Shown here in pieces: positions 1-64,000 of a DNA stretch of 64,000 nt (position 1 is the stretch's first letter; every line of letters starts with the position of its first letter). The notes under the pieces are model-generated. The model was not told the origin of the DNA. It saw only the letters and a program-made list of their open reading frames with translations, and did no database searches. The position numbers and the translations under genes are program-made. This stretch comes from Tomocerus qinae (Eukaryota; Arthropoda; Collembola; Entomobryomorpha; Tomoceridae). Where the stretch lies: positions 137,103,875-137,167,874 of the forward strand of contig CM034546.1 in assembly GCA_020055645.1 (NCBI GenBank). The letters are read 5' to 3'.

Positions 1-410
1 ATAATCTATTTAGCGTTCTTTTAATAAATTAGATGCTATAAGCTGACGTGTCGAGGTCTCTGCATAATATTCCTCATCCATTGCTCCTGTTTGCCTTGTT
101 TAGAAATTTCCAGCTCCTTTTGAATACTACTGTCAATTTGTAAATTTTAATTACCTGCCAATAAAAACTTATATTGAATTTTTTAATCTCATACTAAATG
201 TGATTATTTAAAGGTCTCATATAGAATCCAACCATACTGCTGTATGAAGTTAAAAACTCCACCGGGCTCAATACTGACTTTTCATATGTACAACTTTTCA
301 GATATTCTTTAATAACTCAAAAATGACTAAACGGAGTCTAATGAAATTACTTTTAAAAGAAATCTCACTTCAGCGTTAGTAGAATCTCATAATAAAAAGC
401 ACGGAAATCA
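1..410 (+). repeat. Duplicate of the ionotropic receptor upstream region
   Basis: This stretch is an imperfect direct copy of 3746-4050, the region just upstream of the receptor gene at 4047. Both contain the block tttagcgttcttttaataaa, then cataatattcctcatcca, and a shared segment ending near the receptor start codon. After about position 320 the similarity fades and no receptor reading frame follows. It is probably the leftover 5' flank of a tandem receptor copy that was lost or truncated. Confidence 0.6.
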
Positions 411-614
411 GAAACCTGACCGTGAAAGGGGGAGATTTAAAAAATCGTAGTGCCATGTGCCCATTCATTCGTAAGGGTTCAAAGTTAAAATGCCAACCAA
501 TGCATTGCTAACATAAATCATAAGACCACCCTATCTGTCAATAGTTTCAAAATGGCATTCATTTTGCAATCTAAAAAATCATGGATATAAAATTGACTGT
601 AGAGTGTAGAAGTA

Positions 615-825
615 GCCTGAAGTACCGTATTTACAGGTAGATTTCGGAGGGGGCAAGTATGTCAAAGCCATGCTTATTAGGCTTATTCATGGGAAGCGAG
701 AAAAATTTAAAACTTTTGTTGAAACTTAAAAAATCTAATTTTTTGATATTTAGAGAAAAAAAATTCTTTTTTCTGAGATTTCGGGGAGGGGGTGCAATTG
801 CCCCAATACTCTCCTCAATACAGCT
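615..825. repeat. Divergent hAT-like MITE remnant
   Basis: It has G-run and C-run blocks with the internal ttctgagatttcgggg motif, resembling the better preserved elements at 14353 and 23772. The ends are too worn to show a target duplication. It abuts the truncated end of the BEL/Pao fragment. Confidence 0.3.
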
Positions 826-2040
826 TAAGTAGTGTTCCTCACAGGCCTTCTCCTCTGGGGGGAAGATTTTTAGTCGTGGAAGCTCCTATAGTTCCCAGAA
901 TTGTCCAAGTCGCATCGAATTATACTAGTGTGAATAATTTCTGTACTTGGAGATTTTTCAGTCAGTTTCCCTCCTAAAATCCATCCCAATGCATCCCGAT
1001 TGGTGTTGCAGGTAGGCCCATAATTTTTCCAGTAAGATTTAGCTCGTAAAATATATCTGCTCCGAGGAGAACATCAACCTTACGAACATCATTGTATTTC
1101 GAGTCTGCTAGTTTCAGTCTGCTGATGTGCTTCCAGTTGACTGATGTGATAGCAGTGGCAGGTAAATCTCCAGTGAGAGTCTTGAGTACTAAGGCTTGTA
1201 ACTTGAACCGTGGTGTAGTTTAGTGACAGGATTAGGACCCCATCTCTACTATCTCCTTCGCTCCCGCGTCGGCACCTGCGAGTCCAGACAAAGGAGCTTG
1301 AATTTTCTTACGACGAGTCCTAGTCTCGTTGCCGTTGCACAGTTGGCCGTTACGAAACTCGTCTCCGAACCATTGTCCAAAAGGGTGCGGCATACTTGTA
1401 ATTCCCCTGTAGACGAACAGATCTGTATCAGAGCCGTCGGCAGGAGCTCCTTGGTTGTGTTGTTCGTTGAAAAGAATGTGACAGCTCCCCCAGATGCTGG
1501 CGGCGGCTGCTGGTCATTCTTCTGTTGTCTTTCTGCCGGCTTGTCAAGCCTGTCGTTGTGTAGTGACATTTTGAGAAGTTTCGGCAGTGTTTGCTTCCAC
1601 AAGAGTCAGTCCTATGATCTTCTCCCAGGCAATTAAAGCATAGATTGTGTGTTTTCACGACGTCCCAACTCTCTTCAATTAAAAGGGCCTTGAAAATGCT
1701 GCAGCGGTAAAGTTGGTGTTCTTCCTTGCAAAGACAGCAGCACAACTTTTGAGGTTTGGTTGGCTTGGCAGAACTTCTGTGGTGGACCATTGCTCCATTA
1801 TTTTTCCCCTCTGGTGCCCGTTTCGGCGTCTGTGGCCGTGCTGCTCCGGTTACACGGACTTGGTGATCCCCAAATTCACAGAACTCGTCCATCGTAGGGA
1901 GAATGTATTTTTTCACGGAAAGGCGGACGGCGGTAGGGGAGATTAAGATAGAGATGTCCACTAGCACGGCCTCGTCCGCACGGGCAGCCTTGGGGGACAC
2001 GTAGATAGCGATGTCTCCTAGAGCCGCCCCATCCGGCCGA
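826..2040 (-). pseudogene. Decayed BEL/Pao retrotransposon fragment (gag zinc knuckles to protease)
   Basis: The minus strand encodes parts of a BEL/Pao polyprotein in several frames. Read 5' to 3' these are gag zinc-knuckle motifs near 1540-1740 (including CFNCLGEDHRTDSC), the aspartic protease signature LLDNGSETSF near 1370, a DVLLGADIF-type motif near 1080, and the conserved Trp/Glu-rich stretch before the reverse transcriptase near 830-900. Frameshifts and stops separate these pieces and no reverse transcriptase follows. It differs clearly from the complete element at 42575-49719, so it is an older, independent insertion. Its 3' part ends where a MITE remnant begins. Confidence 0.75.
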
Positions 2041-2589
2041 CCGCTTCTGGGGACATCTAGATAGAGAATTGCATTGTTAATTGATATCTGGTTGATGCAT
2101 GGAAACTAAATCGTTCCTTAAGGGACGATATTGCATGTATTGTAATAACTGTATTATGTACTTATTATTATTATTATATGTATGTGGTTGGGTTCAGTGT
2201 ATCCAATAGGTACTGGTTCAGGGGGAAAATGGTGGGGTGCCATTATGAAAGTATGAGGAGTAAAAGATGTGAAGAGTGGAGGTTTGTATTCGGGAGGTCT
2301 ACTCCGTATCTCTACTGTCTTTATTAGGCATTGCCATTACTTTAATAAATACTCTTTGTATAGAATGTGAATTGAAAACAGAATGAACATTACACACGGA
2401 TTCCTTAACAAATAATAAATAGCAGGAATATCAAATGACAGAAACCTTAATGCTTGCAAATATATTGACACATATAATAAATTGAACATCATGTAAAATA
2501 CTTTTGCAATATGAATGTTCTTACACAACAAATTACATACATGACTTCACATATCAATAAATTCAGAACTGCAGTATACAATATATAAT
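2041..2589. other. Intergenic AT-rich stretch
   Basis: No gene is recognised. Positions 2106-2131 carry one terminal repeat (tcgttccttaagggacgata) of the element family found complete at 58613 and 63053. A short ATT microsatellite lies near 2163-2177. Confidence 0.5.
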
Positions 2590-2681
2590 CAGGGCATGAA
2601 AAACCCAACCCAAAAACCCGGGTTTTGGGGTTTTGCTGTCTGCTATCCAAAAACCCGGGTTTTTGGGTTTTTCATGCCCTG
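2590..2681. mobile_element. 92-bp hAT-like MITE with 8-bp target duplication
   Basis: The terminal inverted repeats are CAGGGCATGAAAAACCC and its reverse complement. The element is nearly palindromic, with two aaaaacccgggttt blocks. It is flanked by the perfect 8-bp duplication tatataat at 2582-2589 and 2682-2689. A CAGGG start and 8-bp duplication are typical of hAT-type non-autonomous elements. The aaacccggg core links it to the larger elements at 13648 and 32154. Confidence 0.85.
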
Positions 2682-2735
2682 TATATAATATACACTATGC
2701 ACTATAATATAATATGTATGTATACTATAATATAG

Positions 2736-3150
2736 TATGTATGTTGTATGGGGTGTACTGCCTCACTACAAAGTGATAGTACTGGGCGCAGGCTTCAATT
2801 GCGGGCCTATTGCCAACTCCCTCAACACTAGTATTGTTGTTAATTAATACCCCAGAAGCCAAAGGCTGGCATATACGAGTCACTGTTGTGGGCCTGTTAT
2901 CGGAAGTTTACTAGCCCAACAAAGACAGGTTGTCCAAGCTTCTCTACGTACACTACAAATATACGAGGTATCAATGTCGAGGTCCTTGTAATTGCGGGTT
3001 CGTGCTTAACCTTTTTCTTAATTCCTCATTTACAACTCAAACACTCGCCTTTAAACAGCCCTCGGCCATTTCACCCAGCCAAAGACACGAACTGGCAGTG
3101 GAAGCACACATTGAATAGTTTGAGGACTGAGTGCTCCACCAAGCCAACGT
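2736..3150 (+). repeat. Dispersed repeat family, copy A
   Basis: It is similar over its length to 31944-32153 plus 32888-33100, with the shared blocks ggggtgtactgcctcactac and accaagccaacgtgg. Copy B is split by a DNA transposon at 32154, so this copy shows the uninterrupted form. No coding capacity is recognised, and the ends are not sharp enough to assign a class. Confidence 0.7.
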
Positions 3151-4046
3151 GGTTAGGTAAGGGACGATATTACTAAAAACAATGAATTAGACTCTCGGTA
3201 ATATTCTCTTTTTTGGAAATAAAACAAAATATGTTGACACGGAAATGTATTGTTTATAGCAGTACTGGTGGTCCAGCATTATACAATGAGCAAAATGTAT
3301 TAGACCTACATTGATTTTGTGTATTGTTAAATCCGATTCTATAGTCTTGTCGTGTTTAACCTACATGGGCATAAACAATCTTGCAAATTTTTTTAAAGCC
3401 TCAATTGGACTGATAGTCATTTAGCATTGTGGCAGTAGTAAAACGAGTTACTCCAAACCCGGAGTCTAAAAATAGTCCAAAACTACGTTTTAGTAGGACC
3501 TACTTTCAACTAACTTTTGTGCATTAAAACAGATGACGTGCCTTAGAAGACATTAAAATACGAAATGACTTAATAAGTTGAAATGATAATAAATGGAGAA
3601 AATGAAGAGCTTTGTTAATTAAGGTAATGGCACTGATTAAGGTCTCAATTTCTTACTTTTATGAAGTCTCTGAAAATTTTATTAAATTGCTAATCCTCAA
3701 GTCTTAGACAACGAATAGAACTAATGAAAGCATGAATAAAATATTACGATAATCGATTTAGCGTTCTTTTAATAAATTAGATATTCTCTACATAATATTC
3801 CTCATCCAGTGTCTCCAGTTTGTCTTGCTTAGAAACTTCCAGCTTGTTTTTTTAATCTCATGCTAAATATTTTATGATCATTTAATATTTAAAGTTCTCC
3901 ATTTTTTCTAAAAGCCTCTTTTACTCCATAAATGTTATAATATACCAAAGAGAATTCGATCATATTGTAGTATGACGTTCTAAACTCTACCGTGCCCGTC
4001 CCAGAAACTGACTTACAGCATCATAGTTTCGAAAATATACTTCACA
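3151..4046. promoter_or_regulatory. Upstream region of the ionotropic receptor gene
   Basis: It begins with a short terminal-repeat fragment (aagggacgatatta, about 3155-3175). Positions 3746-4046 are the second copy of the duplicated block at 1-410 and probably hold the receptor promoter. No confident TATA box is visible. Confidence 0.4.
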
Positions 4047-6703
4047 ATGATAATTTTGAGAGGACGATACATTGGCCATATTTTGTTTGTCATTTTGAGC
4101 ACACAAAACGTTATATATGCTGGAAAATTAGAAAATTTATTTTCAATGGAAAAGGATTGTTACATCAACATGATATTTTATAAAACGCAGTCCACCCAAA
4201 CTAAAGCGATATTGAAGGATCTGATAGAAACTAAAACTCCATATTCCTTAACAAATGTTGATACATTGAAAAGGATTCTAGCTAAAAAGTATACAAATAT
4301 CCGAGAACAGGAAATAAAATTGACAAAAGAAATTTGGAAGTCGATTGATTGTTTTAATCCAAAAAAGAACAAAAAAGAAGTTTATTCACCTTATTTGAAG
4401 AACAGATTTACTTGCCTAGTGCATTTTTCAGTGGATATGAATTCAAGCAATTCGATTGATCTTGCCATGACAAAATATGCAACTCAGTTTTATGTAGGGA
4501 TTGACTTTAGGTCCGATAAACGCAACACGGCACTAAAAGAGCCTTATCTCTCATTGAGACTCAACAATTGTTTTGGTCTGCAGTACAGCTTCAAAGATAC
4601 AAATGTATACTTTCTCGTTCAACAAGAAGTTATGGCTAGTTTGAAGAACGAAATCAAATATTTGAATGAAATAAAATTTCATTTTTCTGGATTAGAGGGA
4701 CATTATTTTGTGCATTCATTAAAGGAAGACGATGATAGGGTGTTCTTCATCTGTGGGAAATGTCAGCGTAAAATAAAATCGGACAATAAAGGAAATAAAT
4801 TTATGGACAGCTTCGTCCACTCGCACAATGCCACCTCAGTAGGAAATACCTTTAACCGGAAAATATTGAGAAACCTACTTGCAAAAGCTACCCTAAAGAG
4901 TGGTTTCTTGAAAGAAGAACTGCATTCAGTGGTTAATCGTTTCCCAGTAAAAATAAAATACTGTGGGCCATTATTACACAACGAAAACTTTATATCAGCT
5001 TTCAGAGGAGACAATAAGGTAGATATAATCATTATTTTAACTTCGATTGTACTTAGCCGTTTCACTAATACAACACTTACTACTGTTGGCTCAAATGAAT
5101 TAAAATGCAAACGAAATAATAATATGATGTTGGACATAACATATACGAAAGAACAATGACAGCTTATGACATTAAGAAAACCCGCAACTTCATCCCGACT
5201 AATGCCGAGAGTTACAATTACATATCTTGTGTAGTTCTGGAGGATGAGAGTCTGTCATTCTATGGCTACATCCGTCCATTTCAACTCTCTGCTTGGATTG
5301 GGATTCTGTCCACGATATTCCTTGTCACATCCTTCTTCCAACTCACTTTCTATTACAAACACAACCAAATCTATCAGTTCATCTTCACTTGCTGTGCTTA
5401 TGTCGTCTGCAACAATTGCGGATTCCCCAAAATCATGGAGAAATATTTCTGGTTTAAAATCGTTCTGGGTCCATACCTACTGATGTTCATCGTTCTCACC
5501 TACGGCTATGCAGGCATCGTTATCACCGATTTAACCGAACCCAGAGCTGTCAGACAATTAGAGTCGTTTGAAGAAATTGCGTCTGTTAATGATATTTCAA
5601 TTGTCAGTCCACTACGTGGAAAATCGCCATACCAACCATGGTTAATGAATACCTTAGACCAGAATTACATATTGTTCATGTACAACTGTTATGTACATTT
5701 GAATGAAACACCAATTGACAATTTTATCTTTGTCAATTATATTAAATGTAAACAAATACCTTCTATTTTGAGAAATCTGACATTTCAAGATGTATCGATT
5801 GAAACTGGGAAGTCAGCTTTGGACTATTACAATCGACTTGGTTTCAAGCTAGAATTTTTACTTGAAGCTGATGCCACAGAGTTCAAAATACTAGTTGGAC
5901 AAAAGCTAGCAAGACTTAAAAATAAGCTTCGTTTCCCACATGCTTCCCCACAATTAAGTTTTCAAGAATGGATATCTCAATGTAACAAATCAGTGTTTGC
6001 GGATAGACAGAGCCAAATTCATCGATTCTTAGACGATTCCCATTGGAATGTTGGAAAGGGGATCCGGCCAAAACGAAAGTTATTTATTGGAACTCCAGAT
6101 AATAATATAACTATTAATTTTGGTTTGACAGTGAAGAGTCAGTGTATTTTCCTTGGAGAATACATAAAAGAGAAATTTTTTATTTTGTCACAATCTGGGC
6201 TCTACGCAAAATGGATGGATGTCTTCAATCATTTTAATTTCTCCCTGTGTAAACAGTGTTTCGATAGGGCCCAACCACGGCCATTAACTTTCTATAATTC
6301 AAACATTTTCACTATCTTCGCCATTTATTTTGCTTGTCTCATTTTGTACTTTTTCGCATTTTTCTGGGAATGTAAACGTGTCTTGTTTAGTTTAATTAGG
6401 GATTTGATTTATAAATTAAGCCGATATACAAAAACTGTTCTGGGGAAGATGAAGCAAACACTCAAGAAACGTACTTCAAAAGTCTCAAGATTCAATTACA
6501 GCAGCACCAAGATTATATGGTCCCATTCTGCGGTGGTGCGATGTGAGCCACACACTGTAAATGTAAGTTGTAGGCCGACATCCCATTCCGTCCACGGCAA
6601 AGGATGGGACATCCAACCTCATTCCCTAATCCAACCCGTCACCAACATCCAAGAAAATGTCAACATTCCATCCAGCCCATCATCGACACCTAAAAAGTTA
6701 TAG
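4047..6703 (+). CDS. Divergent ionotropic receptor (iGluR-like), with one frameshift
   Basis: Two long frames overlap by ATGA at 5156-5159. The first (370 aa) starts with a hydrophobic signal-like stretch (HILFVILS) and continues as an extracellular domain. The second (515 aa) carries the channel part: a first membrane segment (about SAWIGILSTIFLVTSFFQL), a pore-loop region, a second segment (LLMFIVLTYGYAGIVITDL) with the ITDLTEP end typical of divergent IRs, a ligand-binding S2 region, and a last segment (FTIFAIYFACLILYFFAFF) followed by a cytoplasmic tail. This is the M1-pore-M3-S2-M4 order of ionotropic receptors, chemosensory cation channels. The second frame is open only from 5123, so a -1-type shift between about 5120 and 5159 separates the halves. 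No plausible intron repairs it. It is either a young pseudogene or a base error. It is intronless otherwise. Confidence 0.75.
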
Positions 6704-8151
6704 ACCATCTCATCCACTATAGTACTTAATACTTCATTAGTTTCTTAGTATAATCCATGATGTTGGAATTGGAAGTGAATGATTAATCAATTTTTATACC
6801 ACTCAAATTTGTTCAGTAGGAATTTCAAAGCACATTTGCATATATACATAACTAGCACCTAAAAATCAAACCATTAAAGGAACCATGCCATTTAATCAGC
6901 ATAACATTGATATACAAACGTTTCCATTCAACCTGATCAAATTTTGTAACCAAAATTGTACGTTTAGACTAAGTGAATAAATTACGACTGGATTGAACAA
7001 GACCTTAAATTATTTTCTCTTTTCTGGCACCCAACCCACTGCATATAGTTTAAACTGTGTTTGATGGGGGCTAACTTATTCATACATTATTATATTAGCA
7101 CATTAGGACAGAAGTGCTTGACTAAAACTGCGCTGAAAACATTTCAGATATAATTATCATAAGTTTATAAAGGTTAGAGTTATTGTTTGCGTATAAAAGC
7201 GATTGAAAAGTAAAGTCCACATACATACACGTCATCAACAAATTAATTCCGCTGGATATGGATCCTACACTAACGAATTATGGGTAGCTCTGATTCTGCT
7301 TTGCACCTATCCAAATCATATCCCCTTTATTCAGGCCACCTACTATTTTGGCTGCCTATTAGATTATCATCTAAATTATACTTGCTTAATAGACAAGGAA
7401 ACGAGCACCAAAATTACAAGTAAGAACTGTTTACTCATAATTAACCACATAAACGCCGGACAACTAAAGCTAAAACTCCAAATTCTTCTAAGTAGTAAGT
7501 TTGTAAGGACAGTTGGTCTTTATAATTATTATTTCAATATGTAGGATACTATGATGTATGATTTAAGTTCGTATACACGTATTGTAAATATCGTTTTTTG
7601 GGCATCAGAATATGGTAACATAATTGAGTATTTTAATCTGAGGTCTTTGCCATAGGAAATTGGAACTAACCACAATGTAAACGATAATTAGGTCACCCAA
7701 AATCCCAAATTGCTTTTTCATCATTCCCATCCAAGTAGAAATTCATTGGCAACTGTATTTTCTATCATCCATCTTCTAACATCCATTTTCTATCATCCTG
7801 TTTGAAATGTGAATCGCTACCGATTTATATGTTTAGTTTTGCAATCAAGAAGGGTTGACGTAAATAAGATTTTGTTTTCGCCAGTTTTCTCTTTTATCTT
7901 GCTGGAAATGTACTCATTTTTGAATATTTCTCTCAGTACATAACTTTTAAGACGAAAGGAAAAAACTAAAAACGCGAAGGTCAGAAACGCCAGTAATTAA
8001 AGTTAATGATGCACAAAACTTAATATGACACATTGCGAATTTGCAAAATGATCCTTTGGCTTACTTCGGTGTATTATTTAGTAAACGAATAAATGATAAA
8101 ATATGCACGCAAGTTAATTGTATCAGCTAATGTATTATTATTAATGACCGT
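6704..8151. other. Intergenic, nothing recognised
   Basis: AT-rich. One chance 113-codon frame at 7203 shows no domain, signal or splice support. Confidence 0.4.
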
Positions 8152-8974
8152 TTAAAAGATTTTTGTTCTCACATACAAATATAATATCTCAATGTTCAAT
8201 AAAATAAACGATCCTTGTAAAATCCGTGCGACATTTTTTGGTGCCAGACTGCCATGATAGCTAGAGTTGTAAATTTTCCAATCGTGCTCTTTGAAATTGG
8301 TTGTCCAGACTTGGTTAGGATCTTTATTATTGCATTCTGCTATATTCAGTAGTGATCCATTTCGAATGTCTACAGCTCGAAGACAACTGTTCCCAGAAGG
8401 ACTTTTCGTTTCTACCAGAACGTTATCTCCATCAACTTGAGGAAAGCGAAAATTGTCGTAGTCAACGCCATATTTAGAACCTGAAAGTGAAGCAAAAATG
8501 TAATAATGGACATCTGGGTTTCGCATAATGCGTGACCAGGCAGGACTTTTCCTTCCATCGTCACCAATCGTGTAACTTTTGCTTCTCAATTTGTAAAATG
8601 GAATTCTGTCGCCACTGTTTAAGTATTCATTTGAAATATCAAATGTCTCCTCTCCTTCGTATGGGTAATCCTGAAATTTCCTGTTAATACAGTGATTAAG
8701 AAATTACCAAATATAAAATATTTAAGTATACAATTTGAAATAATTGGTCCATTTACATTTGACAATCCAGCAATCTCAGCAATTTAACAGTATCGTTGAA
8801 TCTGACTGTTCTGATGCACAAATTTGGTTCATAATACGATTTAAGAGATACGGCGCCCCTTCCTTCATTTCTTTTGAAAAACTCTTCGCCACCAGGAACG
8901 AGACTATCGTCACATATTCCAGATGAGAATATTGAAAAGACAACAAAAATATTTATTAAAAAAATCGATCTCAT
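8152..8974 (-). CDS. Secreted ricin-type beta-trefoil lectin-like protein
   Basis: Two exons, 8974-8757 and 8680-8152, flank a 76-bp GT-AG intron and give about 248 aa. The N-terminus is a signal peptide (RSIFLINIFVVFSIFSSGIC). The body has the beta-trefoil pattern of ricin-B lectins: 'NLCIRTV' followed by 'LLRLLDCQ' early on, and 'CLRAVDIRNG', 'LLNIAECNN' and 'NQVW' (the QxW motif) in the last third. Such domains bind galactose-type sugars. The Asp and Asn positions that contact sugar cannot be judged without a structure. The start is the ATG directly before the signal peptide. The gene is divergent to the basic-secretory-protein gene at 9733. The exact lectin subfamily is unknown. Confidence 0.75.
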
Positions 8975-9732
8975 TTTTATATGGCTGATTCAAGCTAACT
9001 GCGACTGGCTTACTTTCTCAGTAACTTTTTGTCTTGTTATCTATTAATAAATAGACGAGGCAATGGGAAAATAAAGGAAGTGTTTACGAAAAGTAAACCA
9101 GATATACATCAGAATTCTATTTCTTCTTAATATTAGTATATTCATACGAATGTCATGTCTATCAGTGTTTTCCTCAATCCAACTATAACAAAATATTTTG
9201 ACATACTTGATACTATATAAGGTAGGATTTATGTTTGTATGCAGCTATTATAATGATTAAGTTTATGGCAGCAGAATGAAGTAATATTATTGAGGCTTGT
9301 GTCATATTCATGGGAAATACTAGTTAACCATAATAATTTGGGAAATGTTAGTATTTACCCTATTCCATTAGTAATGTAAATGCCAGATAATGTCAACCAA
9401 CTCAACCAAGTATGTCTCAACCGCTGCAGGAAAACTTTGTTGCGAATGCTCAGTATAGTGATTCAATTCCTACTGTTTCTTAAGACAGGGAATGAACTTA
9501 AATAAGTTCAAATAGTAATATTGCCTATTCTAGAATTCAAAGGTCTTCCGATTTTTTATTTGAAACTAGAATGTTAAACTTAAGCTGTATCCAACAATTC
9601 ATAAATACGTAGAATATTTCCAAGAGACAAGAGACTTCAGTTTTCTTCGTTTACAATAATTTCTTCCAATTTTGCAGACAACCGATTTAACTTTAAATGA
9701 ATTTGCATTTAGAATAAACATAATGTTTCAAA
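8975..9732. other. Intergenic between divergent genes
   Basis: It should hold the promoter of the lectin gene, and perhaps an undetected first exon of the gene at 9733. I see no signal-peptide exon here. Confidence 0.4.
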
Positions 9733-10338
9733 ATGTTTCAAATTGCAGAGACAGCTGTGTTCGACGTTGACACATCACAAGCTCCAGATTTAGAGAAGTT
9801 TGGGAAAACCGTTAAGAATGCCCTGACTGAGTGGTATCCAAGAGTAAGAGAGTTGTTGACATCCTCGAATGACAGACCTCCGATGAGGGTGAATGTCACA
9901 TTTGTTACCAGCTGCGCCTCTTCCATCTACACTACAAATGGCTACATCGTGGCCTGTGTCGATTACACAAGAAACAATCAGAATGTTCAATTATTCATCA
10001 AGATGATGGTTTATGTCATTATGCATTATCCGAGCGGTGACCACATGTGGCTAACAACAGGCATCGCAGAATGGGTTTGCTATTATCTATTTGAACCTCG
10101 TCGGGGAATAGAAAAACCTGATTCCAGCAGCCACTATAAAGATGGATACAAGGTTATGGCATATTTCCTCCAGTTTATTATGGAAAAGTCGAACCTGTCT
10201 CCGGAATTAATTACTCTTGTCAACAAAGACCTTCGCGAGGGGAAATACAGCGACAATTTTTGGATAGAACACACCGGAAAGAGCTTAGACGACCATTGGG
10301 ATTGTTTCAGTCATTTCTCTTTCTTGGACTGTAACTAA
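9733..10338 (+). CDS. Basic secretory protein-type metallopeptidase homolog lacking HExxH
   Basis: It encodes 201 aa. The fold resembles the 'peptidase of plants and bacteria' (basic secretory protein) family: a VDTSQAPDLEKFGK start, EWYP, the region before the active site, then YPSG...GIAEWVCYYLFEP, a KDGYKVMAYFL helix and the C-terminal REGKYSDNFWIEHTGKSLD..W block. Family members carry an HExxH zinc motif just before the YPGG segment. Here that place reads KMMVYVIM, so both histidines and the glutamate are gone and zinc catalysis is not expected. The frame is intact, suggesting a maintained pseudoenzyme. The AG at 9748-9749 could be a splice acceptor, in which case the true N-terminus lies upstream. 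No signal peptide is visible. A foreign origin by transfer is possible but unproven. Confidence 0.7.
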   Translation: MFQIAETAVFDVDTSQAPDLEKFGKTVKNALTEWYPRVRELLTSSNDRPPMRVNVTFVTSCASSIYTTNGYIVACVDYTRNNQNVQLFIKMMVYVIMHYPSGDHMWLTTGIAEWVCYYLFEPRRGIEKPDSSSHYKDGYKVMAYFLQFIMEKSNLSPELITLVNKDLREGKYSDNFWIEHTGKSLDDHWDCFSHFSFLDCN

Positions 10339-10626
10339 TGCTAATCTCTATACTTTGTAAAATAGTGAGTTCGTTCATATATTTATTTTTACACAATAGA
10401 AAGACCAACCTTAAATAGTTAATTCGTTACTATTTACAATATAAAAAACTTACGGCTTTAAAAATTCCCTAAAACTCCATGTTAGTATTATGTTGTGTTA
10501 TTTTCATTCCCTCAAACTTGAAGCTAGTATTTGACCACAGGCACGGACAGACAGTCAGACTGTTAGGAGTGACTACAATAATATCTTGCGGAGTATGGAA
10601 AGCTACATTATTATCACTACTACTAG
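10339..10626. other. 3' flank, nothing recognised
   Basis: AT-rich 3' flank of the preceding gene. The 62-codon minus frame here looks accidental. Confidence 0.35.
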
Positions 10627-10794
10627 CAAGCACGTATCCAGGAATTTGACCTAGCAAAATATATTGATAAAATCATGGCATATTCGCGCGAAAATTTTTT
10701 GGATTTTTAACCTTTTTTGACAAAAGAGTCGCCTTTTTCTATCTACTTAGAGGGGGCCCGGGCTCCCCCGGCCCCCCCTCCGGATACGTGCTTG
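10627..10794. mobile_element. 168-bp hAT-like MITE with 8-bp target duplication
   Basis: The ends are CAAGCACGTATCC and GGATACGTGCTTG (inverted). The perfect 8-bp duplication actactag flanks it at 10619-10626 and 10795-10802. Internal landmarks are ttcgcgcgaaaatttttt and a G/C-run block. Same family as 14353, 14841, 23772 and 37552. Confidence 0.9.
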
Positions 10795-11455
10795 ACTACT
10801 AGTCAATACACAAATAACGCCAATAAGTAATTTCATACGACGCAATACAATGATATAACGTATTAACGAATGTTAATTTTTGGAAGATGTTTTTATTCTA
10901 TATTAGCATGAAGCTGTCGATGTCCTTTGGTTTTTTTAAAAGGCTTCAGCAAAAATGGTTACGCTTTATATTGAATAAATAGGGATTCCTCAGCGTTTTT
11001 CATCAAATAATTAAAATATCTCAAGTATTTGTATTAGAGCTGTTGAAATGATTTTTGTTGGGATATGTATAATTCCTAAACAACAGCCACTGTAAATCTC
11101 AATGTGATAGCACACGTTTTCAGCTACTGGCTATTATATGGATGTTTTAAAAGACAATGTCAGTTTTGGCAAGGCCAGGATAAATGGGTTGGCATTACAT
11201 AATATTATGTATTGATTTCCATTTTCAATCAGACTTTAGACGTGACGTTTACCGAACAGAACTTTGTTGTATGTTAATGTTTCCACGTATATAACCCAAA
11301 ACATACTTTCGTAAGTAAAGTTTAGTACAAGAAGGTATGTATTGGGGGTACAAAAGTGAAAACGTCAATTGTTTGTACTAAAAGCCTACTCTGACTGACC
11401 CTCATCCAACGTATATTTACTAATGTATTAATATTATCTAAATGTGTTTATATAG

Positions 11456-11642
11456 GTACTAGTGAACCCAGCTAAGGGGCAAATCTAGCACTCAAGAGAA
11501 ATTCAGCAAGCCATCCATCACAGTAATAAAAACAATTTCGAAAACATCCCATTATGTTAGGTTGTTATGTTAATTTTGAAATTACATTTATGTACACAAA
11601 ACGAAAAGTGGATTTAGGCTAAATAGTTCCTTAAGGGTATAT
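11456..11642 (+). repeat. Mosaic of two repeat fragments
   Basis: Positions 11456-11590 match the inner edge of the right arm of the large inverted repeat (from 27424), with the shared ctagtgaacccagctaagg. Positions 11600-11642 match one end of the ATATCGTCCCTTAAGG family. The rest of 10795-11788 shows only AT-rich sequence and an ATT microsatellite at about 11650. Confidence 0.6.
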
Positions 11643-11788
11643 TCATAACATTATTATTATTATTATTATTTATTGTTACAGCCTCGTTTGCTAGGTTATG
11701 GAACATAATTGCAGTATCCATAAAACATTGCATTTTGGAATGCAGTAATGCAAACGTTTAAAGTGTCCGAAGAAATGTTTTTGGCTAG

Positions 11789-12205
11789 TTAATTTTGTTC
11801 CGACCAGCATCTATATGAGATCGGTATAGGAGTTGGAAATTCGTCCAGTGGGCCAGCGAAATTATCACCTTGTCGAGGAGAAACTGAAAACCCAAATCCT
11901 CTGCAGCCAGAAGTAGGATAAATGATACAAATAAAAGATGGGTAGAGAATCTGGGCATAAATTGTTGAGTTAAGATAGGCTGAAGGAATGTTTTTGCATT
12001 GGCCGTGGACGGAAAGAACGTCGCTGCACTGATCGAACTTGTCGCTCTTCCCTGAGTATTTCAACTTATCTTCCCCTTCTGGTCGTCCTCTGCAGATTCT
12101 GATCTGAGTCTTTGGAAGCATCTGAACGTGGTAATGCTGAAAGGCTGACTCAATTAATACGAGCAAATGAGCAAATAAGACAACCCAAGACACTAGTTTC
12201 ACCAT
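11789..12205 (-). CDS. Small secreted protein with six cysteines, function unknown
   Basis: A single exon of 138 aa from the ATG at 12205. An ATG 10 codons upstream is in frame, but starting at 12205 puts a clean signal peptide (MVKLVSWVVLFAHLLVLIES) at the N-terminus. The mature part has six cysteines (in RICRG, DQCSD, GQCKN, FICII, SGCRG, YRCWS), consistent with three disulfides, a basic/polar first half and a Pro-rich end. I do not recognise the family. No neighbours suggest a pathway. Confidence 0.6.
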   Translation of the reverse strand: MVKLVSWVVLFAHLLVLIESAFQHYHVQMLPKTQIRICRGRPEGEDKLKYSGKSDKFDQCSDVLSVHGQCKNIPSAYLNSTIYAQILYPSFICIIYPTSGCRGFGFSVSPRQGDNFAGPLDEFPTPIPISYRCWSEQN

Positions 12206-13647
12206 AGTTAAAGGACAATCTAAAAAACATTCCAATTTTTTAAAGATTAAATTTCTTAATTTTTACAACTAAATTTGAGAAAATGTATAGTACAAACAAA
12301 TTAATTATATTTGCAAAAATTATTAGATACCTTAGATTTACTTCTGGTTGATAATTTTCAAAAAGGGACGATTAATAAGCAGTTTACGTCTATATTTAGG
12401 TTTCCATTCACTGTTTTAAACAGGAATAATAAATGTGAGCCTGGACCTAGTTATTATGAACTGTATTGTTAATAAAAATGGACTGTTTCTATTTTTATGC
12501 AAGTATAATTTCTGACAAAGCACTATTGCATATGACTACTGCATGCTTTGATGTTTAAGTATTTATATCAAAGCATTCAAAAATTGATACTATTTAAAAT
12601 CAATTTTCTGTTAACGCTATCTGTGCGGTTCTATAAACTCGCTTCCTCAGACGAGCTAAAACTGGTAGCAAATAATAGCAATGTATAGTGACTGTGACAG
12701 CATAGAAAACATTAATCATTTAATGATTTGATCTTTGAGTTTGGTTTGAGGGGTGTGTCTCCACACCTACATTTATTAATACCACAATCATTTTATAATT
12801 GATATAGCAAATATTAGGAAAACGTACTTGTTGTGAATACTATCTGACAGTTTTAATCATAATAACAAAATAACAAATGTTCCAAAAGAGTAACCAGTTT
12901 CAGTAGTTTTATTTACGATTGATTGAACTGTTTCAACCTCAATTCTGGTTAATAACTAGAGATGTGTAAATAGCTTGCCCACTTCTCAAAACAATAAAAA
13001 TTGAAACTAACAGCTCTATTTGCCTAATACTGAATACACACACTGCCAAATCCAAGTTAATATGAAAATAATGTAATGAACATTGCATTGTTGATATTAC
13101 TGATCTGAGAGTCGTGAGAATTTGTATCTCAGCGTTTCATGCCCTAAGGATTTCAAAAATATAAAAGTGTTAGAAAACTTTTTTACATTTTTTGGTTTTC
13201 AAAAAATTAAAGTTTTAGTAATCATTTTTTCAAATAAAAAAAATTTACTACCATTTTTCGGAATAAAAGAATCTTAAGAAAATTTTTTGAGCATTTTCAT
13301 GATGTTTTTTTATAAATTAATAAAGATTTGTAATTTTTTGTATTGTCTACAGCCAAAGGGACCCAAAAATTGATAAAAAGTCACTTCAAAAAAATATTAG
13401 AAAATGGTTTTTATATTAACACGTATGCATGGGACAGATTGGAATTTTGTATGGTGGGACCTTTTAATAAATGTGTTACTTTGTATGGCTGGTGGCGACT
13501 GAAAATATGAATTTATATGGCAAGGTTGTTGGTGTTAATTTGTTTGAAAATGCATGCCAATAGGTCTGAAAAATGTTTTATGTTTCAATACAGAATGTGT
13601 GCATTTGTTTGGTTTTTTTACTTGATAGTATTTTCGTTGATGAACTC
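12206..13647. other. Intergenic, nothing recognised
   Basis: AT-rich, with A- and T-runs at 13140-13420. No convincing exon or RNA gene. Confidence 0.4.
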
Positions 13648-14663
13648 CAAGGTATCGAAAAACCCGGGTTTTTTAGGAAAAAACCCTCGACCCCGGGTTT
13701 TTTGGGTTTAAGGGTTTTTTATATAATTATAGGCATAAATGCAAGCCTATACTATAGTGTATATAGGAAAACTACAGCTGACAATAACAACAACCATGTA
13801 ATCCTAAAACTACTATTATTTACGTCTATAAAATCAAAAATTAAGGCATAAAAATTTAATTTTTAACATGTTTTAGCACAGTTAACACGCAGTATTTTTC
13901 GTGAGCTCCTATATTTGATAACAACTAGTGAAAAACTATGTATTATTATATATTACTGATTACATTTTACATTGACTTTCAGAAATTCCTTTATTAATAT
14001 GGAGCTTAAAGCAGAACAGTAATAAATATGTAAGTGATTAATTAAAATTCAGTATAATTAATGTTTCCACTTATGCATTCATTGGCACATTGGCAGTTCA
14101 TAAGTAGAAGTTAATTATATAAACCAATACAGCGATTAAAATATATATAAAACAAATATAGACAACACGATCGTGATGTTTACATATTTACGTGATTCAC
14201 GATACTGAATTACTGTAAGTATATTGAAGTATGAAGTATAAAAGCTAATTATTTTGTTTCCACGTGATTATGCATTTGTTTACATTTTCAAATAGAAATA
14301 TGACAAAGTTAGTATGTTTTGCTTATACAGATGGAGCTTTAGTGCACAAATTCAGGCACGTATCCAGAAATTTGGGCAAGGGGGGGCGGAAGCAAAAATT
14401 ATACCAAAAATAAGACATATTCGCGCGAAGCGCGAAAAAATTTTGCAATTTTAGGCCATTTTTGAGAAAAAAATTCTCTTTTTCTCAGATTTAGGGGGGG
14501 CGCTGCGCCCCCCTGCCGCCCTACTAAATACGTGCTTGTGCACATTATTGTATGTTTTGTAAAAAACCCAATAAACCCAATAAACCCCGGGTTTTTTAAG
14601 TGAAACGGGGTGGGTTTTTTGCCAAAAAACCCCAAGCCATAAAAAACCCGACCCACAACCCTG
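13648..14663 (+). mobile_element. hAT-like non-autonomous element interrupted by a second element
   Basis: The ends are CAAGGTATCGAAAAACCCGG and ...ACCCACAACCCTG, flanked by the perfect 8-bp duplication atgaactc (13640-13647, 14664-14671). It is the same family as 32154-32887, which lies in the opposite orientation. Internal GGGTTTTTT/AAAAAACCC blocks dominate both ends. The centre is non-coding AT-rich DNA. It carries the nested element at 14353-14538. Confidence 0.85.
14353..14538. mobile_element. Nested 186-bp hAT-like MITE
   Basis: The ends are CAGGCACGTATCC and TACGTGCTTG. It is inserted in the larger element at 13648. The uninterrupted sister copy at 32154-32887 keeps the empty site (tgcacatt in reverse orientation), and that 8-mer follows the insert at 14539-14546. 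The left copy has two extra A bases (14343-14352). The interior has gcgcgaagcgcgaaaaaatt and an ggggggg/ccccccc block. Confidence 0.9.
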
Positions 14664-14840
14664 ATGAACTCGAAGGGAATCTTGTACAAGAATAAAATAA
14701 ACCATATACCATAAACATAAACCATAAATTAACAATAACTTCTAAACCTGCCTTACAAATTGATAATTTCAGTAGCAAACAGCCATACCAAGTAATCAAG
14801 TAATACAGTTATTAAAAAGTCCCATTATTAGTGGCACACC

Positions 14841-14962
14841 AAAATATATTGTTGCGCGAAAATATTTTGGATTTTTAACTATTTTTGACAAAAAAAATCG
14901 TCTTTTTCTGGAAATTTAGTAGGAGTCTCGGGCTCCTTCAGTCCCCCCTCTGGATACGTGCT
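14841..14962. mobile_element. Truncated MITE of the CARGCACGTA family
   Basis: It keeps the gcgcgaaaatattttggatt core and the right end ggatacgtgct. The left end is missing and no target duplication is visible. Confidence 0.65.
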
Positions 14963-15846
14963 GAAAATTGGCCGGTTTTTTTTTAAAGTTTTCTGATTCC
15001 CTAATACCCTGCGTACATTTATTATACTATGATATCTCAAGTTTCAGTTTTAAATACATTTAGGAATGTAGGTAGCATTTCAACTCAACATAACAAAAAT
15101 TTTGAGTCGATTATATGTAACTGCTTTTGCGATTTTAAGCTTATTTTTAAGAAAATTTTTCAGTAAAATTTTCGTGTAAATTTTTTGGGTTTTTAAATAA
15201 ATAAAATTCCGACGTATGATAATAATTGAAATAAATAGGGTACATGGCATTTATTTAAAAAATTTCAATAAACATTTGAAATAAATTAACTGTGCATGTG
15301 TATACACATTGGGGACACTGCATTTACTTCAAATATTTTATTTTTCAAGATAATTTCTCTGAAATAAGAAATTATGGCATGTCTGAGAAAATTATAAGAG
15401 TGTCCCATTATTTATGTGCGGAAAATATGCGATTTCTGTGGCGACCTCAGCCTTACCGGACCTCTCATGCTAGTTGGAGTCCCGACATCGAGGCGTGCTC
15501 TTTTTGTAAACGTCTATTAAGCATTATGTGATTGTTCCAAGGAATAAGAAAATTAACTGCAATTTATTAGATAATTTTGGTAAACTGCAAGTCTATCCGG
15601 ACTTCCTTTTAAAATTAGTCAATTATTATGGGAAATTCCCTCAGATATTCCAATAAGTTAATTTTAAATTTTAAATAATAATTTTAAACGACTTTTAGGA
15701 CAATTCCAAATATTTTTCAAAAATACACAAAATTACGCTGTTTTGAACTTTTGTATTTGTAAATTCCTCGAAAAAAAAATTATGGTTACGATGATAGTTA
15801 ATAGTTGCGGTAAGTTAATGAATTAAATATATTTTGCAAAATGTAT

Positions 15847-15928
15847 CGCGAACTGTAGGATTCGAACCTACGCTCCCAGAGGGAATCTGATTTCTAGTCA
15901 GACGCCTTAACCGCTCGGCCAAGTTCGC
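15847..15928 (-). tRNA. tRNA-Ser (anticodon AGA)
   Basis: The minus strand folds as an 82-nt class II tRNA: acceptor GCGAACT/AGTTCGC, D-loop block TGGCCGAGCGGTTAAGGC, anticodon stem TCTGA/TCAGA with loop CTAGAAA (AGA at 34-36), a long variable arm, T-arm GTAGGTTCGAATCCTAC and discriminator G, which is usual for serine tRNAs. There is no intron and CCA is not encoded, as expected in eukaryotes. Internal A and B boxes (TGGCCGAGCGG and GGTTCGAATCC) are intact, so it is probably functional. Confidence 0.97.
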
Positions 15929-18804
15929 ATTCCACAAAGGGGATACTTTGTAATGACACCCATAAAATAAATAAATTAGATTTACAGTGCATTCGGCTGT
16001 AAAAACCAAAGTGTAAATAAAGGTAGAGTTAGCTAAGGTATGCTTAAATATATATGATGCAGTTAAAGATGACAATATAACATGTCGGAGGATGTATGGA
16101 CTAACTAGTCAGCTGAGATATCCAAAGCTGTTAAATGTATTTAAAACGGACTACATAATTTCAAATTAGTCAAGCAAGACATTTTTTGGTAGATTTGATT
16201 GTGCTAATTCTTTAAAAATATTTTCAATTGACGAACGTGTTGTTGTTTCAAAAGATAGCAGCTTTAGACCTTGGTAGTTCCAATTTTTTAGTATTACTAA
16301 TTTAGTTTGGTGATTTAGTAGATTGAGATTTTGTTTATGAAATTATTCGCATTATCATCAGAAAAATATCTTATTTGACCATATTGAATAATGTTTGACA
16401 GTTTTAAACACATTTAAAATTTTTGGATGTTACCGTTGACTAGTTTGTGCATATATCATACACTTGCTGGCATGTCATTTTTCCCTACAACGTGCATTAT
16501 GTTGTGGCTACCGATGTATACCGATGTAAAACTTTTATGCCCGTTATATGTTTAATGTTATGCTATACACGTTCATTTTTTATGATATTTACTTTGATAT
16601 TTACCGAATATTATATCATGACCATGGTATTAAACGTAAAATGACAAATGCGCATTGAATTCTGTAATTCTGTATGTATCAAAGTCGGTTTGGATACCGG
16701 GCATTAAAAATGTTTGGAAACCTGGTTGGTGCGGTGCCAATGAAATCCTAGTATAATATAATCGGTCTTTTGCATCTGCAGACCAGGGAACAAAAAAGAT
16801 ACTCCTTTATTACAAAAAAATTTAAAAAGTACTACTTTTTTTAAAATTCCAGTCCTTTTTACCTTCATTTCCTTATTTCCATGTAAAGTGGAAGTGGAAG
16901 TAAATGGGGCACGCTGCTACATCAAAATATGTAAAAAGGCAAAAAAGGACTGATTTTCAAGATGAGGCTATATTATATTTCAAAAACAAATACCTACACG
17001 TTAAGGTTTGGAATCGGTAATATACGATACAATCACTCAACTGTACTTTTGAAACTTATTTTTAAAATGTTAAATTAAAATGCTCCGTTACATTGGATTG
17101 CTAATTTAATAATTTCATTTCATCTTGTAGTTTACGAATAGTGCTGGTTGATAAAAGTGTTAATAGAATAAGTTAGCCAAAATAATTTTAACGAAAATGT
17201 TTTGGACGAATTATCCGAATACTAAAGGAATGGTACAAACGAAGTTTTTCAGCTGGTCGTTATCTCTATCTGTTTCTCGTAAAGTCATTTGAGAGAACTG
17301 GCTCAATGGGATTAGTTTTTTTATATTTACTCTTTTTATTGCTCTCTTCTTTGCTCCAGAGTGCGATAGTGAAGTTTGCTGGCGTAATATTGCTGCTGTT
17401 CATATCAGAAAGCACGAAATAAACTTAAACTACATGCATGCTTATACTCGTGAAGTACTTATAGTTGTAATTGTTACTTCTAAAAGTATAAGCAGTTCAT
17501 TATACTACATGTAATAGTGATAATCAGAAATTAACCTTTTCAAACACTAACTAGGTTAAATAAGATTTTAATTATTTTGAAGTTAGACCGCTTGTTAAGG
17601 TATGCTATAATAAGTATGATTTATATCTGCCCGGAAATTCTAACGATTTCTCCTAAATGAAAAATGGTAAAGGATCTTGCCTAAAGCTAATTAAATTATA
17701 AGAGATGTTTAAATAATAAAGGTGAACTGATTGGATGAAAGAAATAGTTGCCCTTTTGGCTTATTTTGTCGCGTGATAACAGATAGGGCCGTAAAAACTG
17801 TCGTTTGAAATAAGTTATGTCTAATTTCATCATGGGGTCAAATTAAAGGTTGATGAAATTGCATTTGCCCTCACTTTGCTATGGTATTCGTATAACTATG
17901 ATTGTCTCATTGTACCTCTTTGATTATTGGCTTGGCTTTGATTCAGACCTCAACAAACATTAATCTATTTTACTATGAACTTTTTGTGAAAGGATATCCC
18001 CACGTGTTTTCATTCAACCACTAAACACCTACATTTCATTCATTATAGATGTTTTAGTTATCATTACGAATCCACACAATTATATGATGAAATAAAGGTA
18101 TGAAGTTAAATGTAATCATTCAATTTGAAGGCCATACAGTCAGCAGTTACAATATTATCTCTAACGGCGTTCACTGCCGGTTCTGCCTACTGCCTACAAT
18201 TTTCCACAGCTTCGATCAAACCTCCTATTTTATATAATAGCTTTTTTAAGATTTTTCATCTTGCATGAGTTTTACGCACCAATGCACAACCAATGACGCA
18301 GGTACCACAAGACAGCATGGGCATGCACATTAACAATATAATTACGTTTTCACAAAGAAACACTGCACTAATTAGTTCACTTTCAGCTTTGTTGTCGAGA
18401 TGATCAAATGTGTATTTATTTATTTGTCTTGTCACATTTTTTTCATCTTTAATATTGCATTAAGAAAAAAGCAGCTTTTTATTCTGTCATAGATCTATCA
18501 TCCCTCTCATAGCGAACTATCATGTAATGAGAATTTCGCACAGTAATCCATCTGAACAGTACATACTCAAGGTTTGCGGAAGATATATTATTATACCTGG
18601 TGGATAATTAATATTTACAATACTTGTAGGGTTACCTTATATTTGTAAGCATTTATTATATAAAAATTTATTTATAAAAACCTTTGTAAAAATTAAATCT
18701 TCAATCACTCACTTCTTAAGTAATTTATAGTCGCTACCCATGCTTCTGTTATCCCAATAATTATCTTCCTAATACTATCAGCTTTTGATTTTAGTTCAGT
18801 TTAG
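15929..18804. other. Long intergenic stretch, nothing recognised
   Basis: No exon with a signal or domain is seen. The short frame at 16447 looks accidental. A weak inverted pair (about 16850 and 16940, ccagtccttttt) may be an old MITE. Confidence 0.4.
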
Positions 18805-18812
18805 TATAAATA
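18805..18812 (+). promoter_or_regulatory. TATA box of the S28 peptidase gene
   Basis: TATAAATA lies 48 bp before the start codon at 18860, predicting transcription from about 18835. Confidence 0.65.
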
Positions 18813-18859
18813 GCAGTAATAAATCAGTTTATGAAGACTATAATACTGGAGACTCAAAA

Positions 18860-21461
18860 ATGAAGGAACTTCTAATCACCAGTTTGGTTTTATTACTGGG
18901 GTCTCCATTTGTCTTGGGACAGTCAACTCCATGTCAGTTTAGCACAAGCGACAACACTCCATCATGTACTTATGATGAACAATGTTTGGACCACGATGAC
19001 AGCGACTGCAGTGCCAAATGGAGTCAGGTATGCTCTATCACAAATTCTATATTCTTCATATACTAGGGTTTTAAGAAGAAGTAAATTTTGTTTGGTCGCA
19101 GAGATATTGGGCATCTAGTCAATACTACAGCCAAGGAGGACCTCTTTTTGTATTCCTCGGAGGGGAAGTCGACACCGAGGGTTGGGCCAATAGCGGAGCA
19201 TGGCTTTATTATGCTTCGAAATTAGGCGCCTTCACTTTGGCATTGGAGCACCGTTTCTACGGAAAGAGCTGGCCAATTAGTACTCCGCAGTCGTAATAAA
19301 GCAAATTTTACTTGTAATTGCAGAATAATTATTATGCGCATATGGAAATTAAATTATTTTAATGCATTCTGTAGAAACCGAACTGCAGCAGCCATGCAAT
19401 TCCTAACGAGTCAACAGGCTCTAAAGGACTATGAACAAATCATCAAATGGTACATTGCCGGAGTTAGCAGTTTGCAAGTAAGACATTAACATAGATTGTT
19501 ATACTCAAATGGTTGAAGTAAGGCAGTGTTTATCAAATACCTATTAATGTTATTGTTTTAATCAGGTTAGGTTAGGTAGGTCCCTCGAAAGCTGATCTTT
19601 CCTGGTATTTGTGAGTAAGTGTAAGGTGGTAAGGTAAAGGTCTATTTCATGGCGCGATTTTTAAAATATGCAATCACTGTCTTATTTCAACCCTCAAATG
19701 TGGCTAACATTTTAAATAAAAAATAAAAGAAAGCTTGAAACCTAGATCTGGAAACGATTTGGTTAAGTTTTTGCAGGGTTTATCCCATTTTTCTGAAAAG
19801 TTTAAATTCTCAGTCTCTTTGGTTAGTTATGCCGTATAGGACTGTATTGGGTGGAACATGTATGATTCTTCGGGTTTAGCTATCTAGGTCTAGGTATATG
19901 TAAAAGTAAATCTCGAGTAAGCAAGTTTTATTTTGAAAGTCTAATTTTATGATCCAAATTAATATAAAAAATCTAAAAAAAATCGGGCTAGTAATTGTAA
20001 CCTATTTCAATAATTAAATTGATATAAATTGTTATTTTTCAGAGGGCAAAGGTCGTTGTATTTGGTGGATCGTACTCAGGAATGCTAGCTGCTAATTTCA
20101 GGGCACAATATCCAAATTTGGTCAATATTGCAGTAGCATCCTCCGCTCCACTCAATTACACTTACAATTTTCCAGGTAGGTAATTAAATTGTCATTCTAA
20201 AAATTAAAATTTATTCTAGTTTCTGATTTGGATTAAAATTACAGAATTCGTTGGATTGAGTTCTCGAGTAATTCAGAGTACAAACCCAACTTGCTTTGAC
20301 AAAATCAAATCCACCTTCACGTGTATGCAAAATATTGTAAACGGCCAAACTTGCCCTGAAACAAGTTTTACAAACCGAGACGATCTCCCTAACACACTTA
20401 AGTAAGTTTTCAATGATTGTTGTGCTAAAGCCTACCTAAAGTTTAGTTAACGCTTAAAGTTCCGTTGTTTCTTGACAGCATATGTACCAACTTCAATGAT
20501 GAAAACCAAAAAGAGCAATTCTTTGTCCAGAGCGGTCGAGAAGTTTGGGCGGGTAATAATCCGGGCACTACATCCTACAATCTGTGCCAAATACTTCTTA
20601 ACCAGACCAATAGCGACATTGTCACTGCTTATGCAGATTTCATTGCAAATAGTAACAATTCCAATCCTTGCTCATCCTCTCGAAGAAAGAGACAAGCTTA
20701 TGATCCTGCAAATGTTATTGCTGCAAATTCTACTAATGATCCTGGCGGATACAACTATAACTGGTATTGGCAGAGTTGCAATGAATTCGTTAACTTCCAA
20801 GTCGCTGACCCAATTCTTCAAATGATTGGTACCGAAATTACAAACCTGACTGAAGTGGCGACTTGCAACTATAACTATCCTGATGCAGGGTACGCTCTCA
20901 AAATTTATTATTACGACTATTTAGTATTATCGTTCACAAACAAATCACGAATCAAGTGACATTAAGTCTCGATAAAAAAATTAATTCCTCCACGCAATGA
21001 AGGAAAATACCGTCACTGTGTTTATTTTTCACAGTTCCCTTCCCACTTTTAAAACATAAACCTAATAATTTACTGTTTTTAGATTTAACTAAACCGTCCT
21101 TCTTGCAAACGTTGAAAAGACCCGAGCGCAGTACAAAGCCGGAAAGGAATATAATGGAACTTGTGTCATTTTCATAAACGGCAGTTGGGACCCTTGGTCA
21201 ACTAAAAGTATCACGAGTCAAAGTGACACTTCGGATGAGAATACCGTCTTCTATTACGAAAGTAACTTGATTCAATACATTGATACCTTATTTACTCCAT
21301 CAACATTTAATTGTCTAAGTCGAAATCATTTTATTTTATCAGAGGGTGAACATGTAGACGACATGTTTTATCCCCCAAGCAACCCATTTGCCAATTCTGC
21401 TATTTCCGGCGTCCAGACACAAATTCTTAATCAAATCGGAGTCTATCTCAAAACTTGTTAA
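18860..21461 (+). CDS. S28 serine carboxypeptidase (PRCP/PRSS16-like), stop codon in last exon
   Basis: Seven exons join in phase: 18860-19027, 19102-19292, 19375-19477, 20043-20175, 20245-20401, 20479-20889, 21083-21461. The N-terminus is a signal peptide ([20 protein letters not shown]). Family landmarks in order are [20 protein letters not shown], the Ser nucleophile in [18 protein letters not shown], the Asp region NGSWDPWS and the His region [10 protein letters not shown]. These enzymes cleave after proline near C-termini in lysosomes or outside the cell. An insertion before the last exons has SRRKRQ, a possible furin-type site, and many N-glycosylation sites. The exon 6/exon 7 junction keeps frame, but exon 7 meets TAA at 21090-21092, its third complete codon, before the catalytic Asp and His. 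No other acceptor restores the frame. It is either a recent null allele or a base error. Confidence 0.8.
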
Positions 21462-23771
21462 ACTGAATGCAAGCCATGTAAAACATCGCAAAGCCCTGTA
21501 GAAGGTCATCCTGTTTAGACATATAATATTACTGCTTGCTAACAATTTAAGAATACTTTTCAATTTACAAAAAAATGTGACGGTGGTTAAAGTGAAAAGT
21601 TTCACCTAAAATATTTCACTTTTATATTATAATAACTCAATTCTTATCTATAAAACAGAAACAGAATGAAAAAACATAAATATATTTTTGTAATAAATAA
21701 TATTGTGTTTGAGTTAGTTTTATACTCCATTAGAATTATAATCCTGAAATTTTTGACGATTTTGTTGAATGTATTTACAATATTCACTTATTCACAAGCG
21801 GAAGTAATTGAGTAAATATAAACTACAATTAATATAATGATAACAAATCTTAAATGTAGGATCAGTTGACAATAAATGTCTATCTCTCTTAATATAGTGA
21901 TAAATGCAATGTGAACATTTTATTTTGAGCACAGAAATAGCATAAGGGCCCAAAAAATTTCGATTGTCATAAGTTTGAAATGGTTAAATAAATGATTGAA
22001 AAGCTGAAATAATATAACAGATGGGTTTATATAAAATAAAAATTATTGATTATTTACCAACAAGTTCAAGGTCAAAGGTTATTGACACATATAATTGACA
22101 TATATATTGTTTGGTTGACATACATGCCAACAAATAATAATAAATCATGGAATCGTCAATAATAAAATCACACCACCGAGTTCTCGCATCGTGGTGGCAT
22201 TTTTAAACTTTCGTCCCGTAGTAAAATTGCAATCGTTACATTATTGCTACCATAATTATGAGAATTGTACATGTTCAATCTCATTTTTCAAATTCCGAGT
22301 CATTGGACAAATGTGCAAATTTGAAAAAAATGTCTAAAAAGTTTAAAGGTTTAACTATAGAACCTGAAGCAGTTTTTTTAAATTTCATTCTCTAAACATG
22401 AAATAAAAATTGAAATACATTTTTCTAATGTCTTCTACTCGAAACAATCTCAAAGGTTTTTTAATCGGGGATATGTTTGATAGAAAAATACTGGCAGATT
22501 TCAAACAATATATAAATTTAGTTACTGTACATTTGGTGATTCTCTTTAAATCTGGAGTTTTCGAACTGTAAAGCCAATAAGCCACCCGTAACATGACATT
22601 TATTATGATTTGCGTAATAAACTACAAGTATGTCGATATAATTACAAAAGATAACTAATGTGTAACTTATGTAACTTATTATTCCCAGATAAAAACTTCA
22701 ATATAATTAGCTATGACCGTAAGACTAATTTACTATGAATGGCTATTTCCTGCATAAATATTATATATACTTATGTATAAATAATGTTAATGAGGTTGTG
22801 AACCATGTAATTTACCTTTTCAGGTGGCGTGGGTAATTAACCATTATGTAAGAAGAAAGACAGAGATAGGAATATGTAATTATTGGTATGGTAATTACTT
22901 TATAATAGAATTTAGAATGGCCATTATAAACGAACATCAAAATCTCAAAGCTCTATACATCCGTTTAGCTGATAGGTATTTCATCTTCACAGACAGCTAA
23001 TAAATATAAACAATGCCTAAATTCGTGTTTATAGAAATGAGAGTCGTTGCAGATTTGAATTCTTATGGTCTTATCAATTGACCGGCCATTTGCTATTCCG
23101 GTAGTAGCTAGAACTAGTAAGTATGGCAATAGCTCAATTTCACTTTAAAATAGTATTTCAATTTTGTTCTAAAAGTATTCGTTTTTTGACTTTACTGTAA
23201 TGCATATAAAACAGTTTTTAGGCTCAGCAAGACAAATCTTCCAGAATACTCCCCCTGTAATCAGACTGCAAGGTTCCGGTAAACGAAATAATTTTTGTGG
23301 GCTGTGTACATTTTGCATACTTCATACAACACAATTAAAATCCCCATATAAATATATTATTTTAGTACACGACAAGAAACATGCTTGTAAAAAGTATACT
23401 ATAACATGACCTATATATTTATAAAATATATATCTCTGTTCTTCCTGCAAGTTGAAGTTTAAAAAGATACACTTATACTGTGTAACTTTGGTATCAATTG
23501 AAGTCCTCCACAGCAGCATTTTTCATAAATGTAGAATTAATACTAAAATCCAATTTAAAATACCCTAAGAATGGAAATTTAATTATTCACGTTGATTGTA
23601 GGGACCCTCCAAAATAGTCCTTTCGCAGCGTCTCAATCTTCTTCTGGGAGCTCACGTAAATTAATTTATATAGTCGAAGATGTAAATTACAGAAACACTG
23701 ATTGCTAAAATATTTATTTTTACTTATATCAATATCAACTAAGTAGAAATGAAAAATTACACTTACATGCA
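21462..23771. other. Intergenic, no clear gene
   Basis: AT-rich. A possible small exon at 23215-23280 (ending at the donor-like ggttccg|gtaaac) encodes a peptide similar to one at about 24652-24695, but no complete gene can be built. Confidence 0.35.
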
Positions 23772-23950
23772 CAGGCACGTATCTAGAAATTTGTTTAAGG
23801 GGGGGCGGAAGCAAAAATTATACCTGAAAGAAGACATATTCGCGCGAAGCGCGAAAAAATTTTGCAATTTTAGGCCATTTTTGAGAAAAAATTCTCTTCT
23901 CAGATTTAGGGGGCGCTGCGCCCCCCCGCCCCCTACTAAATACGTGTTTG
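23772..23950. mobile_element. 179-bp hAT-like MITE with 8-bp target duplication
   Basis: The ends are CAGGCACGTATCTAG and TACGTGTTTG. The perfect duplication tacatgca lies at 23764-23771 and 23951-23958. Very similar to the nested copy at 14353, including the palindromic cgcgcgaagcgcg core. Confidence 0.9.
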
Positions 23951-23960
23951 TACATGCATA

Positions 23961-24380
23961 ATATCGTCCTTTAAGGAAGGAAAAAGCCAATATCCATTTT
24001 TGTTTGGTACAAGAAAAACCTGTACCTATTACATCCATTTTTCGTATGGTGCGGGAAATAGTCTTACTCCACCAACAAGCGTATGGATATATATAGGTTT
24101 TTTCCATGGTTCAAAGAGGGAAATGAAAGAATTTGGACATATCCCTAGTGGGAAAAGTGGGAAACAAAACGGCTAAATGGGTGGGAAGATGGAAAATAGA
24201 AAAGCCAATTGGGAAATAGATCCTAATTCCGCACTCATTTCCCATTATTTCCCAAATTGGTGGGATTTCCCAGTGTCCAACAAATTTTCTGGGAAATGGG
24301 AATATCTGAAACTATTATGGCTGTTTCCCGTACCAATCTGAAAGTGGATAGAGGCTTTTTCCGTCCTTAAGGGACGATAT
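23961..24380. mobile_element. ATATCGTCC-family inverted-repeat element
   Basis: The ends are atatcgtcctttaaggaagg and ccttaagggacgatat, with 'aaaaagcc...ggcttttt' just inside. Sub-repeats built on atccatttttcgt fill the flanks. The centre (about 24110-24330) holds a block rich in tgggaaat/atttccca that recurs at 60660-60880. Other members are at 58613 and 63053. Confidence 0.75.
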
Positions 24381-25630
24381 TATGTATATAGTGAATACGC
24401 GTAACAGCTTTTTGAGAAATAACACTGTTAATATCGTTAAAAGTTTTTTCATAATATTTAATCTATTTATCTTTTAAATACTATTATTCATTTTAGCTGG
24501 GTTCCCAAATAGCCCATCACTGATTTCCCAACAAGATGGGCGGGAAAGTAACCAAAAATTAATTAAACACTTGTTACCAAAACATAAATGTATAAGGAAT
24601 TTTAATCAAGGTAGACCTCTTTTACTATAGATTTATTTGTTACAGACACCATCCAGAATTCTCCTACAGCAGTACAGCAAGGAGGATCGGGGAGTGAGTC
24701 CATTTTTATCCAAATAAAATGCTTTTTCTCAATTTTGACTTTAGAATATGTTCACCAAAATTGTTTATTCTACAGCTGTGTCCCAGAGTGCTGCATATTT
24801 AGTTGAAAAAGAGGAGAGTTCTCAAAAGGAGTAAGCAATATGCATCAATGGCGACTGGCAATGATAATTATAAAAAAGATTTTCATTTCATTTTCAAAGC
24901 TCAATTCCATTTCAATATTGGTTCGTTTTTTCTAAATTGTGAAATACCTAAACAAAATTTCTTACATCTTGTTTGGTTATTTCTCAGAGGAAGATCCTAA
25001 AAAAACTTTTATTGCATGTACTTTAATCGTTTAACATTTCAAGAGACATCTACTATGTTAGTGTTGTCTCTGTAGATTTGGTAAAATGAATTCAATAAAC
25101 AATTCAGACGTAGGGGGCTTTCTGTCATCAGGAACTGTCGTTTGAAAACACAACTCTCCGATTTCGTCATATTTATTCCTTTCGCATGACAGATATTTGT
25201 GAAGCCCTTTAAGTGTGGATTCATGCATATGCAGCCTCACCCAATCCTATATCCTATAAAATAAACCCAGAGTTGGACATGCTGTAAATAATTCCCTATG
25301 TATACCCGTGTAGTAGGGAACCGTGTCGGTTTGTATGAATGTATCAGGAAATTTTCATGCCAATGCCAGTTCATACCAAATGAGAATTTTCTAAGTCGTG
25401 ATTATTAACACTAGGTCACAGTATTATTGCTATTGAATTTAGCATCAATATTTGGTTTAAATTGGGAAAGATGTCAAATGTATTCCAGATCTCTAGATCA
25501 GGGTTCATTGTTTTATTTAATACTAGGCTACCACTACGACTGCTATTTAATTTCAAAACATTTCCGAGTCAACATTTCAAAATACTCTAATATATATATT
25601 ATAATCGTAGACTTGATAAAGCAATGAAAC
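24381..25630. other. Intergenic, no clear gene
   Basis: An exon-like piece at about 24648-24693 lies between an acceptor-like ttgttacag and a donor-like gtgagt. Otherwise nothing recognised. Confidence 0.35.
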
Positions 25631-28219
25631 CTGCATATTATATTGTGTAACGCAAAACCCCATCCCCCATGTGTAACGCTAGTGCTGCATGCTGACTGCA
25701 ACACTTTTGAGTACCTCCTCCCCCATCAACTGCACACGTAATATATGCGGGTTCCTTAAAAGCAAAATGCGCAAGCCCAATTCCTCTAAACCACCGAAAC
25801 GAGTCATAATATTATAACATCAAAGTAATAGTAGAAATTTACACAAGAAGGTTGAATGGTGATCGAATGAAAATGATTAGCGAAAGGGAACATTTCGTAA
25901 TGATCGTAATGTGCGTATTAAATACCATTTCAAACCTTCTAATCCAAATTCGTTCTGTTATATCGACAAACATATTTAACATTTTTTAGTAGAGCTTGGT
26001 TTACTTTTTACTACCCTCTTGATTCCTTTGTGCCAGTTGGGACATCTTTTTGTAGAATTAAGTAACAGTAATGGGAGCCACTATTTATTCTTTAAAAATA
26101 TTTATTCGTATGTTTTACTGAAGGGATTTGTACGTTTTTCCAAAATCCCAAGGGGAAACTTATTTTTTTGATTTTAAAATGGAGCTTTTTGGTAACTTTG
26201 TGGGAGTTTTTTCGAAAAAAGTATTTCATTGTTCCTTGTATTTGATGCTACGATCTGCAGTTATTATTTTGGTGTAGGAAATTCCTTTTCTCAGGAAGTT
26301 GGGGTTGCAGCTACATTTTCCAACCACTGTAGAAAATAAAAGTATAATTTAAATATACTTTGTACTTACAAACAAAGTTAACTTAATAACCTAATCTAAT
26401 GGAATGTTTTTGAAATCGTTATTACTGTGATGGGTGGCCTGCTGAATTTCTCTTGAATGCTAGATTTACACTCGCATTTATGAAATAAGAGAAATGAACG
26501 AAAATGTGTGTTCCCATTTAAATAAAACGGTAAACTTTGACTAGAGTTTTAAAAAATCCCCTACTTGCCACAAACATCAGATGATCATGAAATTGTAGTT
26601 AAGACATTCACAAATCAGGGTACCAAGAACAAATGTGCCGTTCTCTGTCCTTCTGACAAAATCACATGTCAAAGATTAACGGTCAATTGATCAAATCACC
26701 CGACATCCGCCAATCAGTTGTTTGATTCTGTACTAAATGATTCTATTTGATATTTACTACGTTATTCGAGTGGATTTCACATCAGTAACACAATTTAGTG
26801 GCTATTTTTTGCCATCAAACACTTTGCCATCAATATTTTTCCATTTAAGCGCTCCTTGCTCTTAGCGGCAATTCTCCTTATTTAATTCTAAAAAATTACG
26901 TTACAAACTATCTCAAATTATGCCTGTCTGCTACCATTATAACACATTTTGAAGTATTTTTCTTTGTGTTTTTATTCAAATATCGGCTGTGTTGCAAGAT
27001 GACCGTTGGTTGAACCATCGACATTATTTTTCAAATTTTAATGATATTATGATGAAATTTGGACTTCAGGTACTTCAGCTAATCAGTTTTATAGTACTTG
27101 TTCGAGCGTTTTTAAATCTGTTCGAGCGTTTTTAAATCTGTTCGAGCGTTTTTAAATCTGTTCGAGCGTTTCTAAATCTGTTCGAGCGTTTTTAAATCAG
27201 TTCGAGCGTTTTCGAATCTGTTCGAGCGTTTTTAAATCTGTTCGAGCGTTTTTAAATCTGTTCGAGCGTTTTTAAATCTGTTCGAGGGTTTTTAAATCTG
27301 TTCGCGCGTTTATTAATCCTTTTCTCCCTAAACTGGCCCTTAGGATCTGAATCATCCTATAGTATAATCGTGCTGTTCGAATTGCGCAATGAAAAATTCC
27401 GTAGGTGTTTGTTTATATATATATACTAGTGAACCCAGCTAAGGGGCAAATCTAGCACTCGGAGAAATTCAGCAGGCCACCCTTCTTCACAGTAATAAAA
27501 ACAATTTGAAAACTTCCCATTAGGTTATTATGTTAACTTTGCAAATACAAAGTATATTTAAATTAAAATATTTTAATGTCCATAGTGGTGGATAAATTAG
27601 ATGCAGCCCCAACTTCCTGATAAAAAGGAATTTCCTAAACCAAAATAGTAACTGTAGATCTAATACAGGGAACAATGAAAGACTATTTTTGAAAAAAACT
27701 CCCACAAAGTTACCAAAAAGCTCCTTTTTAAATTCGAAAAAATAAGATTCCCTCAAGGATTTTGGAAAAACGTACAAATTCTATGAGTACGACTTACGAA
27801 TAAATATTTTTAAAGAATAGATAGTTACCCAGTACTGTTCTTTAATTCTACAAAAAGGTGTGCCAACTTCCAAAAGAATCAACAGGGTCGTAAAAAAGTA
27901 AACCCAACTCTACTAAAAATGTTAAGTTTGTCGATATAATTTCCCCTTTCGTTATCATTTCCATTCAATCACGACTCACCACCATTCAACTTTCTTATGT
28001 TAATTTCTATTATTGTTTTGATGTTATAATAATAATATGAGACGACTCATTTCGGTTGTTTAGAGGAATTGGGATTGTGCATTTTGCTTTTTTGCTTCTA
28101 AGGTACATGCATATATTACGTGTGCAGTTGATGGGAGGAGGAGGTACTCAAAAGTGTTGCAGTCAGCACTTGCGTTACACATGGGGGAGTGGGTTTTTGC
28201 GTTACGCAATATATGCCAG
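25631..28219. repeat. Large inverted repeat (about 2.6 kb, arms about 0.8 kb)
   Basis: The left arm at about 25631-26468 is the reverse complement of the right arm at about 27447-28219, with small indels. Matching pairs include tgtgtaacgcaaaacccc with the gggtttttgcgttacgca end, ggagctttttggtaactttg with its complement near 27705, and the inner ctgaatttctc edges. The spacer of about 980 bp holds the 20-bp minisatellite. No transposase frame is seen. A fragment of the same family at 11456 starts at the same inner edge, so this may be two head-to-head copies of one element or a fold-back element. Confidence 0.85.
27101..27320 (+). repeat. 20-bp minisatellite, 11 units
   Basis: The unit ttcgagcgtttttaaatctg repeats 11 times with no gaps. 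Most units are identical, and the last (ttcgcgcgtttattaatcct) is the most diverged. It sits in the loop of the large inverted repeat. A 20-bp unit is not a multiple of three, so coding is unlikely. Confidence 0.97.
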
Positions 28220-29640
28220 TTCCCTATAGGCTCTCCTAACACACATACATAGAGACATAGATAGATATATAGATAGGTTGGTAAGATTTTTTCCTTCTCA
28301 GTTTATTATATAGAGATATGTAAATTTCTATTTTTGTTTTGATGTTATAATAATATAAGCCCCCAGTATCATTGCTGAATTTCAAAATGATTATGCAAAT
28401 ATTATCATTGTCTAATTTCGAAATAAGCTAATGTTTATTACCCATAATATTGGACTTCCTTGTTTTATGAAACATGCATTGTATACGCGCATGTGCATTG
28501 CAACAAAATGCCGCATTGTCCATGGCATAGATAGATACATAGATACCTGCGACATAGGAATAAATAATTTTATTATATAGAGATCATCGTGCGTTAATTT
28601 GCCACTCTGATAACGCAGCAAAGCATACCTCAATCTTAAACGTTACCTAAATGTGGTAAATCCCAACAAGTCCGTATATTTCATAACAAAGCAGTTCATG
28701 CGTTCTGTATGCAAATATTTCCAGCTTTCGGTTCGCTTAAGGTTCCTATTATTTTATGTGCGGGAAAATTTAAAATTTGGCCATTTACATTGTTGAAATT
28801 ATGATACAAGACAATACACTTGACAAATACCTCCTCCCTGTCCGGAGATACGGACAGTTTTCTAAAACAAAAGTCCCTACACCTATCAATGTAAAATCTC
28901 TACCTCCGTCGCCGACCCACTAAATGAGAAACCATGAAAAGTTCAATTAGAAAAAGCTATGCATCTGAAATACTTTCTTCTCATCGTACAATATTGCCCC
29001 CGGAATACACATTAGCTTTATTTATATCAGGGCCTAGGTCCTGTGACCGGGTAGTATACAAATAGTAGGTAAAAACACGTATTTAAATAATGATTAGTGT
29101 TAAAGTAACAAATTTATACATTTATGGAAATTAATGGCAACTTACTAGTTCTGTTGATGAGCACTAGATACTTCTATACCAAAGGTTGCGTTTCGAGTCT
29201 CGAAATTTTTTTCTTGTATTAAAATATTAATTAAAATTTTTTGTTTGAATGTTCCAACCAAAATCCTTCCATATCTTCTTTATCGTTAAAACCTGTTCTT
29301 TTTCGAAAGTTTTCATGCAATTCTGAGGTGGACGCCAATGAGATAATACTTATCTTTTATTTACACACACTTTCCAAATTTTCTTTTGTGGATGTTCTTC
29401 TTTTCTAGCCATCACAAACTTTTCAAATCTTGTTTTTTTAATTGGAAACATACGAGCCAATATTTTCTGTTAACAATTGTCCTTTGCCTAAATGTCAACT
29501 ATTAATTGTGTACACAACACATTTTTTAGAAAAATAATGGTTATCATTCGGCTACGGGTTTACGGGTTGGTACCTTTATTATTTAACTTTACTTATTTAC
29601 TATAATTACTGTACTTTATTTATTTAGTTTATTTATAAAG
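28220..29640. other. Intergenic with a GATA-type microsatellite
   Basis: Positions 28240-28275 hold an imperfect catagatagata run. The ttctatttttgttttgatgt block at about 28327 repeats one at about 28005 in the right arm. No gene is recognised. Confidence 0.5.
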
Positions 29641-30600
29641 CGTTTCTATTGTTGATGAATATGAGGCTAAGGCAGAACAAAGGAGGTCGGCAGAGCAAGA
29701 TGATTCTTCTGTTGCTTTGGATTCCAAAGCAACTTGGATGTACCAATGTACCATCTAATTACTTGATAATATACTTGATAAATTGAATGACGTATTATAC
29801 TTATTATTTATAGATACAATGAAAATAATTTCCAACATGCTAATGATGGTGGTGAAGTATCTTCTAAGCCGTCAGTTACGACAGATAAAGAGGACCCTTA
29901 CGTTGCATTTATATGAGAGATAAACCTATGCTTCTGCAAGGTTTTTTAGAGAAATCAATTGAAAGATGTGGCCAAGATGTTCTAAAGGGAAACATTGATG
30001 TTGATGACTTCGTTGCCACAGTCTTGAGAAGAGTAAGTGGTAAGTTTGGTTTTTTTCACCCGAATTTTAAACCTATTTTTGATGATTTACCAATAGGTCA
30101 TGTCATAAATATTATTACGTCAATATTTGAGGGTTTACTTTGAGCTCAAAGTAAACCCTAAGGAATATTAATTCCTATAATCGATTTCAATTTTTTCTGT
30201 GACTAACTCGAATTAGGGTTTTGTTTTATCAGCAGAAATTGAAGTCAGCTCAGTTTGGTCATTTTGTAATATTTTCAATGAATAAAATATTGTAGGATTT
30301 ACTTTAAGCTAAAAGTATACCCTTTTAGCTATTGAAAATTAAATAAAATGACCCCACTGATAATTGCTTCTGTAAAATAACAACAATAGCTCATTTGAGT
30401 TAGTCATATATGATTTGGTAGGGAATTTACAAAAAAGTTGAAGACGAAACAGATGAAGAGTTGGTGGCGGAGGATAGAGCTGAAGAGGGGGAAATAAATA
30501 AATTGGTTAATAAACTGCCTGAAGGAGAAGATAAAGAAGGAAAGGAAGATGCGAATGATAACGAGAAGTATTATAATATTGGCATTATAATGTAGTAATA
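29640..30600 (+). other. Cluster of exon-like pieces, unknown gene or relic
   Basis: Three open segments carry splice-like borders. One near 29813-29910 is polar and ends at a stop. One at 29949-30040 (acceptor tttttag, donor gtaagt) encodes KSIERCGQDVLKGNIDVDDF and a short continuation. One at about 30421-30596 is very acidic (DETDEELVAEDRAEEGEINK) and starts after an acceptor-like ttggtag. They do not assemble into a recognised protein. It may be a real gene of unknown family or a decayed copy. Confidence 0.3.
30131..30158. repeat. 28-bp perfect palindrome
   Basis: gggtttactttgag followed by its exact reverse complement. Related half-sites appear at about 30295 (ggatttactttaagct) and 31211 (gggcttactttgagctcaaa). 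Confidence 0.95.
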
Positions 30601-31939
30601 AAACATTGTTCTTGAATAGATCATAGTGCATACTAGGTTAAGTATTTGTATCGTAAGCATTGCATCAGCAATTGCATGTTCCAGTTAATTATTATTAGTA
30701 CGTAGATACTTTTATTATTGTACTACTATTTCATTTAGCTCTAGTTGTTATTGTAAGTTACTCAATATCCTGTTTATAATATGTATCCGTATTCTGTCCT
30801 TTACTTTTAACTTTAGCAGTGAACTAAACCGCTAAGAATCTGTGTTAAGAATTCTAGTTTACCTTGATCCATGAGTTTGTTATTCACATTCTATTGACTG
30901 TTTAGTATAAATACCAGTGCATTTGATTTAATAAAGCAGACTTGAATAGTACATTGACTCGTACAGTTCTTGCTCTCAAGCATTTATACCATCACAAGAA
31001 GTTACCAGACGTATAATCTACTGTTATATTATTAAATTATGAACAGTGAATCAGTAGTATGGGATCTCAGCAGTATGTATATTTGATGATATGATTTGGA
31101 ACCTCACATTTAATTTTTACGCAAATAAAAGAAGGGTAGTACCATTATTTTGAATGGAATTACGTGGCCTCCAATTAAATCGTTTGTCCTTCTGAAAAAA
31201 ATAATATTGTAGGGCTTACTTTGAGCTCAAAACCCACACAACGGTACACAACATCATTGGTGCCCCTTCGACTGGTTGTGGCTTCACGGAAAATTCGCCA
31301 CCCAAAGAATGTTTATTTTCTTAGAGATCTTCGACGTACGTCTGGTCTACTGGTTCCGAGCATACTGACGGTTCGACACCCGGAGAATAATGGTGAAATG
31401 GGATAATGAATTAAATAGCTTAGCCTAATTGTATCTCATTCTCATCTGTTAAATAGGTAATGAAATGAATTAAATAGCTATATACTATACTTAAAATACA
31501 TTTTGTAAGGATTTTATAATATTTAAATTATACTTAAATATACTTAAATGAGCTAAAATTGGTAACAATGAAGTAACTAAATAACTTGGTCCTTAAACAT
31601 TAAAATAATCACACATTAAATTTTACATTGAATTTTGGGATATTTTTGACCGTTTGGAGAATTTGGCAAAAGATACGTATGGCCAATTTGGCAAAAACAT
31701 TTAGATTCTCAGTTTTAGTGTGGTGGGTTATGTATCCAGTGTAGTAGTGTGTTATGGATTCTATTTGGTAATCTATGGAAATTGAAAATAGTCAAATAAA
31801 AATGCATAAATGTCTTATCTTGAGTTGGTCTCACTCAATAAACTCGGCCTTCATACCATGCCATTGCAATGGCCGAGTCTTCACATAAGTACGTTTCCCG
31901 AACATTAAACAACCCACAAACTAGCCCGAAATGGGTATG
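30601..31939. other. Intergenic, possible solo LTR
   Basis: TATAAATA at 30906 followed by AATAAA at 30930 resembles an LTR promoter plus polyadenylation module, but no second LTR, target duplication or coding region is visible. The rest is AT-rich. Confidence 0.25.
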
Positions 31940-31943
31940 CATG

Positions 31944-33100
31944 TTATATGGGGTGTACTGCCTCACTACATAGTGATAGTACTGGGCGCAGGCCTTATTA
32001 CGGGCCTATTGCAAACTCCCTCAACACTGGTATGTTGTTAATTAATAAATACCCGATAAGCCTAAAGGCTGTCATTTTACGAGCCACTGTTGTGGGACTG
32101 TTATCGGAAGTCAACTAGCCCATCAAAGACAGGTTATCCAAGCTACTCTCGTACAGGGTTGTGGGTCGGGTTTTTTATGGGTTGGGGTTTTTTGGCAAAA
32201 AACCCACCCCGCTGTACTTAAAAAACCCCGGGTTTTTTGGGTTTTTTACAAAACATACAAAAATGTGCACTACAGCTCCATCTAGATACGCAATACATAC
32301 TAATTTCTATTCAAAAATGTAAACAAATGCATAATCAGGTGGAAACAAATATAGCTTCTACACTTCTACGCGTAATTAATGTATCGTAATGTGAGGACTA
32401 TAATAATATTAGTATTATGTATACTTTAGTCATTGCATTGTGAAGATTATGTTTATAATATTGTTGTACACATAATTTCAATTTATCACTTACATATTCA
32501 TTACTGTAATGCTTTGCAATTAAAGCTTCAAATTAACAAAGGAATAATTTCATAAAGTCAATATAATCAGTAAAATATTATAATGCTTAATATTTCATTT
32601 CACTAGTTGTTATCAAACAGTAATGATATAGGTGTTCACAAAAATACTGCATTTGCTACGTTACAACATAATTAAATTAAACTTTTATGCTTTAATTTTT
32701 CTTTTCATTGACGTAAGTAATAGTAGTTGACACGGTTGTTGTTGTCAGCTGTAGTTTTCATATATGGTATAGTATAGGCTTGTATTTATACCTATAGTTA
32801 TATAAAAAAAACCCTTAAACCCAAAAAACCCAAAAAACCCGGGGTCGAGGGTTTTTTCCTAAAAAACCCGGGTTTTTCGATACCTTGCTCTCGTAGTCAC
32901 TCATACAAGGTATCCATATAGGAAGATCCTTGTAATTGTGGATTCGTGCTTAACATTTGTCTTAGTTCCACATTTACAGCTCAAACACTCGCCTTTAAAC
33001 AGCCCTCGGCCATTTCACCCAGCAAAAGAATCGAACTGGCAGTGGAAGAACCCATTGAATAGTCAGACGACTGAGTACTCCACCAAGCCAACGTGGCTGG
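31944..33100 (+). repeat. Dispersed repeat family, copy B, split by a transposon
   Basis: Positions 31944-32153 and 32888-33100 together match copy A at 2736-3150. The break is the element at 32154-32887, whose duplicated target ctctcgta lies exactly at the break. Confidence 0.75.
32154..32887 (-). mobile_element. hAT-like non-autonomous element (734 bp)
   Basis: The ends are CAGGGTTGTGGGTCGGG and ...CGATACCTTG. The perfect 8-bp duplication ctctcgta lies at 32146-32153 and 32888-32895. It is an inverted sister copy of 13648-14663 without the nested insert, so it preserves the empty site. No transposase frame. Confidence 0.9.
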
Positions 33101-33371
33101 CTATATGGGTATACATAAAGTCTACGAAACACAGTTAAAGGGAAAATATATTGGTATTGTATTGAAAGAGATATATTTTGAAAGAGATAAGTGCGTAGCA
33201 TCTATATTTGAGAGTGATGGTGTTTTCAGTTGTGATCGTAAGGGTGGGCGAGATGAAAATTTTCCCAAACGCCATTTATATCATAGTGACAAGTTTTCTG
33301 CGAATGTCATTAAAGGCAGTTATCATATTCAGCTAACTTTCCCAGTTCCTTTTTTAATCCTATTAATTGGT

Positions 33372-33517
33372 CTTTTGTTCTTTGCAGGCGAAGCAGTGAG
33401 CTGCGAAGAAATCGTGATTGAGAATCAATAGACCACCCACCAAGCTAATTGGGTGGCCTATTCTTCTCCAGTCACAATTCCTTCGTAACTCACCGCTTCG
33501 CCAGCCAAGAACAAAAG
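33372..33517. repeat. Imperfect 146-bp hairpin
   Basis: cttttgttctttgcaggcga pairs with tcgccagccaagaacaaaag. The arms include agcagtgag/ctcaccgct and ccaccca/gggtgg. The loop is about 12 nt (accaagctaatt). It may be a MITE without a visible target duplication. The frame at 33093-33431 runs into it and is not trusted. Confidence 0.75.
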
Positions 33518-34448
33518 ATAAATTAATGAGATTAAAAATGAGCTGGAAAAGTCATCTGAGTACGGTAATGCAAACAAGTGGCAATTAATAACCCATGGAA
33601 GTGCACTGGTGAAATCTATGACGAAGGTACAATAGACGAAAGGTTCCTTTTGCCAATTTATCCCCAGCGTTTTGCCATTTTATCCACAGGCCTTTTGCCA
33701 ATCTGTTCATAAGTCATTTGCCAAAATGACGGGCATCCACCAATTAACCAATGCAAGGACGATAGCGTCGTGTAATTAAATTGCTCCTGATTGTGATTAT
33801 CCACTTAATGACAAATTCTTTAACAATTTCCATAAAACTGAATGTTCAACTTATTAATTTTTTGATTGATCAGTTAATAATAATAACAAATCGCCGAAAC
33901 ATGAAATCTTTAAACTTGCATTATTATTAGTAATAATAATTCATTGCAATAACGTTTGAAATGAATGACCCAACGTATTATTTATTAATAGCATCCTCTG
34001 TCGTTATCCTTTTAACTCCAAGGGCATATAATTAAATCTGAAACTGTAATATGGACATAAAACCGCTTAAATAATATATTATGGCACCTAAAAACAACAT
34101 TCAGCTACCATTCATTAATGCATGCATATGGGAGTCACAGATAAGCTGTATATCCCAGCACAATGTCAATCTTTTATCAATTACATTTACCTAAATGATA
34201 ACACTATTATATTTACCTACGATACTGATAAAATAAACTATCAGTAGTTCAATACTGCATTGATGTGGCAGTAATAAGCCCCCCTTCCAGAGTACCGCAT
34301 AAATTAATTTGTCAGTACCAACATTTTTGCTTGGTAATTATTTTGAAATTAGTAGCTCTATGGTTGTAATTCCAGAATTTGATTGTTTTTCTCTTCACAA
34401 TTGTTTCTAAAAAATCAATTAACTGAGTTATTTGAATTAAATTTCGCA
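33518..34448. promoter_or_regulatory. Upstream region of the M13 gene
   Basis: AT-rich. The promoter of the M13 gene must lie here or nearby. No TATA box can be chosen with confidence. Confidence 0.35.
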
Positions 34449-37400
34449 ATGACTAACATGTTTAATAAATTTTCATCTTCCCGTTACGAAGATGACAGGG
34501 AAGACTTAGTGAGTATTGACATTAGCACTACTTATAGCATTTCCACACTGCGAAATAATCTATCTTTTCGTCAGAAGCTATTATTATTGGCTTGTACTTT
34601 TCTACTCATTGGATTAATAATGGTCACAATTGCAAGTTCTCATCTCGCCAGTGGCGGAGACAGAAAAATAAATCAGAAAATAAAAGTAGAAGACAATTCC
34701 GGCATTTCTACCCACAATTGGCCAACTTCTACTGAGGTCGCTGGAACTCCTTCTGTGAGAACAATTGACTATTTTTTATCCCACTATCATGCATTTACAA
34801 AATCAGTTGAATTAGGAAGTCATATCTACAAAATGCGTAAACAAAAATATGTTGACAAATTATTATCATTGTGCAAAGAAAAAGTACCATCACTGCAGAG
34901 TTCAAATAAAAATATTATTTCAAGGCAAAAACTTTATATTTCTGATAACTCTAATTTTCTAGTAAACAAGTCGAATTGTATATTCTGAACATTGATCTGC
35001 ATTTAATTTTGATTTATCTGGCATGGCAGACAATTCCTTCCTTGATTTTTCGGTTTTCAGTGTACAAAACTAAATACAATTCGGAGAAAAAGATTATCTG
35101 ACGAATTTGGCTGTCCTCTTTACATTTGATTGACTAGAAACTATAATTTAAATTCTCCACTTAAAAATTAAATTGCATATATTTGATATTCCAATATTAT
35201 GTTTTTACAATTAGCTTAAGAAGTAATGGTTTTAACTGTATTTTAGGATAGGTCATTTATTCGTTGACTAATTACATTACAAAATCGTTGTAATATGCAC
35301 ACCAAATATTTATCTTTCAAATAACAAACCAATGTCATTGTATAATGATAAATACAATCATGGATAGCTCAATGTAAAATTAACTCCCGTTCAGTAAATA
35401 GTTCATTATCGAATCGACAAGATAAAAAGCAGTTAGCAAGTAAATAATTTATTCTGACGTAATGCACTTATTATTATCAATGATTGTGAAAGTTAAAATT
35501 ACATCAACGATATAAATATCTATATTTTATTGAAATGCTCGCGTATTTGTTTTGCATGATAACTAATATTTGCAAGAATTTAAGGTTTAATCCAAAATTA
35601 AATACTATTTGCAGGGCTCTAGTAGTACTGCTAAAAGCGACACCCACAAAGTTTCAACCGAAAAGCCTAAAATAAGTAGTAAGTACTAATAACATTATCA
35701 GCTTATTAAAATGCTATAAATGTATTGTGCAAATTCTGAAAATACTTTTTATTATTTTGTAGCCAGGAAAACATGCACTAGCGATATCTGTAAGGAAGTT
35801 GCTTTGGAAATGAAATATTACATGGACGAAAATTATGACCCTTGTACTAACTTCTTTAAGGTTATCATTTTACTAGCCTTTAAATTTACTTTATTGTGTT
35901 TGTTGCATTGCATTATGATGTAAAGTGTGTCGATACAGCCATAAACTTCATAAATTTCAAACATTTTCCACCAATGTTAGATATTCTCCTTTTTAAATAA
36001 CATTTCTTGAATATTAATATTTAAACATCTATATTATGTAGTATTCCTGTGGGGGATGGATAAAAAATCACACAATTCCAGAAGGAACGCCATCTGTAAA
36101 TATCATCACTGAAATAAATTTGGAAAACAAGAAAACAATTCAGAAAATTTTAGGTAACCAAGGTTTCGCTTTCAGCAGATTGGCAAAGTAAAAAATGAAT
36201 AAGTGCGAGTGCAATCTAAATTTAATATTGCATGACAATTTTTTGTAATTTATTTTCAGAAACCTATGATGAAGATGAAGAAATGGAGTCTAAAGAAGTT
36301 TCCGAAAATAAAAATGGATACTATTTAATGTCAGAATATAAAAATAAAAGTAAAGAGTATATTGAAGAATTTAATCGACAGAAAAAATCGGAAGCTGGAA
36401 AAAAGGCGCATGACTTTTATATTTCTTGTGTTAATAAAAGCGACAACGAATCAGATCCTTTCGAAGCTTGGATAGAAAAGTGGTTTGGAAATCAAACTGA
36501 CGAAACAGATGAAAATTGGTCAATGTTTCAGAAATCCAGTAAAAATCCGAAAATGTTTTCAGCTTTCTTTACATTAAAGAAAGTTCATCACCACGTGACT
36601 GGAAAGGGCATTATCCAAGTAATAACAATCAGGGCCGCATAAGAAATTTCGGGAGGGGCCTGACAAATTATAATTTTTGGTTTTAAAACAAAAATTTCTT
36701 TCCTTCGATTTCGGGAGTAAGACAGGGCCCCCGCCCCCCTCGTTGCAGCCCTGATAACAATATTGCCTTAATTCTGATAGCTTTTTCTACTTTGATATAT
36801 CCTAAAAGAAGCTATGAATAAAAAACAATATCAATTAGGTTGTCAGTGGAGGATTGACCTTACCATTGAATTATTATTTAGAGGAGAATAATGAAGTTGT
36901 TGACTATTTGGAGTATTTAACACAGGTAAAACTAAAAATTTAAATCCGATAATTGCAGAAAATGCGCTCAAAAAGAAATTATAAAATTTCTTTCAGTTGA
37001 CAGAAAGCATTATGAACAGTGACCAAGATGTAATCAGGCGAAACGTGGAATCAGTAATCGAATTTGAAAAGAATATCGCATTGATAACGCCGACAGGTTC
37101 CTTGGATGAAAAACACATTATTCGCACGATTAAAGAAATGCAAGAAACTTTTCCATATGTATGTGGATATAATTTCATAAGGTATTTTAGTAATTCTTCA
37201 TTATAATGCTATTTTATTTTCATTTCGTAGATTTCTTGGCAAGAATATTTTGAATCTGTAATTGGGCTTCCAAAGGACGAGATAGAAAATTTGAAGTTAC
37301 TGACCACTGAAAGTGTGTTGAAATACTTTAAAGATCTTCAGATTTTGTTGACACAAATGCTGGCAGATGAAGACAGTCGAGAAACTGTCGATAACTATTT

Positions 37401-39024
37401 ACAGTGGCACTTTATGAAATCCAAAATGCGGTTATTAAAAGCTCCAAAGCCGAAATCGCTTGTCCTACAAAATGCACTAGGCTTGGAAGACGAAGCCACA
37501 AACGCAACCGAAATAGGTACATACAAATTATATTGATACTATAGTCATAATCAGATACGTATCCAGGAATTTGAACAAGAGGAGCACACAAAAATATATA
37601 TGTAAAATAATGACATATTCGAATGAAGCGGAAAAATATTTTGGTTTTTAACCTTGGTTGGCAAAAGTTCTCTTTTCCTGGGAACTGAGGGGTACTTATC
37701 CCTCGGCCTCCCTCTAAATGCGTCCCTGGTCATCATATCAGTTTAAAATAATGTATTTTTCTAAAAACCAAAATGGATTGTTGTAGATATCTCTTTCAAG
37801 TGTGCAGAAGAAACACATTTTGGATTTCCAGATGTTATGGGTCGTTTGTTTGTGCTGGAGACAATAACAAGGGAGAGATTCGAAGCCATTTTCAAAGCAT
37901 ACGAAGGGCTATTCGAGACTTACAATAATATGGTTAAAGATCTGCCATGGATGGATGAAAAAAGCAAAGCAGGTGTTTTGGAAATGTTTGCAAATCTGAC
38001 ATTTGCAAATGGATTTCTTCCATCGGTGATGGACAAGGAGGGAACTGATGCCCGCTACAAGGATCTAGAGATAACAAACAATTCGTACTCCAAAAATGTG
38101 GCGAATCTCATTGACTTTCAAATAGTAAATGAGCTGTTCAGTATAGAAATTGAAATAATCAATGCCAATGCATTTTTCATCAATTCGCAAAATAAAATCT
38201 TGGTTCTAGCTGGGATAGAGCGAAAGCCATTTTTTGATTTCTTCTACCCAACCGTAATCAATTATGCCAGATTGGGATTTACTATGGGCCACGAAATGAC
38301 TCATGCTTTTCAAGCATATTGCAATAAAGGTTATTTTGGTATACTAGTATTCAAGTAGTTAATTTATATCTTTGTCAGCGTATATTTAGTTATGTGTATC
38401 ATATTATTATAACTATGTTATTACGATGTAGATACATTTTAATTAGTGCCTAACTAATATATTTATTTTAGGAAGAGAAGAACATGACGAGGGCATAGAT
38501 GATCCAATATTGTCACTTGATTCATATAACCACTTCATCTCTAGAAGAATATGCGTTGAAGAACTCTACAGTGGATTTAGAATTAACGCAGAGTTTCACA
38601 TCAACGGGTCAGTTACTCTTGAAGAAAATTTTGCAGATGTAGCGGGACTCCAAGTTGCGTATAAATCTTACGTGGATAACTATTGGAAAGATTTTGAAAA
38701 CTTGCCTGGCCTCGAAAGTTTCACTCAAAGTCAAATATTTTTTATCGCTGCGGCACAGGCAAGCAAACCTATTATTTCCTTTGTAGGATGATTTTGAATT
38801 TTATTAATGCTTTAAATTTATAATCGTTTCAGTCGGATTGCAGAAAGGTCGCCTCCGGGGATGAGGGCGACAAAGAATTGAAAACCGAACTATTCCAGCA
38901 ACACAGTCCCGATTCCATTCGAGTAGTTGGGGAAATGACAAACAATAAAGACTTTGCAAAAGCATTTCAGTGTCCTGTAGGTACATTATATAATTTGAAA
39001 GACAAGTGCGAAATTTTCAATTGA
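34449..39024 (+). CDS. M13 zinc endopeptidase, neprilysin-like, type II membrane protein
   Basis: Eleven exons in phase give about 831 aa: 34449-34754, 35615-35678, 35763-35860, 36042-36153, 36260-36618, 36839-36925, 36997-37158, 37231-37516, 37787-38329, 38472-38758, 38833-39024. Exon 1 encodes a short cytoplasmic tail and one membrane anchor (LLLLACTFLLIGLIMVTIAS). Exon 2 is a Ser/Thr/Lys linker. Family landmarks are CTSDIC, DPCTNFFK, SCGGW, NAFFINSQN, the zinc site GHEMTH, the ENFADVAG glutamate motif, DSIRVVG and a C-terminal CPVG...DKC. All zinc ligands and the catalytic Glu are present, so it should cleave small peptides outside the cell. The family's terminal CxxW is CEIFN here. The intron at 38759-38832 is GC-AG; the others are GT-AG. 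Two MITEs lie in introns. The gene is convergent with the M28 gene at 39589. Confidence 0.9.
36630..36753. mobile_element. 124-bp hAT-like MITE just after a splice donor
   Basis: The ends are CAGGGCCGCATAAGAAATT and GCAGCCCTG. The perfect duplication ataacaat lies at 36622-36629 and 36754-36761. It inserted within the donor context of the M13 exon that ends at 36618, leaving GTAATAAC intact. Confidence 0.9.
37552..37728. mobile_element. 177-bp hAT-like MITE in an M13 intron
   Basis: The ends are CAGATACGTATCC and TGCGTCCCTG. The near-perfect 8-bp duplication is gtcataat at 37544-37551 and gtcatcat at 37729-37736. The one mismatch and diverged interior suggest an older insertion. Confidence 0.85.
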
Positions 39025-39588
39025 CATGATTAACTTGCCTTATTGTATTCCTTATTGACTAATGTGATAAAAAATACTATTATTGTTACCATTAATCTTT
39101 GTTACTACAACTCAATGTAATTATTATTTTACTAGCACTATGTAGACATCCAGTAAAAAACATTTTTATAAATTAACACCCTTTTCAATAGGGCCCTATT
39201 AGCAAATTTAGTTTTTAATGCAATAAAATGTCTATTACTAAATGTACCCCATTTTGGTTCAGTTCGGTCCAATTCAGTCCAATTCAGTTCAATTCGGTCC
39301 ATGCCGTCCTTACTTTACAAAATGTTCATAATGTGCTACCCATAGCAGTGGAATTTATGGTTTAACATACTTTCATAAGTATGTATGTATATCGTAAGTG
39401 ATTAAAAATTGCAAACCTCTGATAATGATATAAATGTTCAGTTTGGTCAAAATTTTTTGATAAAAAATGGTGAAAACAGCCTTTATTAATTTTCAAAAGG
39501 ATTTCCATCATACAAAAACCATGCACATAAAAATAATGAGTTACATAAATTAAATCAATTCCAGTAAGGAATAAGAAACTATCGAAAA
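39025..39588. other. Convergent intergenic region
   Basis: It lies between two tail-to-tail peptidase genes. A short tandem run built on cagttcggtccaatt lies at about 39258-39302. Nothing else recognised. Confidence 0.5.
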
Positions 39589-41649
39589 CTAAATTACATG
39601 TGAAAAAACTTTCGCCATTTCAATCGCATAAGCAACAGCCAATTTTGTAAACTGTGAGACTTGGTCGAAATCAATCTGTTCAAACGTGTCGTCGGCTGTG
39701 TGTTTAAGTGGGAAAAACATTCGTTCGGAGAGTGAGGCTGCAGGGTATCCAAACATGGTCCAAGGGGCGTGGTCCGAGCAGGCGTAGCCGCAAGCAGAAT
39801 GAACCCATTTGTATTCAAGATATTCATCAACAAGCAAACCTAGAAAGGCATTTAGATGGCTGTTTGTGTAGTCAGTAATGAGGACGATTTCTTTAAGGCC
39901 CGTATGGTATCCAACCATGTCGAAGTTGACCATCGACACAACGTGGGTTCCGTCAAAGTAGTACTTGGAGGCAATATGCTTAGATCCCCAGAGACCCATC
40001 TCTTCTGCCGCATACCAATGAAATTCGATCGACTTTTTCGGAGTGACCCCGCTGGCAAGCAGAATGCGAAATGTCTCCAGCAAGACAACACACCCGCTGG
40101 CATTATCGTCCGCCCCGGGCGCCTCATTAGTAGGATTGAAATTGTCGATGGAATCCAAGTGAGCCCCAAGGATAACCACTCCTCTTTTTGACCCTTGGAT
40201 TCGTGCGATGATACTTTTCTGAGTCCAGAGATGTTTAAAAGACTGTACCGAGGCATCGCCTCTATATCCACTTTCTACGATAGAGCGATCCACTTGATCC
40301 AGTAGCCACAGGGAGGACTTGACCCCCGACGAAGAATTATAGTAACGGTTATGGAAATAGGTGCTGAATTTCCTAACAAAATCTCGCATCCTGTCAATGC
40401 GGAGTTTTCTATACATCTCCCTAATTGTATCTTGGAACTGCACGGCATTAGGAAAACCTGTCGGTAATATCATTTATTGCAGTTTACATTATTCACATTT
40501 CATTGTAGTTCTGTTAAGACTTACCACCGATTTTTTTGACCTTTTTGGCCTTTTTTTGCTTTTTGGTTTTAACAGTTGTGGAGATCTGAAAAATATTTAA
40601 CTTTCAAAAAATTTTAATTACAAATAATTGCAAGTGCAAAATAACAATCACTTTACAATTTATGATTATTGCCAGCTCGTTAGATGTTAAACCTTAAAAT
40701 ATTTGATATTTGGCGGCATGCCGTAAATGCCGCAAATGCCGTAAATTATTTTTGAAGTTTTTAGCTGTTTATATACATAAATTGATGTGGGAAGTGAGAA
40801 ATAACACGCTAAAAGTACTTTTATAAATCAATAATGTGTATTAACATCATTATATGGCATTTATAGTGGCTGAAAAGTTTTGAAAAGGGAAAACTCATTT
40901 TATAACTTATGACAGTTAGATTTATATAAAATGATCGAAATTTACGGCATTTGAAAATAATTTATGGCATGCCGACTTTATACGCTGCCTTAAAATGTCC
41001 ATTTTAAGGTTTCATATCGTCCCTTAAGAAACCATTTAACCTCAATCCATTTTTCATTTAAATTATTTGAATTCGAATGGACGCACCCTTCTTTATATTA
41101 TACTACATACATACTGATATACTGATGTAGGACATTTTTATACTATTGCAGGCAATGACCCTGGCAATAAGTGACTAGCTAGAATCTAAAAAATTCACCT
41201 AAAATACTTCTAAACACAACGATTACTATTTAACGCATTGCTGCCCAGTCATTTTGCCAATGACGTCCATATTTCCAGTTCGAATTTTTGAATGCTTGTT
41301 TATCTTAACTACACACAGCAGACCAAATTTCTTAAATATAAATATAAATCAATGTAGTTCTCACGGTTTCAGGGACTTCGGTAGAAGTCCAATTGTCAAT
41401 TGAAACGCCAGAATCATATTCGACTTCGTTATTCTGATTTATTTTGCTTTTGACGAGAAGAGAACTTGCAATTGTGAAGATTAGTACTCCAGTCAACAGT
41501 AAAATACAGTTAAATAGTAATAATTTTTTATGGAGTAACAGGATTTTTTTAAGAGAAAAATATCTGTAATCAGTGGGACTGTCATCTTCCACTGAACCCC
41601 TCTCGTATTGGTATTGAGAAGATGGAAATATGTTACACCCATTGACCAT
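39589..41649 (-). CDS. M28 aminopeptidase with an M13-like membrane-anchor exon (chimeric)
   Basis: The model has exons 41649-41365, 40585-40525 and 40457-39589, all GT-AG and in phase, giving about 404 aa. Exon 3 is a complete M28 catalytic domain like bacterial and fungal leucyl aminopeptidases. It has GAHLDS, APGADDNASG, YAAEEMG, NFDMVGY and KHTADDT, covering the five zinc ligands and the catalytic Glu, plus the CGYACSDH disulfide loop. Exon 1 encodes a cytoplasmic tail and one membrane segment (LLLFNCILLLTGVLIFTIAS) followed by KINQ and NWTSTEV, clearly homologous to exon 1 of the M13 gene at 34449. Exon 2 is a Lys-rich linker with phases 0 to 1, as in the M13 linker exon. The paralog at 49878 has a signal peptide and propeptide instead. 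The catalytic part is certain. The join to exon 1 rests on splice sites and phase only. Confidence 0.75.
40689..41012. mobile_element. Probable MITE in the first intron of the M28 gene
   Basis: The ends aaaccttaaaat and attttaaggttt are inverted. Inside are paired ggcatgccgtaaa/atggcatgccg blocks and an atgccgcaaatgccgtaaat mini-repeat. No clear target duplication. A fragment of the ATATCGTCC family follows at 41015-41065. Confidence 0.5.
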
Positions 41650-42569
41650 TACGAAACAGAACTACTTTTTAAAATGTTAATTAGAAAAGGATTCTGGAAA
41701 CAAAAGCAGACGCGGTAAAATAAAAATGCACAGTTCATGAACCCAAAGTCTATGAAAGATTAAATAACCATTTACCTATATTATACTTCATATCTATATC
41801 TAACCACGAACGTATTGAACGTAACAGTAACCTTTTTTATTTTATGTCATGCTAATGATGATCTGTTGTATCATAACCATAGATAAGTCGGTAATCACAC
41901 AAGTGCAAGGTGATTACATGGTGTCGTAGTCCGTATAGTTATCTCACCTGATATTATGAGTCATGTATGGCTGTAATATTCTAATCAATGGGTTTTATAC
42001 TGAATGCTGTAATTTAGGCGTGTATAATATACTTACCATGTTACACGGTTGCTCATACACGTGTGAGATGACATATTTTGAAATTTGTACTTATCTGTCC
42101 TTGATATAAAAATATCAGGCATTTGCATTCGCAGAATTGTTGATATTTGAGAGAGACAGATGAATAGTGGTCATTTATTTCATCAGGTGGATTGGAGTAC
42201 AATTATTACAAACGTAACGTTGAATAACTAACTGTTGTACTGTACGTACTACCTATCTTAATTATTATTGCAAATTTTCTGACTGCAAAGTAAACCAATG
42301 TCGTTCGTACAATACTAGCTGTCAACCTAGCACAATGTGCTAGAAAAATGTTAAATAAGTAAACTTGTAACGGCTGCGCATTATCCCGAATTTCATCGAT
42401 AGACCGGTGATTTCTTAGTAGACCAATAATTGTTGATGCATAAGCTTTTTGAAATTAAAAGACAGTACTGGTAGTCTATAATTTTGGTACCACCCCCAAT
42501 ACTCAATAAGAGTATTGGGGGCATACTGAATACGGACAAATTTTTTTTAAAACGTTATAACATCGAATA
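41650..42569. other. Upstream region of the chimeric M28 gene
   Basis: AT-rich. No gene is recognised. A small inverted pair (cccccaatactc/gagtattgggggc) lies at about 42494-42522. Confidence 0.4.
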
Positions 42570-42574
42570 GTTTG

Positions 42575-43184
42575 TGTGCGGTGTATTGGCCGATCTGCGG
42601 GATTGTGATATTTTTGGGTTTTGCTTTCTTTATGCTGCTAATTTTATGCACAAGTAAAACTAACAGTTCGTAATTTAACTAGCTTCACTGATCAGGTTGT
42701 AAGGCTGCCAATGACAAACTAGTGAGTGTGACTATCTTAGTGCGTGTATGTCAATTATCATGTGTCAACTATTGTCAACTATTTTGTAATAGACTTTTTA
42801 TAAACACTTTCCCTAACCTGATTTAAGGTAAAATGATATCTCGTTACAAAAATACAAAGGAAAAGACTTATTTCTTAACCTATATTTATTTCCAAAATCA
42901 ACTTAATCAAAATCTGGAAATTCTTCACACACACACTAACACGTTCATTCGGTATGAAATCACGAAGCACACTGACTCTTCTGAGTCCTATCAGACGCAT
43001 ACACAACACACAACGATTGTAGCCAAGCACAAAACGTTTTACTTGGCAGTTAAAACTCAGCTTGCACCTTGCGCATGCGTTCACATTACTTTCATATTCA
43101 TTCTTTATCAAGCATAACAGTTTAACATAATATTATAGGTTTACTATATTATAATTCTAGTTATTAAAGGCAAAAGACTAAACA
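42575..43184 (-). repeat. 3' LTR of the BEL/Pao element
   Basis: A 610-bp terminal repeat, nearly identical to 49108-49719. In element orientation it starts TGTTTAGTC and ends CCGCACA. Confidence 0.95.
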
Positions 43185-43195
43185 CTCCCGGCCTT
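43185..43195 (-). other. Polypurine tract
   Basis: AAGGCCGGGAG on the minus strand immediately before the 3' LTR. It is the expected plus-strand priming site, though interrupted by pyrimidines. Confidence 0.55.
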
Positions 43196-43321
43196 GGAAT
43201 ACATTAGTATTTCAATATTCAATTAATAAATCATATAATAAATCTTAATTACTATTCACTTCTTACAAACTGTGAAAAAATTCTATTTAATTTTTGTAAT
43301 AAAGAAAACTGTTTAACATAC

Positions 43322-46300
43322 CTAATCTAACGGTAATAAACATAACTTAACAATAGGACGAGTTAGTTCTCCATTAGTTGTCTTCAATTTCACAACTCGA
43401 ACCATTCCGTCGTCTCCTGGCTTTACTTCTGTGATACGCCCCATTTTCCATCTTAAGGGAGCTTCATTGTCATCTTTTATTAGGACCAGGTTCCCAATCT
43501 CTAAATTCTTCTTGGTTGTCCACCATTTAGGCTTCTCCTGCATTCTGGCCAGATACTCAGAACTCCATCTCCGCCAAAATGTCTGGAACATGTACTGGAT
43601 CTTCTGCCAGCGGCTCAATCGGTTTATATTTAGTGAAGTCATGTCCGGTTCCGGTACTGCCATTAACGATTCGCCAATTAGGAAATGTCCAGGCGTTAAG
43701 GCTGCAACTTCACTAGGATCTGTCGATAAATTACATAATGGTCTCGAATTTAAACATGCCTCAATTTGTTTTAATAGGGTCATCATTTCTTCAAAATTCA
43801 ACGGCAACTTTCCGAGAATCCTTTTCAAGTGAAATTTCATAGATTTCACTCCTGCCTCCCATATTCCTCCGTGGTGAGGTGCAGAAGGTGCATTAAAGTG
43901 CCAACTCACTCCTTTGTTTGTCATAAAATTCTTGACATCTTTTCTTAATTCTTGTTCATTCCATAATTTCAGGTATTCTTTCAGCTCTCGATCTGCTCCG
44001 ACGAAATTGGTTCCACAGTCGCTGAATACATCCGAGGGAATTCCGCGCACTGCAACAAATCTATTGAAAGTTTCCAAGAACGAAGCTGAGGTCATGTCAC
44101 TCACTAATTCCAAGTGAATGGCTCTAGTAACTAGGCATATGAACACAACTACATAGCCTTTATATTCGATAGATTTTCTTCCCTTAGCATTCTTCAGGAT
44201 GTAGGGGCCCGCAAAATCCACTCCACAATTCTTGAATGCTTTTGCTGGGTTGACTCTTGCTTGGGGTAATTGTCCCATTAATTGTTGGCAGGTTTCGGCG
44301 CGTTGTCTCGTACACACGACACACGAACGGATTATTTTTTTAATACAGTTTCTTCCTCCAACAATCCAAAAATTTTCTTGTAATTTTGCCAACAGCAGCT
44401 GAGATCCTGCGTGCTGGAGTTCCTTGTGATAGTGTCTGACTATCACTCTGGTCACATGATGCTTACTGGGTAACAAAATGGGATGCTTCTTGTCATACGT
44501 CACCTCAGCTTTTTCTAGTCTTCCTCCAACTCTGAGAAGTCCATCGCCATCAACAAATGGGTTGAGCTTTCTCAAATCCTTGGAGATTGGTTTCTTTTGT
44601 AACAATAATTCAATTTCTTTCGTATATCCAAGTTCTTCATCAGCTTGGACTTTCTTCATGATGAATTTAGTTGCTTCGTTCAAGTCCTCTACAGATAGAG
44701 ATCCAACAAACTTTTTCTTATTACAAAAACGAAGCACATAAGCCATAATTCGTCTCAACTTGTTCCATTCTGATATCTTCATAATCAGCATTTGTATTCT
44801 ATCTTCTTCTACGTAAGTAGTCGTTTGTGAACATATGATTGGTTTTATTTCTTTCAGAAATTCTTCTTTCTCTTCATAGTCACCGACTTCTTCATCGAGT
44901 TGTTGATTTCTTGGAGGACCTTCCTACCACAAATCATGATACTGTAATTCTGACGGATAAATTCCTCTTGAAGCACAATCTGCTGGATTCAACACTCCGG
45001 AGATATGTGCCCACCTTTCTCTTGGAAGTAATTCTTGAATTTCATTCACTCTATTTCCAACGAAAGTTTTCAACGTTGACGGATGCTTTCCTATCCAACC
45101 CAAAACGATTGTCGAATCCGTCCACGCATTCATTTCTTTTATTTCAATGCATAAAGCATCTTTCACAGTCTTCTCAGCAACACAGCTCCACACAGTTCTA
45201 ACATTGGCGTAGTCACTATTGGAGGCACTGATGATTGCTCTTTTAATTTCTTCTTCGATTTTACTTCTGATGACAATGGTGCTATCTTAGTCTTGGCTGC
45301 TACTAGTCTAGTTATACTTTCAGTTCCATTTTCTGATCGCAGATACACAACAGCTGCATATGCTTTATCAGACGCGTCGCAGTAGCCATCGAGGTAATAA
45401 TTTGTGCTATTTTCTAAAGTACAGAATCTTGGAATCTTAATCTTTTGTAACAAATCCATTTCTTCACTGTAACTTTTCCACACATTCAACCTTTCTTCTG
45501 GAAGGACGTCATCCCAATCGAGCTTGTCTTTCCAAAGATCTAGAAATAGTATCTCTCCTTTCACTGTCACAGGTGAAAGCCAACCGAGAGGATCAAAGTT
45601 TTTTGCTATTGCGGATAAAATTTCTCTTTTTGTAACAAGTGATCCTTTAATTTCAGCTTGTAACAAAAACACATCCTCTCTCGGATTCCATAAGAGTCCC
45701 AAAGTTTTAACCGTTTTATCAATTCCAACTTCTAGGATGTCTTTGGTTTCTCGTAACTCTTCTGGAATTGTTTCTAAAAAATCTTTGCTGTTGGAAGACC
45801 ATTTTCGTAATTCGAACTTTCCTTTATCCAGGATTCTTAACAAGTCTTCTTTCAGTTTTACAGCTTTTTCCACGGTGGAGGCTCCAGTCATTAAGTCATC
45901 CACGTAGAAATCCTTACATATTACTGTTGCTGCCTTCGGATAATGTTTACTTTCAGATTATGCCAAATGTTGCACACATCTAACTGCATGATAAGGTGCT
46001 GATGCTGTTCCGAAGGTAGCCGTTGTCAGTTTATAATCTTGAATTGGTTCATCCACAGATTTTCTCCAAACTATTCTTTGATAATCTGCGTCTTCCAAAT
46101 CCATATTTACCTGCCGGTACATTTTTGGAATGTCAGCAGACATAACAATAGGATGTAGTCTGAATCTCATCATGATATCAACTACACTATCTTGAATCGT
46201 AGGTCCAACCATAAGACACTCATTCAATGACACTCCAGTTGAAGACTTCGCCGACGCGTCGAACACAACTCTCACTGGGGTCGTTTTACTATTTGGGTTT

Positions 46301-48495
46301 AATACTACATGGAATGGCATGTAGCAATTTTCTTCTTTCTTGATTACTTCCTTATCTGGCACTTTCTGCATGTGTCCTAGATCCAAGTAACCTTGTAGTA
46401 CATCATTATACTCTTGAATTTTATCGGTTGAATTCTTATATCTTCGCTCCATGGATTGGAGTCTCTTGATAGCCACACTCCGAGATTCTCCGATTTCCTT
46501 TCGGTTATCCTTAAATGGTAACTTCACTACATATCTTCCATCGGAGTCTCGACTGTGAGTTTCGTTAAAATGTCTTTCACATTTTATTTGTTCTTCAGTC
46601 AATATTTTCTTATCAGGGACTTCTTCTAATTCCCAATATTGCTGAATTTTTGTAACAAAATCTACTGTTGCATGGTGAACTCGATAAGGCTGTAACTTAA
46701 CCTCTGTGTCACACTTTCCCTGAAGAATCCATCCAAGGTGTGATTCTATTGCCCATGGAGTTCCATCAGGTCCTTTTCGTTTTCTTGATTTAATGAGATC
46801 TTGATATATATCTCCTCCCAGAAGCACCTCTATGTGTCCTGGTTCATTAAACTTTGGATCTGCAAGTGGGAGACCCTCAATATGAGTCCAGTTTGCAGTA
46901 CTAATCCTTTCACTGGGCAACTCTCCAGTAATATTATTCATAATATGTGCTTCTACTCGGAAAGTTTTATCTGATTTAAGCGTCGATCCGAAATAGAGTT
47001 CTACACCAAGCTGAGATGTTCCAACTTCTTGCTCTCCTAAGCCTGAAATTGGTAGTTTCACTCGATGCGTCTTCAATCCAATTTTCGTTGCACACTTTCT
47101 TGTAATAAAGCTTGTCTGGGAACCATTGTCCAACAACGCTCTGCAAACGAAAACTTGGTTCTTATTATTTTTAATCTTGATAAGTGCAGTAGACAGTAAA
47201 GTTGTGGCGGTGTCCCGTATCCCCAAGCAACACGAAGATTTTCCCTTTCCGTCCTTTACTTCTTCCTGCTGTTCCTGTTTCTTTTCAGGTTCTTCATTTT
47301 GTGAATTTTTAGATTCTTTAACTTCAAGATGAATCATGGTATGATGTGGTACATTACAATCTCTACAATTGTATTTCCAGGTACACTCTTGTGTTCGATG
47401 ACCAATTCCCATACACTTGAAACATCTTCTTGATTTCCTTATGTACTCCTTTCGTTCATGTTTATTCATTTTTCTGAATTCATCACATTTACTCAAATAA
47501 TGTTTATCTTTCTTACATAAGGAACATCCATCTTGAGTATTTTCTGTGCCATGATGCAATTTAGTTGTCGTATCTTTATTTGTCACAAAGGCTGGTTTTG
47601 CACTAGTATTTCCTTTTGACTTTATTCCTGCAGCTGCTGTCACTCTGGCATGCTGTAGATTAAAATCCGTAAATTCCTTCAATGTAGGAATTGTATCTGA
47701 CTTAAGGGTTTCTTCCCACTTAAGTCTTGAAACATTATCGACCTTCCTAGCAAACAGATGAATCACTAATAAGTCTCTTGTTTGTTCAGGAGTCAATTTC
47801 ATCACTTCCAGAGCCCTAATACATTCATTAATTGAATCACCAATTTTCCTTAGAGCATCTGGATTTTCCTGGTTCAATACAGGTAAACTGAGAACTCTGT
47901 CAAAGTGAGACTTGATTATTTCTCTCTTGTTCTCGTATCTTTTCTTAAGGGTGTCCCAAGCTCCATCGTAGTTTAAATCAGTCACTTGAATATTCTGGAG
48001 TAGGGTTGCAGCTTCGCCCTTAAGAGAGGCCTTCAAATATTGAAGTTTTTGTGCTCCAGCTAACTTCGCATTGTTATGCACGGACGCCACAAATAAATCT
48101 TGAAAAGACAACCAATCTCTAGCTTCACCGGAGAATGTTGGCAATTCCAATTTTGGTAGTTTAATATCTGCCACTGCAGTGGGATTTCCTCCAGGAGCTC
48201 CTGCTGCAGGGTAAGTATTTTTCAATATTCCTAGCTTTAATATTGCTTTGCTGATTTTATCCAACAAGGTTAATATTTCTGCACCTTCGGTGATATATTC
48301 AGCTTCATCTTTTGCAACTGTACTGGCTCTCTCATTAAGAGCTGAACATTTGTCTTTCACCCCAATCAATTCTCCATTTTGATGAGTAATCTCAAACAAA
48401 GGGGGTGGTACCAAGACATCATAGGCGTTAACTACCATTTCCAATCTGGTAATGTCAAGTGCAACAGCACGGCGATCTTTTCTGACTTGATCCAT
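43322..48495 (-). pseudogene. BEL/Pao gag-pol polyprotein, broken by two stops and a frameshift
   Basis: It starts at the ATG at 48495. In order come a gag domain, zinc knuckles (CSLCKKDKHYLSKC, CFKCMGIGHRTQEC), an aspartic protease (LLDNGSQTSF), a reverse transcriptase (VVFDASAKS, MSADIPKMYRQV, FYVDDLM), RNase H (YCDASDKAYAA, WTDSTIVLGW), an integrase His/Cys zinc site, and an integrase core with the D-D-E residues (CGVDFAGPY, DCGTNF, HHGGIWEAGVK). Three lesions break it: TAA at 45958-45960 just before the YVDD box, a frameshift in 45163-45205 within RNase H, and TAG at 44924-44926 before the integrase. All catalytic motifs are otherwise kept, so decay is recent and the copy is non-autonomous. 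Confidence 0.93.
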
Positions 48496-49090
48496 GATGA
48501 TTTCTATTTCACTCACAGATTTGAAGTTTAACTTTCACGAAATGTTCACTTATATTTTCAAATAATATAATGTTCACTTCTATTTCACTTTCACTTGAAT
48601 TCAAATTTCAAATTAGACATACATAAATAAATAGTTTCTGTTACAAAGATTTGCTTACTCTACCAATCCAACGACTGTGGTCTCACACAACCTCTGCTTC
48701 TTGTTTTAAATTTGGCGGCTCTACAAGGTTCTTCTTCCTTGGGCTGCTACAAATGAGACTTCCCTCTGCTGGGCTGAGTCCCGTCTTACGTGAGATGATG
48801 AACGACCGCTGCCAATGACCAACCGCCAATGCTATTTGACTCGTCCTCACTCAATTTCTTCAGTTTTTCTTTGCTGGATGACCGACCGACAATCTCCTTA
48901 TGATCTTGCCTCGTTGTATCCAGATCTTGCCTCGCTGTCTTCAATATGAACAACGATGACACTTTTCTTCTACTGAGTAGCGCACCACTCAGTCACTTTT
49001 AATTTTACGAAATTTCACAGTTCAAAATTCGTTTTTTCTTTAATCACAATCCTCTTACCAATACGATTTCAATTCTGGATACAATCTTGA

Positions 49091-49107
49091 TCCGGCTCGA
49101 AGGACCA
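49091..49107 (-). other. Primer binding site for tRNA-Tyr
   Basis: The plus strand reads TCCGGCTCGAAGGACCA, identical to the 3' end of common eukaryotic tRNA-Tyr including CCA. It directly abuts the 5' LTR. Confidence 0.8.
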
Positions 49108-49719
49108 TGTGCGGTGTATTGGCCGATCTGCGGGATTGTGATATTTTTGGGTTTTGCTTTCTTTATGCTGCTAATTTTATGCACAAGTAAAACTAACAGT
49201 TCGTAATTTAACTAGCTTCACTGATCAGGTTGTAAGGCTGCCAATGACAAACTAGTGAGTGTGACTATCTTAGTGCGTGTATGTCAATTATCATGTGTCA
49301 ACTATTGTCAACTATTTTGTAATAGACTTTTTATAAACACTTTCCCTAACCTGATTTAAGGTAAAATGATATCTCGTTACAAAAATACAAAGGAAAAGAC
49401 TTATTTCTTAACCTATATTTATTTCCAAAATCAACTTAATCAAAATCTGGAAATTCTTCACACACACACACTAACACGTTCATTCGGTATGAAATCACGA
49501 AGCACACTGACTCTTCTGAGTCCTATCAGACGCATACACAACACACAACGATTGTAGCCAAGCACAAAAGGTTTTACTTGGCAGTTACAACTCAGCTTGC
49601 ACCTTGCGCATGCGTTCACATTACTTTCATATTCATTCTTTATCAAGCATAACAGTTTAACATAATATTATAGGTTTACTATATTATAATTCTAGTTATT
49701 AAAGGCAAAAGACCAAACA
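49108..49719 (-). repeat. 5' LTR of the BEL/Pao element
   Basis: A 612-bp terminal repeat. It differs from the other LTR by a CA-repeat length change near 49460 and a few substitutions. Confidence 0.95.
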
Positions 49720-49877
49720 GTTTGGTTTAAATAATTTATTTTATTAAGGCTGAATCTTCACAACAGCAGAAAGGATTAGCAAAACGAAGCATTGACAATT
49801 ACATTAGCAAATTTTGAAAAACATTTTTTCAGGTACTTATAAGGTAATAATCTAAGAACGTCTGAAATATTCAGGTA

Positions 49878-51517
49878 TCAGATTTGTGGCTCCGACATTT
49901 CAATCAAATATGCAACCGCCAATTTGGTAAACTGTGCGACTTGTTCGAAATCAACCTGGTCAAAGGTGTCATTGGCTGTGTGCATGTGGGGAAAAAAGTC
50001 TCGTTCGAAAGGTGAGGCTGCAGGGAATCCAAAGATGGTCCAGGAGGCGTGGTCCGAGCAGGCGTAGCCACAGGCAGAATGCGCCCAGGTGAATTCAAGA
50101 TACTCGTCCACGACCAACCCCAGAAAGTCATTTAGATGGCTGCTGGTGTAGTCAGTAGGAAGAGCGATTTCCTTGAGTCCCGTGTGATATCCCACAACGT
50201 CGAAGTTGACCATCGACACTACCGGCGCCCCTTCGTTGTAGTACTTTGCAGCGATATCCTGAGATCCCCGACGACCGACCTCTTCTGCCGCATACCAATG
50301 GAACTCGATTGACTTCTTCGGAATGACTCCGCTGGCAAGCAGAATACGAAATGTCTCCAGCAGGACAACACACCCGCTGGCATTATCATCTGCGCCAGGT
50401 GCATTACCGTGGGATCGATTGAACCTATTTATCGAATCTTGATGCGCTCCCAGAACAACGACTCCACTCTCGGAACCTTCGATTCTCGCAATGATGCTAT
50501 TCTGAGGCCACAAGTAATGGCGAAAAGGCTTCACAGAGGCACTGCCTTGGTATTCGCTTTCCTTGATGGAACGGTCCACTTGATGTAAAAGCCATCGGGA
50601 GGACTGGGCTCCTAAAGGAGAGTTGTAGTAACGGTTGTGGAAATGGGTGCTGAATTTCCTGACGAATTCCTGCATTCGGTCAATATTGAGTTTTCCATAC
50701 ATCTCCCTGACTGTCGTTTGGAAACGCATGGCGCTGGGAAGTCCTGAAATGTTTAAATATTAACACTGTATCATATTTTATTCAGTTAAACATAAAGTAA
50801 ATTTAAATACCTTGGTGTCAATTTTGTCAACAAAGGTATTGGTTCAAAACAGCCAGAATGATAATCACAAATCTGCAATAAGACTTTGTTACGTCGAAGA
50901 GGCATACCTGATGGTGCTGGAGGTTCACGTATCAAAACTGGGTAGTTCCTTCCAGTGGCATCCATAAAGGAAACGCGATTTCGAACTAGGTCATCGATCT
51001 GTTCTTGGCTCATCCATGTTGGACGTTGATTGTCACTGATTTGAATAAGACGATCGCCTTCCTTCACTGAAAATATTGACATACGAGACAATTTGGTAAA
51101 TATTTAGTTATTTCATTATTAATTTATTTTCACATTAAATCACGACATCACGACGTGGAAACTCAATGAAATAAGAAACGAAACTAATGCCATTGTAAAA
51201 ATATGTTTTTCATATAAAATTATGTTTCGAGATATTTGAATGGAAATCCATTTCAAAACATTTTGGAATCCTGAGTCCAGATAAACGATTAATTGGCTAT
51301 GTTCATTGTGGGATATGATTTAATATATTTCTTGGAATGATAATGACAAAGTCACAAATCCAAAGCAGATAGATTTTAACTCACCACTATCCTCCGTATA
51401 TCCAGATACCGGGATCGATGTGTCATTATCTCGTGAAGTACTAGTCAGACATGCCGGATGCGCCCAACCTGATAAAAGTAGTAGTAGTATACCTGAATTG
51501 AATAGCATGAATGTCAT
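49878..51517 (-). CDS. Secreted M28 aminopeptidase (bacterial leucyl aminopeptidase-like)
   Basis: Three exons, 51517-51385, 51066-50908 and 50743-49878, all GT-AG with phase-1 introns, give about 385 aa. Exon 1 is a signal peptide (MTFMLFNSGILLLLLSGWAHP). Exon 2 carries a propeptide-type segment (RPTWMSQEQIDDL...FMDATG) like those of secreted bacterial aminopeptidases. Exon 3 is the whole catalytic domain: GAHQDS, APGADDNASG, YAAEEVG, NFDVVGY, CGYACSDHASW and MHTANDT, so all zinc ligands and the catalytic Glu are present. It should remove N-terminal hydrophobic residues in gut or extracellular fluid. It is a close paralog of the gene at 39589. The intronless catalytic exon and bacterial-like motifs permit an origin by transfer, untested. 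The BEL/Pao element begins 158 bp beyond its stop codon. Confidence 0.9.
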
Positions 51518-51566
51518 TGTCCCACAGTTTAAAACAATGAAATAAAATGTGTACCAAAATGTAGAC

Positions 51567-51574
51567 TATTTATA
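51567..51574 (-). promoter_or_regulatory. TATA box of the secreted M28 gene
   Basis: TATAAATA on the minus strand, 50 bp before the start codon at 51517. Confidence 0.65.
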
Positions 51575-53146
51575 CATACCTGTTAGATAGGAAAGTCTCA
51601 ATGTGAAATCATTTAGATCAAAAATGCAATCTTTGAAAACATTGCGACGTTTTCTTCGTAAAGCAATCTAAAAGGTAATGGTAGCATCTGGTTAAAGCCC
51701 TTCAAATAACAATTAGTCAAATCAATTATTCATTAATGCACATGACCCAAAATTCCAAGGAACATGTATGATTATGCAACAGTGATATAGCTAGGTTTAT
51801 TATGTCATTCCTACTGCAGACAATTATGTTAGACATGTGCTATTGTAATAAAAACAAGAGTTATGAACGGTAGCAATTAATTATTATAGCATTCTACTTT
51901 TGGATATCCATACATTATTATAATACCAGAATATGTTGGATAATGTGTTGGATAATGTGCATAATATAATGGAACGAATTAAACACTCAATCAAGAAATA
52001 CGCAATACCAATAAAAGTGGTTCTTCATTAGCTATATTTTCTGCATCTGTGGGAAAAGCGAAATCTAGCTGCTAAAAATTAATTTATATTTGAGGTGGAA
52101 TTCAAATGATGTGCTCTGACTTCCAATTGCATAATGCAAATGAATTGTTCAACTTGCTACAATTAAAGTTGACTTTCAGCTAAAGAATTTAACTAAAATA
52201 TTTGTCGTATACTTCACCTTTTGGCGGGTAATAATTATTTGTTTTAACTTCAAATATTATATGGAAAAGTCTCGTATAATTGCAATTTTGTGGTGTTGAC
52301 ATTTAAAACTCGTAATTATCACTAATAGAACAGGGAACCATAAGTAAAGTTAATGACAATTAATATAAATGGATGGGGTAAATAGTAAATGGTATTTTGT
52401 ACTCTGACCACTTGCCGTATTCATCAATTTTGATAGTACTGTACTTAATTCAAATTAATATTTCTTACCTTGCAAAGCTATATTCGCCCTTTCTGCGAAA
52501 TCCAGTTGAATACATTTAATAGCTTTGAACACATTTAAAGAAAATATCAAATCAGGAATATCAGTAACTTATTGGCTTGATACATAAACTTAAAACTATA
52601 CCTGTGATAGATACAATCGGGACCAAAATCAAATTTATTCTTCCCTTGCAATGCCGGAAAATCAGAATTACCTACAAAGAAGAGAAGATATCATGAGAAT
52701 AAGTGAGAACATGATAAATAGTACACTATGTAATACCCCAACACAGCAAGGCGACCTTAGGCAATACAATCTTGATTCAGCCATGTGAGACAAACTTCTC
52801 ATCGAAGTCGTAAACTTTTTTATAGTTTTAACGTCTTCATGCGTTAATCATAACACAATACCTACTTTAAAGTAGTTACCTAATATAAAAAATGACAAGA
52901 TTTTCATGCGTGGTGGCGATAAACTATTTTATCATAGCAGGATTTGTACTGGATATTATTCACTGAACCTTTGTTCTGGCTTATCTACGTGCCATGAAAA
53001 AATTTATAATCCAGGAATTAAGAAATAGAAACAAACATTCAAATTAGACAAAATGTCAAGTTCTTAGGTCATAAAAAGGCACTTTAAGCACTTTGCTCTA
53101 GCATGCTAAACACAAATAAGGAAATTCTAGAGCTCCGCACTTTAGT
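51575..53146. other. Divergent intergenic region
   Basis: It lies between the divergent M28 and S1 genes. AT-rich, no coding signal recognised. 51575-51700 is probably the M28 promoter flank. Confidence 0.4.
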
Positions 53147-53154
53147 ATAAAAGG
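53147..53154 (+). promoter_or_regulatory. TATA box of the S1 protease gene
   Basis: TATAAAAG at 53147, giving a predicted start near 53178 and a 5' UTR of about 130 bp before the ATG at 53311. Confidence 0.6.
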
Positions 53155-53310
53155 ATAAAAATGTGGTCGTTTCAATTCATTTAGGTTTGAATTCAAAGTA
53201 GCAGTAATTTTATCTAGCTGAAATATTCATACTTTGTGAAATTAAGATTTTCAATTAGAACGAAACACGGTAGAAGTTTAGTTTAGTACTGAGTTAATTT
53301 ATAAATAAAA

Positions 53311-56007
53311 ATGAAAGCATTAACTGCATTAGTGATTCTTACTGCATCGTGTTGGATAGATAGAACGAGCGCTTGTCGAGAAAGGTGTCTTCCAGTTACC
53401 TCCACTGGAAAGGAATACACTTGTAATGACGTCATCCAAAACAAGCAAGGCCTATTTCAAGTTGCTCTGCCGGGCACCTGTGAATATCCGAACTTTCCTT
53501 CGGGGAAAAATGCACTTTGCTGCTCCAGCAGGCAATCTTATGCTGCTTACGTTCTGAAAGCTGATCAAGACGGTAATGTTCATTTTATTCATCAATTCTA
53601 TGTGTAAATGCTACTACAAGCCAAGCAATACCAATGAAATTTTGGGTAATTAATTTGCAATTGCTACGTTTATTAAGGCCAACAAATTATTCTAGTTATA
53701 ATGGCATTTTATATGATATTTATTGCAATGACTTTTATCCAATTTATAGCTGTTGCAAAAATTGCAATTGGAGCGTATCCAGGGGAGTTCCCTCACCAGG
53801 TATTTTTGGAGATAAACAGACCTGGAGTAGGAGTGGCCAAGTGCGGAGGAACTATTTACAATAGAAATTACATAATTACTGCCATGCATTGTGTCACGAA
53901 TCAAACCACCGGAGTCTTTGACGAAGCAGAACAAATTACCGTCACTGCTGGAGAAACCAACGTTGCCAAACCTCCACCAGAAAGCAAATACAAAGTAGCC
54001 GAAGTCATTCACCACAGAGAGTACAACTATTCCAAGATCTCTGATGGTTATGATATTGCCATTTTGAAATTAGCTACACCTTTGGATTATGACAACCCAA
54101 GAATAAGACCTTTGAAAATTGCCCCCAAAGATTTCCAAATCGATTACGATAGTAAGTCTTTATATTATTTTCTAATTCACATTAATATAAGCGTTCAAAA
54201 GGCTTTCAATATAAATTTCAGTCAGTTTCATGAACTAAAACAAATATAAATACTAAAATCTTGAAACTTGAGTTATGAGTTGGCAAGGTTGAAAAAAATC
54301 ACAAATTTAACCTTAAAGATAGTTTTTACATAATTTTAAATGCATAATTTTTAATTTTAATTTCTAACTAGGCAAGGCAATATTCATGGGATGGGGAAAC
54401 AGAAATTATAGTGGAGAGATACGAACCACACCTGACTTGCATAAAAGTTTTGTACCTTTACGAAAGCCCCTGAAGTGTCAAGAACTCAGTGCCCTGGATC
54501 TGAAATACTACAATCCAATAGAAGGACAATTATGCATTGCTGGTGGGAACAGTGGAGTCAGTAAGTACAATTAAAACATTAAAGATTAAGAATATTAAAT
54601 ATTACATCTATCTACGATAAATAAATTACTAATTATGGTACATTGGTAGATAATGCTATATATTTATAGGATAATAATTAAGCAGTATACAATTTAATAA
54701 TGTTGCATTTATAGTGGTTGGACAAGGAGACAGTGGAGGTCCGACTGTCTGCGCTGATGTCAATGATGGAAATAGGCCGATTTTATGTGGAATTACATCT
54801 TACAAATCCGATTGCATACAATGCGGAACACCTGCTGTGTATATCCGAGTCTCAGCATTCGCCGAATGGATTCAAAAGCACACAAAAAATGGTTAGTTAT
54901 CCGAAATTCAAAAAAGTATTTTCAAGGTTTGATTTGTTTGACCTTGTGTTTGTTGTACCAAAACGCAAAAGCGTGTTTCCCTCTAATTATTTGTGTGTAC
55001 TATTGCTATATCATATATTTTTTTAAACCAGAAAATTCTCTTCCGCTTTCTAAATCTGTAATTTTCACCGTAAGCATTATAATAATAACTAAATAATTTT
55101 TGATATTTTACCTCAGAGCCTCAGGAGAGCGAATACTTCTTGGATGTTAATTTAGATGGTAAACGAGGAGAACCAGAGGATTTTCTAGTTCGTGTTATGG
55201 GAAAGAAAAAGATTTGCGACGGTGTGCTCATCGCTCCAAATGCTGTTCTGACGGCACGAAGTTGTGTCAAGGACAACGATGAAGAGTTCATTATGACCCA
55301 CACAAAATCAAAGAAACAATTAAAACAAGATGTACAAGTTCCCTATGAAGAGTACAAACAAACCGGAAGTGAACTTTCCGACAAACTTCTTAAAGATGAA
55401 GTTCGGCAACATGATCTCATTTTAATTCGGATCAGCAATCCCGTTGATATTTCTTTTTACCCGGAGATTCCTCCAGTGGGATACAAACCAAAAGGTTCCA
55501 TTTCATATCTTTAATATATAAATTTATTTCAACAGTATGTTAATTTGGGATCGTCATTTTCGTCATTGATTCCTAGATTCCTAGAATCGGTCTAAGTAAA
55601 TAGCGGTATTTTATTTAGCTAATATTTTTTATAGTTTGCTAATAATTTGGGATTTGTATTTTGCATTAATAGCTGGAATGGAGTTGTCGTATGCTTCCAG
55701 CAGGGATCAACGTGATTTGCGGAACTACATCTTAATGACTAAAGAAACATGTCAGAAATCTTACGACATTTTGAATGTGACGATAACAGATGACCAATTA
55801 TGCGGGGTACAAGTTTACGCCGGAGGGTCCAGCTGCGACAGACCCTTGGGATCACCTCTGATATGCGAAGATAAATATTTGTGCGGCATTGCCTCGTCAA
55901 GGGGCTGTTTCTTTAATTTTCCCAATATATTTGCCAGCACTTCAGATGACAATAATGGAGGTTTCATCAGAAGTGCACTAGAAGCTATCGGAAAGCGTAG
56001 TCGTTAA
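53311..56007 (+). CDS. Clip-like, two-domain S1 protein: active trypsin domain plus dead trypsin domain
   Basis: Six exons (53311-53572, 53750-54151, 54372-54560, 54715-54891, 55117-55494, 55673-56007), all joined by phase-1 introns, give about 580 aa. A signal peptide is followed by a six-Cys clip-like segment ending in CC. Domain 1 starts at IAIG (in place of IVGG) and has the full triad: TAMHC (His), YDIAILKL (Asp) and GDSGGP (Ser). Domain 2 keeps the fold but not the triad: TARSC replaces TAAHC, HDLILIRI keeps Asp, and CDRPLGSPLIC replaces CxGDSGGPLxC, so the Ser is lost. Clip proteases and their dead homologs act in arthropod hemolymph cascades. Having both in one chain suggests a self-contained protease with a regulatory pseudodomain. 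The start is the first ATG after the TATA box. Confidence 0.85.
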
Positions 56008-56529
56008 TGCAAAACAATACAAAAATTTTGATTAAGTATTTCAAAGGAATTCTATAGAATTTACTATGTAAACATTTTTATACCATTTCATTTATAGTTT
56101 ATACAGTAAAGATAAAATAAGGAAAACTTCTTTGGAATATTTTTAATAGCATGCATGACGCTGATTATTAACTCCATCCACCTAAAGGCATGCGGAATTT
56201 TACCTAATGACCTAGATACTAATCTCTTAAAGTAAATCTTGGTGGTGTTATTTTTGAATGTCTTGTATCAGAAATGAGACGGAAATCGCAAATCAATTAA
56301 CTCAATTCCGGGCTACTTATTTCCATGCAAAAAGCACCATATAAAAATGCCATGAGTAAAGATTGTGTATCGATTAGTTGGTATTCAGTACAGTGTCGAT
56401 TTTATTGACATAATTTGTAGAAAAGCAGTTAACTATCAAAGATGACAATAGAATGTTTCAGAATTTAGAAAAATGCAATTTCCAGAAGGATTGGTATACT
56501 TTGTGAATAGACTGAAGAGGGTGAGGCTC
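56008..56529. other. Convergent intergenic region
   Basis: It holds the 3' ends of the S1 gene and the cuticle gene. No other feature seen. Confidence 0.5.
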
Positions 56530-57324
56530 TTAGATGTAGTAGACTCCAGCACCGGTGTTGAGGACTCCAGCGTTGATGGCGTTTTGGGTGGCGATTTGGG
56601 AGTTAAGAGCGGCAGCATCACGGAGAGAGGTGATTCTTCCGTCGGCAACAAGACCGGCGTTGGGGATGACGGAGAGAGCTGGGGCAGCGGAGTAGACGGT
56701 TGGGGCACCGGCAATAACTCCTCCGCTCAACAAAGCGTTGCGGACGGCTCCTTGGTTGTTGATGGCGTTTTGGGTGGCGATTTGGGAGTTGAGGGCAGCG
56801 GCGTCACGGAGGGAAGCCACTCTTCCGTCAGCGACCAGACCAGCGTTGGGGAGAACCACTTGGTGGCCAAGAGTGCTGTAGGTCAATGGCAAACCGGCAT
56901 GCAAAACTCCAGCGGAGCAAGCTCCGACGATGGCGAGGAGGGCGACAACCTGCACAATATTCAATTTATTTAAAATTCCTGGTTAGACAATATCAAAACC
57001 TAAAAAATTATTTATGAACACAGTTAACGAAAATAAATATCCCGCCCATTTATCGGCTTTACGACATAAAAAATTAAAAAATTTTACATGCCCTTCTAGG
57101 GTTAGAATAATTTTTTTAATTTTTTCAATGCTATTTTAGAAAATAGGTCAAAGTTTTTGGAAATTTGATAAGAAAATATTTTAAGTTTAGAGTAGCTGAA
57201 CGATTGAATTTTAAAATTAACAGGCATTAATTATCTTTGTTACAGATTTTGTTGGCATTTAAACAAAATTAAATATCGTAATTTTGACAAAATGGAATAT
57301 GTAAGCTGAATATACCTTGAACAT
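56530..57324 (-). CDS. Cuticle-type secreted repeat protein
   Basis: Exon 1 (57324-57316) encodes only Met-Phe-Lys and exon 2 (56949-56530) the rest, about 142 aa. The AAG|GT donor and TGCAG|G acceptor are clear. This tiny first exon before the signal peptide is typical of arthropod cuticle genes. A signal peptide (VVALLAIVGACSAG) precedes two near-identical 31-residue repeats (about 37-67 and 99-129) with PNAGLVADGR, SLRDAAALNS and QIATQNAIN, separated by an Ala/Val/Gly-rich spacer and ending in Tyr-Tyr-Ile. Codons strongly favour G or C at third positions, unlike the neighbours, which suggests high expression. It is probably a structural cuticle protein; no chitin-binding R&R motif is seen. 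Confidence 0.85.
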
Positions 57325-57408
57325 GATGAGTGTTTTGTGAAGTGGAGCGTGCAAGTAATTGCTGAAATGCTGGGAGAGTATTGAGTGAATTCCGATTGCC
57401 TTCCGTGG

Positions 57409-57417
57409 CTATTTATG
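57409..57417 (-). promoter_or_regulatory. TATA-like box of the cuticle gene
   Basis: CATAAATAG on the minus strand, about 90 bp before the ATG at 57324. Confidence 0.5.
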
Positions 57418-58612
57418 TTGGTCCACTGAAATTTGCAAAAGATAAAATGCGGCTGGGATGGCTAGTGGTAAACACAAACAAAAAAGGACTCACTCGTGTG
57501 TCAAGTGTGAATAGAGCAGTCAAGCTGTCTTGAGACCTCTCACCCACCTACCTTTGTCCAGATCTCACCACGCCCTTTGCTTTGGTAGTCCTAATCTTAA
57601 ATCATGTTGAGACAAAGCCATGTGCACAGCTCATGGACATTCTTTCATCCAAATCGACCTATTCTTCTCAGTTTTTTTATTTAAATGAGGTTCCTGTATG
57701 CAGATATTGTATACCCATCATTTATCTGTGCCCCAAACAATGATGCCTGATAATTATTTCCATTTTTAAATCGTTCTACGGTCATTGGGCGTGTGCGTAA
57801 TTTTAAGTTCAATAGTTACAGGAGAATTGTGATGTAATATTTATAATGGTAGACAAAATGTGAGATTTTGATATCAAATTATAATGATGTAATATCACCT
57901 CCAACTTGCAAAGAGCAGGGTAAATATGACCATGAAGCTGTTGCAGTGCAGGCAGATGCTTAGATGAGTCTAGAACAATGCTCATCCAGAAATTCCAGTT
58001 TGTTTGTATGGGCGATGGCTAAACAAGAACTGATATAGGTATAGGTGCATAGGAATTTGTCGTATTCGCTACTACAGAAGTAAAATCACTCATCCGGTAT
58101 GCACTTCTACATACTGTGGCCTTGAAGGTAAAATAATCCAAGTAACCACATCAACGCCTCAATTAATAGGTTTGGAAAACTCTTTGCGAAGCATGTCTAT
58201 TATTAGTTACCTAATAATTACAACACTCGTTGGTAGACCCTAGGAGCTTTATTAACCACTAACCAGTGTACAAAATACCATTTACCACTTACCAGTCCAC
58301 AATTGTGACCATTGAATATAAAAGTGTCACTGGGTAACGGTAATTGAACTTGTTAGAGTCTGAAATGACTTTAGAAACAATTTTTAATTATATATATTCC
58401 CTTCATCCCGAATTCGGGTATTTAAATCGAAAGGTCGATATTGAATAAAGACCATTCTTATGATATATAATATCGTGCATAGTGTTGTTGCAAAATGGAC
58501 TTACAGAAAATAAAAAAGCGTTAAATCATAGTCAACTTTGACCTTAAATATTTTGGAATTGACAGATTTAGGGCGAAAGGTACTTTGGGCCAATGCCAAT
58601 ATACTACGGGTT
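57418..58612. other. Intergenic, repeat fragment only
   Basis: A short piece at 58264-58297 matches one end (cagtgtacaaaatacc) of the element at 58888. No gene recognised. Confidence 0.5.
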
Positions 58613-58877
58613 ATATCGTCCCTGAAGGAACGATTAAGTCTCAATGCATTTTTCGTTTTGTGGGCGAAATAGTCTCAATTCATTTTTCGTTTTGTGTTGT
58701 CGAAATAGCCTCAATGCATTTTTTTTTGTTTTGTAGTATACGAAATAGCCTTTAATGCATCAAACAAGAAGTGCTGTAAGGCTATTTCGCGCACAAGACA
58801 ACAAGTGCATTGAGGCTATTTCGCCCACAAAACGAAAAATGCATTGATGCTAAATCGTTCCTTAAGGGACGACATAT
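58613..58877. mobile_element. ATATCGTCC-family inverted-repeat element
   Basis: The ends are atatcgtccctgaaggaacga and tcgttccttaagggacgacatat. The body is made of repeated units with gcatttttcgttttgtgg and gaaatagcctcaatgc in direct orientation on the left half and inverted on the right half. No coding capacity. Confidence 0.8.
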
Positions 58878-58887
58878 CTATTCATTC

Positions 58888-59674
58888 CAGTGTACAAAAT
58901 TTACCACTTTTTAGGCTTTTTTACCATCACAGTGGTAAAAATGCACTTAATGGTAAAAATGCATTTAATGGTAAAAATGGTAAATTTTAGCGATTTATTA
59001 GGCAGATTAGTATAGATACACAAGACTTACTAAAATATAGGTTTTAAAATTTTATTTCCAATTAACTCTAGGTAATCAAAGTAATCCTATTCATTCGGTT
59101 GTTCAAGTTATGAAAAAATGTTACTAAAACCAAGATTGTATTTGTGCTTGAACGGCAAAGAAGCAATACACTGGTGTAGTAAGAGTTCAGAAAAGTAAGG
59201 CTAGTAGTTCAAAGTTCAAAGTAACCTTTATTATAGTGACAAAACAGACGTAATAATTGCAAATACATTCACAATCACAACTCAGCTAACATCTTACCTG
59301 GCCGCTTTATTGCATTTAAACCGTCGGTACACATTTGGTATCGCCAATTTAAAATTGATATGAATGCGCTAATTTAATTGCAATTACTTTCTCAATTGGC
59401 AAATAAGGGCAATTAGTGTCCCCATCGGTTGAATCCAACTCTGATTGAATGGACACTTATCAATTTGTGATAACAATCATCATCTGCTAAGCTATTTCAT
59501 ACTTTGGCACCCAATTTTATTCAAAATTTAAACACAAAATTTAAACGAAACAATTTTTACCATTTTTTACCATTTTTACCACTTACCACTACTTTTTTGG
59601 TGGTGGTATTTAACGTTAAATACCATTAAAAACCACTTACCACTGGTAAGTGGTAAATGGTATTTTGTACACTG
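58888..59674. mobile_element. 787-bp hAT-like non-autonomous element
   Basis: The ends are CAGTGTACAAAATTTACCAC and GTAAATGGTATTTTGTACACTG. The perfect 8-bp duplication attcattc lies at 58880-58887 and 59675-59682. The interior has ttaccatttttacc tracts and no transposase frame. An inverted partial copy follows at 60012. Confidence 0.88.
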
Positions 59675-59737
59675 ATTCATTCAGCCTCAATAACCGTTTG
59701 CCTGATCAGAGAGCGGCATGGGAGAAGAGAAATCAAT

Positions 59738-59756
59738 CTAACCTAACCTAACCTAA
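59738..59756. repeat. Interstitial telomere-type repeat (CCTAA)n
   Basis: Four units of the arthropod telomere motif TTAGG/CCTAA. A second short array (cctaacctaacct) lies at 60921-60949, and a degenerate one lies near 19564 in an S28 intron. Confidence 0.7.
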
Positions 59757-60011
59757 GTATACTAAAAATTTATTCGTCAGTAGTATGCGAGGTAGTAGTC
59801 TAGACCATGTGATTCCAACTTAAACTTGCCAATTCCTAAGTGTTATTATTTAGAAATAAGTCTGTTTTAAATATTATTAAAGGACGAGAGTTAGTATAGT
59901 ATGTTAGTAAAAATTGTCACTTTAGAGTCATTTTAGACACTAACAAACCAATTATCCCTTATTTTACTCAGTGTTAACATTGACACTTTTATATTCCATT
60001 TCAACCATTGT

Positions 60012-60307
60012 GCAGTGGTAAGTGGTTTTTAATTAGTATTTAACATTAAATAACAACACATTTAACACTAACACCTAGAATCTAAGTAGTGCTAAACAGA
60101 ATAAATGACAGAAATGGTAAAAAATTGTTTAAATTTGGTGTAGAATTTTGAATAATAGCTTAGCAATTGAGAGTGTTCATCAATCATGCAGAGTTGGATT
60201 CAACCAATGGGCAATGGGGCACGCTAATCGCCCATATTTGTCGGTTGTGGACCTAACTGCAATTAATTGGCACATTCATATCAATTTTAAATTGGCGATA
60301 CCAAATG
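60012..60307. mobile_element. Inverted partial copy of the CAGTGTACA element
   Basis: It matches the interior and inner right end of 58888-59674 in reverse complement, with shared atcaattttaaattggcgat and cagagttggattcaacc. The outer CAGTGTACA end is missing. Confidence 0.7.
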
Positions 60308-60317
60308 CATAGTCTTA

Positions 60318-60457
60318 GGCCCATATTTTTAATGACTCGACTATCACTCTCACGCACTTTTTACGCACTTTTTCGAGAGTGAAAGGTACCTCGATACATA
60401 CCTTACACTCTCAAAGAGTGGAGTTTAGAGTGGGAGTGTTTATTAAAAATATGGGCC
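60318..60457. mobile_element. 140-bp MITE with TTA duplication
   Basis: The ends are GGCCCATATTTTTAAT and ATTAAAAATATGGGCC, with paired cactctcac-type blocks inside, flanked by TTA at 60315-60317 and 60458-60460. A 3-bp TTA duplication suggests a PIF/Harbinger-type origin. Confidence 0.75.
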
Positions 60458-60659
60458 TTAGTAACATTGTTGTTATAACTTTCGGTGAACAGTCAAATAA
60501 CTGTTTTGCATAAACGATACATAGTTGTCAGTTGTCATGGAAAGCTGTAATTTTATTGTAGGATAGGAAAAACTCCACCTTTGGGGGACCTGATAGCACT
60601 CGAGAGACTTTAAAAACTTGTATCAACTTTTGCGGCTGCATTTGGCTATGTAGTCAGTT

Positions 60660-60880
60660 CATAGTTCATAGTCATATTCCCATTTCCCTCTCAATTTGGT
60701 TGGACGCTGGGAAAAGTAAGAATTACTGAGAAAAGTAAGAATTACTGGGAAATGGGAAAAAGTAGAAAATAGATGTCGCCATCTTCTTGAAGTAGGATCT
60801 ATTTCCCAACCGGTTTTTCTATTTCTAATTTTCCCACCCGCTTGGACATTTTGTTTCCCACTTCTTCCATTTCCCACTCG
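60660..60880. repeat. Repeat sharing the tgggaaat block
   Basis: It is related to about 24110-24330, with inverted cattcccat/tgggaaatgg motifs at both sides and ggatctatttccca in the middle. The minus frame at 60659-60877 follows from this repeat and is not a gene. Confidence 0.6.
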
Positions 60881-60959
60881 AAACCATTCAGCTATATTAT
60901 TGTAGTCATTCGCATTCGGTTAACCTAACCTAACCTACTAACCTAACCTTTTGCGCACC

Positions 60960-61070
60960 GTTTGCTGCAACCCACCCAGCCATTCGCTAGCATTCGGTTA
61001 AGTAGCCATTTGCTCGCATTTGGTTTATTAGCCATTCGCATTCGGTTAAGTAGCTACTCGAATTAAACCC
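60960..61070 (+). repeat. Degenerate tandem repeat
   Basis: Several units of agccattcgctcgcattcgg followed by ttaagt, starting near 60905 with tagtcattcgcattcgg. Confidence 0.6.
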
Positions 61071-62270
61071 AATATTTATGGTAAGTAACATTCATCGGTG
61101 GGAAAATAGTATTGAGTCTTACCTGCAGAGTTGTGCAGATGTAGTACAGTTAGACCTCCACGTTAAACTGCTCGGCTCCAAGTTCTCATAGAAGATAATC
61201 CTATTGTAATGTTTCACTAGATCCACTGTCTTTCTATTCACATCCAATAGGACCATTCATTCATTGCAGATTAAAATAAGTTAAGTACCATTTTGGCTCA
61301 AATTTTTTATCCTCCATTCTACGGAGCCGCAAAGCTAAAATTTATCAGCGGGAAAGGCTAATATTTTCCCAGAATATTCGCTAGTACATAGTGGCAAATT
61401 TTGATTAAAGCGATTCTGATACTATTTTACGTGTTCTGACTCTGCTGACAACAGGTGTCAAGTTCGAAGCAATGTAATGCAATATTCAGCGTTGCGTTGC
61501 GTCGTGTCGTATGTAGTGGGTTACATGTAAAATCCCTTAGTACTTGGTTTGCTGTCAGTGGAGTCCAAATAAATTCGGCAGATTTCGAGCACTCGATGCG
61601 GAGCTAATAAACCTTATTAGCCAATCCGTTCAAAATAAATGTATCAACTGCTCTGAATGGTACTGCATATATAGTCAAATAAGCATATACATATAATCAA
61701 ACCTACTATACTGCATATAGTAGGTTTGATTTAATTTCGTTGCACTTGTGATGCAAAATGTAGTTGAATGATTTCAGTAAAAGCAATAAAAAAGCCAAAA
61801 AAATCACTGCCATTCTTTAATGTCAAATTAATTCAACCTCGAAACTATTGCAAGTTCAATTAAAATAATTTTATTTCGTCTTCAAAAAGTGTGGATTCCA
61901 TAACATTGTTTAGTTTAACCGATATATTCTCCGATATATTCCTTTTGTATACTGGGGTTACTGTAATTGCATTATTTTAAAGCTCGAGGCTTTTGCTGTT
62001 AAAAGAAAATGATGTGAAAGAAAAAGAATTTGAGAAGAATCTTGAGAACAGTTTTGAGACTTTTATATATGATCGGTTTTTTACGTTTCCAAACTTGAGC
62101 AATATTAAGAACTTTAGGGCTTTAGGATTATAGATAATCTACTGTTGAATCAAAGATACATTTACAATTTACATATATTCCTGGGGAAAAATTCCAAAAT
62201 TGCTGAAGGACGAAGTTTCTTGTCTCTGATTGTTGGGTCATTGAATAGACCAAATTAATAGAGTATGTAT
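61071..62270. other. Intergenic, nothing recognised
   Basis: AT-rich. A tatag-type inverted pair lies at 61706-61727. No exon recognised. Confidence 0.4.
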
Positions 62271-62405
62271 TTAAATTGATTTGGCGAATCGTGTTCCTTC
62301 AACATTAGGTGCATGAGAATTGCCTTGGCCACCAGGACTGAAATACGGACAATAACAACTACAGCATTGCGAGTCCCAAAAACATGGAGTGCCTCTTATT
62401 TTACA
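62271..62405 (-). CDS. Terminal exon of a knottin-like Cys-rich peptide (partial)
   Basis: On the minus strand an acceptor (tttgtatttcag) is followed by 44 open codons and TAA at 62273-62271. Six cysteines occur in the first 19 residues with spacing C-x6-C-x5-C-C-x-C-x-C, the arrangement of inhibitor-cystine-knot peptides, followed by a Gly/Asn/Ser-rich tail ending FAKSI. Knottins serve as defence peptides, enzyme inhibitors or ion-channel ligands; the role here is unknown. Any signal-peptide exon must lie upstream at higher coordinates and I could not identify it with confidence. A candidate short exon lies near 62704-62663 (acceptor ttacaatttcag). The reading phase is inferred from the Cys pattern. 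Confidence 0.5.
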   Translation of the reverse strand, partial: CKIRGTPCFWDSQCCSCYCPYFSPGGQGNSHAPNVEGTRFAKSI

Positions 62406-63052
62406 CTGAAATACAAAAACGCAATTAAAATTTAAAATCTAAATACAACTTACTCAAGAATTCATATAATATTAATTAATGCCATTCAACTAAGTGCCAA
62501 CATTTTCCCAGGTTTCGACGAAACTAAAAAAAATCAACTTTCATAAATTAAATCAGAAATTTGAAGATCAAAAGACCAAATATTTAGTATAATTTTATTT
62601 AACATTTCTTGTATATTTTAACCCATCAGAACTTAACTGTTGTCAAATTTTTGGGCACATATACGCATTTGGACAAGACCCTTAATGGTATCATTATCAC
62701 GTTTTTCTGAAATTGTAATAAATCAGTAATTAGAAAATAAACTTTAAATACAAAACACAGTTCTTCAAAATATAAATTACGAAATATTCCATCCACAAAA
62801 TATAAATACACCAAGACGATTTTCTGGAAAATACATTTTTCGGGAAATTACAAAGGTTTTCATGCATGAACTAAATGCATTGTTTAGTATTTTTTTATAA
62901 TATGAAAAAATATTTTAAACAATGAATTTTTAAAGTACAATTGGCATAAAAGGCCAAATATTTGTTTTGTATTTTCAAAATCCTAAATTCGTAAATATAG
63001 TACATATTTAAAATATTTTTTAAAATTAAATATATTTTGACAGATTGTATAA
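62406..63052. other. Intergenic with a possible second small exon
   Basis: On the minus strand an acceptor at about 62705 opens a short frame ending near 62638, followed by AATAAA at about 62600. It could be the end of another small gene or an upstream exon of the knottin-like gene. It is not resolved. Confidence 0.3.
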
Positions 63053-63238
63053 ATATCGTTCTTTAAGGAACGAAAGAGTCAAAATCCATTTTTTGTTTGG
63101 TGGCGGAAAAAGCCTATATCCATACGCTTGTTAGTGGAGTTAGGCTATTTCCTGCACCAAACGAAAAATGGATATTGGCTTATTCGTATACCAAACAAAA
63201 GATGGATTTTGGCTTTTTCGTTCCTTAAAGGACGATAT
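63053..63238. mobile_element. 186-bp ATATCGTTC-family inverted-repeat element
   Basis: The ends are atatcgttctttaaggaacg and cgttccttaaaggacgatat. Inside, aatccattttttgtttgg and ccaaacaaaagatggatttt pair. It is the most compact member of the family seen at 23961 and 58613. Confidence 0.85.
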
Positions 63239-64000
63239 GCTTGTAAACCTGTTAGAACGTTTCCAACAACGACCAACATGAGAACGCAGAAGTAAAAATA
63301 TCATTTACTAATCCTTTGCACGTTTATGATCTTCATCTTAAGAATTTTCAGCGCAATGAGAAATTTTGTCTCAGTCACGGAACTTTTATTGGCATAGAAA
63401 TAAATGTAACTCAATATGCAATATGCATTAACTTTTAGTGTTTGGTAATAGTTTTGTCTGGATAGTTATACAATGCAATAATGGCTATTTGTTACGAGGA
63501 TCATTTAATTACTTGCTTGTTTCAATATTTTTCTATGCAACATTACTAATAAAATAATTACTATTCTAAATATCATTACCATTGTATTGTGTTCAAATTC
63601 ATACATAAAACTTAGTTGGTTGGCATTACAATGAAATAATCTGAATTTGATTAAAAAACCATTTTGTAGAGGAAGGTTACCACGTCCGGAATTCTATTTC
63701 TGTTGCAAATTGCTTAATAAATAATCCAACGGTCTTCAGTTGAACAGATTTTGGAAATCACTAAATAATATGTGTGATATAGATGTGTGATATAGATGTG
63801 TGATAGATGTCGCACAACATGACAACAGTATACTGTAGAATATTTTCTGAAGAAGGTGGACTTATCGCACAACTTATCCTTTGGTATCAAATGCGCAATA
63901 ATATTCAGCTTAGAGTTGACACCGAAAATGTACATTTTCAGGCTGGTGTAGAAAATACGCAATATATGCAGCTATAAGCAGCAATATGTTGGCTAAGCTA
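63239..64000. other. Intergenic with a short tandem repeat
   Basis: About three units of tgtgtgatatagatg at 63769-63808. No gene recognised up to the window end. Confidence 0.5.

What the first reader, a model, noticed from the sequence alone, without database searches (positions are those of the whole stretch)
34449..41649. Chimeric M28 aminopeptidase carrying the membrane-anchor exon of the neighbouring M13 gene
Seen: the first exon at 41649-41365 (-) and exon 1 of the M13 gene (34449-34754, +) encode homologous cytoplasmic/anchor segments, sharing KLLL, TIASS, KINQ and STEV in the same order, and both end in phase 0 at a GTGAGA donor. Each is followed by a short linker exon running phase 0 to 1 (64 bp in M13, 61 bp and Lys-rich in M28). 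The M28 catalytic exon starts in phase 1, like M13 exon 3. The sister M28 gene at 49878 has instead a signal peptide and a propeptide exon. Inference: local capture of the M13 5' exons turned a secreted, propeptide-controlled aminopeptidase into a type-II membrane-tethered ectoenzyme, topologically like neprilysin. Two peptidases on one membrane with complementary specificities could clear peptides together.
Basis: partly seen in the sequence, partly recalled or inferred. Interest (0 to 1): 0.9.

Follow-up and report, generated by a model that had tools for sequence, protein, structure and literature searches.

The report
Aminopeptidase gene with borrowed membrane anchor
In what looks like a springtail genome, a gene for a normally secreted aminopeptidase appears to have lost its secretion signal and propeptide and gained the promoter and membrane-anchor exon of an unrelated peptidase (neprilysin family), which would tether the enzyme to a membrane; no RNA evidence for the splice could be obtained.

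Summary
The 41649-41365 (-) exon is homologous to exon 1 of the neighbouring M13 gene (45/100 identical, E=2e-14), and 41649-41365 / 40585-40525 / 40457-39589 joins into one open 404-aa frame with GT-AG introns. Six of six other close M28 genes of this genome have a propeptide exon; none was found here. The catalytic domain looks intact.

The anchor is nearer to that of a second M13 gene 7.3 Mb away ('M13b': 60/90 identical, against 45/95 for the neighbour). A 117-column block upstream of the start codon (window 41920-41805) is shared with M13b and was not detected at the neighbour. So promoter and anchor exon probably came together from an M13b-like gene. M13b now carries lesions as assembled.

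Most likely: a chimeric gene made by 5'-end capture, encoding a type-II-anchored leucyl aminopeptidase. Not shown: splice, expression, localisation. Against: linker homology to M13 exon 2 is marginal, neutral evolution of the anchor is not rejected, and the exon-3 acceptor is weak. Known process, new combination.

The parts
41365..41649 (-). Exon 1 of the chimeric M28 gene: cytoplasmic tail, transmembrane anchor and start of stalk (95 codons)
   Evidence: homologous to M13 anchor exons; 60/90 identical to the M13b anchor, 45/95 to the neighbour
40525..40585 (-). Exon 2: 61-bp Lys-rich linker, phase 0 to 1
   Evidence: open frame, GT-AG; the only candidate with sites this good on 128 kb of strand (thresholds set after seeing it); homology to M13 exon 2 marginal
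39589..40457 (-). Exon 3: M28 catalytic domain with stop codon
   Evidence: PF04389 E=1.2e-37; metal-site residues kept; 2 departures at strongly conserved columns; model of 40473-39592, pLDDT 87.5, matches LapA first
41805..41920 (-). Upstream block shared with the M13b 5' flank (89/117 columns identical), presumed promoter element
   Evidence: only itself found in the genome, which also missed the M13b copy
34449..39024 (+). Neighbouring M13 (neprilysin-like) gene M13w, 11 exons, 831 aa, open throughout
   Evidence: exon model; PF05649, PF01431
34449..34754 (+). M13w exon 1 (anchor exon)
35615..35678 (+). M13w exon 2 (64-bp linker, phase 0 to 1)
49878..51517 (-). Sister M28 gene with signal-peptide exon, propeptide exon and catalytic exon (74% identical catalytic domain)
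42575..49719 (-). LTR retrotransposon (Bel/Pao-like by eye) between the two M28 genes; LTRs identical in 607 of 612 columns

Best explanation
A duplicated M28 (Vibrio/LapA-type) leucyl aminopeptidase gene lost its signal-peptide and propeptide exons and came under a captured 5' end: promoter block plus anchor exon (and possibly the linker exon) of an M13 gene of the M13w/M13b subfamily, more probably an M13b-like copy than the present neighbour. The frame is kept because the 0-to-1 linker exon feeds the phase-1 acceptor of the catalytic exon. The product would be a 404-aa type II membrane protein: about 42 cytoplasmic residues, one transmembrane segment, a stalk with one N-glycosylation sequon, a Lys-rich hinge, then an aminopeptidase domain on the lumenal or extracellular face, made without the propeptide of its relatives. 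Shown: homologies, phases, absence of a detectable propeptide exon, conserved catalytic domain. Inferred: splicing, promoter activity, topology, localisation, activity.
For: Anchor homology. Upstream block shared with M13b. One open frame across three exons. Exon 2 is needed for the frame and is the only phase-0-to-1 candidate with sites this good in the window; at the weakest in-sample training thresholds 30 occur on 128 kb of strand, 0.21 expected per 907 nt, and this one alone lies in the interval. Propeptide exon in 6 of 6 other close paralogues, none found here. No M13 exon 3-11 match better than E=3.8 in 39500-42574. Among ATG ORFs of 15 aa or more on the minus strand 40458-42574 the anchor exon has the most hydrophobic segment. 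Catalytic-branch omega 0.26-0.28; 2 departures at columns conserved in 85% or more of the other rows. Chance of an open anchor frame after neutral change about 0.12, 0.03 and 0.01 for 15, 26 and 34 substitutions with an assumed indel ratio of 0.1.
Against: No transcript evidence. Exon-3 acceptor scores 0.23, below all 12 training acceptors left out one at a time (0.98-9.72), while the same acceptor scores 4.93-11.03 in 5 of 6 paralogues (L021: -3.16, boundary unsure); exon-1 donor 1.99 is low but in range (0.64-8.28) and the same in M13b. In the ORF scan the donor threshold (weakest in-sample training donor) excluded the exon-1 donor itself. Omega=1 on the M28 branch of the anchor is not rejected (2dlnL 1.63); for the catalytic branch 2dlnL is 2.24 (L018) or 5.09 (L020), and its omega is about 2.5 times the sister's. 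Without indels the neutral chance of an open anchor is 0.16-0.41. Linker homology marginal. No protein with this N-terminus among 209 word-sharing candidates of suitable length. The propeptide of a related enzyme is called an intramolecular chaperone (title of a reference in PMC8208579), so its loss could impair folding. The donor rests on three sequences with similar dS.
Confidence: 0.6

Rival explanations
1. Relic: the 41649 exon is what is left of an inverted partial M13 duplicate and is not spliced to M28; the M28 catalytic exon is expressed from another start (such as the in-frame ATG at 40473) or is decaying.
For: Weak exon-3 acceptor; omega=1 not rejected for the anchor; M13b itself has lesions; an ATG at 40473 opens the same frame.
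Against: Anchor frame, ATG and donor intact; a mini-exon with the needed phase lies between; catalytic domain conserved. A start at 40473 gives no hydrophobic signal, whereas the 11 relatives that I read, of 120 listed, begin with a signal-like stretch.
Confidence: 0.25
2. Alternative terminal exons: the signal-peptide and propeptide exons of the sister gene (51517-50908) are spliced to the 40457 exon as well as to the sister's own catalytic exon, so 39589-40457 belongs to the sister gene.
For: The phases fit (1 to 1) and the two catalytic exons are head to tail.
Against: The sister has its own stop and an AATAAA about 130 nt after it; a 7.1-kb LTR element lies between; the anchor and linker exons would be left unexplained.
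Confidence: 0.07
3. Capture from the neighbouring M13w gene by local inversion or duplication, as first proposed, followed by unequal rates.
For: Adjacency; anchor homology; ML dS of M28-M13w (0.78) is no larger than of M28-M13b (0.85); the linker DNA matches M13w (7 of 2000 shuffles reach the score) better than M13b (1034 of 2000).
Against: Protein, nucleotide and bit-score closeness to M13b and the upstream block found only at M13b.
Confidence: 0.2
4. The chimera is made membrane-bound but shed: the Lys-rich hinge next to the catalytic domain is cut by a trypsin-like enzyme, releasing a soluble aminopeptidase, so the anchor is a transport or zymogen device.
For: KTKKQKKAKKVKK lies just before the residues that align with position 4 of the LapA chain 7oez; trypsin-like genes lie in the same window.
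Against: Cleavage is pure inference; by eye there is no Arg and so no furin-type site in the hinge.
Confidence: 0.2

Closest known systems
Secreted M28 leucyl aminopeptidases of the LapA / Vibrio proteolyticus type (PDB 6zep, 6zeq, 1amp), including collembolan 'leucine aminopeptidase 1'
   Same: Catalytic domain, metal-site residues, fold; 44-57% identity over the aligned part to the first 20 of the 120 proteins listed
   Different: No signal peptide and no propeptide found; an N-terminal anchor instead
M13 peptidases (neprilysin family): M13w and M13b of this genome
   Same: Cytoplasmic tail and transmembrane anchor exon, phase pattern; upstream block with M13b
   Different: Catalytic domain is M28, not M13
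Type-II-anchored M28 enzymes: glutamate carboxypeptidase II / NAALADase group and Golgi glutaminyl cyclase (topology recalled; related entries listed)
   Same: M28 fold behind an N-terminal signal anchor (works like)
   Different: Other M28 subfamilies; that their anchors are not M13-derived is recalled, not tested
Chimeric genes by shuffling of exons and regulatory elements in Drosophila (PMC5460883, passages seen)
   Same: New gene from the 5' end of one gene and the 3' part of another, often with new expression
   Different: Here older and between two unrelated peptidase families; the expression effect is unknown

Membership tests
M28 leucyl aminopeptidase (LapA/Vibrio type) | Peptidase_M28 domain over the curated cut-off | tested here: met
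   PF04389 129.9 bits, cut-off 21.3
M28 leucyl aminopeptidase (LapA/Vibrio type) | Metal ligands and catalytic acid kept | tested here: met
   H105, D122/D123, E157, E158, H258 invariant and D185 nearly invariant in the 27 rows of A2; their assignment to the Vibrio ligands is recalled
M28 leucyl aminopeptidase (LapA/Vibrio type) | Signal peptide plus N-terminal propeptide | tested here: not met
   propeptide exon in 6 of 6 other close paralogues, none in L016, and in the window only the sister's; so it is an M28 enzyme by catalytic domain, not a typical secreted proenzyme
M13 / neprilysin | M13 catalytic domains | tested here: not met
   none in the chimera; no M13 exon 3-11 remnant in 39500-42574
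Type II membrane ectoenzyme (works like) | N-in signal anchor | tested here: inconclusive
   hydrophobic segment and charge bias fit, but the bias is small in the two M13 anchors; no topology assay
Chimeric gene by exon shuffling | 5' part homologous to one gene, 3' part to another, in one frame | tested here: met
Chimeric gene by exon shuffling | Joint transcript | not testable with these tools
   no RNA data available

The most novel reading that the evidence does not exclude
One capture replaced both the regulation and the latency mechanism of a secreted zinc aminopeptidase: the gene took over an M13 promoter and anchor, so a constitutively active, propeptide-free M28 exopeptidase is co-expressed and co-localised with M13 endopeptidases on the same membrane, forming an endo-exo peptidase pair; the M13 donor copy has since decayed while its anchor lives on in the M28 gene.
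Probability: 0.25. Interest if true: 0.65.

Novelty: new variant of a known kind. Interest (0 to 1): 0.45.

Why it matters
If transcribed, it is a clean, phase-exact case of promoter plus anchor-exon capture between two unrelated peptidase families. It would turn a secreted proenzyme into a tethered enzyme and make it testable whether an M28 catalytic domain of this type can fold and stay controlled without its propeptide.

Tried and rejected
Looked for a lost signal-peptide or propeptide exon upstream of the chimera and in the whole window: none but the sister's. Looked for other M13 exons in 39500-42574: none. Tested whether the upstream block is a repeat: one genome match, itself, at a sensitivity that also missed the 76% M13b copy. 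Searched the protein collection for the N-terminal 115 residues: 209 candidates, none at E<=10. M13w found only 2 proteins at E<=0.001 among 7729 candidates, so the anchors could not be rooted outside this genome. Alternative ATG ORFs on the minus strand 40458-42574 were scanned; none is more hydrophobic than the anchor exon, but the donor threshold used there excluded the anchor exon's own donor. The nearest third M13 paralogue for rooting was not obtained (requests 76, 79, 82, 85 unanswered). A genome-wide propeptide search was asked once and not answered. Species: relatives with organism names point to Collembola; 'Tomocerus qinae, about 334 Mb' is recalled and was not confirmed.

Dropped before counting: L025 (36% identity, E=1.4e-4, a stop inside) is not counted among the close M28 paralogues; L022-L024 are three exons of one gene. 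The propeptide check saw about 1.5 kb of flank per paralogue. Exon 4 of M13b (frameshifted) was left out of the M13w-M13b distance, as were unaligned exon ends. In one search only columns with at least 20 of 26 residues were used. A2 holds 25 of the 120 proteins listed, chosen by me.

Papers: PMC10432511, PMC8208579 and PMC5460883 were seen as passages only; the chaperone role of a propeptide comes from a reference title there. Two further papers were not held. Paper searches (4 papers; 1; 2; 8 listed of 37) listed nothing on an M13-M28 chimera; only titles and abstract starts were seen, so this is no proof of absence in print.
Full report
What is there. The window lies at G000:C1:137103875-137167874 of a 334-Mb genome. 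Among the 120 proteins listed the closest relatives that bear an organism name are from Collembola (Folsomia, Orchesella), so this is most likely a springtail. On the minus strand an M28 gene can be read as three exons, 41649-41365, 40585-40525 and 40457-39589, giving one open frame of 404 aa with GT-AG introns. On the plus strand an M13 gene, here M13w, has 11 exons from 34449 to 39024 (831 aa, open throughout; one intron is GC-AG). Upstream of the chimera lies a sister M28 gene with signal-peptide, propeptide and catalytic exons, separated by an LTR retrotransposon with nearly identical LTRs (607 of 612 columns).

The anchor exon is an M13 exon. M28 exon 1 and M13w exon 1 are 45/100 identical with E=2e-14; 0 of 500 shuffles reached the score. 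A genome search with the M13w anchor finds three such exons at E<=0.001: M13w, the M28 gene, and one at C1:129853.8 kb. The third belongs to a second M13 gene, M13b, whose exons could be aligned one by one with those of M13w. With M13b as query the M28 anchor scores 92 bits and M13w 58 bits; three more matches at E 0.28-2.3 look like noise. The M28 anchor itself did not complete as a query.

The donor is probably not the neighbour. M28 and M13b anchors share 60 of 90 residues, M28 and M13w 45 of 95, M13w and M13b 46 of 90. M28-M13b is the closest pair in 1906 of 2000 bootstraps on amino acids and 1930 of 2000 on nucleotides. A block of 117 columns, 89 identical, lies 156-271 nt upstream of the M28 start codon and 117-229 nt upstream of the M13b start codon; none was detected at M13w at E<=0.01. 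Against this, dS values are close to a trifurcation (M13w-M13b ectodomain 0.79; anchors M28-M13w 0.78, M28-M13b 0.85, M13w-M13b 1.39), and the short linker exon matches M13w rather than M13b at DNA level. The two M28 catalytic domains differ by dS 1.03 and dN 0.16 by the counting method, which gives 0.58 and 0.18 for the M28-M13b anchors. M13b, as assembled, has a 10-nt deletion in exon 4 and no GT at the aligned end of exon 8, so the nearest relative of the M28 anchor seems to be a decaying gene.

The linker. M13w and M13b exon 2 are both 64 bp, phase 0 to 1, and homologous (0 of 2000 shuffles). The M28 linker is 61 bp with the same phases, but its similarity to them is marginal (81 of 2000 for M13w, 31 of 2000 for M13b, protein level). 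Without it the anchor could not be read into the catalytic exon. A scan of both strands of the window found no other phase-0-to-1 mini-exon with sites as good; with the weakest training sites as threshold, 30 are found in 128 kb of strand, or 0.21 expected in this interval. The thresholds were set after seeing the exon and the training set is 12 introns, so this is support, not proof.

What was lost. The propeptide exon was found upstream of the catalytic exon in 6 of 6 other close M28 paralogues and not here. Eleven relatives whose sequences I read, of 120 listed, begin with a signal-like stretch and a propeptide of the same type. Bacterial aminopeptidases are often secreted with inhibitory N-terminal propeptides, and one such propeptide is called an intramolecular chaperone (discussion passage and reference title in PMC8208579).

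Is it functional? For: the catalytic domain keeps its metal-site residues, departs from strong conservation at 2 columns (the sister at 1 of 64), is modelled with pLDDT 87.5 and matches the LapA proenzyme and mature enzyme first in the PDB. Branch omega of the chimera is 0.26-0.28, of the sister about 0.107. The anchor frame would stay open by chance after 15, 26 or 34 neutral substitutions with probability 0.12, 0.03 or 0.01 under an assumed indel ratio of 0.1, and 0.41, 0.23 or 0.16 without indels. Against: omega on the M28 branch of the anchor is 0.31 but omega=1 is not rejected (2dlnL 1.63); for the catalytic branch 2dlnL is 2.24 with L018 and 5.09 with L020 as outgroup. The exon-3 acceptor (0.23) is weaker than all 12 training acceptors, and than the same acceptor in 5 of 6 paralogues (4.93-11.03); the sixth, L021, scores -3.16 if its boundary is right.

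How it most likely works. The tail and anchor should insert as a type II signal anchor: net charge +5 before and +1 after the hydrophobic segment, and an N-W-T sequon outside, which M13b has too and M13w has not. That would place a propeptide-free leucyl aminopeptidase on the lumenal or outer face, driven by an M13-type promoter. Joint peptide clearance with M13 enzymes is an attractive guess that nothing here tests. The Lys-rich hinge just before the catalytic domain would also allow shedding.

Verdict. The process, chimeric genes by shuffling of 5' ends, is known (PMC5460883, passages), and anchored M28 enzymes of other subfamilies are known (recalled). The combination is new to me; paper searches listed nothing like it.

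Noticed in passing
window 42575-49719: LTR retrotransposon with both LTRs (DUF1759, integrase zinc-binding and DUF5641 domains), LTRs identical in 607 of 612 columns and GTTTG on both sides; a young insertion close to the 3' end of the sister M28 gene.
   Followed up: partly
L004, about C1:129846.3-129853.8 kb (-): M13b, whose anchor is closest to the M28 anchor, has a 10-nt deletion in exon 4 and no GT at the aligned end of exon 8 as assembled.
   Followed up: yes
window 9724-10335 (+): Match to PF04450 'Peptidase of plants and bacteria' (E=1.2e-11) in what looks like an animal genome; origin not tested.
   Followed up: no
window 20447-21458 (+), 53677-54246 (+), 55104-55511 (+): Further peptidase matches: S28 serine carboxypeptidase in two ORFs and trypsin in two ORFs; the window is rich in peptidases.
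   Followed up: no
window 38758-38833: GC-AG intron in M13w (exon 10 to 11); the GGCAAGC donor stretch is the same in M13b.
   Followed up: no
window 41805-41920: The block shared with M13b holds a TTATCT (GATA-like, recalled motif) in both copies, and a GTAATCA...TGATTAC inverted repeat in the M28 copy.
   Followed up: no
genome G000: Large M13 family: 78 exon-level matches to PF01431 on contigs C1-C4.
   Followed up: no
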